A stretch of DNA of 51,457 bases from Halalkalirubrum salinum (GCF_005543295.1 NZ_SRSG01000053.1:1-51457), one strand, 5' to 3'; counted from the first letter of the stretch, positions 1 through 51,457 are shown. Translations and numbers: made by a program. The notes: generated by a model from the letters alone, not told the origin.

Positions 1-624
1 TTTAAACGAGTAACGCCCCCAGCAGCCACTCCTGCAAACCGAGTATTGAACGTTTTTGCGTTGGACTGGTATCGCCCGAGTTCACTGAGTTTCGATCCTC
101 TTCAGGCACTCGCAAAACACGGAGAAGATACCCCGATAGACACTTTCCGACCACGGCTACAGGACCTCATCCACCGACGATTCCTTCTTGATACCTGGAA
201 TTACGACTACATTACAGTCTATCCGGGTCACGAAGCCCGGTCACATAGTTCACAATTAGTAGAACTAGCACAGGACGCCGTGCTTGAAACCGAAATCATC
301 TATACGCCGCTTCTTGAACGAACTGAAACCGTCGAACGTCAACGCGAGAAATCGGAGGAAGAACGCCGACAAGTCGCTTTCCATCCCTCTGAATCGCTCC
401 GCACACGAGCAAAACTCCACGATGATACCGTCATTTTGCTCGACGACATCTGCACGACTGGTAGCTCACTCCTTGCGGGGGCTCATCTTCTCCGCAAGGC
501 CGGTGCTGACCGCGTCGTCTGTATCGCTCTCGGTCTTACCCCTGGCGGACCACAGACCGACGTGAAAGAGATCACTGACCCAGAGGCCTCCGCATCAGAA
601 ATCATCGCAGGAGTAGACCAATGA
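1..624 (+). CDS. ComF-like phosphoribosyltransferase, 5' end cut by window edge
   Basis: The frame is open from base 1 with no ATG or GTG near the edge; the first usable codon is a TTG at 46, so the true start probably lies to the left. The PRPP-binding signature of type I phosphoribosyltransferases is clear near the C-terminus: VILLDDICTTGSSL, two acidic residues followed by T-T-G-S-S. The segment before it (YITVYPGHEARSHS) resembles ComF proteins, which accompany DNA-uptake and DNA-processing genes. No zinc-finger N-terminus is visible, but it could lie outside the window. The stop overlaps the start of the DprA-like gene by 4 bp (ATGA), so the two are almost certainly cotranslated. The substrate is unknown; a nucleotide or base salvage enzyme is the alternative, but the DprA partner favours a DNA-related role. 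Confidence 0.8.
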   Translation, partial: FKRVTPPAATPANRVLNVFALDWYRPSSLSFDPLQALAKHGEDTPIDTFRPRLQDLIHRRFLLDTWNYDYITVYPGHEARSHSSQLVELAQDAVLETEIIYTPLLERTETVERQREKSEEERRQVAFHPSESLRTRAKLHDDTVILLDDICTTGSSLLAGAHLLRKAGADRVVCIALGLTPGGPQTDVKEITDPEASASEIIAGVDQ

Positions 625-1538
625 AGCTCAAAAATAAAGCGCTACTGGCTGCCCTCACCGACATCTCTGGGATTGGGGATGCACGTGCATACGAACTATA
701 CAACTACTTCGACGACCCGAGAGATCTACTCAGCGCTCCAGCGTCTCTGACCGACAAATACCACTACGTAGACGAAACCACACTTACAGACATCCGGTCG
801 CTCGAAGACGAGGTCGAAGGCTATATTGACCGTTTCGGTGCCTACGAATCGAATGGAATCACAATTCTTGGTATCACGGAAGATCGGTATCCGGAAGCAG
901 TCCGTGCCGGCCCAGCACCGGTTCTCTTATACGCAAAAGGAAACGTCGGACTCCTGATCGAAGACGCAATCGGTGTCTCAGGATCGCGTGAAACGAACGA
1001 AACCGGGCAACAATGGATCGAATCGCTCTCGGCAGAACTCGGAGAAAATGGGTACACACTCGTTAGTGGTGGAGCCCGTGGAGCTGATACCGCCGCTCAC
1101 CGGGGCGCGTTAGGCACGGATGGTTCAACCATCGCCGTTCTCGGAACGGGCGTCAACGTCGCATACCCGCCAGAGAATCAATCCTTATTCGACCAAATCA
1201 TCGATACAAGCGGGCTCATCCTCTCAATGCGCCCACCCGACGCTGACCCCGCCCGTCATGCGTTCCTTGACCGAAATGAACTCATCGCGGCACTGAGTGA
1301 CGGGATGATTTTCGTTGCCACCGATGGAAATGGGGGAACCATGGCTCAATACAAAATAGCACTCAAACACGATCGGCCTATATTCGTTCCCCCAACAGAT
1401 TTGAATATCGCCCCGAACGACGGATTGGCTACGATCCGAGAAGCAGACACTACAAAGAGTATAAGTACTGCTTCCGACCTGCAGAATACACTTGCAACGA
1501 GGGATGCTGAGCAAAAGAATCTCGATGAGTGGACGTGA
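621..1538 (+). CDS. dprA: DprA/Smf-like DNA-processing protein (SLOG-type Rossmann fold)
   Basis: A 305-residue protein. Residues about 10-40 form a helix-hairpin-helix-like segment (DISGIGDARAYELY). The DprA Rossmann core follows with its usual landmarks in order: IGVSGSRET (about 115), LVSGGARGADTAAH (about 150), TIAVLGTGVNVAYPPENQ (about 170), RNELIAALSDGMIFVA, and GRPIFVPP replaced by DRPIFVPP. In bacteria DprA loads RecA on incoming single-stranded DNA; other members of this fold act in nucleotide-sensing defence. The protein lacks the C-terminal winged helix of bacterial DprA, as its last 40 residues are polar and low in pattern. It is coupled by ATGA overlap to the ComF-like gene upstream. 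Whether the pair works in DNA uptake or in defence cannot be decided from sequence. Confidence 0.85.
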   Translation: MKLKNKALLAALTDISGIGDARAYELYNYFDDPRDLLSAPASLTDKYHYVDETTLTDIRSLEDEVEGYIDRFGAYESNGITILGITEDRYPEAVRAGPAPVLLYAKGNVGLLIEDAIGVSGSRETNETGQQWIESLSAELGENGYTLVSGGARGADTAAHRGALGTDGSTIAVLGTGVNVAYPPENQSLFDQIIDTSGLILSMRPPDADPARHAFLDRNELIAALSDGMIFVATDGNGGTMAQYKIALKHDRPIFVPPTDLNIAPNDGLATIREADTTKSISTASDLQNTLATRDAEQKNLDEWT

Positions 1539-1639
1539 CACTCGCTTAGTATCGGAACGAGGTGTGCCGCATCAATAACAACAGTACTCACCTAACAAAT
1601 CGGAGTTCAAACGGTGACAGAGGCTGGCTGCCAGTCATA

Positions 1640-1909
1640 TTATTCGGTATTTTTTGTCCCCGTACGTAGATTCTCTCGGTACATCACCCACGCTTGATAC
1701 ATCTCTGCTCGTTCCGCTTCGGTCATCGTATCGTGCTCGTCCGAATCGAAAAACGGGAGTTCTTCCTTTTCGGGCATTGCCATCACCTGGCTGAGCGGGT
1801 AGAGTTGCTGATAATAATGCTCCAACACCCAGTCTTCGCCGTGCTTATCAATGGCTTGCTGGATATACGAAGCACCATCAGGGTACTTGTCAGCGAGTGT
1901 TTCAGTCAT
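1640..1909 (-). CDS. Small acidic protein of unknown function
   Basis: An 89-residue ORF starting at the ATG whose complement is at 1907-1909; a TTG ten codons upstream is the only alternative start. The protein is rich in Glu, Asp and Tyr/Trp (HGEDWVLEHYYQQLYPLS; YQAWVMYRENL), is probably helical and has no signal peptide or membrane segment. I do not recognise the family. It lies 54 bp downstream of another minus-strand gene (1964-2320), so the two may form a small operon transcribed away from the CBS gene. Confidence 0.55.
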   Translation of the reverse strand: MTETLADKYPDGASYIQQAIDKHGEDWVLEHYYQQLYPLSQVMAMPEKEELPFFDSDEHDTMTEAERAEMYQAWVMYRENLRTGTKNTE

Positions 1910-1963
1910 TGATTGTCGTGTGCTGTTGTGTTTGTCCAAGTCTGTATATCCACAAGTCAGAAT

Positions 1964-2320
1964 TCAGGCGCTCGTGAATTCTGCGAGCGAGTAATTCTGG
2001 CTGTCACTATTCCACTTCCCGATTTGAATCAGGTCGAACGTGTCCAGGGGCTCGTCAAGTTCGTCGTCGATCTGCGTCCGGACTGCGGTGGTGAGATTAT
2101 CCACACGGATCGCGGTGAGCGCGTGCTGGCCGAGGAAGTAACTGGTTGCGAGGCTCGTGGGGGCGACGATAATGACGTTCGACCCATCGACGTCATCAAG
2201 CGCGACTTGAGCATCTCGGTATTGGAGCACTGTCGCATCCAGTTCCTCAATAGGGAAAAGACAGCCAGCAGAACCGTATTCGATACTCGCCCCTGCCGAC
2301 GTAAAATGTCCTTTGGGCAT
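1964..2320 (-). CDS. Hypothetical protein, 118 aa
   Basis: The start is taken as the ATG at 2318-2320; a TTG two codons upstream is possible. The protein is a mixed alpha/beta domain with a central hydrophobic strand (GSNVIIVAPTSLATSYFLG) and an acidic second half (TQIDDELDEPLDTFDLIQIG). No family is recognised. An AT-rich tract read on the minus strand (complement of 2328-2343, containing TATAT) sits just upstream of the start and could be a TATA element for a short-leader or leaderless transcript. It is divergent from the CBS-domain gene at 2441 and precedes the small gene at 1640-1909. Confidence 0.55.
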   Translation of the reverse strand: MPKGHFTSAGASIEYGSAGCLFPIEELDATVLQYRDAQVALDDVDGSNVIIVAPTSLATSYFLGQHALTAIRVDNLTTAVRTQIDDELDEPLDTFDLIQIGKWNSDSQNYSLAEFTSA

Positions 2321-2440
2321 AATCAAGTAAAAATATATGTTTGATAGACATTAACTTTGTGGGAGATGGATGTATTAATCCGCGACAACACCGCAGACAG
2401 CCCCCCATTTTGACTAGCACTGCCCCCCCAATTAGCCGAT

Positions 2441-2839
2441 ATGCCCCGGGACCTCTACGACTGCACCGCAGCCGAACTCGCAACTCGCTCCGTCGAACAC
2501 CTTGGACAAAACACACCACCAAGCGACGCCGCTGCATGGCTGAATTCGAACGGCTACGACGCCGCCCCTGTCTACGCTGGCGACGACCCGATCGGATTCA
2601 TTCACAAACACGACGTCACCACCGACGACGACGGTGACACTCTCGACAACCACCTCACCCCGCTGACCATCGATTACATGATCAGCGGCGACACCTCGTT
2701 CACAGACATTCTTTCCGCAGTCATTGAGCAACCCGTCTTCTTCAAGTCGGTGATTGAACCCGAGTCTGGCATCGTTCTGATTGTCAGGTCGTTCGTGGAG
2801 CGTACCGCTCGCGGACAACTGGTGAAAACAGCGAAATGA
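2441..2839 (+). CDS. CBS-domain protein, short and possibly C-terminally truncated
   Basis: 132 residues. The pattern DAAAWLNSNGYDAAPVYAGDDPIGFIHKHDV (shown in pieces: NGYDAAPVY, PIGFIHKHDV) is a typical CBS half, followed by a second half centred on LTIDYMISGDTSFTDILSAV. CBS pairs bind adenosyl ligands and regulate partner proteins. Longer haloarchaeal relatives known to me continue well beyond a GIxTRxDL motif; here that region reads GIVLIVRSFVERTARGQL and the protein stops soon after, so loss of a C-terminal domain by frameshift or deletion is possible. The 55-bp gap to the AddB-like gene suggests that it could be the first gene of that transcript. Confidence 0.7.
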   Translation: MPRDLYDCTAAELATRSVEHLGQNTPPSDAAAWLNSNGYDAAPVYAGDDPIGFIHKHDVTTDDDGDTLDNHLTPLTIDYMISGDTSFTDILSAVIEQPVFFKSVIEPESGIVLIVRSFVERTARGQLVKTAK

Positions 2840-2894
2840 GGAGTACTCTTATCACTGGATCAACCAATTTTGTACGTATCCGAGGTTCGAGTCC

Positions 2895-4955
2895 GTGCCA
2901 TTATCATCTGTTCAACAACAGTTCACAGGAACGCTAGTCTTGTCATCGTTCGGTACAGAGAACGTCACACAAACCGTAGAAAATGAGTACCGATCGCTTC
3001 TTGATGAGCACGATTCTGAGGAGGTGCTCGTGATTACGGGCGCACCAACGAGCACCAAGACGTTCCGGGAGGCGTTGAGTGAGGAGATCCCGGGCCCAGC
3101 GATACCGTACGTGACGTCGCTTGTCGTGCACGCGACTGATGTTCTCAATCAGACTGACGATCGTGTCATTCTCTCCGACGCGTTGCGGCGTGAACTCCTC
3201 CACCGATTTCTCGCAGACTACGAGTGGGAAACCGAGTACTTGCGACGAGCGGCTGTGCAACCGTCGTTTATTGAGGACGTGGATGCAGTGATGGGCACGA
3301 TTTCTTGGCAGACAGTCACGCCTGACGAGGCGCCGGAACTCCAGGCGATCGCGGCTGCACTTGAGGCGTTCCACGGATGGCTCGCTGAGCACGGTCACAT
3401 GGAGCGCGGGCAACTCATTTCGGAGGCGCTTGCCGTGCTCGCTAGTGATACCCGCAATGATGTCGTTGATGTAGAGGCGGTGTTAGCAGTGGAGTTTGAG
3501 GAGTTCTTCCCGCTCGACCGCGCGTACCTCGACGCGCTCGCGGGGGACTGTGAGCTCGTCTGTATCGCTGAGGAGAACGGGAGTGTGCGTCGTACGTGGG
3601 TTGAGGACGGCCCTGTCACGGAGTATGTCTCGTTCAACGAGTCTCGACGTGGGGTATCGGAGACACCGTCAACGCGACCGGCTGCAACGGCAGCGTATTT
3701 CGCCGAAGAAACGGTTCTAAAAGATCCGGGAGCAGGGTTGGTTTCGGTCCTTGCTGCAAACTCTAGTGACGAGCAACTCGCGGAGATTGCCAACGAGATC
3801 GAAGACCTCGTTGCGCAGCCGGACTGGGGGTACGACGACATCGCGGTCGCCACGAAACAAAGCGGCAGTGCTGTAACAGACACGATCGAAGCGCTCGAAG
3901 GCACCGGAATTCCGACGGAATCGACGACTGTCATAGGATTCGGTGACGATCCTGCGATTCGAGAACTTCTCGCCGCCGTTCGACATCTCGCCGAAGAGGA
4001 TGAAGATGAAAGTCCCGAGCACGGCCCTGACCTTGATACGGAACGCTTAGATCGGGTCAGCGAAATGGATAGCCTCGAAAACGCGATCCGGTGGTGGGCG
4101 ACAGATTCGGGGTTAAAACAGCGGATCGCGGATCGAGCGTCACCGCTTGACGCGCGGGCGCAGTTCGGGAACGTTCGACGGGCGTTCCGCATGGCTGAGT
4201 TTCTCGAAGAGACTGCGTTCGTGGATACGACGTGGGGATCGTTCAAGCAGATGCTCGAACGCGCCCACGAGTACGCCTCGCAGCAGAATCAGACGAGCGC
4301 GACTGACCTCGACGGTGGCGTCCGTGTCGATCACTTGCAGGCGATTAAGAACGAGTCGTTCCGCGCGGTTTTTCTGGTGAACCTTGTGGACGGTGAGTAC
4401 CCGGGTGACGCGTTCTTGACACGGTTGTTCCCGACTGAGCGTGTCGTGTCGATGCCGGATTATCCGGGTGTCACGCAACTCGATGAAGGGGATGTGGATG
4501 CAACGTTCCCAACGACATCGACCGCGTCTGGACTACCGTTCGCGCAGTACCACACAGAGCACGCGCGACGCCAGTTAGCGATTGGGGCTGGTGCCGCGAC
4601 AGAGCGGCTGTACTGTTGTCTCTACGAGTACGAAGATACGGCACTCGAAGAACGTACGCAGGCGTCTCGATTCCTCACCACAGCGTATGAAGATCTCCCG
4701 TGGGTGATCGAGGCGGACGAACCACACATTACGAGTGAACGAGCAGCGGAAAAGTACCTGTTGTCGCGGGTTGATGACACGCTCGCGGAGGTGCGTCGCG
4801 CGAATAGTCAGAACGTGACGGTGTCGCTTGACGAGGTTGAATCGGAACTCGGTGAGATTCAGGACCTCCTCGATGAAAGCGGTTCCCGCGGTGCCGAGCT
4901 CCGGGAAGCGTTGCGTGCGCGTGTCGAATTTGCGAACGGGGAGGTCCGGCGATGA
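2895..4955 (+). CDS. AddB-like inactive-helicase subunit (split AddB, N-terminal part)
   Basis: 686 residues with a GTG start, the only good start near the open-frame beginning. It resembles the helicase-like portion of AddB/RecC-type proteins. Near residue 49 GAPTSTKT occupies the place of a Walker A but lacks the glycine before Lys. Near residue 476 VRVDHLQAIKN and VFLVNLVDGEYPG match superfamily 1 motif V as seen in AddB. Near residue 558 RRQLAIGAGAATERLYCC matches motif VI with the arginine finger region altered. It is therefore likely to bind DNA (for example scanning for a sequence) rather than to pump. It overlaps the next gene by 4 bp. Together with that 300-residue nuclease it would make a full-length AddB, so AddB appears to have been split into two genes. 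Confidence 0.7.
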   Translation: MPLSSVQQQFTGTLVLSSFGTENVTQTVENEYRSLLDEHDSEEVLVITGAPTSTKTFREALSEEIPGPAIPYVTSLVVHATDVLNQTDDRVILSDALRRELLHRFLADYEWETEYLRRAAVQPSFIEDVDAVMGTISWQTVTPDEAPELQAIAAALEAFHGWLAEHGHMERGQLISEALAVLASDTRNDVVDVEAVLAVEFEEFFPLDRAYLDALAGDCELVCIAEENGSVRRTWVEDGPVTEYVSFNESRRGVSETPSTRPAATAAYFAEETVLKDPGAGLVSVLAANSSDEQLAEIANEIEDLVAQPDWGYDDIAVATKQSGSAVTDTIEALEGTGIPTESTTVIGFGDDPAIRELLAAVRHLAEEDEDESPEHGPDLDTERLDRVSEMDSLENAIRWWATDSGLKQRIADRASPLDARAQFGNVRRAFRMAEFLEETAFVDTTWGSFKQMLERAHEYASQQNQTSATDLDGGVRVDHLQAIKNESFRAVFLVNLVDGEYPGDAFLTRLFPTERVVSMPDYPGVTQLDEGDVDATFPTTSTASGLPFAQYHTEHARRQLAIGAGAATERLYCCLYEYEDTALEERTQASRFLTTAYEDLPWVIEADEPHITSERAAEKYLLSRVDDTLAEVRRANSQNVTVSLDEVESELGEIQDLLDESGSRGAELREALRARVEFANGEVRR

Positions 4956-5854
4956 GTTCGTCGCTCTCCCCGTCGCGGTTAGCGACGTACGCGACGTGTC
5001 CGCGCCTGTACGACTACCGGCACGTACAGGATGTTAACACTCCAGATCGGACTGAACTGTACCTTACTCAAGGAACGATTTACCACGAGACGATCGAGGA
5101 TGTCTGTGATGCAACCAGCCGTGACGATGATCCGGGGGTGATTTACGACCGGGCGATGCGGATCTTCGATGCGAAGTGGGACGAGCACAGTACGCCGGAT
5201 GATTACAAATCACTGGCACATCAAGAGTACCAGCGCGTTGAGAATCGTACTGCTGTGGAGTCGTTTTTTGAGCCGGATGGTGGTGATGGGATCGAGCACG
5301 CTCGGCGATCGCTTGCCACGGAGTGCTGGGTTGAATGTGACGTTGATGGGCGAGCGCTGCATGGGAAAGCAGACAATGTTGTCAGAACTGACGAAGGTCT
5401 CCATATTTTTGATTACAAGCGGAACACTCGCGGTGTGCTCTCGTCAGGGACAGCCGAGTATCTCGGAGCGCATCTCGACGGAGAGGCGCACGAACCGAAG
5501 CGCGTGCGAAATGCGTTCCAGACAGCGACGTACATTGAGGGGGTAAAGAACGAACCGTTCTACGAGGACGGTATGGAGGTCCGGTTCAGTTTCTACGGGC
5601 TTCTCAACCACACGTCGTTCGAAAGTACCCCGGACGGGTACGACGTGTCTGCACGTGGGTGGTCACGGGAAACGACTGAGATTTACGACGAGCACTACGA
5701 CACAATTTGGGCGTTGATTCGGCATGCGCACGACGGCATCACGGCCGAAACCTACGCCCCAGAGCCCTTCGAACTCATCCACGATGAGGCGTGCGCGGAC
5801 TGTGACTACCGGGAGATGTGTGCTGATCGGTTGTCACCGGAGGTGCGACAATGA
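4952..5854 (+). CDS. PD-(D/E)XK nuclease with Fe-S cysteine staple (AddB nuclease-domain-like)
   Basis: 300 residues. The first cysteine lies at residue 16 (YATCPRLYDYRH), the remaining three near the end as C-x2-C-x5-C (CADCDYREMC, about 281-290), the pattern that locks a [4Fe-4S] cluster in Cas4 and AddB nucleases. Catalytic residues are visible between: His in GTIYHETIE, Asp in GKADNVV (about 142), and D-x-K in IFDYKRN (about 155-157). It probably cleaves single-stranded ends exposed by the helicase encoded next door. It overlaps the genes on both sides by 4 bp. A stand-alone Cas4-like protein is the alternative, but no cas genes or CRISPR array are present and the AddA/AddB-like neighbours favour end-processing. 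Confidence 0.8.
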   Translation: MSSSLSPSRLATYATCPRLYDYRHVQDVNTPDRTELYLTQGTIYHETIEDVCDATSRDDDPGVIYDRAMRIFDAKWDEHSTPDDYKSLAHQEYQRVENRTAVESFFEPDGGDGIEHARRSLATECWVECDVDGRALHGKADNVVRTDEGLHIFDYKRNTRGVLSSGTAEYLGAHLDGEAHEPKRVRNAFQTATYIEGVKNEPFYEDGMEVRFSFYGLLNHTSFESTPDGYDVSARGWSRETTEIYDEHYDTIWALIRHAHDGITAETYAPEPFELIHDEACADCDYREMCADRLSPEVRQ

Positions 5855-8800
5855 CCGACCACAGTGACGACTACCCGTCGTGGTACCCGGTCCCAGAGGA
5901 AGAGGTGTCGCCGGAGCCCCAGCAGCGAACGATTATCGACTCTGACGCGTACCCGATGCGTGTGCTCGCCGGCGCGGGAACAGGAAAAACGTTCACAATG
6001 GTGCGGAAAATCGAGCACCTCATCGACGAGGAAGACGTGTCCCCAGACCGGGTTCTCGCGTTGACGTTCACGAATAACGCTGCGGACTCGATGCGTGAGA
6101 AACTCAACGCGAAACTCGGGACGGCCGGGTACGACATTGACGCGTACACGTATCACTCCATTTGTAACGAGATTCTCACTGACTACGCGTACGACGCCGG
6201 GATCGATCCTGACTTCGAGGTCGCCACGGATGCCGAAAAGTATGCGATCGTCATCGACGTCCTTGATGAGATTGAGTATCGGTCGGTGAAACCCAACGTG
6301 TACGGCAGTGACGGGTACGCGTCAGGTGCGGCGTCGAAACTTCTGAATTTCATCGGGTCAATGAAACGCAGCGGGATTACGCCCAACGACATTGACGCAT
6401 TCCTCGGCCCCGCTGACCGTGTCTACGAGGTCGCCGGCCTCTCGGAACGCGTCGAGACGATCGCCAGCGACCACTTGGGCGGCCGCTCCGTGTCGAGCGT
6501 ACTGGACTCGCTTCCAGACGTGCGTGCCGACCTCGTCACTGAACGCGACGCGCTCAGGATAGACGGAATGGTGGCCAGCGCACACGAATTCCTCGACGGT
6601 CTCGTGGATCTTTGTGACGCACTAGAAGCAGCGTTCGAAGCCCATGAGGCAGGCAAGCGGGAACTTCCAGAGAATGCACATAAGCTCCCGAAGTACCTTC
6701 TCGGTGGATACGCGAACGGTGCACCGACAGGCATTCCGGACGATCTCAACATCGAACTCACAGACCATCTCGACTCGTTCCTCTCAGACTGTCTCACCGC
6801 CCGTGATTTGACAGCAGGGTACGCGGCGTATGAACGCGAACTTGACGAGCGGAACCTCATCGACTTCGACGGCCTGGTCGTCAAGACGGCTGCGCTGATG
6901 GACTCGCCGGTCGGTGAGAAAATCGCTGAGCGGTGGGACTACGTGTTCTGCGATGAGTTCCAAGACACCGATCGCCTTCAGTTTGAGCTCGTCACGTCGC
7001 TTGTCACCGATGATAACCTGTTCGTTGTCGGCGACGACGATCAGGCGATTTACGAGTGGCGCGGTGCGCACGTCGCCAACATCACTGAGGAACTGGACGA
7101 CGCGTTCGCGGCACTCACGGACGAACCTCTCGAAGAGAACTTTCGTTCCCGACAACCGATCCTTGACCTTGCGAACGAAGCGATTCAGAAACTCGATCAT
7201 CGTGAACGGCACAAAACCCTTACTCGTGTCAACGAACCCGCGTACAACGGTGACACCGTCGCCACCATCGAACTACCTGCTGACGATGATTCGGACGGTG
7301 CAGCCCAGCTTCGCACCGTCGTGCAGAATCTAATGAGTGGAGCAGCAGAAAATCTCGATACAGCGTACGACCCCGGTGAGATCGCGTTACTCGTTCGGAA
7401 AAACAGTCACGCGACCCCTGTCATCGAGGAATTCGACGACGCCGGCATCCCGTACCAAGTTGCTGGCGATCTAGCCACGGAATCCGTCGGTGTCAGGACC
7501 GTCACTGCGTACCTCAAAGCGCTTGCACGGCCGAAAGACGAAGTGAGTTGGAATCGTGTCCTCTTGATGCGATACCGGCTCTGTGACGCAGACCTCCGCA
7601 CACTCAACGCCGGTGACGACTTGCTCGTGGAGACGCTCCAAGAAACACCGCTCGACGAGTTCACAGAGCCCGATCGCGTCGCAAAAGCCCGCGAGCATGC
7701 GACGGAGCTACTCGAACTCCGCGACGCAGCGTCACTCAGCCGTTTGTACCGTGAACTCACGGATCTTACAAACATTGAGTGGTATCTCAGCGAGCAAGAA
7801 CGCCGGGACCTCGCCCAACTTGAAGACGTCATCGAACAGTACGGCGATAGTGCAGTCCAACCACCGCTTACTCCGGAGTTCATCGATTCGCTCGAACATT
7901 ACGATTCTCTGTTCGATGAGAGTGGCACTGCACCCACGAGTCAACCGGATGTCGCCGACGACGCGGTCAACGTGATGACCATCCACAAAAGCAAGGGCCT
8001 GGACTTCCCGGTCGTCCTCATCCCGCAAGTCACGGCTGACGAGTGGGCACCGAGTTCACGCACGTACGACGCGTTCGAAACAAGCCTTTCAGATGGCGCA
8101 CAGGCAGCGTTTGCTGAGGACTTCGTTGAGCGTGATGCTCATGAGACCCGTCGTGTGTTCCACGTCGGGATCACGCGTGCCGAGGACATCCTCGTCCTGC
8201 AGGGTGGTAGCGAGGAAAGCGACGATACTGCGGACGAAGACGCTGTTTCTCGATTGGTTGACGACGTGCTTCCATCTCGAATCCCGTGGCAGCCAAAGCG
8301 AGGACAGCTCCCGCTCTGGACCGACGTCGAAGAGTGTTTCCCAGACGAAGCAGCAGACTGGACTCACACGTTAGCCAGCAAGCCGATCGGGAACGTCGGT
8401 GGGACCGTTACGCATCATGGGGAGGAGCTCCCAGTTGAGACTGCACGCGACCGCGTGGTACACCTCGCAACAGCCTCTCTCAACGGGGGCCTCTCACCGG
8501 GAGATGGGCGAGAAACACTCCAAGTTACGTCATTGAGTGGTCCATCGACACCGTCACCATCACTCACCCATAGCTACACCTCACTCGCAGCGTACGAACA
8601 ATGTCCGCGGAGTCACTACCTAGACTACGTGGTAAACGCGTTCGCTGATTACCAGGAATCTACGACAACTGATGGGAGCGATGTGTCCCAACGTGATATC
8701 GGGTTGTTGTTCCACGACACTGCAGAGCAAGCCGCGAATCATGGCACGGACCGCCGTGAGGAGTGGTATGAAATCTGCGAGCGGATCGCCAGTCAACGCC

Positions 8801-9306
8801 GCGCCGAGGATACACTCCCAGCGGCGAAAGAATGCATCGACCGCTACTTTCAGTTGGATCTCCCCAAGTACGAAATCATCGATTCAGAGCGGGAGTTCGA
8901 ACTCGATATCAATGGGTACGAACTCGTTGGGTACATTGACGCCGTCTACCGGACACCTGGCGATGAACTGGTTGTTATCGATTACAAAGCGACCGAACGT
9001 CACCGTGACCTCCAAGACGACAAGCAACTTCCTATCTACCTGTTGGCATGCCGAGACCTGTACGATAAACCAATCAAACAGGCAGGATACGCGTACGTCG
9101 GTGAGATCGGCCCAAAAGTTGAATCACGGCTGTTCACCGAAGCCGAACTAGAAGCAGTCAAAAAAGACGTGACAGAATCGATGAACCGTATTACTCAATT
9201 CTCGTTCAGCCGGTACACTGCAGGTGAACACTGCCAATGGTGTCAACACAACCAGCTCCCCTGCGCACCAGATTCGCTCGCGGTCGGTCTTGGACTCGAA
9301 AAGTGA
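5851..9306 (+). CDS. AddA/RecB-like superfamily 1A helicase with C-terminal PD-(D/E)XK nuclease
   Basis: 1151 residues. UvrD-type motifs appear in order: Q motif PQQRTIID, Walker A GAGTGKT (41-47), motif Ia LALTFTNNAADSM, motif II DEFQDT (about 368), motif III GDDDQAIYEWRG (about 395), motif IV EENFRS, motif V TIHKSKGLDFPVV (about 712), motif VI VGITRAED (about 772). From about residue 910 a RecB-type nuclease domain follows: CPRSHYLD, LLFHDTAEQ, GYIDAVYR, VVIDYKATER (about 1042), and C-x2-C-x6-C at the end (CQWCQHNQLPC). The fourth cysteine in CPR completes a probable Fe-S staple, which textbook AddA nucleases lack. It is the motor of a double-strand-end-resecting complex with the two preceding genes, and could serve recombination or defence against foreign DNA. 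Confidence 0.88.
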   Translation: MTDHSDDYPSWYPVPEEEVSPEPQQRTIIDSDAYPMRVLAGAGTGKTFTMVRKIEHLIDEEDVSPDRVLALTFTNNAADSMREKLNAKLGTAGYDIDAYTYHSICNEILTDYAYDAGIDPDFEVATDAEKYAIVIDVLDEIEYRSVKPNVYGSDGYASGAASKLLNFIGSMKRSGITPNDIDAFLGPADRVYEVAGLSERVETIASDHLGGRSVSSVLDSLPDVRADLVTERDALRIDGMVASAHEFLDGLVDLCDALEAAFEAHEAGKRELPENAHKLPKYLLGGYANGAPTGIPDDLNIELTDHLDSFLSDCLTARDLTAGYAAYERELDERNLIDFDGLVVKTAALMDSPVGEKIAERWDYVFCDEFQDTDRLQFELVTSLVTDDNLFVVGDDDQAIYEWRGAHVANITEELDDAFAALTDEPLEENFRSRQPILDLANEAIQKLDHRERHKTLTRVNEPAYNGDTVATIELPADDDSDGAAQLRTVVQNLMSGAAENLDTAYDPGEIALLVRKNSHATPVIEEFDDAGIPYQVAGDLATESVGVRTVTAYLKALARPKDEVSWNRVLLMRYRLCDADLRTLNAGDDLLVETLQETPLDEFTEPDRVAKAREHATELLELRDAASLSRLYRELTDLTNIEWYLSEQERRDLAQLEDVIEQYGDSAVQPPLTPEFIDSLEHYDSLFDESGTAPTSQPDVADDAVNVMTIHKSKGLDFPVVLIPQVTADEWAPSSRTYDAFETSLSDGAQAAFAEDFVERDAHETRRVFHVGITRAEDILVLQGGSEESDDTADEDAVSRLVDDVLPSRIPWQPKRGQLPLWTDVEECFPDEAADWTHTLASKPIGNVGGTVTHHGEELPVETARDRVVHLATASLNGGLSPGDGRETLQVTSLSGPSTPSPSLTHSYTSLAAYEQCPRSHYLDYVVNAFADYQESTTTDGSDVSQRDIGLLFHDTAEQAANHGTDRREEWYEICERIASQRRAEDTLPAAKECIDRYFQLDLPKYEIIDSEREFELDINGYELVGYIDAVYRTPGDELVVIDYKATERHRDLQDDKQLPIYLLACRDLYDKPIKQAGYAYVGEIGPKVESRLFTEAELEAVKKDVTESMNRITQFSFSRYTAGEHCQWCQHNQLPCAPDSLAVGLGLEK

Positions 9307-9412
9307 CCTCCATCTACGACTGATGTTGTGGATTTTCTCCGTGATTTTCCGTACTCTACTGTCTATCGGTTACCGAGCGAAGCCAGTTCGATTCCACTTT
9401 CACTACGGTTGG

Positions 9413-9431
9413 CTGGAGCTTTTTACTCCAG
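9413..9431. terminator. Short hairpin in the gap after the helicase-nuclease operon
   Basis: CTGGAG and CTCCAG form a 6-bp inverted repeat around a T-rich loop, about 110 bp after the helicase stop and 65 bp before the zinc-ribbon gene. It may end the upstream transcript; archaeal termination usually needs only T tracts, so this is tentative. Confidence 0.3.
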
Positions 9432-9495
9432 AACACAAACGAGTATATGGAACTTGGACACTGTCACACGCTCCAAGTTCTTCCCCCTTACACTC

Positions 9496-9645
9496 ATGTC
9501 GCACGCAGCATCCACGATCGGAACCTGCCCATTTTGCAGCGCTGTGGTCCCCGAAACTGCTGTACTCATCGAGTACGTGGTAAATGCCGAAAAGAGACTC
9601 TTTGCAGAATGCTCTCAGTGCGGTGACCCAGTTAGGCCCCAGTAG
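9496..9645 (+). CDS. Small zinc-ribbon protein (49 aa)
   Basis: The ATG at 9496 opens a 49-residue ORF with two Cys pairs, GTCPFCSA and ECSQCGDP, a classic four-cysteine zinc ribbon. Between them lies a short beta-like stretch (AVLIEYVVNAEKRLF). The longer in-frame extension upstream (from 9328) is low-complexity and not protein-like, so the internal ATG is preferred. Similar tiny zinc-binding proteins are very common in haloarchaea (a DUF7837-like family as far as I recall) and generally have no known function; they may bind nucleic acid or partner proteins. It is monocistronic here. Confidence 0.65.
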   Translation: MSHAASTIGTCPFCSAVVPETAVLIEYVVNAEKRLFAECSQCGDPVRPQ

Positions 9646-9740
9646 TTACGTAGGACCCACGTTGCTACTCGCATTTCATGGGATAATTTGTATGCGCAGT
9701 CTTGATATTCTCCACACAACTGAAGTCGTGGGATTTCTCC

Positions 9741-10000
9741 TCAATGTTCTGTAATTAGCTCATCGACGCGCTCACCGATCGCAATTGCAGGAGCGTTGGT
9801 ATTGCCACTGGTAATTTTCGGCATGATCGATGTGTCGGCGACCCGGAGGCCTTCGACGCCGCGAACGCTGAGCTGTCGATCGACACCAGCGTCTCGCCGC
9901 TGCGGCACTACCAGATGATCGCCCAGGGCGGATGCGTGATCACAGTTCCCATTGGTGACGAAGTTGGCTGTCTCGATCGAAGTCCACTCAGTGTGGTGGC
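9741..10000 (-). pseudogene. C-terminal remnant of a GMC oxidoreductase
   Basis: The minus strand encodes [20 protein letters not shown] and [15 protein letters not shown], the diagnostic C-terminal block of GMC (glucose-methanol-choline) flavin oxidoreductases, ending at a stop at 9741-9743. Upstream, the expected His-Pro region (THP) lies in a different frame, so a frameshift near 9925-9935 is likely, and nothing of the roughly 450-residue FAD-binding part remains. This is a decayed tail left after deletion or insertion. The rest of 9646-10070 contains no other gene that I can support. Confidence 0.75.
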
Positions 10001-10070
10001 CTGTGACTGCCGGACCTGTACCGTATTGATGCAATAAACACACAAGTAGCGTCCCCAGTAACCAGTAGCT

Positions 10071-10424
10071 ATGGCATCTACACTTGCCGATGAGAGCTGT
10101 GAGGCCTGTACAACAGACGACGAACCGCTCACAGAAGAGGAGTACGCCGAGTACCTGGCTGCACTCGACGAGACGGTCTGGGACGTCGTTGACGAGCACC
10201 ATCTGCACGCAACGTATCCGTTCGAGGATTTCCGTTCTGCGCTTGAGTTCACCTATGAGATCGGTGAGCTTGCAGAAACAGAGTGGCATCATCCAGACAT
10301 CCAGCTTGAGTGGGGAGAAGTGCAAGTCGAGATGTGGACTCACAAAATCGACGGCCTCCACAAGACCGACTTCGTGATGGCCGCACGCATGGATCGCATC
10401 CACGAGCAATACGCTCCCGAGTGA
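10071..10424 (+). CDS. Pterin-4a-carbinolamine dehydratase
   Basis: 117 residues. The family signature is intact: [19 protein letters not shown], then HHP ([11 protein letters not shown]), a Trp-Thr-His ([11 protein letters not shown]) and the final Asp ([12 protein letters not shown]). The enzyme dehydrates 4a-hydroxytetrahydropterin during recycling of the cofactor of aromatic amino acid hydroxylases; in archaea without such hydroxylases it may act on other pterins. The N-terminal 30 residues are acidic and contain a Cys-x2-Cys (CEACTTDD). It is a single-gene unit, with a GMC remnant on one side and a MITE-like repeat on the other. mptA at 32591-33523 also belongs to pterin metabolism but is too far away to be linked. 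Confidence 0.9.
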
Positions 10425-10913
10425 CGTTTGAAAGACAGTTTGACACATTGGGATATAGTAGCGTTTGCAATTATTTTCTCAGTTCGATTCAGGAACTGCG
10501 GGTTCACGCTCTCTCGGACTGCTTTTTGAGGTGCTTGGTGCAAAGCGTTGCAAACGTTACTATAGTTGAGCCATTCAGATACTGGCGTGCTCTTGTATAT
10601 GTGTATCTCTGTGTCTTCGCAGTATTGTCCGAGGTCGAAACTGATCGAGTTACCGTATAATTCGATTACGAGCTATTGTGCTGGCTTACCAGCAAGCAGA
10701 ATTTTCATACTCACGTGCTGGATCACCTCAGATTGTACGACCTGTTTCAATTTCGTGCTGGGTTATCTGGGGGTATTGACGGCCGCAACCGCAAATGTAG
10801 CGTAATCACTTGTGTGAAAAACATTCATAATCTTATTATACAGATCTCATATATACGTACTCACTCTAACAGTCAGTATATGATTACCCGTCGTGACACT
10901 TAGAATTATAATA
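10425..10913. other. 489-bp AT-rich intergenic region
   Basis: There is no credible gene. It contains the inverted-repeat element listed separately (10454-10564), and in its last 120 bases several TATA-like tracts (for example TTATTATACAG near 10833 and CATATATACG near 10848), presumably part of the promoter of the regulator that follows. Base composition is visibly lower in GC than the flanking genes. Confidence 0.6.
10454..10564. repeat. MITE-like element with 17-bp terminal inverted repeats
   Basis: TATAGTAGCGTTTGCAA at 10454-10470 is mirrored by TTGCAAACGTTACTATA at 10548-10564 with a single mismatch. The 111-bp element contains no transposase, so it would be non-autonomous. No clear target duplication is seen in the flanks. 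Confidence 0.6.
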
Positions 10914-12920
10914 ATGCCGAATAGAGAAACAGTCACCGCCTCACGGGAGCCCAGTGACAAGCCGATCACGGTGTTGCTCGTCGACGACAACGAGCAGTGG
11001 GCCCAATTTGTCGCCACTGATCTCGAAGCTGAGTATCCATCACTCACTGTTCATGTCGCTCTCAGCCCCAACGAAGCAATGTTGCGGCTCGGAGAGCTCG
11101 ACATCGACTGCGTTGTCGCCGACTATCAGATGCCCGAAGTCGACGGACTTGAACTTCTGAAGCGGTTCCACCAAGAGCATCCAGAGATCCCCTACATTCT
11201 TGCAACGAGCGAGGGAAGCGAAGACGTTGCGTCGGCAGCTATCGATGCGGGCGTTTCGGATTATGTTATCAAAGATCCACGAGTTGACCAGTCGTCGATG
11301 TTCGCCAGCAAGATCAAGCGAGCCGTCGAGACAGCACGTCTCCGGAACGAGATCGCCGAAAGTGAACGTCGCTATCGGTCACTATCTGAACAGAGCAGTG
11401 ATGGGATCATTATCGTCCAAGACGGTACGTTGGTGTTCTACAATCAGCGGTTCGTCGACCTCACGGGGCGACATCGACGGTGGTTCGAGCCGACTCGACG
11501 ACTCACAGAGATCGTCCATCCTGCGGATAAAGATGACGTTCGAAGCGTTGTTGATCACTGGAAAGAGAATCCGGGTGGCAGGCAACTTCACGAGATTCGG
11601 TTGGTAACTCCCGATGGGGAGGTCCGCCACTGTGAGTACACTGGCCAAAGAATCAGCCACGACGGAGAGCAGGCAGTCATGATCTCCATCCGTGACGTGA
11701 CCGAGCGGAAACAACGCCAACGTGAAATCCGCTGGCAAAGAGACCTCAATCAAGCTGTTAACAACATCCTCGTTGCAGCCCAAACTCGAGATGAGATTGA
11801 GCGTGGCGTTGTCGATCTGTTGGCTGACCATGGCTACGCGCTCGCGTGGATCGGTGTTCCCGAAGGTGGTACGCTTACACCCCGAGCACAGAGCGGCGAC
11901 AATAATTCACAGACCACAGATTTCACTTACCTAGCGGCAGTCGACTACTCGCTGGAAAGTGGGGCTGCCGACAGCGAGCCAAGTCTCTGGGCGGCCCGCT
12001 CGGGCGACAGTCGGTTCGTCACCGACTTCGAGGAGTTGTTCCCGACAGACTGGTGTGAAAAGGCGCTCACAAGAGGTTACCGATCGGGAGCGGCGATTCC
12101 GCTTTCGTACAACGGGATTTGGTACGGTGTGTTGGCCATCTATCACGCCGAATCCGATCGGTTCGACCAAACTGAACGCCGACTGCTCGAAGCGCTTGCC
12201 GACAGTATCGCCTTTGGGATCCATACTGTCGAAACTGAACAATCACTTGCCTCGGACCATACTGTCGAGGTAACCCTCCGAGTGGCTAACGAGGCGTACT
12301 ATCTCGTTGCTATCGCCCGCGAAATAGGGTGTACTGACGATGGAACAATCACAGTCCACGGAACCCTCCGTCACGCAAATGGACAGTTACTACAGTATCT
12401 ATCTGTAGATGAATCAACAGTCGACGCACTCAGAACAGCCCTCGCTGGTCGCCCTGAAATCATTGATGTGGAAACGATTGGTGCGGGACCCACGCCTCGT
12501 CTTCAAATCATCGTCGACGCTCCGACACCGGAGTCGCTTCTGATCGATCACGGCGCTGTCGTCCGGTCGACTACCGTCGATACCCGTGGGGCGGATTTGA
12601 TTGTCGAACTCCCAGCACGAGATACCGTGCGAACGACCGTCGAGAGCGTAGGAGCGGCGTTTGTGGACGTGTCAGTACGCTCGGTGACCGAGGTCACGCA
12701 CTCCGATACTGACTCAGCAGAGGTGAGCTGTATCGACAGGAGCGAACTCACTGACAAGCAGGCTGCCGCGCTCAAAGCGGCGTTCCATCATGGCTACTTT
12801 GAGAAACCACGAGGGAGTTCGGCCACAGAAATCGGGGAGTCCCTAGATATTGCCCACTCGACGTTTCTCCAGCATCTCCGCACCGCCCAGCAGAAGCTCT
12901 TTTCTGAATTATACCGGTAA
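10914..12920 (+). CDS. Bat-type transcription regulator: receiver, PAS, GAF and HTH_10
   Basis: The ATG at 10914 is preferred over an upstream ATG seven codons earlier because the receiver domain then starts normally (668 residues). Order: response-regulator receiver about 10-130 (LLVDDNEQW; phospho-Asp in CVVADYQMPEVDG; Lys in YVIKDP); PAS about 150-265 (YRSLSEQSSDGIIIVQD, ending DVTERKQRQRE); GAF about 270-430; Bat-family N-terminal domain about 440-600; C-terminal helix-turn-helix about 610-668 (LTDKQAAALKAAFHHGYFEKPRGSSATEIG, given here as landmarks LTDKQAAAL and ATEIGESLDIAHSTFLQHL). Proteins of this type are cytoplasmic sensors that bind DNA; bacterio-opsin activator Bat is the named relative. 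It heads a signalling cluster with the kinase and receiver genes downstream. Its target is unknown. Confidence 0.9.
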   Translation: MPNRETVTASREPSDKPITVLLVDDNEQWAQFVATDLEAEYPSLTVHVALSPNEAMLRLGELDIDCVVADYQMPEVDGLELLKRFHQEHPEIPYILATSEGSEDVASAAIDAGVSDYVIKDPRVDQSSMFASKIKRAVETARLRNEIAESERRYRSLSEQSSDGIIIVQDGTLVFYNQRFVDLTGRHRRWFEPTRRLTEIVHPADKDDVRSVVDHWKENPGGRQLHEIRLVTPDGEVRHCEYTGQRISHDGEQAVMISIRDVTERKQRQREIRWQRDLNQAVNNILVAAQTRDEIERGVVDLLADHGYALAWIGVPEGGTLTPRAQSGDNNSQTTDFTYLAAVDYSLESGAADSEPSLWAARSGDSRFVTDFEELFPTDWCEKALTRGYRSGAAIPLSYNGIWYGVLAIYHAESDRFDQTERRLLEALADSIAFGIHTVETEQSLASDHTVEVTLRVANEAYYLVAIAREIGCTDDGTITVHGTLRHANGQLLQYLSVDESTVDALRTALAGRPEIIDVETIGAGPTPRLQIIVDAPTPESLLIDHGAVVRSTTVDTRGADLIVELPARDTVRTTVESVGAAFVDVSVRSVTEVTHSDTDSAEVSCIDRSELTDKQAAALKAAFHHGYFEKPRGSSATEIGESLDIAHSTFLQHLRTAQQKLFSELYR

Positions 12921-13197
12921 CCGAGCGGTCGACGAACAATTATGCTATCGGCCGACGTGTGATTTTTGTCATTACTGCAACCACAATGTTTTCCAACCGG
13001 TTCCGCAATGAAGTCGTATGGATTGGCACGTACAGTTGGGATGGTACCGCTGTTGTTCGGTTCGGCATTCCTCTGGGCAACTGTTGGCACTCGGCTCTTG
13101 TGTCGACAGGCTGGACGGCGCTCATCCGGGCAGTTACTCGCTATCGGATCTGTTGCTGCGGTAAGACTCTCGCTCGGACTAGAAATGATTCATGCAT
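12921..13197 (+). other. Gap with a doubtful small membrane-protein ORF
   Basis: An ORF at 12966-13208 (internal ATG at 13008, MKSYGLARTVGMVPLLFGSAFL) has two hydrophobic stretches and would end inside the start region of the kinase. It may be a small haloarchaeal membrane protein (some two-helix families precede sensor genes) or chance. No better gene is visible in this stretch. Confidence 0.3.
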
Positions 13198-15315
13198 ATG
13201 TCAACTGAACTTTAATTTCTCCAAGTTCTCCTCATCGCTAACTTCGTTCTTGGATTAGTTTTTATTTATTATCTTCTCAACAATCGGGACCAGCGAGCAG
13301 CAACATCACTCCTCGTCTTGTTTGCTGGACTACTAGTTTGGTTGCTTGCAGACATCATACAAATCTGGACACCCACAAATCCCGCACCACCAATCGGAAC
13401 AGTACTGAGATTGCCGGGTGCAGATATTACGATTATCGGACTCCTACTGTTTGCATTTGAGTATACTGGCAGAGAAGACCTGATACGCAAACGGGTTCTC
13501 GCTTTACTATCCATCAAGCCCATTGTTTCTCTCGTCGTGGTTCTCACACCCACGTTAGATGAGCTTGTACAATTCACCACACCTGAAACGGTTGTGCAAG
13601 GATACCAGTTTGTAACGACCCCGTTTTTTGTTTTTCATATCACGTATAATTGGATTTTGACAGGTCTTGCAATAGCAATCCTTGTTCGAATGACGTTCCA
13701 GTTAGAGTACCAAAAGTATCGCCAACTATCTATACTTTTTATTGCATTCCTTATTCCAATCGGTGCGAATGTGTTACTCCGTCTTAATGTCACTCGACTA
13801 GATCTAACGACTGCCGCGTTTTTTGTGACGGCGACAGCACTAATGTATGCCACATTTAGACTTCAAATATTTAATAAGTTGCCGGTTGCTCGCCGGGCTG
13901 TCTTAGAAAAAATGGATGAGCTTGTATTCGTCTTAGATGAGACAGGAACTATTGTGATGGCAAACAGTGCAGCCAGTGAACTGTTCAATCATAAAAGTAC
14001 GCTAGTAGGGACACAAATATCGTCGATATTAGGCGAGGATACGACTACACTGTCGAATACTGGAGAGCGTCAAGTCGATATTGCCACCAGTATTGATGGT
14101 GAATTGCGATACTTCACCGTCAGTCAGACAACGCTAACGGATTACTACGAGAGAGTCGGCGGACACCTGCTTGTCTGTCGAGATGTAACCGAGCGCAAAC
14201 GCCGCGAGCGCGAAGTTGAAGCCCTGAATACACGCCTCGAACTCGCTCTCGATGAAACCAATACCGGTGTGTGGGAGGCCACTTTAGACGCTGAAGTGCT
14301 ATTTTTCGATGAGGCATCCGAGCGGCTTTATCGATACGCCCCTGGGGAGTTTCCGAACACTGTCGAGGGGTTTACCGACCGGCTCTCGGATGCGGATTTC
14401 GAGGATATCGAACGCAGATTTCAAAAGGCAGTCGACGGCGATGGTGAGTATAGTGCCGACTTCAGAGTCACCCTCCCCGACGGCAGTCATCGATGGATTC
14501 AGGCTCGCGGTGTCGTCCAAGATGATGAGGACGGATCACCGGGACGAATGGTTGGTATTCAGACCGACATTACAGCGCTAAAGCGGCATGAACAGCGACT
14601 CGAAAATCAAAACAGCCGCCTTATGTTGCTCAACAAACTCGTCCGCCATGACATCCGTAACCAAGCCAACCTGATTACGACACTCACAAGCAGACTCAAC
14701 ACCGATTTGAGTTCCGCGACTGCTACTGGGGAGTACATTACCTATGTCGATCAGATCGCCGCCAGCAGCGACCAGATCATTGACCTCACTCAGCAGGCCC
14801 GAGATCTGATGTCTGTCATTTCATCAATAGGGGAGTCGCTGTCTCCCATGGGATTGTCAGAGACGCTCGACCGCGAGATCGCCAGCGCCTCGATGATCGA
14901 TATGGAGACGACGATCCGAACCGATGGTGTGCCCGATGTCGACGTCGTTGCCAACGAACTGCTCGGCGCGCTGTTCCGCAACCTACTAACCAACGCGATC
15001 AAGCATAATGACTCCGAGGCTCCAGAGGTTGTTGTCTCGGGGACGGTCGACGATGAGATGGCGTGTGTTACGATTGCTGACAACGGCCCCGGTATCCCCG
15101 TATCCGACCGCGAGGCAGTGTTCATCGAGGGAAAAACACTCCCTGGCAGCGACGGCACCGGCTTCGGACTGTCTCTCGTCAAAACGCTCGTCGAGCAGTA
15201 CGGCGGGAGCGTCGAGATCGGCGAGGCCGAGGACCTCGGCGGGGCGGCTTTCACGGTCCGACTCCCACTTGCCGAACCGACCGCTACGGACGATGGGACC
15301 GCTACCGACACATGA
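13198..15315 (+). pseudogene. 7TM-type sensor histidine kinase interrupted by a stop at codon 6
   Basis: The natural start appears to be ATG at 13198 (MSTEL), but the sixth codon is TAA (13213-13215). From 13216 the frame is open to 15315 and its first residues form transmembrane helix 1 (FLQVLLIANFVLGLVFIYY). Helices 2-7 follow to about residue 230, then PAS (DELVFVLDETGTIVMANSA), a second PAS (ALDETNTGVWEATL to VGIQTDITAL), phospho-His in LVRHDIRNQ, and a complete HATPase domain (N box LLTNAIKHND, G1 IADNGPGIP, G2 GTGFGLSLVKTLVEQYGG). Without the stop it has 705 residues. The first usable start after it is TTG 13318 (665 residues), which loses helix 1. The rest is undamaged, so either the mutation is recent or translation restarts. 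Confidence 0.7.
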
Positions 15316-15510
15316 CGGTGGGAGAGCTATGTTGCGGCGAGCATTTGTACTGCCATGTCTGATTCACTTGGTGAAGCCGCGATCACGGTCTCGCTTCGGA
15401 TCGCTGGGCAGAATGCCACAACCAACTGATGACCTTTCCAGCCGAGGCCTGCGCCGAAATTCGTCACATGTCGGTAGTAGAGCTATGACCCAACAGAGCG
15501 AATGATTAGC

Positions 15511-15891
15511 ATGTCCAACCGAATTCGGATCCTCTACGTCGACGACAGCCCCTTGACGACGCGGGCCCATAGCAAAATACTGGTCGAGTATGGCTTTGAG
15601 GTAGTGACTGCCAATAGCCCCCAAGACGGGCTCGATCACCTCGATGGGGAAACAGTCGATTGCATAGTGAGTGATCTGGAGATGCCTGGCACCGACGGCC
15701 TCGAGTTCCTGTCGACGATCAGAACCAACTACCCCGAACTGCCGTTTATTTTATTTACTGGAAGGGAATCCGAGCAAGCTATCGTCGAAGCCTTCGACCG
15801 AGGCGCAACCGATTTCGTCCCGAAATCCGTCTGTCGCATCTCTGAGGAACTACTGTGTCGACGGATCGAACAGGCAGTCTCAACAGCATAG
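15511..15891 (+). CDS. Stand-alone response-regulator receiver protein
   Basis: 126 residues from ATG 15511 (MSNRIRILYVDDSP); an ATG three codons upstream is also possible. A single receiver domain: acidic pocket YVDDS, phospho-Asp in CIVSDLEMPGTDGLEF, Thr in LPFILFTGRESEQAI, Lys in TDFVPKS. There is no output domain, so it may relay phosphate or titrate the neighbouring kinase. It lies 195 bp after the histidine kinase; that gap holds nothing that I can support. Haloarchaea often carry such receivers beside PAS kinases. A kinase remnant follows directly. Confidence 0.9.
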   Translation: MSNRIRILYVDDSPLTTRAHSKILVEYGFEVVTANSPQDGLDHLDGETVDCIVSDLEMPGTDGLEFLSTIRTNYPELPFILFTGRESEQAIVEAFDRGATDFVPKSVCRISEELLCRRIEQAVSTA

Positions 15892-15949
15892 ATGTCATAG
15901 TCATCGGCACAGCCTGACGGAGTCGATTGGAACCTCGTGATCCAGTATT

Positions 15950-16218
15950 CGGGCATTGGTGGCTCGCTACTCGGGTGGACTGCGGTCGTGGCAGCAGTCG
16001 TCTCTTCGGCGCAATTTTTGTGAGCCCAAGACAGCGGGGATGGTATTCCCGTTGCCCGCCGAGAGGAGGTGTTCCAGCCCGGCCGATCGACCCATCCCGA
16101 CAGGACTGGTCTCGGACTGCCGATCGTCAAGGAAATTGTCGACGCATATGGGTGGTCGACTACTGTCACTCAAAGTCCCGAAGGCGGTGATTGAATCGAA
16201 ATCACGGGAATCGAGTGA
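15950..16218 (+). pseudogene. Remnant of a histidine kinase ATPase domain
   Basis: From 16030 the plus strand reads DSGDGIPVARREEVF, then GLGLPIVKEIVDAYGWSTTV, the G1 and G2 boxes of a HATPase domain. A TGA at 16192-16194 interrupts it just before the last strand (IEITGIE, stop at 16216-16218). Upstream residues (GAIFV at 16008-16022) fit the preceding beta strand but lie in another frame. It therefore has at least one frameshift and one stop, and its N-terminal sensor part is missing. It is probably the end of a kinase that once paired with the receiver at 15511. Confidence 0.75.
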
Positions 16219-16793
16219 CTGACATCGGTGTTTTCGAATAGGTACCCGGCGTAGTCGCGTGGTTCAGTGCGGGTGCGTGAGTAAATCTCTATCTCATCCG
16301 TGTCATACCGACATATGAAGCCATCAAAAATACAAAACAGGAACATATCGTTTTTCTGCATTTCAGGGGCTCTAGGGCGTATTTTCAACTCAAAACACGA
16401 CTTCTCGAAGCGGTTCTGCGCTACAGTTATTGCAAATGGGAGTTGCAGGCGAGACTCACTGATCTCGATACCTTCAGATGTCGCAGTTTAGTATAAGACA
16501 TCTACTGGTATTTTTATTCTATGTCTTTCGAACGGGTAACGCGGGTCTGTACAGGTTCTCATCCCTGTGATAGGACCTGGCAATGGCGGAACATGGAACT
16601 GTTGCCGACCAAATGGGCACTCAATGGTGATAGCCGGTGAGTCACCAGTCGGTTCGGGTCCACGCAGTTGTGTTCACTCGTCAACGTTCTCTCGCAAGTC
16701 GCGTAGTTCACCGCTTTTCGGGGATCGGCGGCAGTCTCCTCGGTGGCAGGGCGTTGTGGCCCAGTCAGCCAGCGACAACTCTCGGAGGGATGT
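16219..16793. other. 575-bp intergenic region upstream of the giant surface gene
   Basis: Short ORFs here (16300-16491, 16567-16797) have no recognisable features. The region likely contains the promoter of the giant gene; an AT-rich tract GTATTTTTATTCTATG near 16509 is the best TATA-like candidate but lies far (about 280 bp) from the start codon, which would imply a long leader. Confidence 0.4.
16784..16789 (+). promoter_or_regulatory. Shine-Dalgarno sequence deciding the start of the giant gene
   Basis: GGAGGG lies 4 bases before the ATG at 16794. It supports that ATG, which opens directly into a signal peptide, over the upstream open frame from 16743 and over the overlapping out-of-frame ATG at 16790. 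Confidence 0.65.
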
Positions 16794-19700
16794 ATGAATA
16801 AATCTAGCCAGCGCGTTGGCGCGGTGGCGTTTGTTTTCCTGCTGGTCGCTTCGTTAGGGCTCGTGTCCTTTGCTGCCGTCCCCGCCGCAGCCGATCACAC
16901 CGACACATCCGGCGACGGTCACTTCACTGAAGGAAGTAGCGAGAATGTCTCTGTAAATCAATCATTATCGCTGAATATCGATGACAAGGATCAGACCGTC
17001 GACGAAGCACGGATCATCCTCGAGAATCCACATAAGGATGACACTATCGAGGTCGACGACTCGGTCAACGACAACGTCGACGTCAAGAGTACTGCCGCGA
17101 ACACCACCGATGAGATCGGTGAGACGCGGATGGTCATCGAACTGGAAGGGCTTGATAGCAATGGTGACCCTGCCCCGACAAAGGTCAGCGACTTCGAGGA
17201 AGTGTTCCAGACCGCCGAGTTCAGGAACACCGCATCGGACACCTCGCTCGAAGAGCGCCGGATCCGGTTCTCGCTGGGGTCACGGCTTCCACTGCCTGAG
17301 ACCGGCCACTACTACGGAAAATCGTCCGACCCGAAATCGTGGCCGGATGCTAACGATGCCACGCACACGTACCCACTAAACGGAACTCTCGAGGTTGACG
17401 GATACCTCGCAACGATTCGCTCCGAGACCGAGAACGAGTGGGTCAAGTCGGTCGCCGACGGGGACTATGTCTTGATCGGTGCCTACGATGGCAACGACGA
17501 TCAGTCCCAGGGAGTATTCGAGTGGGAGACCGGTCCCGAAGACGAGGTTCGCTTCTACGATGATAACAAAGATGATGGCGAGAAGTTGTTGCGTGGGTAC
17601 GCGAACATGGACCTCGACGGCGGTGACTACCTCGTAATGAGGGACTCAGGGGTCTGGGCGGACACAGATGGCACGACCAAATTCGACTACGTATATGAGT
17701 ACGGTGACCACGCCATCGGCTCGGACCTGAACATGGTGTCGACGGTCAAGATCTCGGACCCGGACGCGGGCGGCGCAAGCTTCCCCCTGACCGAAGATTT
17801 CAATTCCGGTTCCGTGCCGTCGAACTGGACCATCGGCGGTGACGCGGACTGGTCAGCCCCACACAACGGATCGGCGAGCGATGAGACGCTCCGGCTCACG
17901 ACTGATGGTGAATTCGAGGCTGGCTACGGGCTCTTCGACAAGGGGTTCGACTCTGAAAAGGGTGTGTACGCAGAATTCGATTACTACGCTGGTGATGGAA
18001 GTGGCGGCGCTGATGGACTCTCATTCTTCCTCGTGAACGGGACAGTCACCGACGCGTCGAATATCGGTACTTCCTCTGTTGGCGGTGCTGGCCTCGGCTA
18101 CACACAACTCGACAACGGCTCAGACCTTGATGGCGTTAACTCGAACGGCGCTAGCACACCAGGATTCATCTCGGACTCCGAGGAACAGGGCGTTCCTAAT
18201 GCGTACGTCGGCGTCGGGTTCGACGAGTATGGTTTGTTCTCTGACGACGGAGAAGGCAAAGACGGTGGCCCAGGACAGACTGCGAACAGCGTCGCCATCC
18301 GCGGCGAAGGCGACCTCGGCACGTACGGGAGCGGCTACGCCTACGAGACGGGTGAGGACGTCACCGAGATCGATTCTGCCTATCGCATCGACGGTGGCTG
18401 GCGGAAGGTTCGTGTGAACGTTCAGCCAGCCGCTAGCGGTGGGACCAACCTGACCGTGGACATGAGCTGGGACGACGGCGACAACTGGGAGACGGTCGTC
18501 GATGAGTACACCTACTCAAATGACCCGCCGTCGACGTTGAAACTGGGTTTCGCTGGCTCGACGGGGAGTTCGACAAACTATCACGCAATCGATAATTTGG
18601 AAGTCAGTCAGTTACCGATTATCGACGGTGTCCGTGCCTCGAATCCGACGAGCGACAAACTCGACTTCCAGTTCGATGCCGATCAGGAACTCTCGACGAT
18701 CAAAGTCGACGTTTCGGGCCCCGATCCCAGCAAGCGTACGCTCGACGAATCAGATTTCACCGAAACCGAAAATGCGGACGGGAACTATACCTACTCGCTC
18801 GACACGGAGGTGACGGGTGATGAGGAAGGCGATTACGACTTTACATTGAACACCGCAGAGAACTCGGCTGGACTCAAGGGCGCTGCAGGCCAGTCGGACT
18901 CGGTGAATATCGCGTCGCCGCCATCGGTGTCGACGTTCTCGCTCGACGAGGGCAAAGGTGACGAGATCAAGACGACTGTCGAATCAGACAAGGATCTGAA
19001 AGGTATCGAGGTCGACATCGAAGACCCGGATAGCGAGACGGAGACGCTCACGCGTACCGACTTCACCGAAACTGAAGATAGCGGCACCTACACGTACACC
19101 GCTGACTACACGACGGAGAAGACCGGGACCTACACCGGGACGCTCCAGTCCGCCGACGACGAAGACGGCAGGGACGGCGCAAGTTCGGAGGTGGACACTG
19201 TCGATATTTCGGAACCCGATGACAGCGAAGGTGGTGTCCGCCATACGACCAAAGATGGCAACCTCTTCCTGGGCAGTGATTTCATCGAACTCGGCATTCG
19301 ATCGGACGGTGGCTTCGGGTCGGAGGTCACTGCGCCGAGTAGCTTCTTCGGCAACGACCGTGGGAACATCGGGATCTACGCCGACGTGGATGGCTTCTAC
19401 AACGACACCTACGACTTCCGCTACGAGTACTTCCTACCGGGCTCCCCGGAGGAGCGTTGGTCGATGGGCTACGGCGGACCCGATACTGGAACGACCGCCT
19501 CGAACGGCCGCAACGTCTATAGCGACCCGCCAGAGATGCCGACGATCGGCGGCGGACTTACGGACCAGAGCACCGACAAGGTCGGCGCTGGCAACCTGAC
19601 CAGTGAGTTTGACGACCTCGAAATCGACCAGCGGTACGAGTTGCAACCCGACAGTCGCTACTATAAGACGACCGTCAAAATCACGAACACCGGTAGCGAA

Positions 19701-22700
19701 GTCGAGGACGTCCGCTACCAGCGGTCGTTCGACCCAGATAACGGTGTCGACGAGGGCTGCGGCTTCCCGACCAACAATACGATCGTGAATCAGCAACCCA
19801 CGGACGACAACGTGCTGGTGAAAGCTGAGTTGACGGACGATGACCTCGACAACGATTGGTGTGACGTCGGTTCGGTCTCGAAGATCCCTGTGTTCTACTA
19901 CTCGGTTGAACCGGACGCACGCGTCTCCTACGGCGACTTTGGGCTCACGCCAGATAACCCACCGTACGCAGACCGTGAATACGACAACCCACCCGAGGCA
20001 GGGAGCTCGAAAACTGCCGACAGCTACATCGCCATTACCTTCGATGCCGGGACGCTCAAAAAAGATGAGACCGTCGAGTACACCTACTATACGGGTTTAA
20101 CAGACGATATTGAAACGACGGTTGCAGACGTCGAAAAAGAGACTGAAGCACAGCCACCGAAGGCGGATGCAGGCGATAACCGTACTGTCGACGTCGGCAA
20201 GACGGTCGAGTTCGACGGTTCGAACTCCACGGCGAACGTCAGCATCAACAGCTACGACTGGGACTTCGGCGATGGCTCCAACGCAACCGGTGAATCCGTC
20301 AGCCATAGCTTCGACGACGCGGGAACCTACGATGTCGAGTTGAACATCGCCGATGGGAAGGGACAAACCGATACTGACACCGTGACCATCGAGGTCGAGG
20401 ATCCGCCGGGATTGAACACCAGTGACGGCGAGTCGGAGTTCGTCGAGTTCCGCGATCCAGTGACGGTCGATCCCGATATGGAAATCACCTCACCGTCGGA
20501 CATCGACGGGGCGACAGTGAAAATCGAAGACGGGTTCGACTCCGACGCAGATGTTCTTGAGGCCACGGATGATCACGGGATTGAGTCTGATTACAACGCA
20601 AAAAAGGGCGTGCTCAACCTCTCCGGAGAGGCCTCCGCCGCTGACTACCAGGAGGTGCTGCGCAGTGTCACCTACAAGAACACGGAGGGCAAACCAGCGG
20701 CAAGCGAGCGAAAAATTGTCTTCACGGCTGGCCCGGATGTCCTTCGGTCGGAGGAGACCGGCTACTTCTACGAATACGTCGAGGACGAGGGAGTGACGTG
20801 GAAAGAGGCACGAGGCGCGGCGGAATCGAGGGATCACTTCGGTCTCGACGGCTCGCTCGCGACGATCACCTCCGAAGCCGAAAACGACTTCCTCGTCGAC
20901 CAGTATGACGGAGGCGGCTGGATCGGTGCGAACGATGCCGACGAGGAGAGTGTCTGGCGCTGGGTAACCGGCCCCGAGGGTGAGGAAGCCGACGGCGACG
21001 GTCGCCACTTTTTCGACCAGACGGCCTCACATACGGGCAGCCACCGGTTCGCACCGATGTACCCAGACCCACCAGAGGGTGTTCCGGGGGGCGGTGAGGC
21101 AGTCGACGGTGAGTACGAGAACTGGGACCCACGCCACGAGCCGAACAACAAGTTCCCGATGAAGGATGGCCAGGACTACGGCTACCTCTGTTCGGACACG
21201 CGGGGCTGTTCGGGTGGACAGTGGATGGACCTCAACGGCGAGCTATCGAGTGAGCCCACACCGGCGGGCTACTTCGTCCAGTACGGCGGCATGTCCGGCG
21301 ACCGCGACGTGACGACGAGCGCCAACCGCACCGTAGCGGTCACACCCGACCGAGAACCAACCGCTGAGACCGGGACAAGCGAAACGGAGGCGGACCTGAC
21401 CGAGGAGATCGAGTTCGACGCCTCCGAGTCCAGCGACGACTTCGGCATCGTCGACTACGAATGGGACTTCGGAGACGGGGACGACGACAGCGGCGAGACG
21501 GTCACACACACGTATGATTCGGATGGCACCTACACTGTCACCCTGACAGTCGAGGACAATCAGCGTCAGACCGATTCCAACACGATGACCGTCAACGTCA
21601 TAGACGATACGGTCCGCATCGCCGACGCGGGCCCCAATCGGACGGTCGACGAGGGCACAGCCGTCGAACTCGACGGAAGTAACTCCGAGGCGAGTGGCGA
21701 GATCACGGATTACGACTGGGATCTCGGCAATGGCGATTCGACCACCGGGGAGCAGCCGATCATCTCCTACGACGACCCCGGGAATTACACTGTCGAATTA
21801 GAGATCACCGACGTGTACGACAAGACTGCGACTAACACCAAAACGGTCGAGGTGCGCGATACGACGGCACCGAAAGCGGATGCGGGATCGAATGAAAGCG
21901 TCGACGAAGACAGATCCTTCGAGTTCAATGCAAGCGGATCTGCCGATAACGTCGACATCGACAGTTACGAGTGGGACCTCTACGGCAACGGAACGACGGA
22001 CGCAACTGGCGAAAAGCCGAGCCACACGTTCGATGAACCGGGCAGCTACGAGGTCGAGTTGACGATCAGTGACGCTGCTGGCAACACCGACACGGATTCT
22101 GTCACCATCACTGTCGACGACAACACGGCACCGACGGCCGTCGCCGAAGCCGACGGGACCACAGTTCGTGAGGGCGAACTGATCGAATTCGACGGTAGCG
22201 ACTCCGAAGACAACGTTGCCCTGGAATCATTCGAGTGGGATTTCGACGACAACTCAACCAACGCAACGGGGTCGTCACCAACACATCGCTTCGCCGAGGA
22301 GGGAACGTACGAGGTCGTACTGACAGCGACTGACACCAGTGGGAACACGGACACCAATACGACGGATATCACCGTTGAGGCTGTCCCCGAACTCTCCGCG
22401 AACGGGAGTGACGCGGAGTACGTAGAGAAACGCGATCCAGTATTCGTCAACGAAAGCTTGAACATTTCCGGCACCGGTGACCTCGGCGGGGCGACGGTCA
22501 GCATCGACGACGGGTTCGAGGCTGCCGATACGCTTGAGTTCAACAAATCGCTGGCCAACGACAAGGGCATCTCGGGTAGGTACGATTCCGACAATGGCGT
22601 CCTCTCCTTCGATGGGATGGCGAATGAGACGGACTACCGCGACGTCCTGCGAACGGTCACCTTCGAACACGATGGCGACGATCCCTCGGAAACCGACCGA

Positions 22701-25178
22701 ACGATTACCTTCAGCCTGGGTAAAGACGGACTGTACTACGAGGGAACCGGCAACTACTACGAGTACGTCGCCGACGACGGCATCACCTGGCACGACGCCC
22801 GGGCGGCCGCCAACGAGAGCGATCACCTCGGTTTGCAGGGGTATCTCGCTACGGTAACGAGCGAGGGCGAAAACGACTTCATCCAGAACAAACTCCGTGG
22901 CGCAGGCTGGATGGGTGCCTCCGACGCCGAAACTGAAGGTACCTGGCGGTGGGTCACTGGACCGGAAGGCACAGAAGACGGCGGCGACGGCCGGCACTTC
23001 TTCACACAGACGGCCTCCGACGACGGAACGCCGGACGACATCTACGACGGCTCCACGCCGGGTGGCGGCAGTGCAGAAAGGTCCAACTACACGAACTGGG
23101 ATATCAACGAACCGAACGATCACCTTGCTGGCGAGGACTACGCCCACTTCTGTATGGGTATCAGCTGGTGTCCGAACGGTTACTGGAACGACTTCGAGTA
23201 CGACCACTCCGGTATCGACGGCTACGTCGTCGAGTACGGCGGCCGGACGGACGATCCCGATTTGAACCTGATAGACACGACGAACGTATCGGTCTCGCGC
23301 GACGAAGCGCCTCGGGCCGAAGCTGGCAGCGACATCGAAGTGGGCCTCGACGAGCAGATCGAATTCGACGCCAGCAGGTCCACCGATGACTACGGCATCG
23401 ACGGCTACGAGTGGGACTTCGACGACGGAAACACCAGTCGCGGGGAAACTGTCCTCTACGCGTATTCGGAGGACGGCCGCTACGACGTCACGCTCACGGC
23501 GACGGATACCAGCTTGCAAACGGACGCAGATACCATCGGCGTTCGCGTCATCGACGATTCAGTCCTCGTCGCCAGCACAGGCGGCAACTACACTGTCGAC
23601 GAAAACACTGAACTCACACTCGACGCATCAGAGTCGGAGGCCAGCGCGGGGATCAAATCCTACGACTGGAAGTTCGATAACGGGTCGACGGCGAGTGGGG
23701 AGACTGTCGAGTACACCTACGAAGACCCCGGCACTTACGAGGTGAACCTGACGATCACCGACGAAGGCGACAATACCGCGTCGACGGCTGCTGCCGTCGA
23801 GGTGGCGGATACAACTGACCCGACAGCGGACGCTGGTAGTGATTTCACGGTCGATAACAGCACGGCGGCAGCATTCGACGCCACCGATTCCGAGGACAAC
23901 GACGCCATCGAGTCCTACGAGTGGGATCTCACCGGCAACGGCGAAACCGATGAGACTGGCGCCGAACCCGAGTTCACCTACGCAACGCCCGGCACGTACA
24001 CGGCAGAACTGACGACGACCGACGCTGCCGGGAACACCGATACTGACACCGTCGAGGTTACTGTAGAGGACATAGAGGCGCCGACGGTCGACGCAGGTCC
24101 AGACAGGACTGTGGATGTTGACGAGGAGGTAACCTTCGATGGCTCCAATAGCACCGACGACCTCGCTATCGACACCTACGAGTGGGACCTATACGACAAT
24201 GGCACGACAGACGCCACCGGTGCCACTATCAACCACACCTACGCTGTCGGCGAGGAAGGAAGCTACGAGGTCGAACTGACTGTGACGGATACGGCCGGAA
24301 ATAGTGACACGGATACAACGACGGTCGCTGTTGAGGACCCGCCATCGATCTCTGAGTTCTCGATGGCGAATCCGACTGACAAAAACCTCACAATCAGCTT
24401 CGACAGTGACGATGATTTGAGCACTGTGAAGGTCGATGTTGAGCATGATGGGACAGCCGAAACGACGTTGAACGAGGCTGACTTCACCAACGAGAGTGGA
24501 ACCTGGTCTGCAACCTACGAAGGGAACAGCGATGGAATCTACAACGCGACGCTCGTCACAGCGAAGAACGCTGACGGTTACAACGGAGCCAGTGGCCAAT
24601 CGGCCAGCACCACTCTTGATGAGGACCTCGACGCCGATATCACCGCCAGCAGCGGGGACGTGAGCGTGGAAAGTGAGGTTGAGTTCAACGCCGGACGCTC
24701 GTCGTACCCGGACAATGCTACGCTGAGCTACGAGTGGCGTGTCGACGGTGACCTCAGTTCGACCAGCGAGAACTTCACTCACACCTTCGACTCGCCCGGC
24801 GAGTACCCCGTGGAACTCAGCATCACAGCTGATGGGGCGAAGTCGACTGACACGGTGAATATCACCGTCGAAGACCGCACCCCGCCGGTGGTCTCGCTAG
24901 TGGCCAACGACACCACACCGTCGGTCGGCGACACCGTCTCCTTCGACGCGACGAATACGACCGACGACGTCGAAATCAAGGGCTACGACTGGTCGATCAC
25001 CGGCAACGTGACGATCGTCGACTCCGATGACGGCATCCGCAATGTCACCTACGAAGAGCCCGGTATGTCCAGCGAGTCGGTCACGGTCACCGACCCCTCG
25101 GGGAACGAGGACACCGAGACAGTCATGATAACGGTTCAGGGCGGAAACGCCACTATGGATACCGAGAGCGTCGACTAA
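16794..25178 (+). CDS. Giant secreted lectin/PKD surface protein, N-terminal part (ends at in-frame TAA)
   Basis: 2794 residues. Signal peptide 1-34 (VAFVFLLVASLGLVSFAAV, cut near PAAADH). Order, approximate residues: C-type-lectin-like (CTLD) domain 170-310 (GYLATIRSETENEW); L-type lectin 335-607 (ADGLSFFLVNG); two beta modules 610-808; an unrecognised roughly 300-residue domain 812-1110 (GNLFLGSDFIELGIRSDGGFG); PKD 1121-1203; beta module plus CTLD 1206-1512; four PKD 1521-1862; beta module plus CTLD 1866-2165 (GYLATVTSEGENDFI, GYVVEYGG); four PKD 2169-2515; beta module; two PKD 2616-2783. PKD repeats show the usual YEWDFGDG and HTYDSDGTYTVTLTV. It probably binds glycans and mediates adhesion outside the cell. 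The stop at 25176 cuts it from its anchor; the same frame continues as 25179-27791. Confidence 0.85.
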   Translation: MNKSSQRVGAVAFVFLLVASLGLVSFAAVPAAADHTDTSGDGHFTEGSSENVSVNQSLSLNIDDKDQTVDEARIILENPHKDDTIEVDDSVNDNVDVKSTAANTTDEIGETRMVIELEGLDSNGDPAPTKVSDFEEVFQTAEFRNTASDTSLEERRIRFSLGSRLPLPETGHYYGKSSDPKSWPDANDATHTYPLNGTLEVDGYLATIRSETENEWVKSVADGDYVLIGAYDGNDDQSQGVFEWETGPEDEVRFYDDNKDDGEKLLRGYANMDLDGGDYLVMRDSGVWADTDGTTKFDYVYEYGDHAIGSDLNMVSTVKISDPDAGGASFPLTEDFNSGSVPSNWTIGGDADWSAPHNGSASDETLRLTTDGEFEAGYGLFDKGFDSEKGVYAEFDYYAGDGSGGADGLSFFLVNGTVTDASNIGTSSVGGAGLGYTQLDNGSDLDGVNSNGASTPGFISDSEEQGVPNAYVGVGFDEYGLFSDDGEGKDGGPGQTANSVAIRGEGDLGTYGSGYAYETGEDVTEIDSAYRIDGGWRKVRVNVQPAASGGTNLTVDMSWDDGDNWETVVDEYTYSNDPPSTLKLGFAGSTGSSTNYHAIDNLEVSQLPIIDGVRASNPTSDKLDFQFDADQELSTIKVDVSGPDPSKRTLDESDFTETENADGNYTYSLDTEVTGDEEGDYDFTLNTAENSAGLKGAAGQSDSVNIASPPSVSTFSLDEGKGDEIKTTVESDKDLKGIEVDIEDPDSETETLTRTDFTETEDSGTYTYTADYTTEKTGTYTGTLQSADDEDGRDGASSEVDTVDISEPDDSEGGVRHTTKDGNLFLGSDFIELGIRSDGGFGSEVTAPSSFFGNDRGNIGIYADVDGFYNDTYDFRYEYFLPGSPEERWSMGYGGPDTGTTASNGRNVYSDPPEMPTIGGGLTDQSTDKVGAGNLTSEFDDLEIDQRYELQPDSRYYKTTVKITNTGSEVEDVRYQRSFDPDNGVDEGCGFPTNNTIVNQQPTDDNVLVKAELTDDDLDNDWCDVGSVSKIPVFYYSVEPDARVSYGDFGLTPDNPPYADREYDNPPEAGSSKTADSYIAITFDAGTLKKDETVEYTYYTGLTDDIETTVADVEKETEAQPPKADAGDNRTVDVGKTVEFDGSNSTANVSINSYDWDFGDGSNATGESVSHSFDDAGTYDVELNIADGKGQTDTDTVTIEVEDPPGLNTSDGESEFVEFRDPVTVDPDMEITSPSDIDGATVKIEDGFDSDADVLEATDDHGIESDYNAKKGVLNLSGEASAADYQEVLRSVTYKNTEGKPAASERKIVFTAGPDVLRSEETGYFYEYVEDEGVTWKEARGAAESRDHFGLDGSLATITSEAENDFLVDQYDGGGWIGANDADEESVWRWVTGPEGEEADGDGRHFFDQTASHTGSHRFAPMYPDPPEGVPGGGEAVDGEYENWDPRHEPNNKFPMKDGQDYGYLCSDTRGCSGGQWMDLNGELSSEPTPAGYFVQYGGMSGDRDVTTSANRTVAVTPDREPTAETGTSETEADLTEEIEFDASESSDDFGIVDYEWDFGDGDDDSGETVTHTYDSDGTYTVTLTVEDNQRQTDSNTMTVNVIDDTVRIADAGPNRTVDEGTAVELDGSNSEASGEITDYDWDLGNGDSTTGEQPIISYDDPGNYTVELEITDVYDKTATNTKTVEVRDTTAPKADAGSNESVDEDRSFEFNASGSADNVDIDSYEWDLYGNGTTDATGEKPSHTFDEPGSYEVELTISDAAGNTDTDSVTITVDDNTAPTAVAEADGTTVREGELIEFDGSDSEDNVALESFEWDFDDNSTNATGSSPTHRFAEEGTYEVVLTATDTSGNTDTNTTDITVEAVPELSANGSDAEYVEKRDPVFVNESLNISGTGDLGGATVSIDDGFEAADTLEFNKSLANDKGISGRYDSDNGVLSFDGMANETDYRDVLRTVTFEHDGDDPSETDRTITFSLGKDGLYYEGTGNYYEYVADDGITWHDARAAANESDHLGLQGYLATVTSEGENDFIQNKLRGAGWMGASDAETEGTWRWVTGPEGTEDGGDGRHFFTQTASDDGTPDDIYDGSTPGGGSAERSNYTNWDINEPNDHLAGEDYAHFCMGISWCPNGYWNDFEYDHSGIDGYVVEYGGRTDDPDLNLIDTTNVSVSRDEAPRAEAGSDIEVGLDEQIEFDASRSTDDYGIDGYEWDFDDGNTSRGETVLYAYSEDGRYDVTLTATDTSLQTDADTIGVRVIDDSVLVASTGGNYTVDENTELTLDASESEASAGIKSYDWKFDNGSTASGETVEYTYEDPGTYEVNLTITDEGDNTASTAAAVEVADTTDPTADAGSDFTVDNSTAAAFDATDSEDNDAIESYEWDLTGNGETDETGAEPEFTYATPGTYTAELTTTDAAGNTDTDTVEVTVEDIEAPTVDAGPDRTVDVDEEVTFDGSNSTDDLAIDTYEWDLYDNGTTDATGATINHTYAVGEEGSYEVELTVTDTAGNSDTDTTTVAVEDPPSISEFSMANPTDKNLTISFDSDDDLSTVKVDVEHDGTAETTLNEADFTNESGTWSATYEGNSDGIYNATLVTAKNADGYNGASGQSASTTLDEDLDADITASSGDVSVESEVEFNAGRSSYPDNATLSYEWRVDGDLSSTSENFTHTFDSPGEYPVELSITADGAKSTDTVNITVEDRTPPVVSLVANDTTPSVGDTVSFDATNTTDDVEIKGYDWSITGNVTIVDSDDGIRNVTYEEPGMSSESVTVTDPSGNEDTETVMITVQGGNATMDTESVD
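25176..25178 (+). other. In-frame TAA interrupting the giant surface protein
   Basis: The coding pattern is continuous on both sides: DTESVD before and GKATINSTNTTSLNI after. Homologous repeats in the same protein have VDFG or IDFG at this place, so the stop replaces one aromatic residue. A TAC or TAT tyrosine codon is one base away. Confidence 0.8.
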
Positions 25179-27791
25179 GGCAAGGCGACGATCAACTCGA
25201 CGAACACGACGAGCCTTAATATCAGAAACGACGGCACTGCACCGTTGAACATCACGGAGGCCACATTCGATGATCCCGACGGTCCCTTCGAACTCGTCGG
25301 TTCGGCCGCCGATTCGCTTCCTGTGATAGCGCCCGGTGAAACTCGGTCAGTGGGTGTTGGCTTTGCACCGACGATCGCGTCTGAAAGCGAGACGAATCTC
25401 AAACTGAAACACAATGCAAGTCACCAAGCAAACTTCACCGTCGACTTGAGCGGAGAAGGCGTCGAGAGCAGCATCAATCCGACAGATTCCACCCAGGAAT
25501 TCGGCGATGTCTCGGTTGGGAGTAGCACTGATGAAACGATCACACTCTGGAATAACGGGACGACCGATGTCGACATTGAAGACGTTTCGATCACCGGGTC
25601 GACGCCCGACGCGTTCGAAGTTGTCGACAGCCTGCCAGGCACACTTGAGAATGACAGTAAGGCGACCGCCGAGATCGAATTCGATCCGGTCAAAAGCGGC
25701 GAGCAAACGGCTAACTTGCGGATCGAGACGGTAGACGGAAACGTTACCATAGTCAGCCTCGAAGGAACCGGTAACGGCCCGGAAGTCGGTGTTTCAGATG
25801 ACGACACGGACTTCGGTGACGTTGGAACCGGTGACAACGCAACCGAATCAGTGAGGATCTCGAACTACGGTACCCAGCCACTAGACATCGAAAATGCCAC
25901 ACTTGATGGAGGGGACGACGATCAGTTCACTGTGACGGACGCGCCATCGACTGTCGCCCCGAATAGTGACGAATCGGTGACCGTTAAGTTCGAAGCCGAA
26001 GACGCTGGCAACTACTCCACGGCGCTCGATATTGCCCACAACGACTCGGCCTCGGAGACACAGCGAGTCGATCTGAATGCAACAGCTGTCGCGCCATCAG
26101 CCGACGCGGATCCGCGAAACATTGATTTCGGTAATGTGAGTGTCGGTGAAACCGTCACGGGTAATATTACCGTGACGAACCTTCACACTTCATTGTCGAA
26201 TCTCAGCGTCGAATCGACCTCGATGGTCGGCGAGGATGCAGCCGACTTTGAGGTCAACAAGTCGAGCGATGCGCCGTTCAAGATTGCACCAGGCGATAGC
26301 CAAGATATCCAAGTAGACTTCTCACCATCGAAGCCTGCGGGCGAGAAAAAGAAGGCTCAACTGCAGATCATGAGCAATGCGGGTAACGATCCACAGATGG
26401 ACGTGTGGCTCTCGAACTCGAAGACTTACGTTATCGTTCAAGAGGTTGCCGCAGATGTTGACAAAGATAATGCTAAAGTCGATCTCGATGCAAACAATGT
26501 CGAATCAGGGACTGATTTCGATATTAATGTCTCCAAACCCGGCACTCGGGAAACCGAGATGGGCTTTGATACCGTCTCGATGGAAACGGACTACGAAGGC
26601 GATTTCGAGATGGACTTCAACCATCAGTCGACGCCGGTAAACCACACGCTTGATGTCGAAGATAGAGACACGACACAGTATGTTCAGCAGAATTACACTA
26701 TAGACGGTGAGGAGTTCGACAACACGTCATTCGAATACCGAATTAAAGCCGATAGTCTTCCCGACGGCACTGATCCGGAATCGGTGACCTTCAATCGGTA
26801 CAACACAACACAGGACAAATGGGTCAGCCACGACACTACGCTCGAACGTGAGGGTGGTTCCTATTATATCTTTAGTGTCGATACACCAGGCTTCTCAGAG
26901 TTCGCTGTGACAGTGCCAGAATTAGACGACGGCGGATCAGACGATGGTGGATCAGACGATGGCGGATCAGACGATGGCGGATCAGACGATGGCGAATCAG
27001 ACGATGGCGAATCAGACGATGGTGGATCAGACGATGGCGAATCAGACGATGGTGGATCAGACGATGGTGGATCAAACGATGGTGGATCAGACGATGGTGG
27101 ATCAAACGATGGTGGATCAGACGACGGCGGATCAGACGATGGTGGATCAGACGATGGCGGATCAGACGACGGCGGATCAGACGACGGTGGATCAGACGAT
27201 GGTGGATCAGACGATGGCGGATCAGATGACGGCGGATCGGATGCGGCTGATTCAACTGAAGGTAGTGCTCCACAGATCTTCGGCATAACGATTACGCCAG
27301 GATTGTTGGGAGGAATTGGCGGTATTTTGCTGGTGGCTGGCGTGCTGGGCTACTTATTCTTACCCGGTCGACAGCGCACACAGCAATACGGGATTTCGAT
27401 CGGCTCAGACGACGATGCTTGGAGTCGGATGGCAACTGCTGTGGCACTCGAACAGCGCGACGAGCGAGACCTCACCGGAGGCATCGACATCGTTGCTGTC
27501 TCCGAGGGTAACGATGACGAGTCAAAGCAGGACCAATCGAGTGAGCAAACCCTTCTTGAGGGTACGGACATTGATGCTGTCACCTGTATCACTGAATCGG
27601 AACTCACCGATTGCGACCTCATCGTCTGGGCTGGTGAGCTGCCGGTCGGGTTCGATGAGTTCGGTGACGAGACTAAACTCGTTCGCTGGCCCGCTCCTGA
27701 AGGTGAACAGTTCTTCGACGACGAGATCCAGAACGTCGACAGCGAATTTAACCAGAGAATCGCAGCACTGTTTAATCGACTTGGACAATAA
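25179..27791 (+). pseudogene. C-terminal anchor part of the giant surface protein, separated by a TAA
   Basis: Same frame as the preceding gene, with no signal peptide or credible start of its own (first candidate TTG 25245). 870 residues: four ASH/choice-of-anchor-type beta repeats (the second begins FGDVSVGSSTDETITLWNNG; the fourth IDFGNVSVGETVTGNITVTN), the first of which starts before the stop with VD and continues with GKATINSTNTTSLNIRNDG; a PGF-pre-PGF-like domain ending FSVDTPGFSEFAVTV; a DDGGS stalk of 21 units; one transmembrane helix (LLGGIGGILLVAGVLGYLFL); and a cytoplasmic tail of about 135 residues resembling LMW phosphatase/arsenate reductase without its catalytic Cys and Arg. 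As the domains are well preserved, the stop looks recent, a sequencing error, or read through. Confidence 0.75.
26925..27239. repeat. 21 tandem copies of a 15-bp unit encoding DDGGS
   Basis: Units of the form GACGATGGTGGATCA run without a gap for 315 bp. Variants are mainly GAC/GAT, GGT/GGC, three or so GGC-GAA copies giving GES, and two AAC copies giving NDGGS. Encodes the flexible acidic stalk just outside the membrane helix. Copy number probably varies between strains. Confidence 0.95.
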
Positions 27792-28084
27792 ATTGGGAAA
27801 TGATCAAGACTGGCTACTAAAAGATTGAAATTGCCGATTTGCAGCCGACCCACAATTATTGATCTGAATAATTAATCCGTTTCAGACGCGTGTTTTTTCG
27901 ATCTTCTTATGCGATTACTCGAGTAGAATCTCGTGAGCATAACACTTACACCGGCTCGATGGACTCCAAGTCAGTCGATCACATCGAGAGCCTCACGACC
28001 TCCTCCAGTAGATGCTGAATCTGTGTCTGCGGTGGCTGGCTAGCCTTCAGCAAGACGGTGACCGTGAATTCTACTGCTAACCAG

Positions 28085-28117
28085 TCGCTGTCGGCGGCTA
28101 ATCGCCGCCGACAGCGA
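28085..28117. repeat. Perfect 14-bp inverted repeat with 5-base loop
   Basis: TCGCTGTCGGCGGC, loop TAATC, GCCGCCGACAGCGA. The stem is GC-rich and flawless, unusual in a decayed stretch. It may be a hairpin of a lost IS200/IS605-like element or a strong RNA structure; no T tract follows. Confidence 0.8.
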
Positions 28118-28358
28118 CAGCTCTCCGTTGGTTCGTCCAAGATCCTCTCGTCGAGACCACCAGTGCAACCGCTCCGCCACAGAACTCAGGCTTCAGAAAC
28201 AGCTAGCCGAGGATGCCTTGTGAGGTACTGACGATGGACCGCCATTATCCATTCAGGCTTCAATACCGAGACAAGGCCGTATCCCAACAGCAGGAGCGGT
28301 ATAAAGTCTACCATGAGCGCACGTTCACAGAACTAATTAAAAAAATAATTCGGGAATT

Positions 28359-28727
28359 TTACTCTTTGAGCCCTTCGTGCACGGTCGTAGCTTGGGATTC
28401 AGGTTCGAATCGAAGATGAAGCTCGCCGTCCCACTCGCACGAATCGATCTCCTCTGCAAACGACGGCGCAACGTCGAGGACCTAGATGGAGTTGACGTCA
28501 CCACTCACCCGTTGGCGGATGGATGAGTCATCGGGAGCGTCTATCGCCCCAACGGCTGGAAACGCTTCACGCGCAGCTTCGGCCGTGGCGTCGGTGAGCG
28601 TTATCGAGACGACACTCTCTCCGGCTTCGTTGTCATTGGTCGGGTCAACGGCCTCGATATCATCATAAAAAAGCTCCTCGGTTCCGTCTGTGCCTGAGAT
28701 CTTGCCGATGAAATCGATCTCCTGAGA
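28359..28727 (-). pseudogene. Decayed fragment, possibly from SecD
   Basis: The minus strand encodes ELFYDDIEAVDPTNDNEAG, then SVVSITLTDATAEAAREAF, an in-frame TAG, and APSFAEEIDSCEWDGELHLR followed by FEPESQATTVHEGLKE and a stop. The order (target residue list, VSITLTD..A...F, PSFAEEIDSGEW-like, ..A..V...L) resembles the periplasmic P1 domain of haloarchaeal SecD. No start and no membrane part are present, and one stop lies inside. The family call is by eye only; the fragment itself (protein-like, acidic, broken) is better supported. Confidence 0.4.
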
Positions 28728-29126
28728 ATAACGTAGAAGACTCTTTCAACCAGCGATCACCGTCTGTTCGTGTGCGTCGGCACACAATCTATGATTGGAT
28801 ACCCCTATGCGATTTTGGAAAAAACGTTGTAAGATCGAGTATCGCTATTGTGCTCCACGCGCGGATATTCTTCGATCGATGACTCCTCTCAGTCCAACCG
28901 TGACTACACGAAATAGCATGCTGCCTGTCAACTGTTATCAAAATATTTATTACAGAAAGAACACTTTCGGCTAATAAGAATCCCAGACGGCGGCGACCCC
29001 CGTGCAGAGAATGCATGGGCTAACGCGCGAGTACGAGGAGATATAGGGCCCCCAAAAGACAGAAAAGGCGGCCACAACCGCTAAGACGGGCGTTAAACGG
29101 GATCTAAGATGGGTTCAGAAACTGAG

Positions 29127-29200
29127 TGGGCCAACGCGGATTTGAACCGCGGACCTCCCGGTTATCAGCCGAGCGCTCAACCTGACTGAGCTATTGGCCC
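29127..29200 (-). tRNA. tRNA-Ile (anticodon GAT)
   Basis: On the minus strand a 74-base cloverleaf begins GGGCCAATAGCTCAG and ends TTGGCCCA; acceptor arms GGGCCAA/TTGGCCC pair fully, the T arm contains GGTTCAAATCC, and the anticodon loop CTGATAA gives GAT (complement of 29164-29166). No intron and no encoded CCA. Its 3' end faces the accessory region on the left, the usual orientation for elements that integrate into tRNA genes. Confidence 0.97.
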
Positions 29201-29330
29201 AAGGTGGCGCATTTACGGGTTGCGCGGGGTTCTGTTTAAGAGTTTCCTTTCGGGATCGCCATCCCGTCATTCGGTTTCAGGGGTCACAGTCACAACCCGA
29301 TCGGCCCCACACAGATTGCTCAAAACCCCG

Positions 29331-29921
29331 TTACTCCCGATCAGTCGATCGATCTTCCTCGTCTGTGTCAACCGTGTCAAAATCAACGTCAACGATATCA
29401 TCGTCGGAGCGATTGGCTCTGTCGCTCCCAGCGGCGTAGCTGCCGAAGGGCTGTCCGTCAGTGGATCCGCCGCTGTCGGCCATGCCACCCCCGTCTGGGA
29501 ATCCGAATGTGTAGACGTTCCCCGAGACGAAACCGCCGGACTGTTTGTCGAGATACGGGCCAATAACGTACCGTTTGAGCACCGCTCTGATCGGGTACCG
29601 CGTAACCGGAACCGCAAGCAGGAAGCCAATAACGTCAGTGACGAGTCCGGGGGTGAGTAAGAACGCACCGGCGGCGATCAACAGCCCGCCGTCAAGCAGT
29701 TGGTTCGTTGGCACGTCACCAGTCGCGAGCTTACGCTGTGTACTGCGAATCGTTGATCGACCCTCGGCGCGAACGAGGAGCATCCCAAGCAGTCCTGTCA
29801 AAACGACGAGTGCGACCGTCTGCAGCGCGGTCAACAGCCCTGAGGCGACGATCGCGACGAGCACGAACGAGTCCGCAAGCGGGATCAAAAGCAAAAGCGC
29901 GATCAGAGTGCGCGTACGCAT
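29331..29921 (-). CDS. fxsA: FxsA family membrane protein
   Basis: 196 residues. Starts MRTRTLIALLLLIPLADSFV with a first membrane helix, a second (VALVVLTGLLGMLLVRAEG), then the FxsA core GGLLIAAGAFLLTPGLVTDVIGFLLAVP and a polar Gly/Asp-rich tail of about 70 residues ending in acidic repeats. In Escherichia coli FxsA (suppressor of F exclusion of phage T7) is an inner-membrane protein of unclear mechanism. Divergent from the DUF255 gene (start 30032) over a 110-bp gap that must hold both promoters. The tail is longer than in bacterial members. Confidence 0.9.
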   Translation of the reverse strand: MRTRTLIALLLLIPLADSFVLVAIVASGLLTALQTVALVVLTGLLGMLLVRAEGRSTIRSTQRKLATGDVPTNQLLDGGLLIAAGAFLLTPGLVTDVIGFLLAVPVTRYPIRAVLKRYVIGPYLDKQSGGFVSGNVYTFGFPDGGGMADSGGSTDGQPFGSYAAGSDRANRSDDDIVDVDFDTVDTDEEDRSTDRE

Positions 29922-30031
29922 ACTCGAGGCTTGACGCTCCGGTGTGATAGCCCTTTTGTCCGCCGCCGGCCGCAGTAGGGCCGCTGTCGGGTCTCGAAGC
30001 GCTTAGGACCGCCACGTCCCACCACACCCGT

Positions 30032-31657
30032 ATGAGCGAACCAACGCGGGTTCAGTGGCGATCGTGGGACTCAGATGCCTTTGCGGAGGCCCGCCAAACC
30101 GACACGCCGATCCTCCTGTCGCTGACTGTGGCGTGGTCGAAAGAGTGCCAGGAGATGGATACCCGGACCTACGCAGAGCCGCGGATCGCCGCCAACGTGA
30201 ACGATCGCTTCGTGCCGGTTCGCGTCGACGCCGACAGACATCCTCGCGTCCGCGAACGGTACGCAATGGGAGGGTTTCCGACAGTCGCATTTCTCACGCC
30301 GGACGGCAAGCTGTTGACCGGCGCAACATACGTCGGCCCAGAAGGGTTTCGCAAGATTATCGAGCGCGTCCGCGACATGTGGCGACAGAATGGGGCAGAC
30401 GCCGGGCGCGTCCCGCGGTCGCTCGCGGACAATCCGACGCCGCGGGCACCACTGGACGCGGCGATCGAAGAACACCTCGCAGGCCAGCTCACAGAACAGT
30501 TCGATCGGGAGTTCGGCGGGTGGGGAACCGACGCAAAATTCCCGCTACCGCGGACGATCGAGTTTGCGCTCAAACGCGAACGTGAGACGGCAACCCGGAC
30601 ACTCGACGCAATTGAATCGAACCTGTTTGATTCGGTTGCGGGCGGCTTCTTTCGGTTCGCCGGCAACCGTGATTGGACCGACGTTCGATACGAGAAGACG
30701 ATTGAAGACAACGCTGGACTGCTTAGCGCGTTCGCAAACGGCTATCTGTACACCGGCGAGGAACGCTACCGCGAGACCGCAGCACAGACGATTGAGTTTC
30801 TCACAGATGAGCTGTGGACTGGAGTCGCCGTCGGCGGGAGCCTCGGTCCCGGACAGGGAGCGTCGTACTACGCAGCAGACGCCGAGGAGCGCGAATCGCT
30901 ACCCGGCCCACAATGCGACCTGACTGTGTTCGCCGGGGGGAATGCCCTCGTTGCGGATGCGTTGTTGACCTATCACGCGTACACCGACGACGAACGCGCA
31001 CGGACCTACGCCGATCGAATCTTGACGGCGATCGAAACCGATCTGCTTGAAGATGATGTCGTCGTTAGGTTCGACGACGGGACCGAACAGGGCGAACGGC
31101 TGCTTTTGACCGACACCGCCCGCGTGATTTCGGCGTTCGTCAGCGCTCAACAAGTTCTTGGCGACCGCAGGCGGGTGGAGAAAGCGGCGGCGATCGCCGA
31201 TCGCGCGATCGAAGAACTGTTCGTCGACGGGACGTTCCTTGACGGTCCTTCTATTGACGTGGGCATGCTCGATCGGCCGCTCCGGCCGCTGGATGGGACC
31301 GTTGAAATGGCCGACGCACTCTACGAGTTGTCGGTACTCACGGGAGACAATGGATACGAGTCTGTCGCGCGCGAGGCAATCGAGGCCTTTGGGGGCGCCT
31401 GGGACCGGATGGGCGTCCACGTCGCTGGCTACGGTTCGATTGCCCACCGACTGCTCGAAGACCCACTCGTCGTCGAAATCGGAGGGCCCGCAGGCACTGA
31501 TCTTCACCGCGCAGCGCTCCGAATCGCGGATCACGATGCGATCATCGTTCCTGACGCCAATGGGGTCCCACCCGGGGAAGCGACAGTTCGGGGAAGCGAC
31601 GATGTCGCAACCCATCCAGACGAGTTACTGTCGATCGTCGCCGATCGACTGGCGTGA
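30032..31657 (+). CDS. DUF255 thioredoxin-like protein (YyaL/SPATA20-type), CxxC altered
   Basis: 541 residues. N-terminal thioredoxin-like domain 1-115 (QWRSWDSDAFAEARQTDTPI; VRVDADRHPRVRERYAMGGFPTVAFL), then an alpha/alpha-barrel of the six-hairpin glycosidase type (EIHL-like FGGWGTDAKFPLPRTIEFAL; GGFFRFAGNRDWTDVRYEKTI, given as landmarks GGWGTDAKFP and FRFAGNRDWT). Bacterial and animal relatives are about 650-700 residues and have CxWCHVM; here the site reads WSKECQEM, so the first cysteine is missing and redox chemistry of the usual kind is unlikely. Substrate is unknown. Shared promoter region with fxsA. Confidence 0.9.
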   Translation: MSEPTRVQWRSWDSDAFAEARQTDTPILLSLTVAWSKECQEMDTRTYAEPRIAANVNDRFVPVRVDADRHPRVRERYAMGGFPTVAFLTPDGKLLTGATYVGPEGFRKIIERVRDMWRQNGADAGRVPRSLADNPTPRAPLDAAIEEHLAGQLTEQFDREFGGWGTDAKFPLPRTIEFALKRERETATRTLDAIESNLFDSVAGGFFRFAGNRDWTDVRYEKTIEDNAGLLSAFANGYLYTGEERYRETAAQTIEFLTDELWTGVAVGGSLGPGQGASYYAADAEERESLPGPQCDLTVFAGGNALVADALLTYHAYTDDERARTYADRILTAIETDLLEDDVVVRFDDGTEQGERLLLTDTARVISAFVSAQQVLGDRRRVEKAAAIADRAIEELFVDGTFLDGPSIDVGMLDRPLRPLDGTVEMADALYELSVLTGDNGYESVAREAIEAFGGAWDRMGVHVAGYGSIAHRLLEDPLVVEIGGPAGTDLHRAALRIADHDAIIVPDANGVPPGEATVRGSDDVATHPDELLSIVADRLA

Positions 31658-31694
31658 CCGCAGTAGCTGTGACTAGTGTGGGATAATCAATTCA

Positions 31695-31711
31695 AACTGA
31701 GTTGTTCAGTT
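31695..31711. promoter_or_regulatory. Inverted repeat and TATA-like tract before the TrmB gene
   Basis: AACTGA-GTTGT-TCAGTT is a perfect 6-bp inverted repeat, 20 bp upstream of a TTTTTTAT tract (31728-31735). That tract lies about 27 bases before the ATG at 31759, which fits a TATA box of a leaderless mRNA. The repeat may be an operator for autoregulation. Confidence 0.4.
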
Positions 31712-31758
31712 GTAAACATCCGGTGTGTTTTTTATGTCGGTAGAGAGTGGATGTAGGT

Positions 31759-32568
31759 ATGGCAAGTCTACGCGATCTCGGGCTGTCTGAGTACGAGGCC
31801 CGATCGTACAAATCGTTGCTCCGAACCGGCCCGACAACGGCCAAAGAGTTGTCTCGTACCAGCGAGGTACCGATGGGACGGATCTACGACGTGCTCAGCA
31901 GTCTCGAACAGCACAGTCTCGTCCGCAGTCAGGCGGCAAGTCGACCAAAAAAGTACGTCGCGGTGGAACCAGAGGCGGCGCTCGATCGGCTGCTTGAGAA
32001 CAAACGCCGTGAACTCACAGAACGAGCCGAGCAGTACGAAGAAGTGGTCGACGAACTCGCCGATGAGCTTGAAGCAACCGAGCCGGTGAGCGGGAAGTTC
32101 TGGACCGCAGCAGTCGGCAACGACGAAACGATCGACCTCCTCGTCGAGCGGATTGCTGCCGCTGAAGACGAGATTGTCATGATCGCCGGCGCGCCGGGAT
32201 CGGGATTCGATCTGGCCGCAGTCGGCGACGAGGTCACAGAGTGTCTCGAATCAGCACTCGATCGAGGTGTCGAAGTCTCGCTTCTGATGGCACGGACACT
32301 TGTTGATGAGCTCCCAGAGAGTGTCGGCGAGCGGTACGTCGATCGACTTGTCGATCATCCACGGTTCGAGGTACGGGTAGCCGAAACAGTGAACGGTACG
32401 TTCAATGTTATTGACGGTGCTGAAGTGTGTATCGAAGTGCCAAATCCACTCGATCCCGATCAGCTGTTCGCGATGATCGATCTCAAGGATCCGGAGTTCG
32501 CGACAAACGTCCAAGACGTGTTTGCACCCCAGTGGGACAAAGCGACCCCACTCTCGTTCGGTCGGTAA
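31759..32568 (+). CDS. TrmB family transcriptional regulator
   Basis: 269 residues from ATG 31759 (MASLRDLGLSEYEARSYKSL); an ATG four codons upstream is an alternative, but promoter spacing favours this one. Residues 1-75 are the TrmB winged helix (TAKELSRTSEVPMGRIYDVL, recognition helix PMGRIYDVLSSLE), then a coiled coil (RRELTERAEQYEEVVDELAD) and a C-terminal phospholipase-D-like effector domain about 105-265 (ERIAAAEDEIVMIAGAPGSG). TrmB proteins sense sugars or other metabolites in archaea and control metabolic genes. The sugar-acid dehydratase at 34144 is a plausible but unproven target. Convergent with mptA. Confidence 0.9.
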   Translation: MASLRDLGLSEYEARSYKSLLRTGPTTAKELSRTSEVPMGRIYDVLSSLEQHSLVRSQAASRPKKYVAVEPEAALDRLLENKRRELTERAEQYEEVVDELADELEATEPVSGKFWTAAVGNDETIDLLVERIAAAEDEIVMIAGAPGSGFDLAAVGDEVTECLESALDRGVEVSLLMARTLVDELPESVGERYVDRLVDHPRFEVRVAETVNGTFNVIDGAEVCIEVPNPLDPDQLFAMIDLKDPEFATNVQDVFAPQWDKATPLSFGR

Positions 32569-32590
32569 CAATTATCCCGATCGGTCGTGA

Positions 32591-33523
32591 TTACGAAGAG
32601 CCGTTCAGTTCGGCGCGGAGCTGGCCGATCGTCACTTCCCGCTCGGCGTGGGCGTTGTGCTGGTGAATCGACTCGTCGTTCGACTGTTTCATCTTGATAA
32701 TCGCCGAATTCGAGAGGTGATCGAACTCCTCAACAACACCCTCTGCGAGCGCGCGAACGCAGTCCTCGACGAACTTTGCGTCCGAGTGGGCGGCAAACGT
32801 CATGTGGTCCTCGTCGGGCCGCTTTGCCATATTGTAGATTCGTGCGCTCATCGAGTCCCGAGCGATATCGATGATTTCTCGCAGATCGACGTCCGGATTG
32901 CCGGCGCTCGTAATTGTCAACGTGGCATGGCCGCGCTGAGAGTGGCCGGGCTGTGGGACGCGATCGAGGAAGGAGTCAATCGTCTCACGGTCGACATCGA
33001 GGGTTTCGAGTTCCTCGCGCGCACGCGACTCTGACATTCCCTGTGAACATGGACAGACCGTCATCCCGGTGACCTCCGCGCCGATCTCCTCTTTTGTCCC
33101 CTCGTCGGTTGCAATGGCGCTCGCAATGATAGTCGCGGTCGACTGAGTCGGCCGATCGCTCGCGGGAGTTCGTTCTTTTGTCACTAGTTCCGCACTCATG
33201 CGAACCTCGGCAGTGGAAGTGTAGTCGTGTTTCGCCAAGAGGCGTTCAGCAGCGTCACCACAGACGTCTTCGACGCGATCGAACTCCCCGTCGGTCGCGT
33301 CCTCGAGGATTTCGTCGATCGTCTCCATGTTGCGGCTCATGTCGATTCCCTTGCGTCCACCCGGGAGGTCGACGAAGACTTCGAACTCCGCCATGAGGAC
33401 GATCGGTCGCTTCCCGTTGCGGGCAAGTTTGACCAGTTTTTCGACGCCTGTGACCCCAACTTGGCTGAGCCCGACGGCGATGTCTGGGCGACTCGCCTGT
33501 ACGTCGGGCAGTTGATGACTCAT
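32591..33523 (-). CDS. mptA: GTP cyclohydrolase MptA
   Basis: 310 residues from the ATG complementary to 33521-33523 ([14 protein letters not shown]); the longer open frame to 33787 is not protein-like. Family landmarks: [56 protein letters not shown] with the metal-linked Cys, and [11 protein letters not shown] with His ligands. MptA is an archaeal Fe(II)-dependent cyclohydrolase (COG1469/FolE2-like family) that converts GTP to 7,8-dihydroneopterin 2',3'-cyclic phosphate, the first step of pterin (methanopterin/folate-type) synthesis. The gene is monocistronic; it converges with the TrmB gene. Confidence 0.93.
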
Positions 33524-33608
33524 TACCAAAACGAAGGGTTCCGAGTTCATTAGGGCTTTCGATGCCTGCGGTTTCGACCGTTTGATCTGCCCTAGGCGGT
33601 GGTTCCGC

Positions 33609-34031
33609 TTACGGCCAGTCGTCGCGATCTGATCCCTCGAAGGGATCATCTTTGGCCTCTGGATCAGTGAGATCCCAGCCGGCTGCGTCGGCAGCAGCTT
33701 CGAGATCGAGAAACTCCCAGCCGCACTCTGCAGCGATGGCCTCGTCTTCGTCTGTGGTTCCGATAAAGACGTGCCGATCGGTGTCAAACTGCCGTTTGAC
33801 GTTCGAGAGGCTCTCGGTGACGCCGCGGGGCCCCGAAAAGAAATCCTGTCTGATGCGTTCTTTCCGGGTGAAGTTCGTGACGACGTAGGTTGGCTTCTCG
33901 CTGACGACGCCGACGTACTCGGTCCACCCGCGTGCGTCGTTAAATACCGCGTTCGGATCGGCGAGGCGCTTGAGCGCGGCGAGTTCGAACGCGAGCGTCA
34001 TCGATCCACTGGTGTCGCTACCACTGTCCAT
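33609..34031 (-). CDS. Conserved haloarchaeal protein (DUF7124-like)
   Basis: 140 residues from the ATG complementary to 34029-34031 ([20 protein letters not shown]); an internal Met ten codons later could also serve. One compact alpha/beta domain ([58 protein letters not shown]) with an acidic tail. Such proteins are widespread in haloarchaea but without an assigned role; I recall the DUF7124 label but am not certain. Divergent from the sugar-acid dehydratase over 112 bp. Confidence 0.75.
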
Positions 34032-34143
34032 GATCGTACGTTCCCTCGGTTCGGTGAAAACGGCTTCGTCTCGGGTGACGCCTTTGTGTGACCGAGACGT
34101 GAGTAACCGCAAAGATTTACCCTAACCCGAGTAAGCTATCAGT

Positions 34144-35376
34144 ATGGCCAAGGACTACGCTGACTTACACGACCCGAACGCGGAGTACACCATGCGCGAG
34201 CTATCAGGCGAAACGATGGGTGTCACCGCCTCGCGGGGCGGCGATCGCGACGTCGAGATTACCGACATCCAGACGACGATGATCGACGGCAACTTCCCGT
34301 GGACACTGGTGCGCGTGTACACTGACGCGGGGATCGTCGGCACCGGCGAAGCGTACTGGGGTGCGGGCGTTCCTGAGCTCATCCAGCGGATGAAGCCATT
34401 CGTGATCGGCGAAAATCCCCTCGACATCGATCGGCTCTACGAGCACCTGATTCAGAAGATGTCTGGAGAAGGCTCGGTCGAAGGTGTTACCGTGACCGCG
34501 ATCTCGGGAGTCGAAATCGCGCTGCACGACGTCGCCGGGAAGATCCTCGACGTGCCAGCCTATCAGCTACTCGGGGGCAAGTACCGCGATCACATGCGGG
34601 TGTACTGTGACTGTCACACCGAGGAGGAAGCCGATCCCGACGCGTGTGCAGACGAAGCCGAACGCGTCGTCGACGAGCTGGGATACGACGCGCTGAAATT
34701 CGATCTCGACGTTCCCTCTGGGCTCGAAAAAGATCGCGCGAACCGCCACCTCCGTCCGGGCGAGATCCGTCACAAGGCCGAGATCGTCGAGAAGGTGACA
34801 GAGCGGGTCAAAGACAAAGCGGACGTGGCCTTCGACTGCCACTGGACGTTTTCGGGCGGCTCCGCAAAGCGGCTCGCCGCAGCGATCGAAGACTACGATG
34901 TCTGGTGGCTCGAAGACCCCGTGCCGCCGGAGAACCTCAAAGTCCAAGAGGAGGTCACGAAATCGACGATCACGCCGATCACGGTCGGTGAGAACCGCTA
35001 CCGCGTGACCGAGCAACGGCGGTTGCTCGAAAACCAGGCCGTCGACATCATCGCTCCGGACATGCCGAAGGTTGGCGGGATGCGTGAAACGCGAAAGATC
35101 GCCGACGTTGCGAACCAGTACTACGTGCCGGTCGCGATGCACAACGTCTCGAGTCCGATCGCGACAATGGCATCTGCACACGTCGGGGCAGCGATTCCGA
35201 ACTCGCTGGCGGTCGAGTACCACAGCTACGAACTCGGCTGGTGGGAGGATCTGGTCGAAGAGGATGTCATCGAAGACGGCTACATCGAGATTCCGGAGGA
35301 GCCAGGGCTCGGGGTCACGTTGGATATGGACGCCGTCGAGGAGCATATGGTCGATGGCGAGACGTTATTCGACTGA
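34144..35376 (+). CDS. Enolase-superfamily sugar-acid dehydratase (gluconate/xylonate type)
   Basis: 410 residues. N-terminal capping domain 1-155 (TLVRVYTDAGIVGTGEAYWGAG), then the barrel: KFDLD (about 182), metal ligands Asp in VAFDCHWTFSGG (about 238), Glu in WWLEDPVPPEN (about 263) and Glu in TVGENRYR (about 283), and the catalytic His in VAMHNVSSP (about 336). This fits mandelate racemase-type dehydratases that make 2-keto-3-deoxy sugar acids in the haloarchaeal semi-phosphorylative Entner-Doudoroff pathway; gluconate dehydratase (GnaD) and xylonate dehydratase (XacD) are both close. I cannot separate them from sequence alone. Its last codons are copied in the repeats that follow. Confidence 0.88.
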   Translation: MAKDYADLHDPNAEYTMRELSGETMGVTASRGGDRDVEITDIQTTMIDGNFPWTLVRVYTDAGIVGTGEAYWGAGVPELIQRMKPFVIGENPLDIDRLYEHLIQKMSGEGSVEGVTVTAISGVEIALHDVAGKILDVPAYQLLGGKYRDHMRVYCDCHTEEEADPDACADEAERVVDELGYDALKFDLDVPSGLEKDRANRHLRPGEIRHKAEIVEKVTERVKDKADVAFDCHWTFSGGSAKRLAAAIEDYDVWWLEDPVPPENLKVQEEVTKSTITPITVGENRYRVTEQRRLLENQAVDIIAPDMPKVGGMRETRKIADVANQYYVPVAMHNVSSPIATMASAHVGAAIPNSLAVEYHSYELGWWEDLVEEDVIEDGYIEIPEEPGLGVTLDMDAVEEHMVDGETLFD

Positions 35377-35545
35377 GCGAAAGCGAGGTCGGACTCGCTG
35401 AGCTTGTCTCAGCATTGTTCGACTGAACGGAGTGAAGTCGAGTCAGTGAATCTCTGATTCACATTTATTTGACTGGGCGAAAGCGAAGTCAAGTTAGTGA
35501 ATCTCTGATTCACGTTTATTCGACTGAACGGAGTGAAGTCAGGCC
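35367..35545. repeat. Four imperfect ~50-bp repeats copied from the 3' end of the dehydratase gene
   Basis: Units start at about 35370, 35420, 35470 and 35521, each with CGACTG (first unit: the last codons FD-stop of the gene) followed by a GAGTGAAGTC- or GCGAAAGCGA-like stretch and a hairpin. Hairpins: GCTGAG-CTTGT-CTCAGC in unit 1, GTGAATC-TCT-GATTCAC in units 2 and 3. Stems differ in sequence but stay paired. May terminate transcription. The remainder of the gap to 35691 shows nothing. Confidence 0.85.
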
Positions 35546-35691
35546 TGTACAGCGCGTATTCACATCAGCCGATCGAACTACGCCCGATCGACCGACGCGA
35601 AAGACCAGACGCTCTCAGACGGATCGAAACACGAAATATCAATAATCGACAATCTCGAAAATAGCGTCGAGCGACGGGATCGGCGATCGGG

Positions 35692-36930
35692 CTACTGCTC
35701 AGTCGGTGCCGCGAGATCGTCGACAGAGAAGTCCTCCTGCATCAGGACCTCTTTTTGATCGCCGACGTAGACCTGTTCGCGCATGAGCTGTTTGTAGGCG
35801 CTCTGTGCGGCGAGGTTACCGATGAGGACGCCACCGACGATCTTGCCGTCTTTGAGCGCGACACGACGCCATTCAGTGTCAGAGAACTTCCGCTCGACGG
35901 AGTCGTCGCCGAGCGTTGGGTGGCCAAACGAGAGGAACGGGAAGTCAAAGTGGGTAATTGAATACGACGACACCCACCTGAACTCCTCGCTTTCGGGATT
36001 GACCATGTTCCGTGCGGCGACCGTCCCCTGTTCTTTCGCCGAGCCCCACGAGCCGTTCTGGGCGCGCTCGCCCAGAATGAGGTCGTGGAACTGTGTGAGA
36101 TCGCCTGCAGCATACACATCCTCGACGGAGCTTTGCATGTACTCGTCGACGACGATTCCGTTGTCGAGTTTGATATCGGTGTCTTCGAGGATCTCGGTGT
36201 TGAAGTTCAGGCCGATCGCAATGCCAACGAAGTCTGCCTCGTAGCGGTCGCCGTTGGGGTCGATCGCAGCGGTCACGTGGCCGTCGTCGTCGACCTCGAA
36301 GCGATCAACGCCGCTTTCGAATACCGGCTCAACGCCGCGTTCACGCATGGCGTCGTGCATGATCTCTGCGCCCTCTTCGCTCAGCGCGTAACGCCACCAG
36401 GCGTTGCCGCGCATGAGGTACTTCCCGGAGACGTCCTGTGCGCCACAGATCGCTGCCAAGTCGATCCCGAGCAGGCCCGCCCCAACAACGACCGCGTTGT
36501 CGGCAGCTTCCATCCCCGCTTTGATTTTTCGGGCATCTTGGAACGTCCAAAAGTGACTGATTCCGTCGGCATCGGAGTTCTCAACCGGCAGCTGCGTCGG
36601 CGTCCCGCCGGTCGCGACGAGGAGTTTGTCGTACTCGATCGTCTCGCCCTCGTGGGTGCCGACAGTATGCGCGCCTGTGTCGATACCGGTAACGAGTGTG
36701 TTGAGACGAAGGTCGATATCTCGGTCGTCGTACCACGACTCGTCGTGGATCGAGATTGGTGCCTCAGGGAGTTTGCCTTTCGCGAACTCCTTGATGAGAA
36801 TCCGGTTGTACAATGCCTCGCCTTCGTCGGTGATGACAGTGATGTCGGCCTCGGGGGCTTCCTCCCGCAGTGTCTCCGCGGCCGAACTGCCCGCGATCCC
36901 GTCGCCGATGATCACATACGACGCTGTCAT
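35692..36930 (-). CDS. FAD-dependent NAD(P)H oxidoreductase (rubredoxin/nitrite-reductase-type)
   Basis: 412 residues from the ATG complementary to 36928-36930 (MTASYVIIGDGIAGSSAAE). FAD-binding GxGxxG (IGDGIAGS), second dinucleotide site AVVVGAGLLGIDLAA (about 150), FAD ribityl motif VYAAGDLTQF (about 290), and a C-terminal domain about 320-412. It belongs to the pyridine nucleotide-disulphide oxidoreductase group that also includes rubredoxin reductase and the FAD domain of NirB. No redox-active Cys pair is seen. Electron acceptor unknown. The open frame upstream of the ATG is not protein-like. Divergent from the gene at 37079. Confidence 0.85.
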   Translation of the reverse strand: MTASYVIIGDGIAGSSAAETLREEAPEADITVITDEGEALYNRILIKEFAKGKLPEAPISIHDESWYDDRDIDLRLNTLVTGIDTGAHTVGTHEGETIEYDKLLVATGGTPTQLPVENSDADGISHFWTFQDARKIKAGMEAADNAVVVGAGLLGIDLAAICGAQDVSGKYLMRGNAWWRYALSEEGAEIMHDAMRERGVEPVFESGVDRFEVDDDGHVTAAIDPNGDRYEADFVGIAIGLNFNTEILEDTDIKLDNGIVVDEYMQSSVEDVYAAGDLTQFHDLILGERAQNGSWGSAKEQGTVAARNMVNPESEEFRWVSSYSITHFDFPFLSFGHPTLGDDSVERKFSDTEWRRVALKDGKIVGGVLIGNLAAQSAYKQLMREQVYVGDQKEVLMQEDFSVDDLAAPTEQ

Positions 36931-37078
36931 GGTGGGGCGTTCGTATTCGGGGTTAATGTGGGTTGCTATTAACTGATCAATAGTGAGAGAATAACACACC
37001 CGCTATTTTTTATTTCTACTATGCGAAGTTCTCTAGAGCGTACTGTTCAAGTTGGCGCAGACCATATTTGCAGTATAG

Positions 37079-37684
37079 ATGAAAATTCACCAGAATCCGC
37101 GACACTGGGCGGCAAAAAAGGCGCTAACGACGCCAGGAATCGCGTCAGTCGCCAACTACGGCCTCGTCAAACTCCACACGCGGATCTTCCTCGGGAAAGC
37201 CGAGGAAGCACACCGAGAGGAACGCCGCGAGCACCTCGACGACTTTTTCGACGCCACAATGGGCACCTACGTGGCGGCCCTTCAAGCGGGCTACTCGGAG
37301 GCCCAGGCTCGCGAGATAACCCACATTCAGGCCAACTTCGACTTCTTCAACCATGGATGGACGGAGATGATGGAGATCCCCGGCGACGAACTCGAAGCAC
37401 ACTATCGCCGATACGACGAGTTCTTTACCGAACACGGGATTACGATCGACGACCCACTCGGAGACTTCCGACTATCGAGCGGGATCGCGGAGGCACCTTC
37501 GACGCCTGAAAAGCTCGAAACGCCGGAGTACGAGAACGCGATCGCCGGCTTTTCGGACGACGTGTACACCGAAACCGAGGATGGCGAAATCGTCGTGGGC
37601 GGGACTGCCGAGCCAAAAGAGGTCGATCCGACGAAGGCCCCCGGCGTTCCCTCCGGAGACGCTGACGGCGAAGCGAACGCGTAG
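37079..37684 (+). CDS. Conserved haloarchaeal protein (DUF6149-like)
   Basis: 201 residues. Starts MKIHQNPRHWAAKKALTTPG, a basic N-terminus, then a helical domain with many aromatic and charged residues (RREHLDDFFDATMGTYVAAL; ANFDFFNHGWTEMMEIPGDE) and a disordered acidic tail of about 70 residues. I recall this as the haloarchaeal family DUF6149, without known function. A CTATTTTTTATTTC tract just upstream (about 37003-37016) may be its TATA element. It is followed by a 27-bp tandem duplication. Confidence 0.8.
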   Translation: MKIHQNPRHWAAKKALTTPGIASVANYGLVKLHTRIFLGKAEEAHREERREHLDDFFDATMGTYVAALQAGYSEAQAREITHIQANFDFFNHGWTEMMEIPGDELEAHYRRYDEFFTEHGITIDDPLGDFRLSSGIAEAPSTPEKLETPEYENAIAGFSDDVYTETEDGEIVVGGTAEPKEVDPTKAPGVPSGDADGEANA

Positions 37685-37735
37685 GCATCGACGACTGACG
37701 CGATCGAGTAGCCATCGACGACTGACGCGATCGAG
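37682..37735. repeat. 27-bp tandem duplication
   Basis: Two copies of TAG[G/C]CATCGACGACTGACGCGATCGAG lie head to tail directly behind the stop codon of the preceding gene; the second is followed by TGACTGG. The copies differ at one base. It lies in an otherwise short intergenic gap. Confidence 0.85.
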
Positions 37736-37780
37736 TGACTGGAACGCGACGTTTAACCGATCGCCGCGAATACACGAGGT

Positions 37781-38332
37781 ATGGCCCAACCACGCGTCCC
37801 TGGTGGACGTGGCGAGGAGATCGACCTCCCCTGTGGAGAGACGGTCACGGTCAGGGAGTTCGACCTCGGGATGCGAGAGTTCGCGTGTGACTGCGGAGCG
37901 GTCCATGCAGTCGTCATGGACGTCCATCCGCCCGATCGCTTTCTGCCAGAGTTTCTCGTCGGGGTACTCCAGGAGGCGATCGAGACGACGAGCGAAGAGA
38001 TGCCGGAGTTCGGCACCCCACACCTTATGGGAATTGTTCTGGAGGAGTTTCCAAATCGCGTCGTCGCGACGGATGCGAGCAACGACCAGGATGTTGGCTT
38101 TTCGATGTTGTGGCTCACCGATTTCGACTCGCGACGGCTCCACGAGGTAATCGTCGAGCTCGTAATCGAGCTAATGGAGCACGCGGTAAGCCACGGCTCC
38201 GACGATCAGGCGCTTACACAGTTCGAACAGCAGATGCTCGAGTTTGACGTGAGTGAGTTCGTCACGCAGTACCGCGATCAGCGAGATCTCAGCGACGAAG
38301 ACGTGTACACACAGGGCACGCAAGGCGTCTGA
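37781..38332 (+). CDS. Conserved haloarchaeal protein (DUF5815-like)
   Basis: 183 residues. N-terminal beta segment with a Cys-x-Cys-x4-His (FACDCGAVHAVVMDVHPPDR), possibly metal-binding, then a long helical region (FLPEFLVGVLQEAIETTSEE; HEVIVELVIELMEHAVSHGS) and an acidic end. I recall DUF5815 for this arrangement, not certain. No function is known. It lies upstream of a small winged-helix protein and carB. Confidence 0.78.
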   Translation: MAQPRVPGGRGEEIDLPCGETVTVREFDLGMREFACDCGAVHAVVMDVHPPDRFLPEFLVGVLQEAIETTSEEMPEFGTPHLMGIVLEEFPNRVVATDASNDQDVGFSMLWLTDFDSRRLHEVIVELVIELMEHAVSHGSDDQALTQFEQQMLEFDVSEFVTQYRDQRDLSDEDVYTQGTQGV

Positions 38333-38379
38333 CAGCCGTCTTACGTAGGTTGAAGTCCGATTAGGCCTATGTATGACGT

Positions 38380-38595
38380 ATGCGCGCCCAAAACGCCGAA
38401 TTTGAACGGCTACGAGGTGTGCTTGCCGAGGCTGATGAGCCGTTGACTGCACGCGAGATTATGTCGCTCCTCGAAGAGCACGACGAGGAACCCTTCGAGA
38501 GCGCCCACACTGTCGCCACTATTCTGGGTCGGCGAGCCCAACGCGGTGAGGTAACTGTTATTTCCGATCGCCCGTACCGCTACCGGCTTCCGTAG
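38380..38595 (+). CDS. Small winged-helix protein
   Basis: 71 residues: ERLRGVLAEADEPLTAREIM as the first helices of a winged-helix, SAHTVATILGRRAQRGEVTV as recognition helix plus wing. It is a complete small DNA-binding domain without an effector part. It sits 180 bp upstream of carB in the same orientation. Could be a regulator of nearby genes; no evidence of a target. Confidence 0.7.
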   Translation: MRAQNAEFERLRGVLAEADEPLTAREIMSLLEEHDEEPFESAHTVATILGRRAQRGEVTVISDRPYRYRLP

Positions 38596-38698
38596 GACCA
38601 CACCACGTGCCACAGCGGGAGCGGCTTGGGAAACCCACAGCAGCCACAATTGCGATCAAATTGGAGTACACCGGCAGCAATCCGTGACAACCGCTGTC

Positions 38699-38727
38699 TT
38701 ACGAAATACAAACTCTCGTTACGAAAT
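38699..38727 (+). promoter_or_regulatory. Direct repeat TTACGAAAT in the carB promoter region
   Basis: TTACGAAAT occurs at 38699-38707 and again at 38719-38727, exactly 20 bp apart, i.e. on the same face of the helix. They lie 50-80 bp upstream of the carB ATG, just above an AT-rich TTATTACG tract (38748). They may be binding sites of a regulator of carB. Confidence 0.45.
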
Positions 38728-38776
38728 TCGTATCTTTTCGCCGGGCTTATTACGATGAGCGTACTCCACTCCGCTA

Positions 38777-41700
38777 ATGAGCGACGAGACGACTCAGACG
38801 ATCGCTGCGGACACGGACGTGAAGTCCGGGGAAGACAGAACGATCCTGCTGATCGGGAGCGGGCCGATCCAGATCGGTCAGGCTGCCGAGTTCGACTATT
38901 CGGGCGCACAGGCGTGCCGAGCGCTCCAGGAGGAAGGCGCACGAGTCGTCCTCGTCAATTCGAACCCCGCAACCATCATGACCGATCCCGACATGGCCGA
39001 TCGAGTCTACATCGAGCCGATCACCCCTGAGGCGATCGCCGAGATCATCGAGACCGAACAGCCAGACGGGGTCATCGCCGGACTGGGTGGACAAACTGGC
39101 CTGAATGTCACCGCCGAACTCGCCGAACAGGGCATCCTAGAGGAATACGACGTTGATATTCTGGGCACACCGTTGGATACGATCTACGCCACCGAAGATC
39201 GCGATCTATTCAGAAAACGGATGGAAAAAATCGGCGAGCCGGTCCCCAAGTCGACGACGATCTCTCTCGACGAGGGTGAGTCTGTCACTGACTTCGACGA
39301 GGAGGCCTTCCGCAATCGCGTCCAGGACGCCGTTGATACGGTTGGTGGACTGCCCGTCATCGCGCGGACGACGTACACCCTCGGGGGTTCGGGTTCGGGC
39401 GTCGTCGACGAGTTCGACGAGCTGGTCGAACGGGTTCGCAAGGGACTTCGCCTGTCGCGTAACAGCGAGGTACTCGTTACCGAATCGATCGCCGGCTGGG
39501 TCGAACTCGAATACGAGGTGATGCGGGACGCAGCGAACTCCTGTATCATCATCTGTAACATGGAGAACATCGACCCGATGGGCATCCACACGGGCGAATC
39601 TACGGTCGTGACGCCGTCGCAGGTCATCCCAGATGACGGCCACCAAGAGATGCGCGACGCGGCGCTCGGCGTCATCCGCGAGCTCGGCATCCAGGGCGGT
39701 TGTAACATCCAGTTCGCGTGGCGCGACGACGGGACACCGGGCGGCGAATACCGCGTCGTCGAAGTGAACCCTCGGGTGTCGCGCTCGTCCGCGCTTGCTT
39801 CGAAGGCAACAGGATATCCGATCGCCCGCGTCACGGCGAAGGTCGCACTCGGCAAGAATCTCCACGAGATCGAAAACGAAATTACCGGCGAGACGACCGC
39901 GGCATTCGAGCCAGCGATCGACTACATTGTCACCAAGGTGCCGCGGTGGCCGATCGACAAGTTCGACGATGTCGACTTCAAACTCGGGACCGCGATGAAA
40001 TCGACCGGCGAGGCGATGGCGATCGGCAGGAACTTCGAAGAGAGCCTGCTGAAGGCGCTTCGCTCCTCAGAGTACGATCCCGCTGTTAACTGGGGAGATG
40101 TCGACGACGACACGCTCGAAACCGAGTATCTCGAACGTCCCTCGCCCGATCGGCCCTACGCGATTTTCGAGGCGTTCGATCGCGGCTACACAGTTGAGGC
40201 AGTCGAAGCGCTGACCGGGATCATGCCGTGGTACCTCGAGCGGTTCAAGCGCGTAAGCGATTCCGCCCAGGGCGCAGCGGAGGGCAATTTCGCACAGGCG
40301 GCGACCGCTGGCCACACTAACGCCGAGATCGCGGCGATCGCTGGCGGCATCGACGTCGACACCATCGAACAGGACGTCCCCGGTCGGACGTACAAACAGG
40401 TCGACACCTGTGCGGGCGAGTTCGCCGCACAGACGCCATACTACTACTCTGCACGGCAGTCTGAGTTTAACCGTGGACCACTGAAAGGCAAGGCGGCAGC
40501 GGGCGAGCTCGTCGTGGACAAGGAGATCGACAGCGTGGTCGTCGTCGGCGGCGGTCCGATTCGGATCGGCCAGGGCGTCGAATTCGACTACTGTTCGGTC
40601 CACGCGATCCAGGCGCTCAGAGAGCTTGGTGTCGAAGCTCACGTGGTCAACAACAACCCCGAAACGGTCTCAACAGATTACGACACCTCCGATGGGTTGT
40701 TCTTCGATCCGATTACCGCAGAGGAGGTCGCCGACGTAGCCGAGGCGACCGGCGCGGACGGCGTCATGGTCCAGTTCGGCGGGCAGACTTCGGTGAACAT
40801 CGGCGAACCGCTGGAAGATGAGATCCAGCGCCGCGGCCTCGACTGTGAGATCATGGGGACGACCGTCGAGGCGATGGACCTCGCGGAGGACCGCGATCGG
40901 TTCAACGCGCTCATGGACGACCTCGGAATCGCCCAGCCGAAAGGCGGGACCGCGACCTCCGAAGCCGAAGCACTAGAGCTTGCACACGAACTCGGGTATC
41001 CCGTGCTCGTCCGTCCGAGCTACGTGCTCGGCGGCCGCGCGATGCGGGTCGTCCACGACGACGCCGAGTTGGAACACTACATCGAGGAAGCGGTCCGTGT
41101 CAGCCCCGATAAGCCGATCCTCGTCGATCAGTTCCTCGCAGACGCGATCGAACTCGACGTGGACGCGGTTTCAGACGGCGAAGACGTCCTCATCGGTGGC
41201 GTGATGGAACACGTCGAAAGCGCGGGTGTTCACTCCGGAGACTCCGCGTGTATGATTCCGCCGCGTTCACTCGACAAAGCAACGCTCGCTCGAGTGCGCG
41301 ATGTAACAGAGGACATCGCGGGTGCGCTCGACACGATCGGGCTGTTGAACGTCCAGCTCGCGGTGAAAGACGGCGAGGTATACGTCCTCGAAGCGAACCC
41401 GCGCTCGTCGCGGACGGTCCCGTTCGTCTCGAAGGCAACCGGCGTCCCGATCGCAAAGCTCGCGGCGAAGGTAATGGCCGGCAAGTCCCTAGCTGAACTC
41501 GACGTGGACGAGCAAATCCCCGAAGACATAAGCGTCAAAGAGGTCGTCTTGCCGTTCGATCGGCTCCCGGGCAGCGATCCACGACTCGGGCCGGAGATGA
41601 AATCGACCGGTGAGGTCATGGGAACCGCCCAGACGTTCGGAAAAGCCTACGACAAAGCCCAGGATTCGGTGGGCAAGCCGGTCCCCCGCGAGGGCGTGGT

Positions 41701-42019
41701 CGCCCTTGACCTCTCTGCAGACGAGTTCCCAGATCCCGATACGCCGGAGGGCGAGGAGCTCGCAGACGGATTCGGCGAATTCTACGAGTTCTCCGAGGCA
41801 GTCGATCTGATCGACGCCGCCCGCAGCGGCGAACTCGACCTCATCATCTCGCGGGATCGCGACCTGCTGGAGGTCGCTGTCGAAGAGGAGATCACCTACT
41901 TCTCGACGAAAGCAAGTGCACGGGCGGCACTCGAAGCCCGGCGTGCAAAAGACGAGCCGATCGATGTCCTCGCTGTCTCCGATCGCCCACGTAACGTCGG
42001 GACGTGGGGCGGTGACTGA
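38777..42019 (+). CDS. carB: Carbamoyl-phosphate synthase large subunit
   Basis: 1080 residues, full length. Two homologous halves, each with a Rossmann-like start (LLIGSGPIQIGQAAEFDYSG near 22; VVVGGGPIRIGQGVEFDYCS near 590) and an ATP-grasp domain (YTLGGSGSG; SYVLGGRAMR). Between them is the oligomerisation domain. The C-terminus (about 940-1080) is the MGS-like allosteric domain (EFSEAVDLIDAARSGELDLI). It synthesises carbamoyl phosphate for pyrimidine and arginine formation together with the glutaminase CarA, which is not in this window. Single gene with its own promoter region (see direct repeats). Confidence 0.98.
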   Translation: MSDETTQTIAADTDVKSGEDRTILLIGSGPIQIGQAAEFDYSGAQACRALQEEGARVVLVNSNPATIMTDPDMADRVYIEPITPEAIAEIIETEQPDGVIAGLGGQTGLNVTAELAEQGILEEYDVDILGTPLDTIYATEDRDLFRKRMEKIGEPVPKSTTISLDEGESVTDFDEEAFRNRVQDAVDTVGGLPVIARTTYTLGGSGSGVVDEFDELVERVRKGLRLSRNSEVLVTESIAGWVELEYEVMRDAANSCIIICNMENIDPMGIHTGESTVVTPSQVIPDDGHQEMRDAALGVIRELGIQGGCNIQFAWRDDGTPGGEYRVVEVNPRVSRSSALASKATGYPIARVTAKVALGKNLHEIENEITGETTAAFEPAIDYIVTKVPRWPIDKFDDVDFKLGTAMKSTGEAMAIGRNFEESLLKALRSSEYDPAVNWGDVDDDTLETEYLERPSPDRPYAIFEAFDRGYTVEAVEALTGIMPWYLERFKRVSDSAQGAAEGNFAQAATAGHTNAEIAAIAGGIDVDTIEQDVPGRTYKQVDTCAGEFAAQTPYYYSARQSEFNRGPLKGKAAAGELVVDKEIDSVVVVGGGPIRIGQGVEFDYCSVHAIQALRELGVEAHVVNNNPETVSTDYDTSDGLFFDPITAEEVADVAEATGADGVMVQFGGQTSVNIGEPLEDEIQRRGLDCEIMGTTVEAMDLAEDRDRFNALMDDLGIAQPKGGTATSEAEALELAHELGYPVLVRPSYVLGGRAMRVVHDDAELEHYIEEAVRVSPDKPILVDQFLADAIELDVDAVSDGEDVLIGGVMEHVESAGVHSGDSACMIPPRSLDKATLARVRDVTEDIAGALDTIGLLNVQLAVKDGEVYVLEANPRSSRTVPFVSKATGVPIAKLAAKVMAGKSLAELDVDEQIPEDISVKEVVLPFDRLPGSDPRLGPEMKSTGEVMGTAQTFGKAYDKAQDSVGKPVPREGVVALDLSADEFPDPDTPEGEELADGFGEFYEFSEAVDLIDAARSGELDLIISRDRDLLEVAVEEEITYFSTKASARAALEARRAKDEPIDVLAVSDRPRNVGTWGGD

Positions 42020-42153
42020 CGCAGTCTGGCAAATCGGCTGTCCCTGGGTCAATTAGACCGTTCAGTGGTTGATACAAACAGTTCCTGTGGAATTACCTCA
42101 CATATATCGGTGAAAGCACCTTCTTTTTACACATGTAGCTGGACTTCCACTGT

Positions 42154-42762
42154 ATGAGTCATACGAGGTCGTCACGGGAGGCACCAAATCCGGCCGTCCG
42201 AGCGGTGTATGATGAGCTCGGTGCGCTCCTTGACCGCGGTGACGACGTGTTTGTTGAAGAGGGGCCGCCGCTCTTAGAGGATGCAATCGAACGCGACGGG
42301 TTCTTCGAGGGTGTGACGTCGGATTCCGCACCACCGGACGAGTACACCCGCGAGAAGGTGATCGGCGATCCGGGCGAACACGTCATCCGGTTCATGGAGT
42401 GGCCGCCCGAGTACACGCTGATGCCCCACGAGCACCACGGCCGCCCGTGTTTTGAAGTTCTCGTGGAAGGACACCTCGTGCTTTCTGATATGAAACAAAC
42501 CCGTGTCGGTGATAACGAGTTCACGTTCGATGTGATCGACTCAACGGTTGCCCAGCCCGGCGAATCGGCAGTCGTCGATCCCCGGAAAAACGAGATTCAC
42601 GCGGTTTACAGCCCGGTTCGGAGCAGGTCCCTGCACGTCTATCCCGAAGATGACTGGCGGGCCTACGGGTACGTCCACAAAAAAGAAGAGAATAACACCG
42701 ACATCTACGAGCGCCGTGAGTTCCAGCTCCGGGAGCCAGAGAACGGGCCGGACAATCAATAA
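42154..42762 (+). CDS. Cupin-fold protein, cysteine-dioxygenase-like
   Basis: 202 residues. Leader of about 60 helical residues, then a cupin core: PEYTLMPHEHHGRPCFEVLV with the H-x-H metal ligands and a downstream EIHAVYSPVRSRSLHVYPED with the third His. The order fits cysteine dioxygenase/PCO-like proteins, in which the iron is bound by three His. Substrate unknown; a thiol dioxygenase or regulatory cupin is possible. Monocistronic, facing nadK at its end. Confidence 0.72.
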   Translation: MSHTRSSREAPNPAVRAVYDELGALLDRGDDVFVEEGPPLLEDAIERDGFFEGVTSDSAPPDEYTREKVIGDPGEHVIRFMEWPPEYTLMPHEHHGRPCFEVLVEGHLVLSDMKQTRVGDNEFTFDVIDSTVAQPGESAVVDPRKNEIHAVYSPVRSRSLHVYPEDDWRAYGYVHKKEENNTDIYERREFQLREPENGPDNQ

Positions 42763-42801
42763 GCGACGAGAAAGCACACCGAACGATGTCAACAGCGCCG
42801 G

Positions 42802-43623
42802 TCAGGACAGTTTTCCGAGCGCCTCAAAGAAATCACCTGTCGGTCCAGCAATCCGAAGCGGCGGATCGCTGCGGGTGATCGTCACCTCAGCGGGCGGCTC
42901 GATCGGATGAGTGAGTCGGCCGTCACTCGCGACGATCGCCCGGTCAGTGCCCGTAACCGTCACTGTGATTGTCGCATCCTGATCGACAAACAGCGACGGC
43001 ATTCCACCTGTTGCGCACATCTCAGTGATGAGTAGCCCACGAACATCCGGGTGGACGATCGGCCCGCCCTCGCTAAGGTTGTAGGCCGTACTGCCGGTAG
43101 GTGTCACAATCAGGACGCCATCAGCGTGCCCACTCGAGTACAGGGATCCGTCCACGCGGGTCTCAAAGTCGATGCCGGCCCCGGGGCCGCGTCGGTTTCC
43201 CTGCACCAGCACCTCGTTTGTCGCCGCATCGCTTGTCCAGTCGCCGACGGTCGCTGAAAGCCGCGGTGCTTCCCGTATCTCTGCAGTGCCGTCAGCGATC
43301 GCTGCTGCCTCTGCAGCAACCGCATCGATCGCGTCGTCGGGATCAACCGCGTTCAAAAAGCCGACCTCACCGAGATTGACACCGAGTATTGGCGTGCCAC
43401 CGGCCCCGCGTGCAGCGAATAAAAAGGTTCCATCACCGCCGATGCTAACGACCAGATCCGATCGGTCGAATGTCTCAATCGGGTCACCGGAGTGACTGAG
43501 GTCGGCCGCGGTCGCAGCGTCGAGGCGAACGGTAACCCCGTCCGCACGGAGGCGATCGCGGATCCCGTCGGCGATCCGGGCGGCACGAGCATTGCCGCGC
43601 TGGGCGACGATCCCGACTTCCAT
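42802..43623 (-). CDS. nadK: NAD kinase
   Basis: 273 residues from the ATG complementary to 43621-43623 (MEVGIVAQRGNARAARIADG). All family motifs are intact: GGDGT in VVSIGGDGTFLFAARGAGGT, the NE loop in ATNEVLVQGNRRG, and the TPTGSTAYNLSEGGPIVHPD segment. It phosphorylates NAD to NADP with ATP (or polyphosphate). A second gene for a degenerate relative lies at 48507. Its start is divergent from the open region before the fatty-acid fusion gene, which is downstream of it on the same strand but 90 bp away in reverse order. Confidence 0.95.
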   Translation of the reverse strand: MEVGIVAQRGNARAARIADGIRDRLRADGVTVRLDAATAADLSHSGDPIETFDRSDLVVSIGGDGTFLFAARGAGGTPILGVNLGEVGFLNAVDPDDAIDAVAAEAAAIADGTAEIREAPRLSATVGDWTSDAATNEVLVQGNRRGPGAGIDFETRVDGSLYSSGHADGVLIVTPTGSTAYNLSEGGPIVHPDVRGLLITEMCATGGMPSLFVDQDATITVTVTGTDRAIVASDGRLTHPIEPPAEVTITRSDPPLRIAGPTGDFFEALGKLS

Positions 43624-43712
43624 ACATCCCCGTTTCCGAGCGGCAATAAAAAACACACCGTGTCGGCGCGCTGGTACGGGTGAAAGCGTAACACAGGCCC
43701 GGACGTTTTTCG

Positions 43713-45686
43713 TTATTTACCCTCGAATTCAGGATCGTCGTCGCCCATGAAGGCCGTAATTCCTTCCATCAGGTCCTCAGTGTTCATCAGGTGGCCGAAG
43801 GCCTGCGACTCCAATTCAAGCCCTGCGGTCGTACTATCGCGGCCGGCCAGCATGGCTCGCTTGGTGTACCGTTGGGCGATCGGCGGCCCGCTTGCGAGTT
43901 TCTTTGCCAGTTCCATGGCCTTCTCCTCTAGTTCGTCGTTCCCGACCACTTCATTGACGAAGCCATATTGCGCCATCGTCTCGGCATCGTAGCGATCGGC
44001 GGTGAGGATGATCTCTTTTGCGCGTCCCTCGCCAACGATATGTGGAAGCCGCTGGGTGCCACCCCAGCCGGGAAGAAGCCCGAGATTGTGTTCGGGCTGG
44101 CCGAACTCCGATCGCTCGCTTGCGATCCGCATGTCCGCACACATCGCCAACTCCATGCCGCCGCCCAGACAGTAGCCGTCAATACCCGCAACAACCGGTG
44201 TATCGGCAGATTCGAGTTTGCCGAACGTCTGCTGGCCGGTTCGTGAGAGCTCAACAGCCGTGAGTGGATCTGCACCGCCGCCGGCCATGCTCATCACGTC
44301 CGCACCGGCTGAGAAGGCCTTGCCACCCTCACCGGTGATGAGGATCGCCCGAACCTCCTCGTCACTGTCGAGGGCGTCGATCGCCTCGGCGAACTCGTCG
44401 AGCAGTTCGTTGCTAATCGTGTTCATCCGGTGAGGGCGGTCGATCACGACGCGAGCGACGCTATCGTCGAACCCGATTCGAAGCGTCTCGTAGTCGTACT
44501 CGTCGCCGCCTTCGTCGTCGCTTTCGTGGAACGTCCCGCCGTCTTCGCCGAGTTCTCTCAACAGCGACGTTGCTTCGTGGCGCGCGGATCCAGAGTCCTC
44601 GTGTAACTCATCGAGCGTATCGAGAAGCACATCCAATCCCGCAGCGTCAGCGAGCTTTGCCGGTCCGTCTGGGAATCCCGCCCCAAGCATGACAGCGGTG
44701 TCGATCGACTTGGCGTCGGCCACATCGGCTTCGATCAGCCCCGCGACCTCGTTTGCCATCACCGCAAGCAGGCGGTGTTCGATCGCGTCGCTGCCGGCAT
44801 CGCTTGGAATCTCGACCCCGCCATTCTCGTAGTCGTAGAAGCCGCTCCCGGTCTTTTTCCCCAGATTCTCCTCATCGACTTTCGCCTCGAGCAGCGGACA
44901 CGGCCTGTAGGCCTCCCCGAGGGTCTCGTGCATGTACTCGAGGACGTGATAGCCGACGTCGATTCCGACCTGATCGGCAAGTTCGAACGAACCCATCGGC
45001 AGCCCCATGTCGAACTTCGTCGTCGAGTCTACCTCGGCGACGGTTGCGTCGCCCTCTTCGACGATCCACGCGGCTTCGTTCATCAATGGGACAAGGATCC
45101 GGTTGACGATGAAGCCGGGGCTGTCCTTGTGGACCCGCACGGGCGTTTTGTCCATTTCTTCGGCCAGCGACTCGATCAGGTCGAGGGTCTCTTCGGCCGT
45201 GTGGGCGCCGGAGATGACTTCGACAAGCGGCATCCGGATCGGCGGATTGAAAAAGTGCATGCCACAGAACTGTTCGGGCCGATCTGTGACCTCAGAGAGT
45301 TCAGTGATAGAGAGGCTTGAGGTGTTCGTCGCGAAGATCGTCCGATCGGGTGCGTGTGCTTCCACCTCGTCATAGACTTCCTTTTTGATATCCATGACCT
45401 CCGGAACGGCCTCGATCACGACGTCCGCGTCGGCGACGGCCTCTTCGAGTGGGACGACCGGCGTGATGCGATCGAGGGTCGCCTCCGCCTCCGCCTCGGT
45501 TATCTGGTCTTTTTCGGCGAGTTTACCGAGACTCCACTCGATGTCGTCGTAGCCGTTTTGGACGAATTCATCGTTGATGTCCCGCAGAACCACATCGTAC
45601 CCTGCCAGTGCGGCGACCTCCGCGATCCCGTGGCCCATGTTTCCGGCACCAAGAACCGTGATAGTGTTGATATCTTCGAACTCCAT
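43713..45686 (-). CDS. 3-hydroxyacyl-CoA dehydrogenase / enoyl-CoA hydratase fusion
   Basis: 657 residues from the ATG complementary to 45684-45686 (MEFEDINTITVLGAGNMGHG). Residues 1-190: NAD-binding 3HCDH (GAGNMGHGIAEVAALAG; catalytic His in GMHFFNPPIRMP); 190-390: its C-terminal helical domains (KDSPGFIVNRILVPLMNEAA); 400-657: crotonase (FSAGADVMSMAGGG oxyanion region; catalytic Glu in FGQPEHNLGLLPGWGGTQRL). The order dehydrogenase-then-hydratase is the usual one for archaeal two-domain proteins, opposite to bacterial FadB. It performs two consecutive beta-oxidation steps. Divergent from the glycosylase gene. Confidence 0.95.
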   Translation of the reverse strand: MEFEDINTITVLGAGNMGHGIAEVAALAGYDVVLRDINDEFVQNGYDDIEWSLGKLAEKDQITEAEAEATLDRITPVVPLEEAVADADVVIEAVPEVMDIKKEVYDEVEAHAPDRTIFATNTSSLSITELSEVTDRPEQFCGMHFFNPPIRMPLVEVISGAHTAEETLDLIESLAEEMDKTPVRVHKDSPGFIVNRILVPLMNEAAWIVEEGDATVAEVDSTTKFDMGLPMGSFELADQVGIDVGYHVLEYMHETLGEAYRPCPLLEAKVDEENLGKKTGSGFYDYENGGVEIPSDAGSDAIEHRLLAVMANEVAGLIEADVADAKSIDTAVMLGAGFPDGPAKLADAAGLDVLLDTLDELHEDSGSARHEATSLLRELGEDGGTFHESDDEGGDEYDYETLRIGFDDSVARVVIDRPHRMNTISNELLDEFAEAIDALDSDEEVRAILITGEGGKAFSAGADVMSMAGGGADPLTAVELSRTGQQTFGKLESADTPVVAGIDGYCLGGGMELAMCADMRIASERSEFGQPEHNLGLLPGWGGTQRLPHIVGEGRAKEIILTADRYDAETMAQYGFVNEVVGNDELEEKAMELAKKLASGPPIAQRYTKRAMLAGRDSTTAGLELESQAFGHLMNTEDLMEGITAFMGDDDPEFEGK

Positions 45687-45844
45687 GCACGTACCGACGG
45701 AAGACAGCAGTTTCAACGTTTCCCTCTCTGAGTAAAGAAACTGTAGTTAGATTTATTTTGGTGATTTTAGCAATGGCGGTGTTCACACAGCGTGTCAGCC
45801 ACCGCACGCGAGGGGTCTTACCTGTCCAGGTTCGAACGAAGGAT

Positions 45845-46480
45845 ATGGACGAGTCGGACGCACACGGACTGACAGACGATCGAGAACCATATGGAACGCT
45901 TCGCAGGACAGATCTGGCACCGCTCGTCGATCGCTACGGCGAACTCGAACTGTCACCCGCTGATGATCTCTTTGAACGAATGGTCGTTTCGATCATTAAC
46001 CAGCTCATCTCGACGGAGGCCGCGCGGACGATCCGCGGACGGGTGTTCGATCGGTTCGAAATAACCCCCGCGGGAGTGGCGACTGCACCAGAGGAAGCGC
46101 TTCGTGAGGCAGGAATGTCGCCGCAGAAGATCGACTATATCAAGCGAATTGCCGAGGAATTTGAGGCAGGAACACTCACCCGCGAGCAGTTAGAGGAACT
46201 GGACGACGAGGCAGCGATCGATCGGCTCACCGAAATCAAGGGAATTGGCGACTGGACGGCGAAAATGACGCTCATGTTCGGACTCGGGCGACCGGATGTG
46301 TTCCCTGTCGAGGACCTCGCCGTGCGCCGGGGGATGGAGGCGTATTTTGGTGATGACAGCCGGGGGGCAATGCGTGAGCGCGCAGACGGCTGGCGGCCGT
46401 GTCGATCCTACGGAACATTGTACATTTGGAAAGAATACGTCCGTGAGAACAGCGCAGTCGATGGACCAGTCACCGAGTGA
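45845..46480 (+). CDS. AlkA-like DNA glycosylase (HhH-GPD)
   Basis: 211 residues from ATG 45845 (MDESDAHGLTDDREPYGTL); the open frame begins at 45758 but is not protein-like. HhH-GPD superfamily: LFERMVVSIINQLISTEAA (first helices), helix-hairpin-helix LTEIKGIGDWTAKMTLMFGL, catalytic Asp in VFPVEDLAVRRGM. It resembles 3-methyladenine glycosylase II and removes alkylated bases in base-excision repair. No Fe-S cysteines. Converges with the RimK-like gene, 42 bp apart. Confidence 0.9.
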   Translation: MDESDAHGLTDDREPYGTLRRTDLAPLVDRYGELELSPADDLFERMVVSIINQLISTEAARTIRGRVFDRFEITPAGVATAPEEALREAGMSPQKIDYIKRIAEEFEAGTLTREQLEELDDEAAIDRLTEIKGIGDWTAKMTLMFGLGRPDVFPVEDLAVRRGMEAYFGDDSRGAMRERADGWRPCRSYGTLYIWKEYVRENSAVDGPVTE

Positions 46481-46521
46481 GCCACGCGCGATCGCGTAGC
46501 TATTTCACGCTCGATTGTCGG

Positions 46522-47880
46522 TTACTCTTCGAGGTACTCTTTGTCTTCGGTAGTCCCGCCACGCTGATCGCGATCGGCGCGCTTTCGAACGTCAACACGG
46601 TAGTGTTCGAGGATATCTCGGCCGAGCAACAGCGGATACTCCATGTGACCGCGGTCCTCGACACTTGCGGTAACGGTATGTTGGGTCCCGCCGATTCCGA
46701 TGACAAGATCGATCACCGGCCGAGATCGGCCGCCCTTCACCGATCCGGATTTGATCTTCGTCATACTCTTTATTGGCCCAGCGCCGATCTCGGCGGCGAG
46801 GCTGGTGTCGATGCTCGTGCGAGTCGCCCCGGTATCGGATTTCGCCATGACCTGTTTCGAGCCGCTGGTTCCGATGACGAGCACCTCCTCGATGTAGCCG
46901 ATGAGGGGCGTGTCTTCGAGCGACGGCGGCTCAACCCGAGGCATGCACGAGGGTGTCGAATCGTCGAGCGTGGCCGACAGCCCCACAACGCGATCGTCGT
47001 CGACGGTCCCGCCAACTGATTCGATCGCCAACTGTGCGATGTACGGTGCCGGGCTGGTGCCGGTGGCCTGGTACAATCCTTTGAATCCCGCAGTTGGATT
47101 GACTTCGAGGACATACCAGCCGTCGTGGCCTTCGATCAGATCGACGCCGGCGTAGTTTAAGCCGAGTACGTCCGCGGCGTACAGTGCGGTGTCAGCGGCC
47201 TCCTCAGGCATTGAGTCGGTTGCGTCCTCAACCGCGCCGCCAAGTGCGACGTTCGTTCGCCAATCGCCCTCTGGCGCGTAGCGGTACATCGCACCGATGA
47301 TCTCGTCACCAACGACGTATACGCGGAGGTCGCGGTGTTTCTCCTCGTCGCGATCGATCAGCTCCTGTAAGAATGCCTGCCGATTACCGACTTTCGGGTT
47401 GACCGGCTCCGTGAGGTCGACTTTCCACGTTCCGCCGCCGTGGGTGCCGATCGCCGTCTTGTATACGGCAACGTCGCCGAACCGCTCGCGATCCTGATTG
47501 AGTCGATCGTTCGACAGCGCGAGAAGGGCGTCCGGCACTTGGATGTTCCAGTCGGCGAGCGTTGCTGCGGTCGCGAACTTGTGGATCGACGTGAGTACCG
47601 TGTTTGGCTCGTTCAACATCGGACGGATACGGTTAAATGTGGTCGCAAGCCCCAGCAGTTCGGCTGGCTCCTCGGTGTTTGAGAGCAACAGCCGGTTCGC
47701 GATGACATCGACATCAGGGTCGATCGTGACCTTGCTGTCTTCGACAGTGACCGCAGTATTTTCAGACCGCAACCAGAACGGCTCGTGACCGAGATCCTCG
47801 ACGGCGTTGAGGATTGCTTTCGTCTCTTTGCTGTTGTGGAGTGATAACACTCCAACGCGTACTGCCTCCCCGTCGCTCAT
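46522..47880 (-). CDS. RimK-type ATP-grasp ligase fused to a RimB-type aspartic-protease-like domain
   Basis: 452 residues. 1-90: RimK N-terminal domain (VGVLSLHNSKETKAILNAVE); 95-290: ATP-grasp (TAIGTHGGGTWKV; GVDLIEGHDGWYVLEVNPTA, Mg-binding E-x-N); 320-435: retropepsin-like domain of the 'ATP-dependent zinc protease' family (PF05618 type, RimB) with SDTGATRTSID, where D-T-G is the active-site triad, and PLLLGRDIL. In bacteria RimK adds glutamates to ribosomal protein S6 and RimB trims or controls the modification. Here both are one polypeptide, so the ligase may make and the other domain cut the same bond. Target protein unknown. Confidence 0.88.
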   Translation of the reverse strand: MSDGEAVRVGVLSLHNSKETKAILNAVEDLGHEPFWLRSENTAVTVEDSKVTIDPDVDVIANRLLLSNTEEPAELLGLATTFNRIRPMLNEPNTVLTSIHKFATAATLADWNIQVPDALLALSNDRLNQDRERFGDVAVYKTAIGTHGGGTWKVDLTEPVNPKVGNRQAFLQELIDRDEEKHRDLRVYVVGDEIIGAMYRYAPEGDWRTNVALGGAVEDATDSMPEEAADTALYAADVLGLNYAGVDLIEGHDGWYVLEVNPTAGFKGLYQATGTSPAPYIAQLAIESVGGTVDDDRVVGLSATLDDSTPSCMPRVEPPSLEDTPLIGYIEEVLVIGTSGSKQVMAKSDTGATRTSIDTSLAAEIGAGPIKSMTKIKSGSVKGGRSRPVIDLVIGIGGTQHTVTASVEDRGHMEYPLLLGRDILEHYRVDVRKRADRDQRGGTTEDKEYLEE

Positions 47881-47946
47881 ATAGGATGATCCTGTGCCGG
47901 AGACATATGCGTGCCGGTCTACGAAGCCGATAGGTGAACAGCCGAA

Positions 47947-48393
47947 TCAGGCAAAGATCGAGTCGACGTACGGCGAGTACAGGAACTGCAGCCCGTAGTA
48001 GCCTGCGTACAGCAACACGAAAAGCGACGCCACGATCGAGCTTTTCGGCCACTCGATCGCCATCCGATTTCGCGCTTCGACCTTTCGGGATTCGAACTCG
48101 AAGAGGTCAGCAATGAACGCCGCCACGACCGGCAGCGCCATGATCGCGCCGCTCACGGGACGGTACAGCATGAACGCGAACACGAGAAACACAAGCGCGA
48201 AGTTCGAAACGACGTGTGGGAGGTACGGTTCAATCCCCGAGTCGTCACCCTCCTCAGCCTGACTTTTGTGTACTCTGTGGGCCAAAAACCGAGTGAGCAT
48301 GTTTCCGATTGCGACGACGAGAAGTGCGATCGGAAGGAACTCGCCGATCGAGTCGACCCAGCCGAGCGGAACGAGAAACTGCAGTGGATCCAT
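47947..48393 (-). CDS. Small integral membrane protein (DUF7313-like)
   Basis: 148 residues, starting MDPLQFLVPLGWVDSIGEFL. Four hydrophobic segments: LPIALLVVAIGNMLTRFLAH, NFALVFLVFAFMLYRPV, GAIMALPVVAAFIADLFEFE and SSIVASLFVLLYAGYYGLQF; a charged loop with Asp/Glu follows the first. I recall DUF7313 for this type, not certain; function unknown. Sits between the RimK-RimB fusion and a NAD-kinase paralogue on the same strand. Confidence 0.75.
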   Translation of the reverse strand: MDPLQFLVPLGWVDSIGEFLPIALLVVAIGNMLTRFLAHRVHKSQAEEGDDSGIEPYLPHVVSNFALVFLVFAFMLYRPVSGAIMALPVVAAFIADLFEFESRKVEARNRMAIEWPKSSIVASLFVLLYAGYYGLQFLYSPYVDSIFA

Positions 48394-48506
48394 ACGTGTG
48401 TGTGGGCAGACGACTCATTAGAGTTTTTCCAATCGCGGCCGACGGTCTCCGCGTCAAGTGTGTTCGTGACTGTCGACCGAGGTACCTGGGTTCTCTGGTC
48501 GGAATA

Positions 48507-49184
48507 TCACCGTTCAATCGGGACGACAAGCGTATACGAATCCTTGACGGAGACCCTGAGTAGTTCGCCTGTGGTCGTGGTCGCCTGCTCAACGCCATCG
48601 ATCACGACGGTGATTTCGTCATCGCGCTCGACGCCAATCCAGAGTGGAGTATCGTGGACCCAGGATCGAGTGTGCGTCGAAAACGGGGCGATCGGAGCGA
48701 CCGCAAGCCCTGCAGTCGCGTGTAACACGGGCGTGCCGACTGCGCCAGCGTATCCACCGCTTCCGAGCGGTGTCGCCACCACGACGCCGTCGGCACGGAA
48801 TCGGGAGCGATCGCGCGTCGCATCCGCATCGGGGCGCACGCTGTACTCAGAGATATGTGCGGGTTCGGCGGTCACGAGTGTGAGATCACTCACGAATGTT
48901 GCGACTGGCTTGTCGTCGATCGACAGCTCAAACGAACGATGAGTTTCCTCCCGATAGTGACCGTTCTCAATCGCTCTGACGGCATCGCGGACTGCCGCCG
49001 GTCGGACCGTGTACGGTCGTCGCTTCTGGTCAATGAACAGGAATCGTCCATCCCACGTCGCGATCGCCTGCGGCTCTGTAACGACAGACAGCGACGCTTT
49101 TGGCGTGATCGAGTGGCCATCGCGCCCCAGCGCGTCGCCGACGCGCTCGGCGAGCGACCCCTCACCGATGACGGCGATTTTCAT
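48507..49184 (-). CDS. NAD-kinase-like paralogue lacking the GGDGT motif
   Basis: 225 residues. It begins MKIAVIGEGSLAERVGDALG and contains ADGVVVATPLGSGGYAGAVG, the equivalent of TPTGSTAYxxS(A)GG in NAD kinase, plus the long beta-sandwich C-terminal part (THTRSWVHDTPLWIGVERDD). The GGDGT segment needed for phosphate transfer is missing, and the N-terminal Rossmann part is shortened to a mere SLSVVTEPQAIATWDGRFLF. It is probably catalytically inactive; it could sense or bind NAD(P). Same strand as the membrane protein and upstream of it. Confidence 0.72.
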   Translation of the reverse strand: MKIAVIGEGSLAERVGDALGRDGHSITPKASLSVVTEPQAIATWDGRFLFIDQKRRPYTVRPAAVRDAVRAIENGHYREETHRSFELSIDDKPVATFVSDLTLVTAEPAHISEYSVRPDADATRDRSRFRADGVVVATPLGSGGYAGAVGTPVLHATAGLAVAPIAPFSTHTRSWVHDTPLWIGVERDDEITVVIDGVEQATTTTGELLRVSVKDSYTLVVPIER

Positions 49185-49279
49185 GGACCCTCCGAGAGCG
49201 ATCGTTCATGATCGACCCTTTCGTCGGGGGCGCAAAAACCCCGCTGCTTCCGCCCGATCGAAGCTCGCTTCAACGCCGC

Positions 49280-50581
49280 TCAGTACGGCCAGTCACCAAT
49301 GACTTTCATTCCCTCGGCCAGATCCTCAGCTTCGAGCGCGGCTGCGATTGCCGTCTCGGATTTGTGTGTCGGTTCAACGGTGTCGTCTGCAAGCTCAACG
49401 ACAAGCTCACACAGGAGGATCGACTGTTCAGTGAGATTTCTGTGTTCAAGTTTTTCGAGCGTATCGGCGAAGGTGTGTCCCCACCCGCGGCCGCGATCCT
49501 CGGTTTCGCCGCTCACCATGTAGCCTGGAACGCCGCGCTGGACGAACGGCCAGTGATCGCTGTGAGGGACGAGATTCGAGGACAGCGAAATCGGGTGGTC
49601 GAAGCGATCGCCGACCCGGTCTGCGGCCGCCTCCAGCGCCTCAAAGCCGTGGTATCCAAGCGACAGTGTCCGGCCGTAGACGTTGCTGTCGATGTTGACG
49701 ATCGCTTTGATCGCCTCGAGATCAGCCTGTTCGGCCTCGTATTCGGAGCCAACGAGCCCAACCTCCTCGGAGCCGTAGCAGATGAACCGCACACGGGTGT
49801 CAAGTTGGGCTTCCCGGGCCGCCAGCGATTCGGCGAGTTGGACGACCGTGGCGGTCCCTGCGCCGTTGTCCATGGCACCCTCAGCGATATCATGGGCATC
49901 GACGTGGCTGGAGACGATGACCTCTTCGTCGGTGTCAGGGCCCAACTCGGCGTGGACGTTGCCGCTCGTCGCCTCGGGAGTCGCACACGTCACGTCGACT
50001 GTCACCGATTCGCCGTCGAACCGGCGGGCGAGACGGCCGCCGACCTCCTGGCTTACCCCGACCGCAGGGATATCGCCGATCGGGGCGTCTGCGGTCCCGA
50101 CGCTACCAGTCGGTGGGAGACAGCCGGGGACGTGGTTCGCGAAAACGAAGCCGGCGGCACCGCCTTCGACAGCGTAGTAGTACTTCTCGCGGCGGTGGAT
50201 GAACCGATCGTAGTCGTCGGGAACCGTCGTCGAAACCATGACGATCTTGCCATCGATATCTGCCTCGAAGTCGTCAGGAAGACCGTAGCCGAGATCAACC
50301 AGCTCACCGGTCACCGCCGCCGAGGGACTTCTTGGGAGTGCGATGCAGTCCTGTTCGGTCTCGCCGGCTTCGATCGTACTTTCGCCGCGCTCCCATCCTT
50401 GAATCGAGAAGTCGTCGATCCGGGCGTTTCGGGCGCCTGCATCCGCCAATGCGTCGCGCGTCAGTTTGAGTCCCGCCCGCTCGCCGTCGCTGCCAGCCAT
50501 TCGGTTGCCGATATCGACGAGCGCTTCGAGGAAGTCCCAGCCCGTCGTACTCACAAAGGTGTTGCCGATCCAGTCGGTCAT
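49280..50581 (-). CDS. M28 family aminopeptidase with PA domain
   Basis: 433 residues from the second Met (MTDWIGNTFVSTTGWDFL, complement of 50579-50581). M28 zinc ligands in order: His in VSSHVDAHDIAEGAMDNGAG, Asp in the same stretch (AMDNGAG), Glu-Glu in ICYGSEEVGLVGSEY, Asp in AIVNIDSNVYG, His in VPHSDHWPFVQRG. A PA (protease-associated) insert is visible before them (TVPDDYDRFIHRREKYYYAV). No signal peptide, so it acts in the cytoplasm or is exported by an unseen route. Cleaves N-terminal residues from peptides. Divergent partner unknown; downstream genes run the same way. Confidence 0.9.
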   Translation of the reverse strand: MTDWIGNTFVSTTGWDFLEALVDIGNRMAGSDGERAGLKLTRDALADAGARNARIDDFSIQGWERGESTIEAGETEQDCIALPRSPSAAVTGELVDLGYGLPDDFEADIDGKIVMVSTTVPDDYDRFIHRREKYYYAVEGGAAGFVFANHVPGCLPPTGSVGTADAPIGDIPAVGVSQEVGGRLARRFDGESVTVDVTCATPEATSGNVHAELGPDTDEEVIVSSHVDAHDIAEGAMDNGAGTATVVQLAESLAAREAQLDTRVRFICYGSEEVGLVGSEYEAEQADLEAIKAIVNIDSNVYGRTLSLGYHGFEALEAAADRVGDRFDHPISLSSNLVPHSDHWPFVQRGVPGYMVSGETEDRGRGWGHTFADTLEKLEHRNLTEQSILLCELVVELADDTVEPTHKSETAIAAALEAEDLAEGMKVIGDWPY

Positions 50582-50655
50582 ACACACTGGTTCTGCGGGT
50601 GCGTGCTAACCGTTTCGGTGGCCGACGGGTTCGCCGCTTCGGCGCGCCCAGTGGG

Positions 50656-51273
50656 CTACAGGAAAACGATCGCTGCCTGTGCGGCCTCGAACGTTGAGTC
50701 GTAGACGTGATTCAACAACAGATAGGCAATGACGCCAAGCGTCAACGAGAGGAGCCACGCACTGGCAGCGATCCGTCCAACGCGCTTGTGGGGCGTCTCG
50801 GTTCGGAGCTCGTGTTCGGTATGTGTGAGTCCAAGGATGACCGCGTACAGGACGACGGGCACCGAGACAATCGACAACAGAATGTGGATCCCAAGCATGA
50901 GCAGGTACGCGTAGTACGCCGGATCCGGGCCGACGAAGTACTTTGTTCCACCGCCGGCGACCCGCGGGAGGTACATGCCGAGGAACACGAGGATGAGCAC
51001 GAAGGAGCTCGTCATCGCCATGGCGTGGCGTTTGACCTGTCCCTTTCTGATCCAGTAGACGCCGAGGCTGATGGTGACAATCGTGACGCTGTTGACCGCG
51101 GCGATCGCGTGCGTCAGAAACTCGACCTGTCCGCGGGACAGTTCGGGAAACAGTGCCGCAAAATCGGGGATCAAGAACACGCCCAACACCGCGACGTAGC
51201 CGATCGCCGAGAGGATCGCAGTGACCGTGCCGGGGCGCTCCCGTATCGGGCCGCTGATGACCGGATGTTCCAT
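50656..51273 (-). CDS. DUF420 family membrane protein (CtaM-like)
   Basis: 205 residues from the ATG complementary to 51271-51273 (MEHPVISGPIRERPGTV); the open frame continues to the window edge, but that stretch is an IS-like end. Five membrane helices, several with conserved His: FLTHAIAAVNSVTIV, HAMAMTSSFVLILVF, LGIHILLSIVSVPVV, LLLNHVYD. The family includes Bacillus YozB (CtaM), needed for terminal oxidase activity, so a role in cytochrome oxidase assembly or haem is possible but not shown here. Its own promoter must lie in or next to the IS-like end. Confidence 0.85.
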   Translation of the reverse strand: MEHPVISGPIRERPGTVTAILSAIGYVAVLGVFLIPDFAALFPELSRGQVEFLTHAIAAVNSVTIVTISLGVYWIRKGQVKRHAMAMTSSFVLILVFLGMYLPRVAGGGTKYFVGPDPAYYAYLLMLGIHILLSIVSVPVVLYAVILGLTHTEHELRTETPHKRVGRIAASAWLLSLTLGVIAYLLLNHVYDSTFEAAQAAIVFL

Positions 51274-51361
51274 ACAGGCTGTTGTGACTCTGGGGGTATT
51301 CGTGTTCCGGAACGACGATCGATCGGCGATTACATTCACGATCGGTTTGGTAGGAGGGACA

Positions 51362-51457
51362 GTGACATCCTCGCCCGCCGTGAACGGCGGGGCTTCCACA
51401 CCACGTGGAATACCCAGATTGGCCGGGATTAAGGTTTCAAGACGTGTTCGCGCCACT
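51362..51457 (-). mobile_element. End of an IS200/IS605 (IS1341-type) element, extends beyond the window
   Basis: On the minus strand the sequence reads GGAAGCCCCGCCGTTCACGG, then CGGGCGAGGATGTCACTG, a run typical of the right end of haloarchaeal TnpB-only elements. A hairpin CCCGCCG-TGAA-CGGCGGG (51374-51391) lies just inside the end, as in the omega-RNA/RE region. The tnpB gene would be to the right, outside the window. Exact boundary is inferred as near 51362. Confidence 0.6.

Follow-up and report, generated by a model that had tools for sequence, protein, structure and literature searches.

Three adjacent genes of Halalkalirubrum salinum, here termed B1, N2 and A3, constitute a real arrangement that is conserved in haloarchaea, and structural models strongly support the view that B1 and N2 represent an AddB split into two genes. 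The window, i.e. the whole stretch of 51,457 nt that was analysed (GCF_005543295.1, NZ_SRSG01000053.1), contains the three genes on one strand, and each overlaps the next by 4 bp, as the first-pass annotation had read from the sequence (Table 1). The parts are publicly annotated as “DNA helicase UvrD”, “PD-(D/E)XK nuclease family protein”, and “ATP-dependent DNA helicase”, and a literature search found no description of this conserved three-gene arrangement. In a review of DNA repair in Haloferax volcanii, DNA-end resection is assigned to Mre11-Rad50, and a term search of that review found no mention of AddAB (PMC7776575). A conserved AddAB-like complex, with genes in about a third of the sampled haloarchaeal genomes, would fill this gap in end resection.

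Table 1 Features of the trio and of the upstream region in the window
Feature	Coordinates	Strand	Description
ShosT-like phosphoribosyltransferase and ShosA-like DprA	46..1538	+	PADLOC ShosT E 2e-17, ShosA E 2e-51
Small CBS-like gene	2441..2839	+	Separated from B1 by 55 bp; sub-threshold CBS match (E 0.003)
B1	2895..4955	+	686 aa, GTG start; AddB helicase-like half, without Walker A
N2	4952..5854	+	300 aa; separate AddB-type PD-(D/E)XK nuclease of the Fe-S type, active site intact
N2 Cys16	4997..4999	+	First Fe-S ligand, predicted from conservation
N2 catalytic span (H45, D141, D154, K156)	5084..5419	+	Nuclease residues, 40/40 in lineage I
N2 C281-x2-C284-x5-C290	5792..5821	+	Remaining Fe-S ligands, predicted; kept in 86/86
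A3	5851..9306	+	1151 aa; UvrD-type SF1 helicase fused to a PD-(D/E)XK nuclease of the Fe-S type
A3 Walker A (GAGTGKT)	5971..5991	+	Present in every complete homologue
A3 nuclease domain (Cys918, H955, D1030, D1044, K1046, C1128-x2-C1131-x6-C1138)	8572..9264	+	PDDEXK_1

Distribution of the trio and its two lineages

When 84,980 species genomes were scanned with an alignment of B1 in a pattern-limited search, 80 B1 loci were obtained, all of them haloarchaeal, and a phylum-wide profile search gave strong B1 matches in haloarchaea only. No relative of the trio was found on viral contigs in a pattern-limited search. Within the order, 146 of 392 sampled genomes have a B1 match, including a few with weak scores that may be due to other UvrD-type proteins.

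The comparison comprised 86 non-redundant loci, all haloarchaeal. Forty of them belong to lineage I, defined by a B1 that is >50% identical to that of the window, and 46 to lineage II, for which the identity is ~33%. In a tree of A3, each lineage occupies one side of a branch, and the trio of the window belongs to lineage I. Conserved synteny had been named at the outset as support for a system, and it was found: B1 and N2 lie together in all 86 loci, invariably as two genes, and A3 accompanies them unless the contig ends (one copy, at locus L055, appears broken). The gene order is common to both lineages despite the identity of ~33%. The pN/pS values were 0.14–0.26 for the window genes versus three lineage I relatives and mostly 0.06–0.26 across both lineages, with one outlier of 0.39 that is based on few synonymous changes. 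The co-recurrence in relatives, the conservation of eight cysteines in the 86 loci (see below), and the values of 0.14–0.26 show that the arrangement is not due to chance.

Lineage II is mostly confined to Natrialbaceae, mostly at a fixed locus, and 104 of the 117 Natrialbaceae genomes have a B1 of either lineage. Genes for CBS-domain and NUDIX-like proteins, among others, recur in its neighbourhood, and this context looks as expected of a core gene set. Lineage I is patchy, members of different host families are intermingled in its gene tree, and B1 was found in 16 plasmid records. Its neighbours are variable and include Mrr, a PDDEXK_4 protein, a DUF234 ATPase, an Eco57I-type methylase, and a McrB-like AAA protein. 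The suggestion that the trio might sit in defence islands therefore held in part, i.e. the surroundings of lineage I are defence-like, whereas lineage II is not found in a defence context.

B1 and N2 as two halves of AddB

The first protein had been described as AddB-like without a proper Walker A. B1 indeed lacks GxxGxGKT, and the region aligned to the Walker A of PcrA reads SSFGTENV. The Pfam and NCBIfam matches of B1 to UvrD_C and AddB were both sub-threshold, and the score for the AddB equivalog TIGR02773 (12.3 bits) did not reach the cut-off of 903.7. When a profile built from 12 sequences was compared with solved structures, the best match of B1 was the AddB chain 3u44_B (E 2.2e-7), followed by PcrA.

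AlphaFold2 models were generated from alignments of 64 sequences for B1 and 63 sequences for N2, with pLDDT values of 83.5 and 88.4, respectively; the last 75 residues of B1 are less confident (pLDDT ~54–73). Residues 11–683 of the B1 model align with residues 2–769 of AddB (Z 24.4–24.9, 611–615 residues, rmsd ~5.3), so that the 686-residue protein is collinear with AddB rather than of an unrelated fold. UvrD and PcrA align with Z values of 25–28, over residues ~11–610 only. As UvrD helicases score at least as high as AddB on the core of B1, its identification as AddB rests on the extension past residue 610 and on the partner N2.

Residues 1–280 of the N2 model align with AddB 786–1138 (Z 13.2–14.2). 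The two AddB matches thus meet at 769/786, which places the split of the gene at the boundary between helicase and nuclease, and the split AddB of the first-pass annotation is borne out by this collinearity. The top structural match of N2 was the AdnA nuclease (N2 1–280 on AdnA 792–1039, Z 14.9), and further matches were exonuclease RecE, the Argonaute-associated Cas4 protein ACE1, and Dna2 (Z 12–13.7), as well as RecB (Z ~8). In Pfam, N2 matches PDDEXK_1 (E 1e-22); with the NCBIfam cas4 equivalog it scored 30.9 bits versus a cut-off of 65. Sequence searches of N2 and of the A3 nuclease against solved structures gave no meaningful match, and for these domains the fold comparison alone was informative.

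The description of N2 as a separate nuclease with Cys16 and a C-x2-C-x5-C motif proved correct, and this is the cysteine pattern of the AddB nuclease. Position 16 is a cysteine in all 40 loci of lineage I and in 45 of the 46 of lineage II, with a gap in the remaining one, and C281, C284, and C290 are present in 86/86. Lack of conservation of the cysteines had been named as evidence against the idea; the four cysteines are kept in N2 as well as in A3, and from this conservation they are predicted to be ligands of Fe-S clusters. The catalytic residues of N2 behave differently in the two lineages. H45, D141, D154, and K156 are kept in 40/40 lineage I loci. In lineage II, H45 is gone, D154 is replaced by R in 44 loci and by Q in 2, K156 likewise by R in 44 and by Q in 2, and D141 is the sole catalytic residue retained. 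A second trio in the genome of the window, on contig 49 (locus L024, 9972–16458), belongs to lineage II, and its N2 has lost the catalytic residues, with QYQ in place of DYK. By these lineage-specific residues, the N2 site is intact in one trio of the genome and lost in the other. The split separates the role of the AddB nuclease domain from that of the scaffold, and, as the Fe-S motif of lineage II persists without catalytic residues, the structural role of the staple is directly testable in a natural experiment.

A3, a motor nuclease of the UvrD-Cas4 type

A3 is, as anticipated, a full UvrD-type helicase with a nuclease of its own and a C-x2-C-x6-C motif. Pfam identified UvrD N and C domains and PDDEXK_1 at residues 908–1134 (E 3e-26). 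The catalytic residues and the four cysteines of the nuclease (Cys918, C1128, C1131, and C1138) are invariant in 81 homologues, and every complete copy, whichever its lineage, has an intact Walker A and nuclease, apart from one E959A exchange.

The score of A3 for the AddA equivalog TIGR02785 was 130.2 bits versus a cut-off of 707.65. Among solved structures, AdnB was matched better (E 2.7e-58) than AddA (E 1.8e-52) or RecB. The nearest relatives found outside the trio are four UvrD-Cas4-like fusions of methanogens (E 1e-95 to 1e-101), which have Walker A, the catalytic residues, and at least three of the four cysteine columns in common with A3; the spacing to the fourth column differs by one residue. 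They have no B1 neighbour, and the tree of A3 had long outgroup branches. By sequence, A3 is closer to UvrD-Cas4 fusions than to AddA and is not an AddA in the strict sense. With these relatives, the trio is best described as a motor nuclease of the UvrD-Cas4 type plus a split AddB. An AddA with an Fe-S staple had been regarded as new. The four cysteines are invariant, as stated above, but the closest relatives found are UvrD-Cas4-like fusions, for which a nuclease of the Fe-S type is known from the literature, so that this feature is not itself new.

Methanogen ORFs of ~1020–1070 aa that matched the B1 profile were considered as unsplit AddB and rejected, as they are A3-like UvrD-Cas4 fusions without B1. 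Matches of A3 to GajB of Gabija in PADLOC were rejected as general UvrD similarity. One methanogen locus (L118, 7884–14377) contains an unsplit AddB-like protein (1049 aa) beside an AddA-like protein (1141 aa), i.e. an archaeal two-chain AddAB-like pair. The AddA-like protein has no CxxC, whereas the C-terminus of the AddB-like protein contains cysteines of the Fe-S type, the first spacing of which is wider.

Association with Argonaute

A Piwi protein is encoded in the retrieved stretch of 13 of the 40 lineage I loci (PADLOC pAgo E 0; Pfam E 4e-21). In 11 of the 40, the genes for Argonaute (Ago), the PLD protein AgaP, B1, N2, and A3 follow each other on a single strand in one apparent operon with near-constant spacing (~63, 5, −4, and −4 bp); the AgaP of locus L048 is shortened internally. 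The same five genes occur in this order on a plasmid of Salinigranum marinum annotated in RefSeq. Of the 41 Piwi genes in the sample of the order, 12 are located ≤5 kb from B1, versus ~0.06 expected if the two were independent, a rough estimate that takes no account of shared descent. The other 29 lineage I loci, including that of the window, have no Argonaute operon directly upstream, and no Piwi gene was found in the genome of the window.

According to the main text of Cheng et al. 2024, Ago and AgaP are the APAP system, which restricts a plasmid and a single-stranded DNA virus (PMC11442185). Of further genes close to some ago-agaP operons, that text names only “a helicase-encoding gene”, and no description of the three-gene AddAB-like set or of the 5-bp coupling was found there. 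An earlier survey lists an orthogroup of UvrD and PD-(D/E)XK in Argonaute operons (PMC6299218). In E. coli, small DNAs bound to expressed bacterial Argonautes are asymmetric around Chi sites, consistent with break processing by RecBCD, and RecBCD is not strictly required for the formation of Argonaute guides (PMC10269773). A Cas4-like nuclease and UvrD scored together with Argonaute in a plasmid-exclusion screen of Synechococcus elongatus (PMC10653904).

The operon suggests a concrete route by which these Argonautes may obtain or process DNA. Tentatively, the lineage I trio might be a machine dedicated to feeding DNA to an Argonaute immune system; it would unwind and fragment invader DNA for guides or for the disposal of products. 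The trio might then be a built-in version of the interplay between RecBCD and Argonaute, and lineage II its sister, a repair enzyme whose Fe-S nuclease domain has kept the staple and lost catalysis; we consider this speculative extension less likely than not. The trio of the window lacks an Argonaute and is more safely interpreted as an enzyme that processes linear DNA on its own.

Comparison with known systems

The trio resembles bacterial AddAB (Bacillus subtilis; PDB 3u44, 3u4q, 4ceh, 4cei, 4cej) in having an AddB-like helicase fold, an Fe-S-type PD-(D/E)XK nuclease, and a second subunit with UvrD motor and nuclease, and B1 plus N2 are collinear with AddB. In contrast to AddAB, the AddB part is cut into two genes at 769/786, B1 lacks Walker A, the motor subunit also has a four-cysteine motif, and N2 of lineage II lacks catalytic residues. 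Mycobacterial AdnAB (PDB 6ppj, 6ppr, 6ppu, 7sjr, 9np6) provides the top match of N2, but AdnA is a single chain, in contrast to the split B1/N2 with its B1 devoid of Walker A.

The UvrD-Cas4-like fusions of the pfam12705 branch, which Hudaiberdiev et al. 2017 described as likely to take part in several defence systems (PMC5704561), combine, like A3, a UvrD helicase with a Cas4-like nuclease with Fe-S-type cysteines. However, the published account places them on their own or next to restriction-modification or Dcm genes and mentions no AddB-like partner (PMC5704561), and their motif is C-x2-C-x5-C. The Piwi and PLD genes of APAP are those upstream of 11 lineage I trios; this operon of a long-A Argonaute and AgaP is present in these relatives but is absent from the genome of the window. 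Lineage II resembles RecC of RecBCD in combining a helicase-like scaffold with a nuclease-fold domain that would no longer cut, but this domain keeps four Fe-S-type cysteines and is a separate protein, and the trio has no RecD-like subunit.

Possible functions of the trio

The trio is probably a DNA-end helicase-nuclease similar to AddAB and AdnAB, with a function in repair in lineage II and co-opted for the processing of invader DNA in lineage I. Complex formation, polarity, and biological role are predicted by analogy with the known enzymes. A3 would be the only ATP-driven motor and would carry one nuclease, and B1 would be a motor-dead AddB scaffold that contacts the other strand. N2 would be the AddB nuclease domain as a polypeptide of its own with strand specificity, and its predicted Fe-S cluster would staple the fold and aid the binding of DNA ends. 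In lineage I, both nucleases would be active, so that linear DNA would be unwound by the complex and both of its strands degraded or resected, and this lineage would be a mobile defence or DNA-interference module. In the subset with an Argonaute-AgaP operon, the trio would either supply single-stranded DNA and pieces of guide size or complete the degradation of invader DNA that has already been cleaved. A3 would be the only cutting subunit of lineage II, whose locus would encode a core end-resection enzyme. “Defence” and “end resection” need therefore not be alternatives, as the Natrialbaceae lineage looks like core repair and that of the window like a mobile, defence-linked one.

The trio might also be a stand-alone anti-virus system that destroys incoming linear DNA like RecBCD, with the Argonaute operons as later accessories. 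We regard this as plausible but less likely than not. It would fit the 29 of 40 lineage I loci without a directly upstream Argonaute operon and the window genome without Piwi, the neighbourhood of Mrr, PDDEXK_4 protein, Eco57I-type methylase, McrB-like AAA protein, and ShosTA-like genes, and the proposal that UvrD-Cas4 fusions are parts of defence systems (PMC5704561). However, defence genes pool in islands whatever their joint function, and the lineage II homologue lies outside a defence context; its fixed context speaks against a general role in defence.

It is rather doubtful that the trio serves purely in end resection during DNA repair in both lineages, with defence neighbours and Argonaute operons hitch-hiking in variable regions. 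Lineage II is near-universal in Natrialbaceae (104/117 with B1) and mostly located beside the same chromosomal genes, and bacterial AddAB and RecBCD are repair enzymes, but lineage I is patchy, partly plasmid-borne, and has a gene tree mixing host families, and the 5-bp spacing between AgaP and B1 in several host families is not given by chance co-location. A reading in which B1 is a UvrD-like protein that has degenerated, N2 is a Cas4-like nuclease on its own, and the two form neither a split AddB nor a complex with A3 is very unlikely. Although the helicase core of B1 is best matched by UvrD and PcrA folds and B1 passed the cut-off of none of the profiles, its alignment with AddB spans the full length of the protein, the match of N2 starts where that of B1 stops (769, then 786), and the three genes were never seen apart on long enough contigs.

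Further genes in the neighbourhood

The small CBS-like gene upstream of B1 has no homologue among the neighbours of other trios, and it is possibly an operon member in the genome of the window only. The ShosT-like and ShosA-like genes overlap by 4 bp and are a candidate archaeal ShosTA defence pair; they were rejected as partners of the trio, as they are absent from every other trio locus compared. Two small proteins of 89–118 aa are encoded at 1640–2326 on the minus strand of the window and recur beside trios at L040 and L057 (the larger one also at L067), and they are possibly a toxin-antitoxin or other accessory pair.

An AAA/DUF4143-type ATPase of ~560 aa (e.g. L037, 144–1820) adjoins lineage I trios in 16 loci, with or without Argonaute and usually in divergent orientation, and is a possible further member of the system. 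In a sub-branch of lineage I, a protein of ~375 aa with a weak match to DNA-polymerase-B-type exonucleases is encoded convergently to A3 or just past it (L060, 16381–17508; also L030, L061, L065, and L066). Further downstream, at 16743–27791, the window encodes a PKD-repeat protein of 2811 aa, followed by a protein of 848 aa with Ig-like repeats of the HYDIN/CFA65/ASH type.
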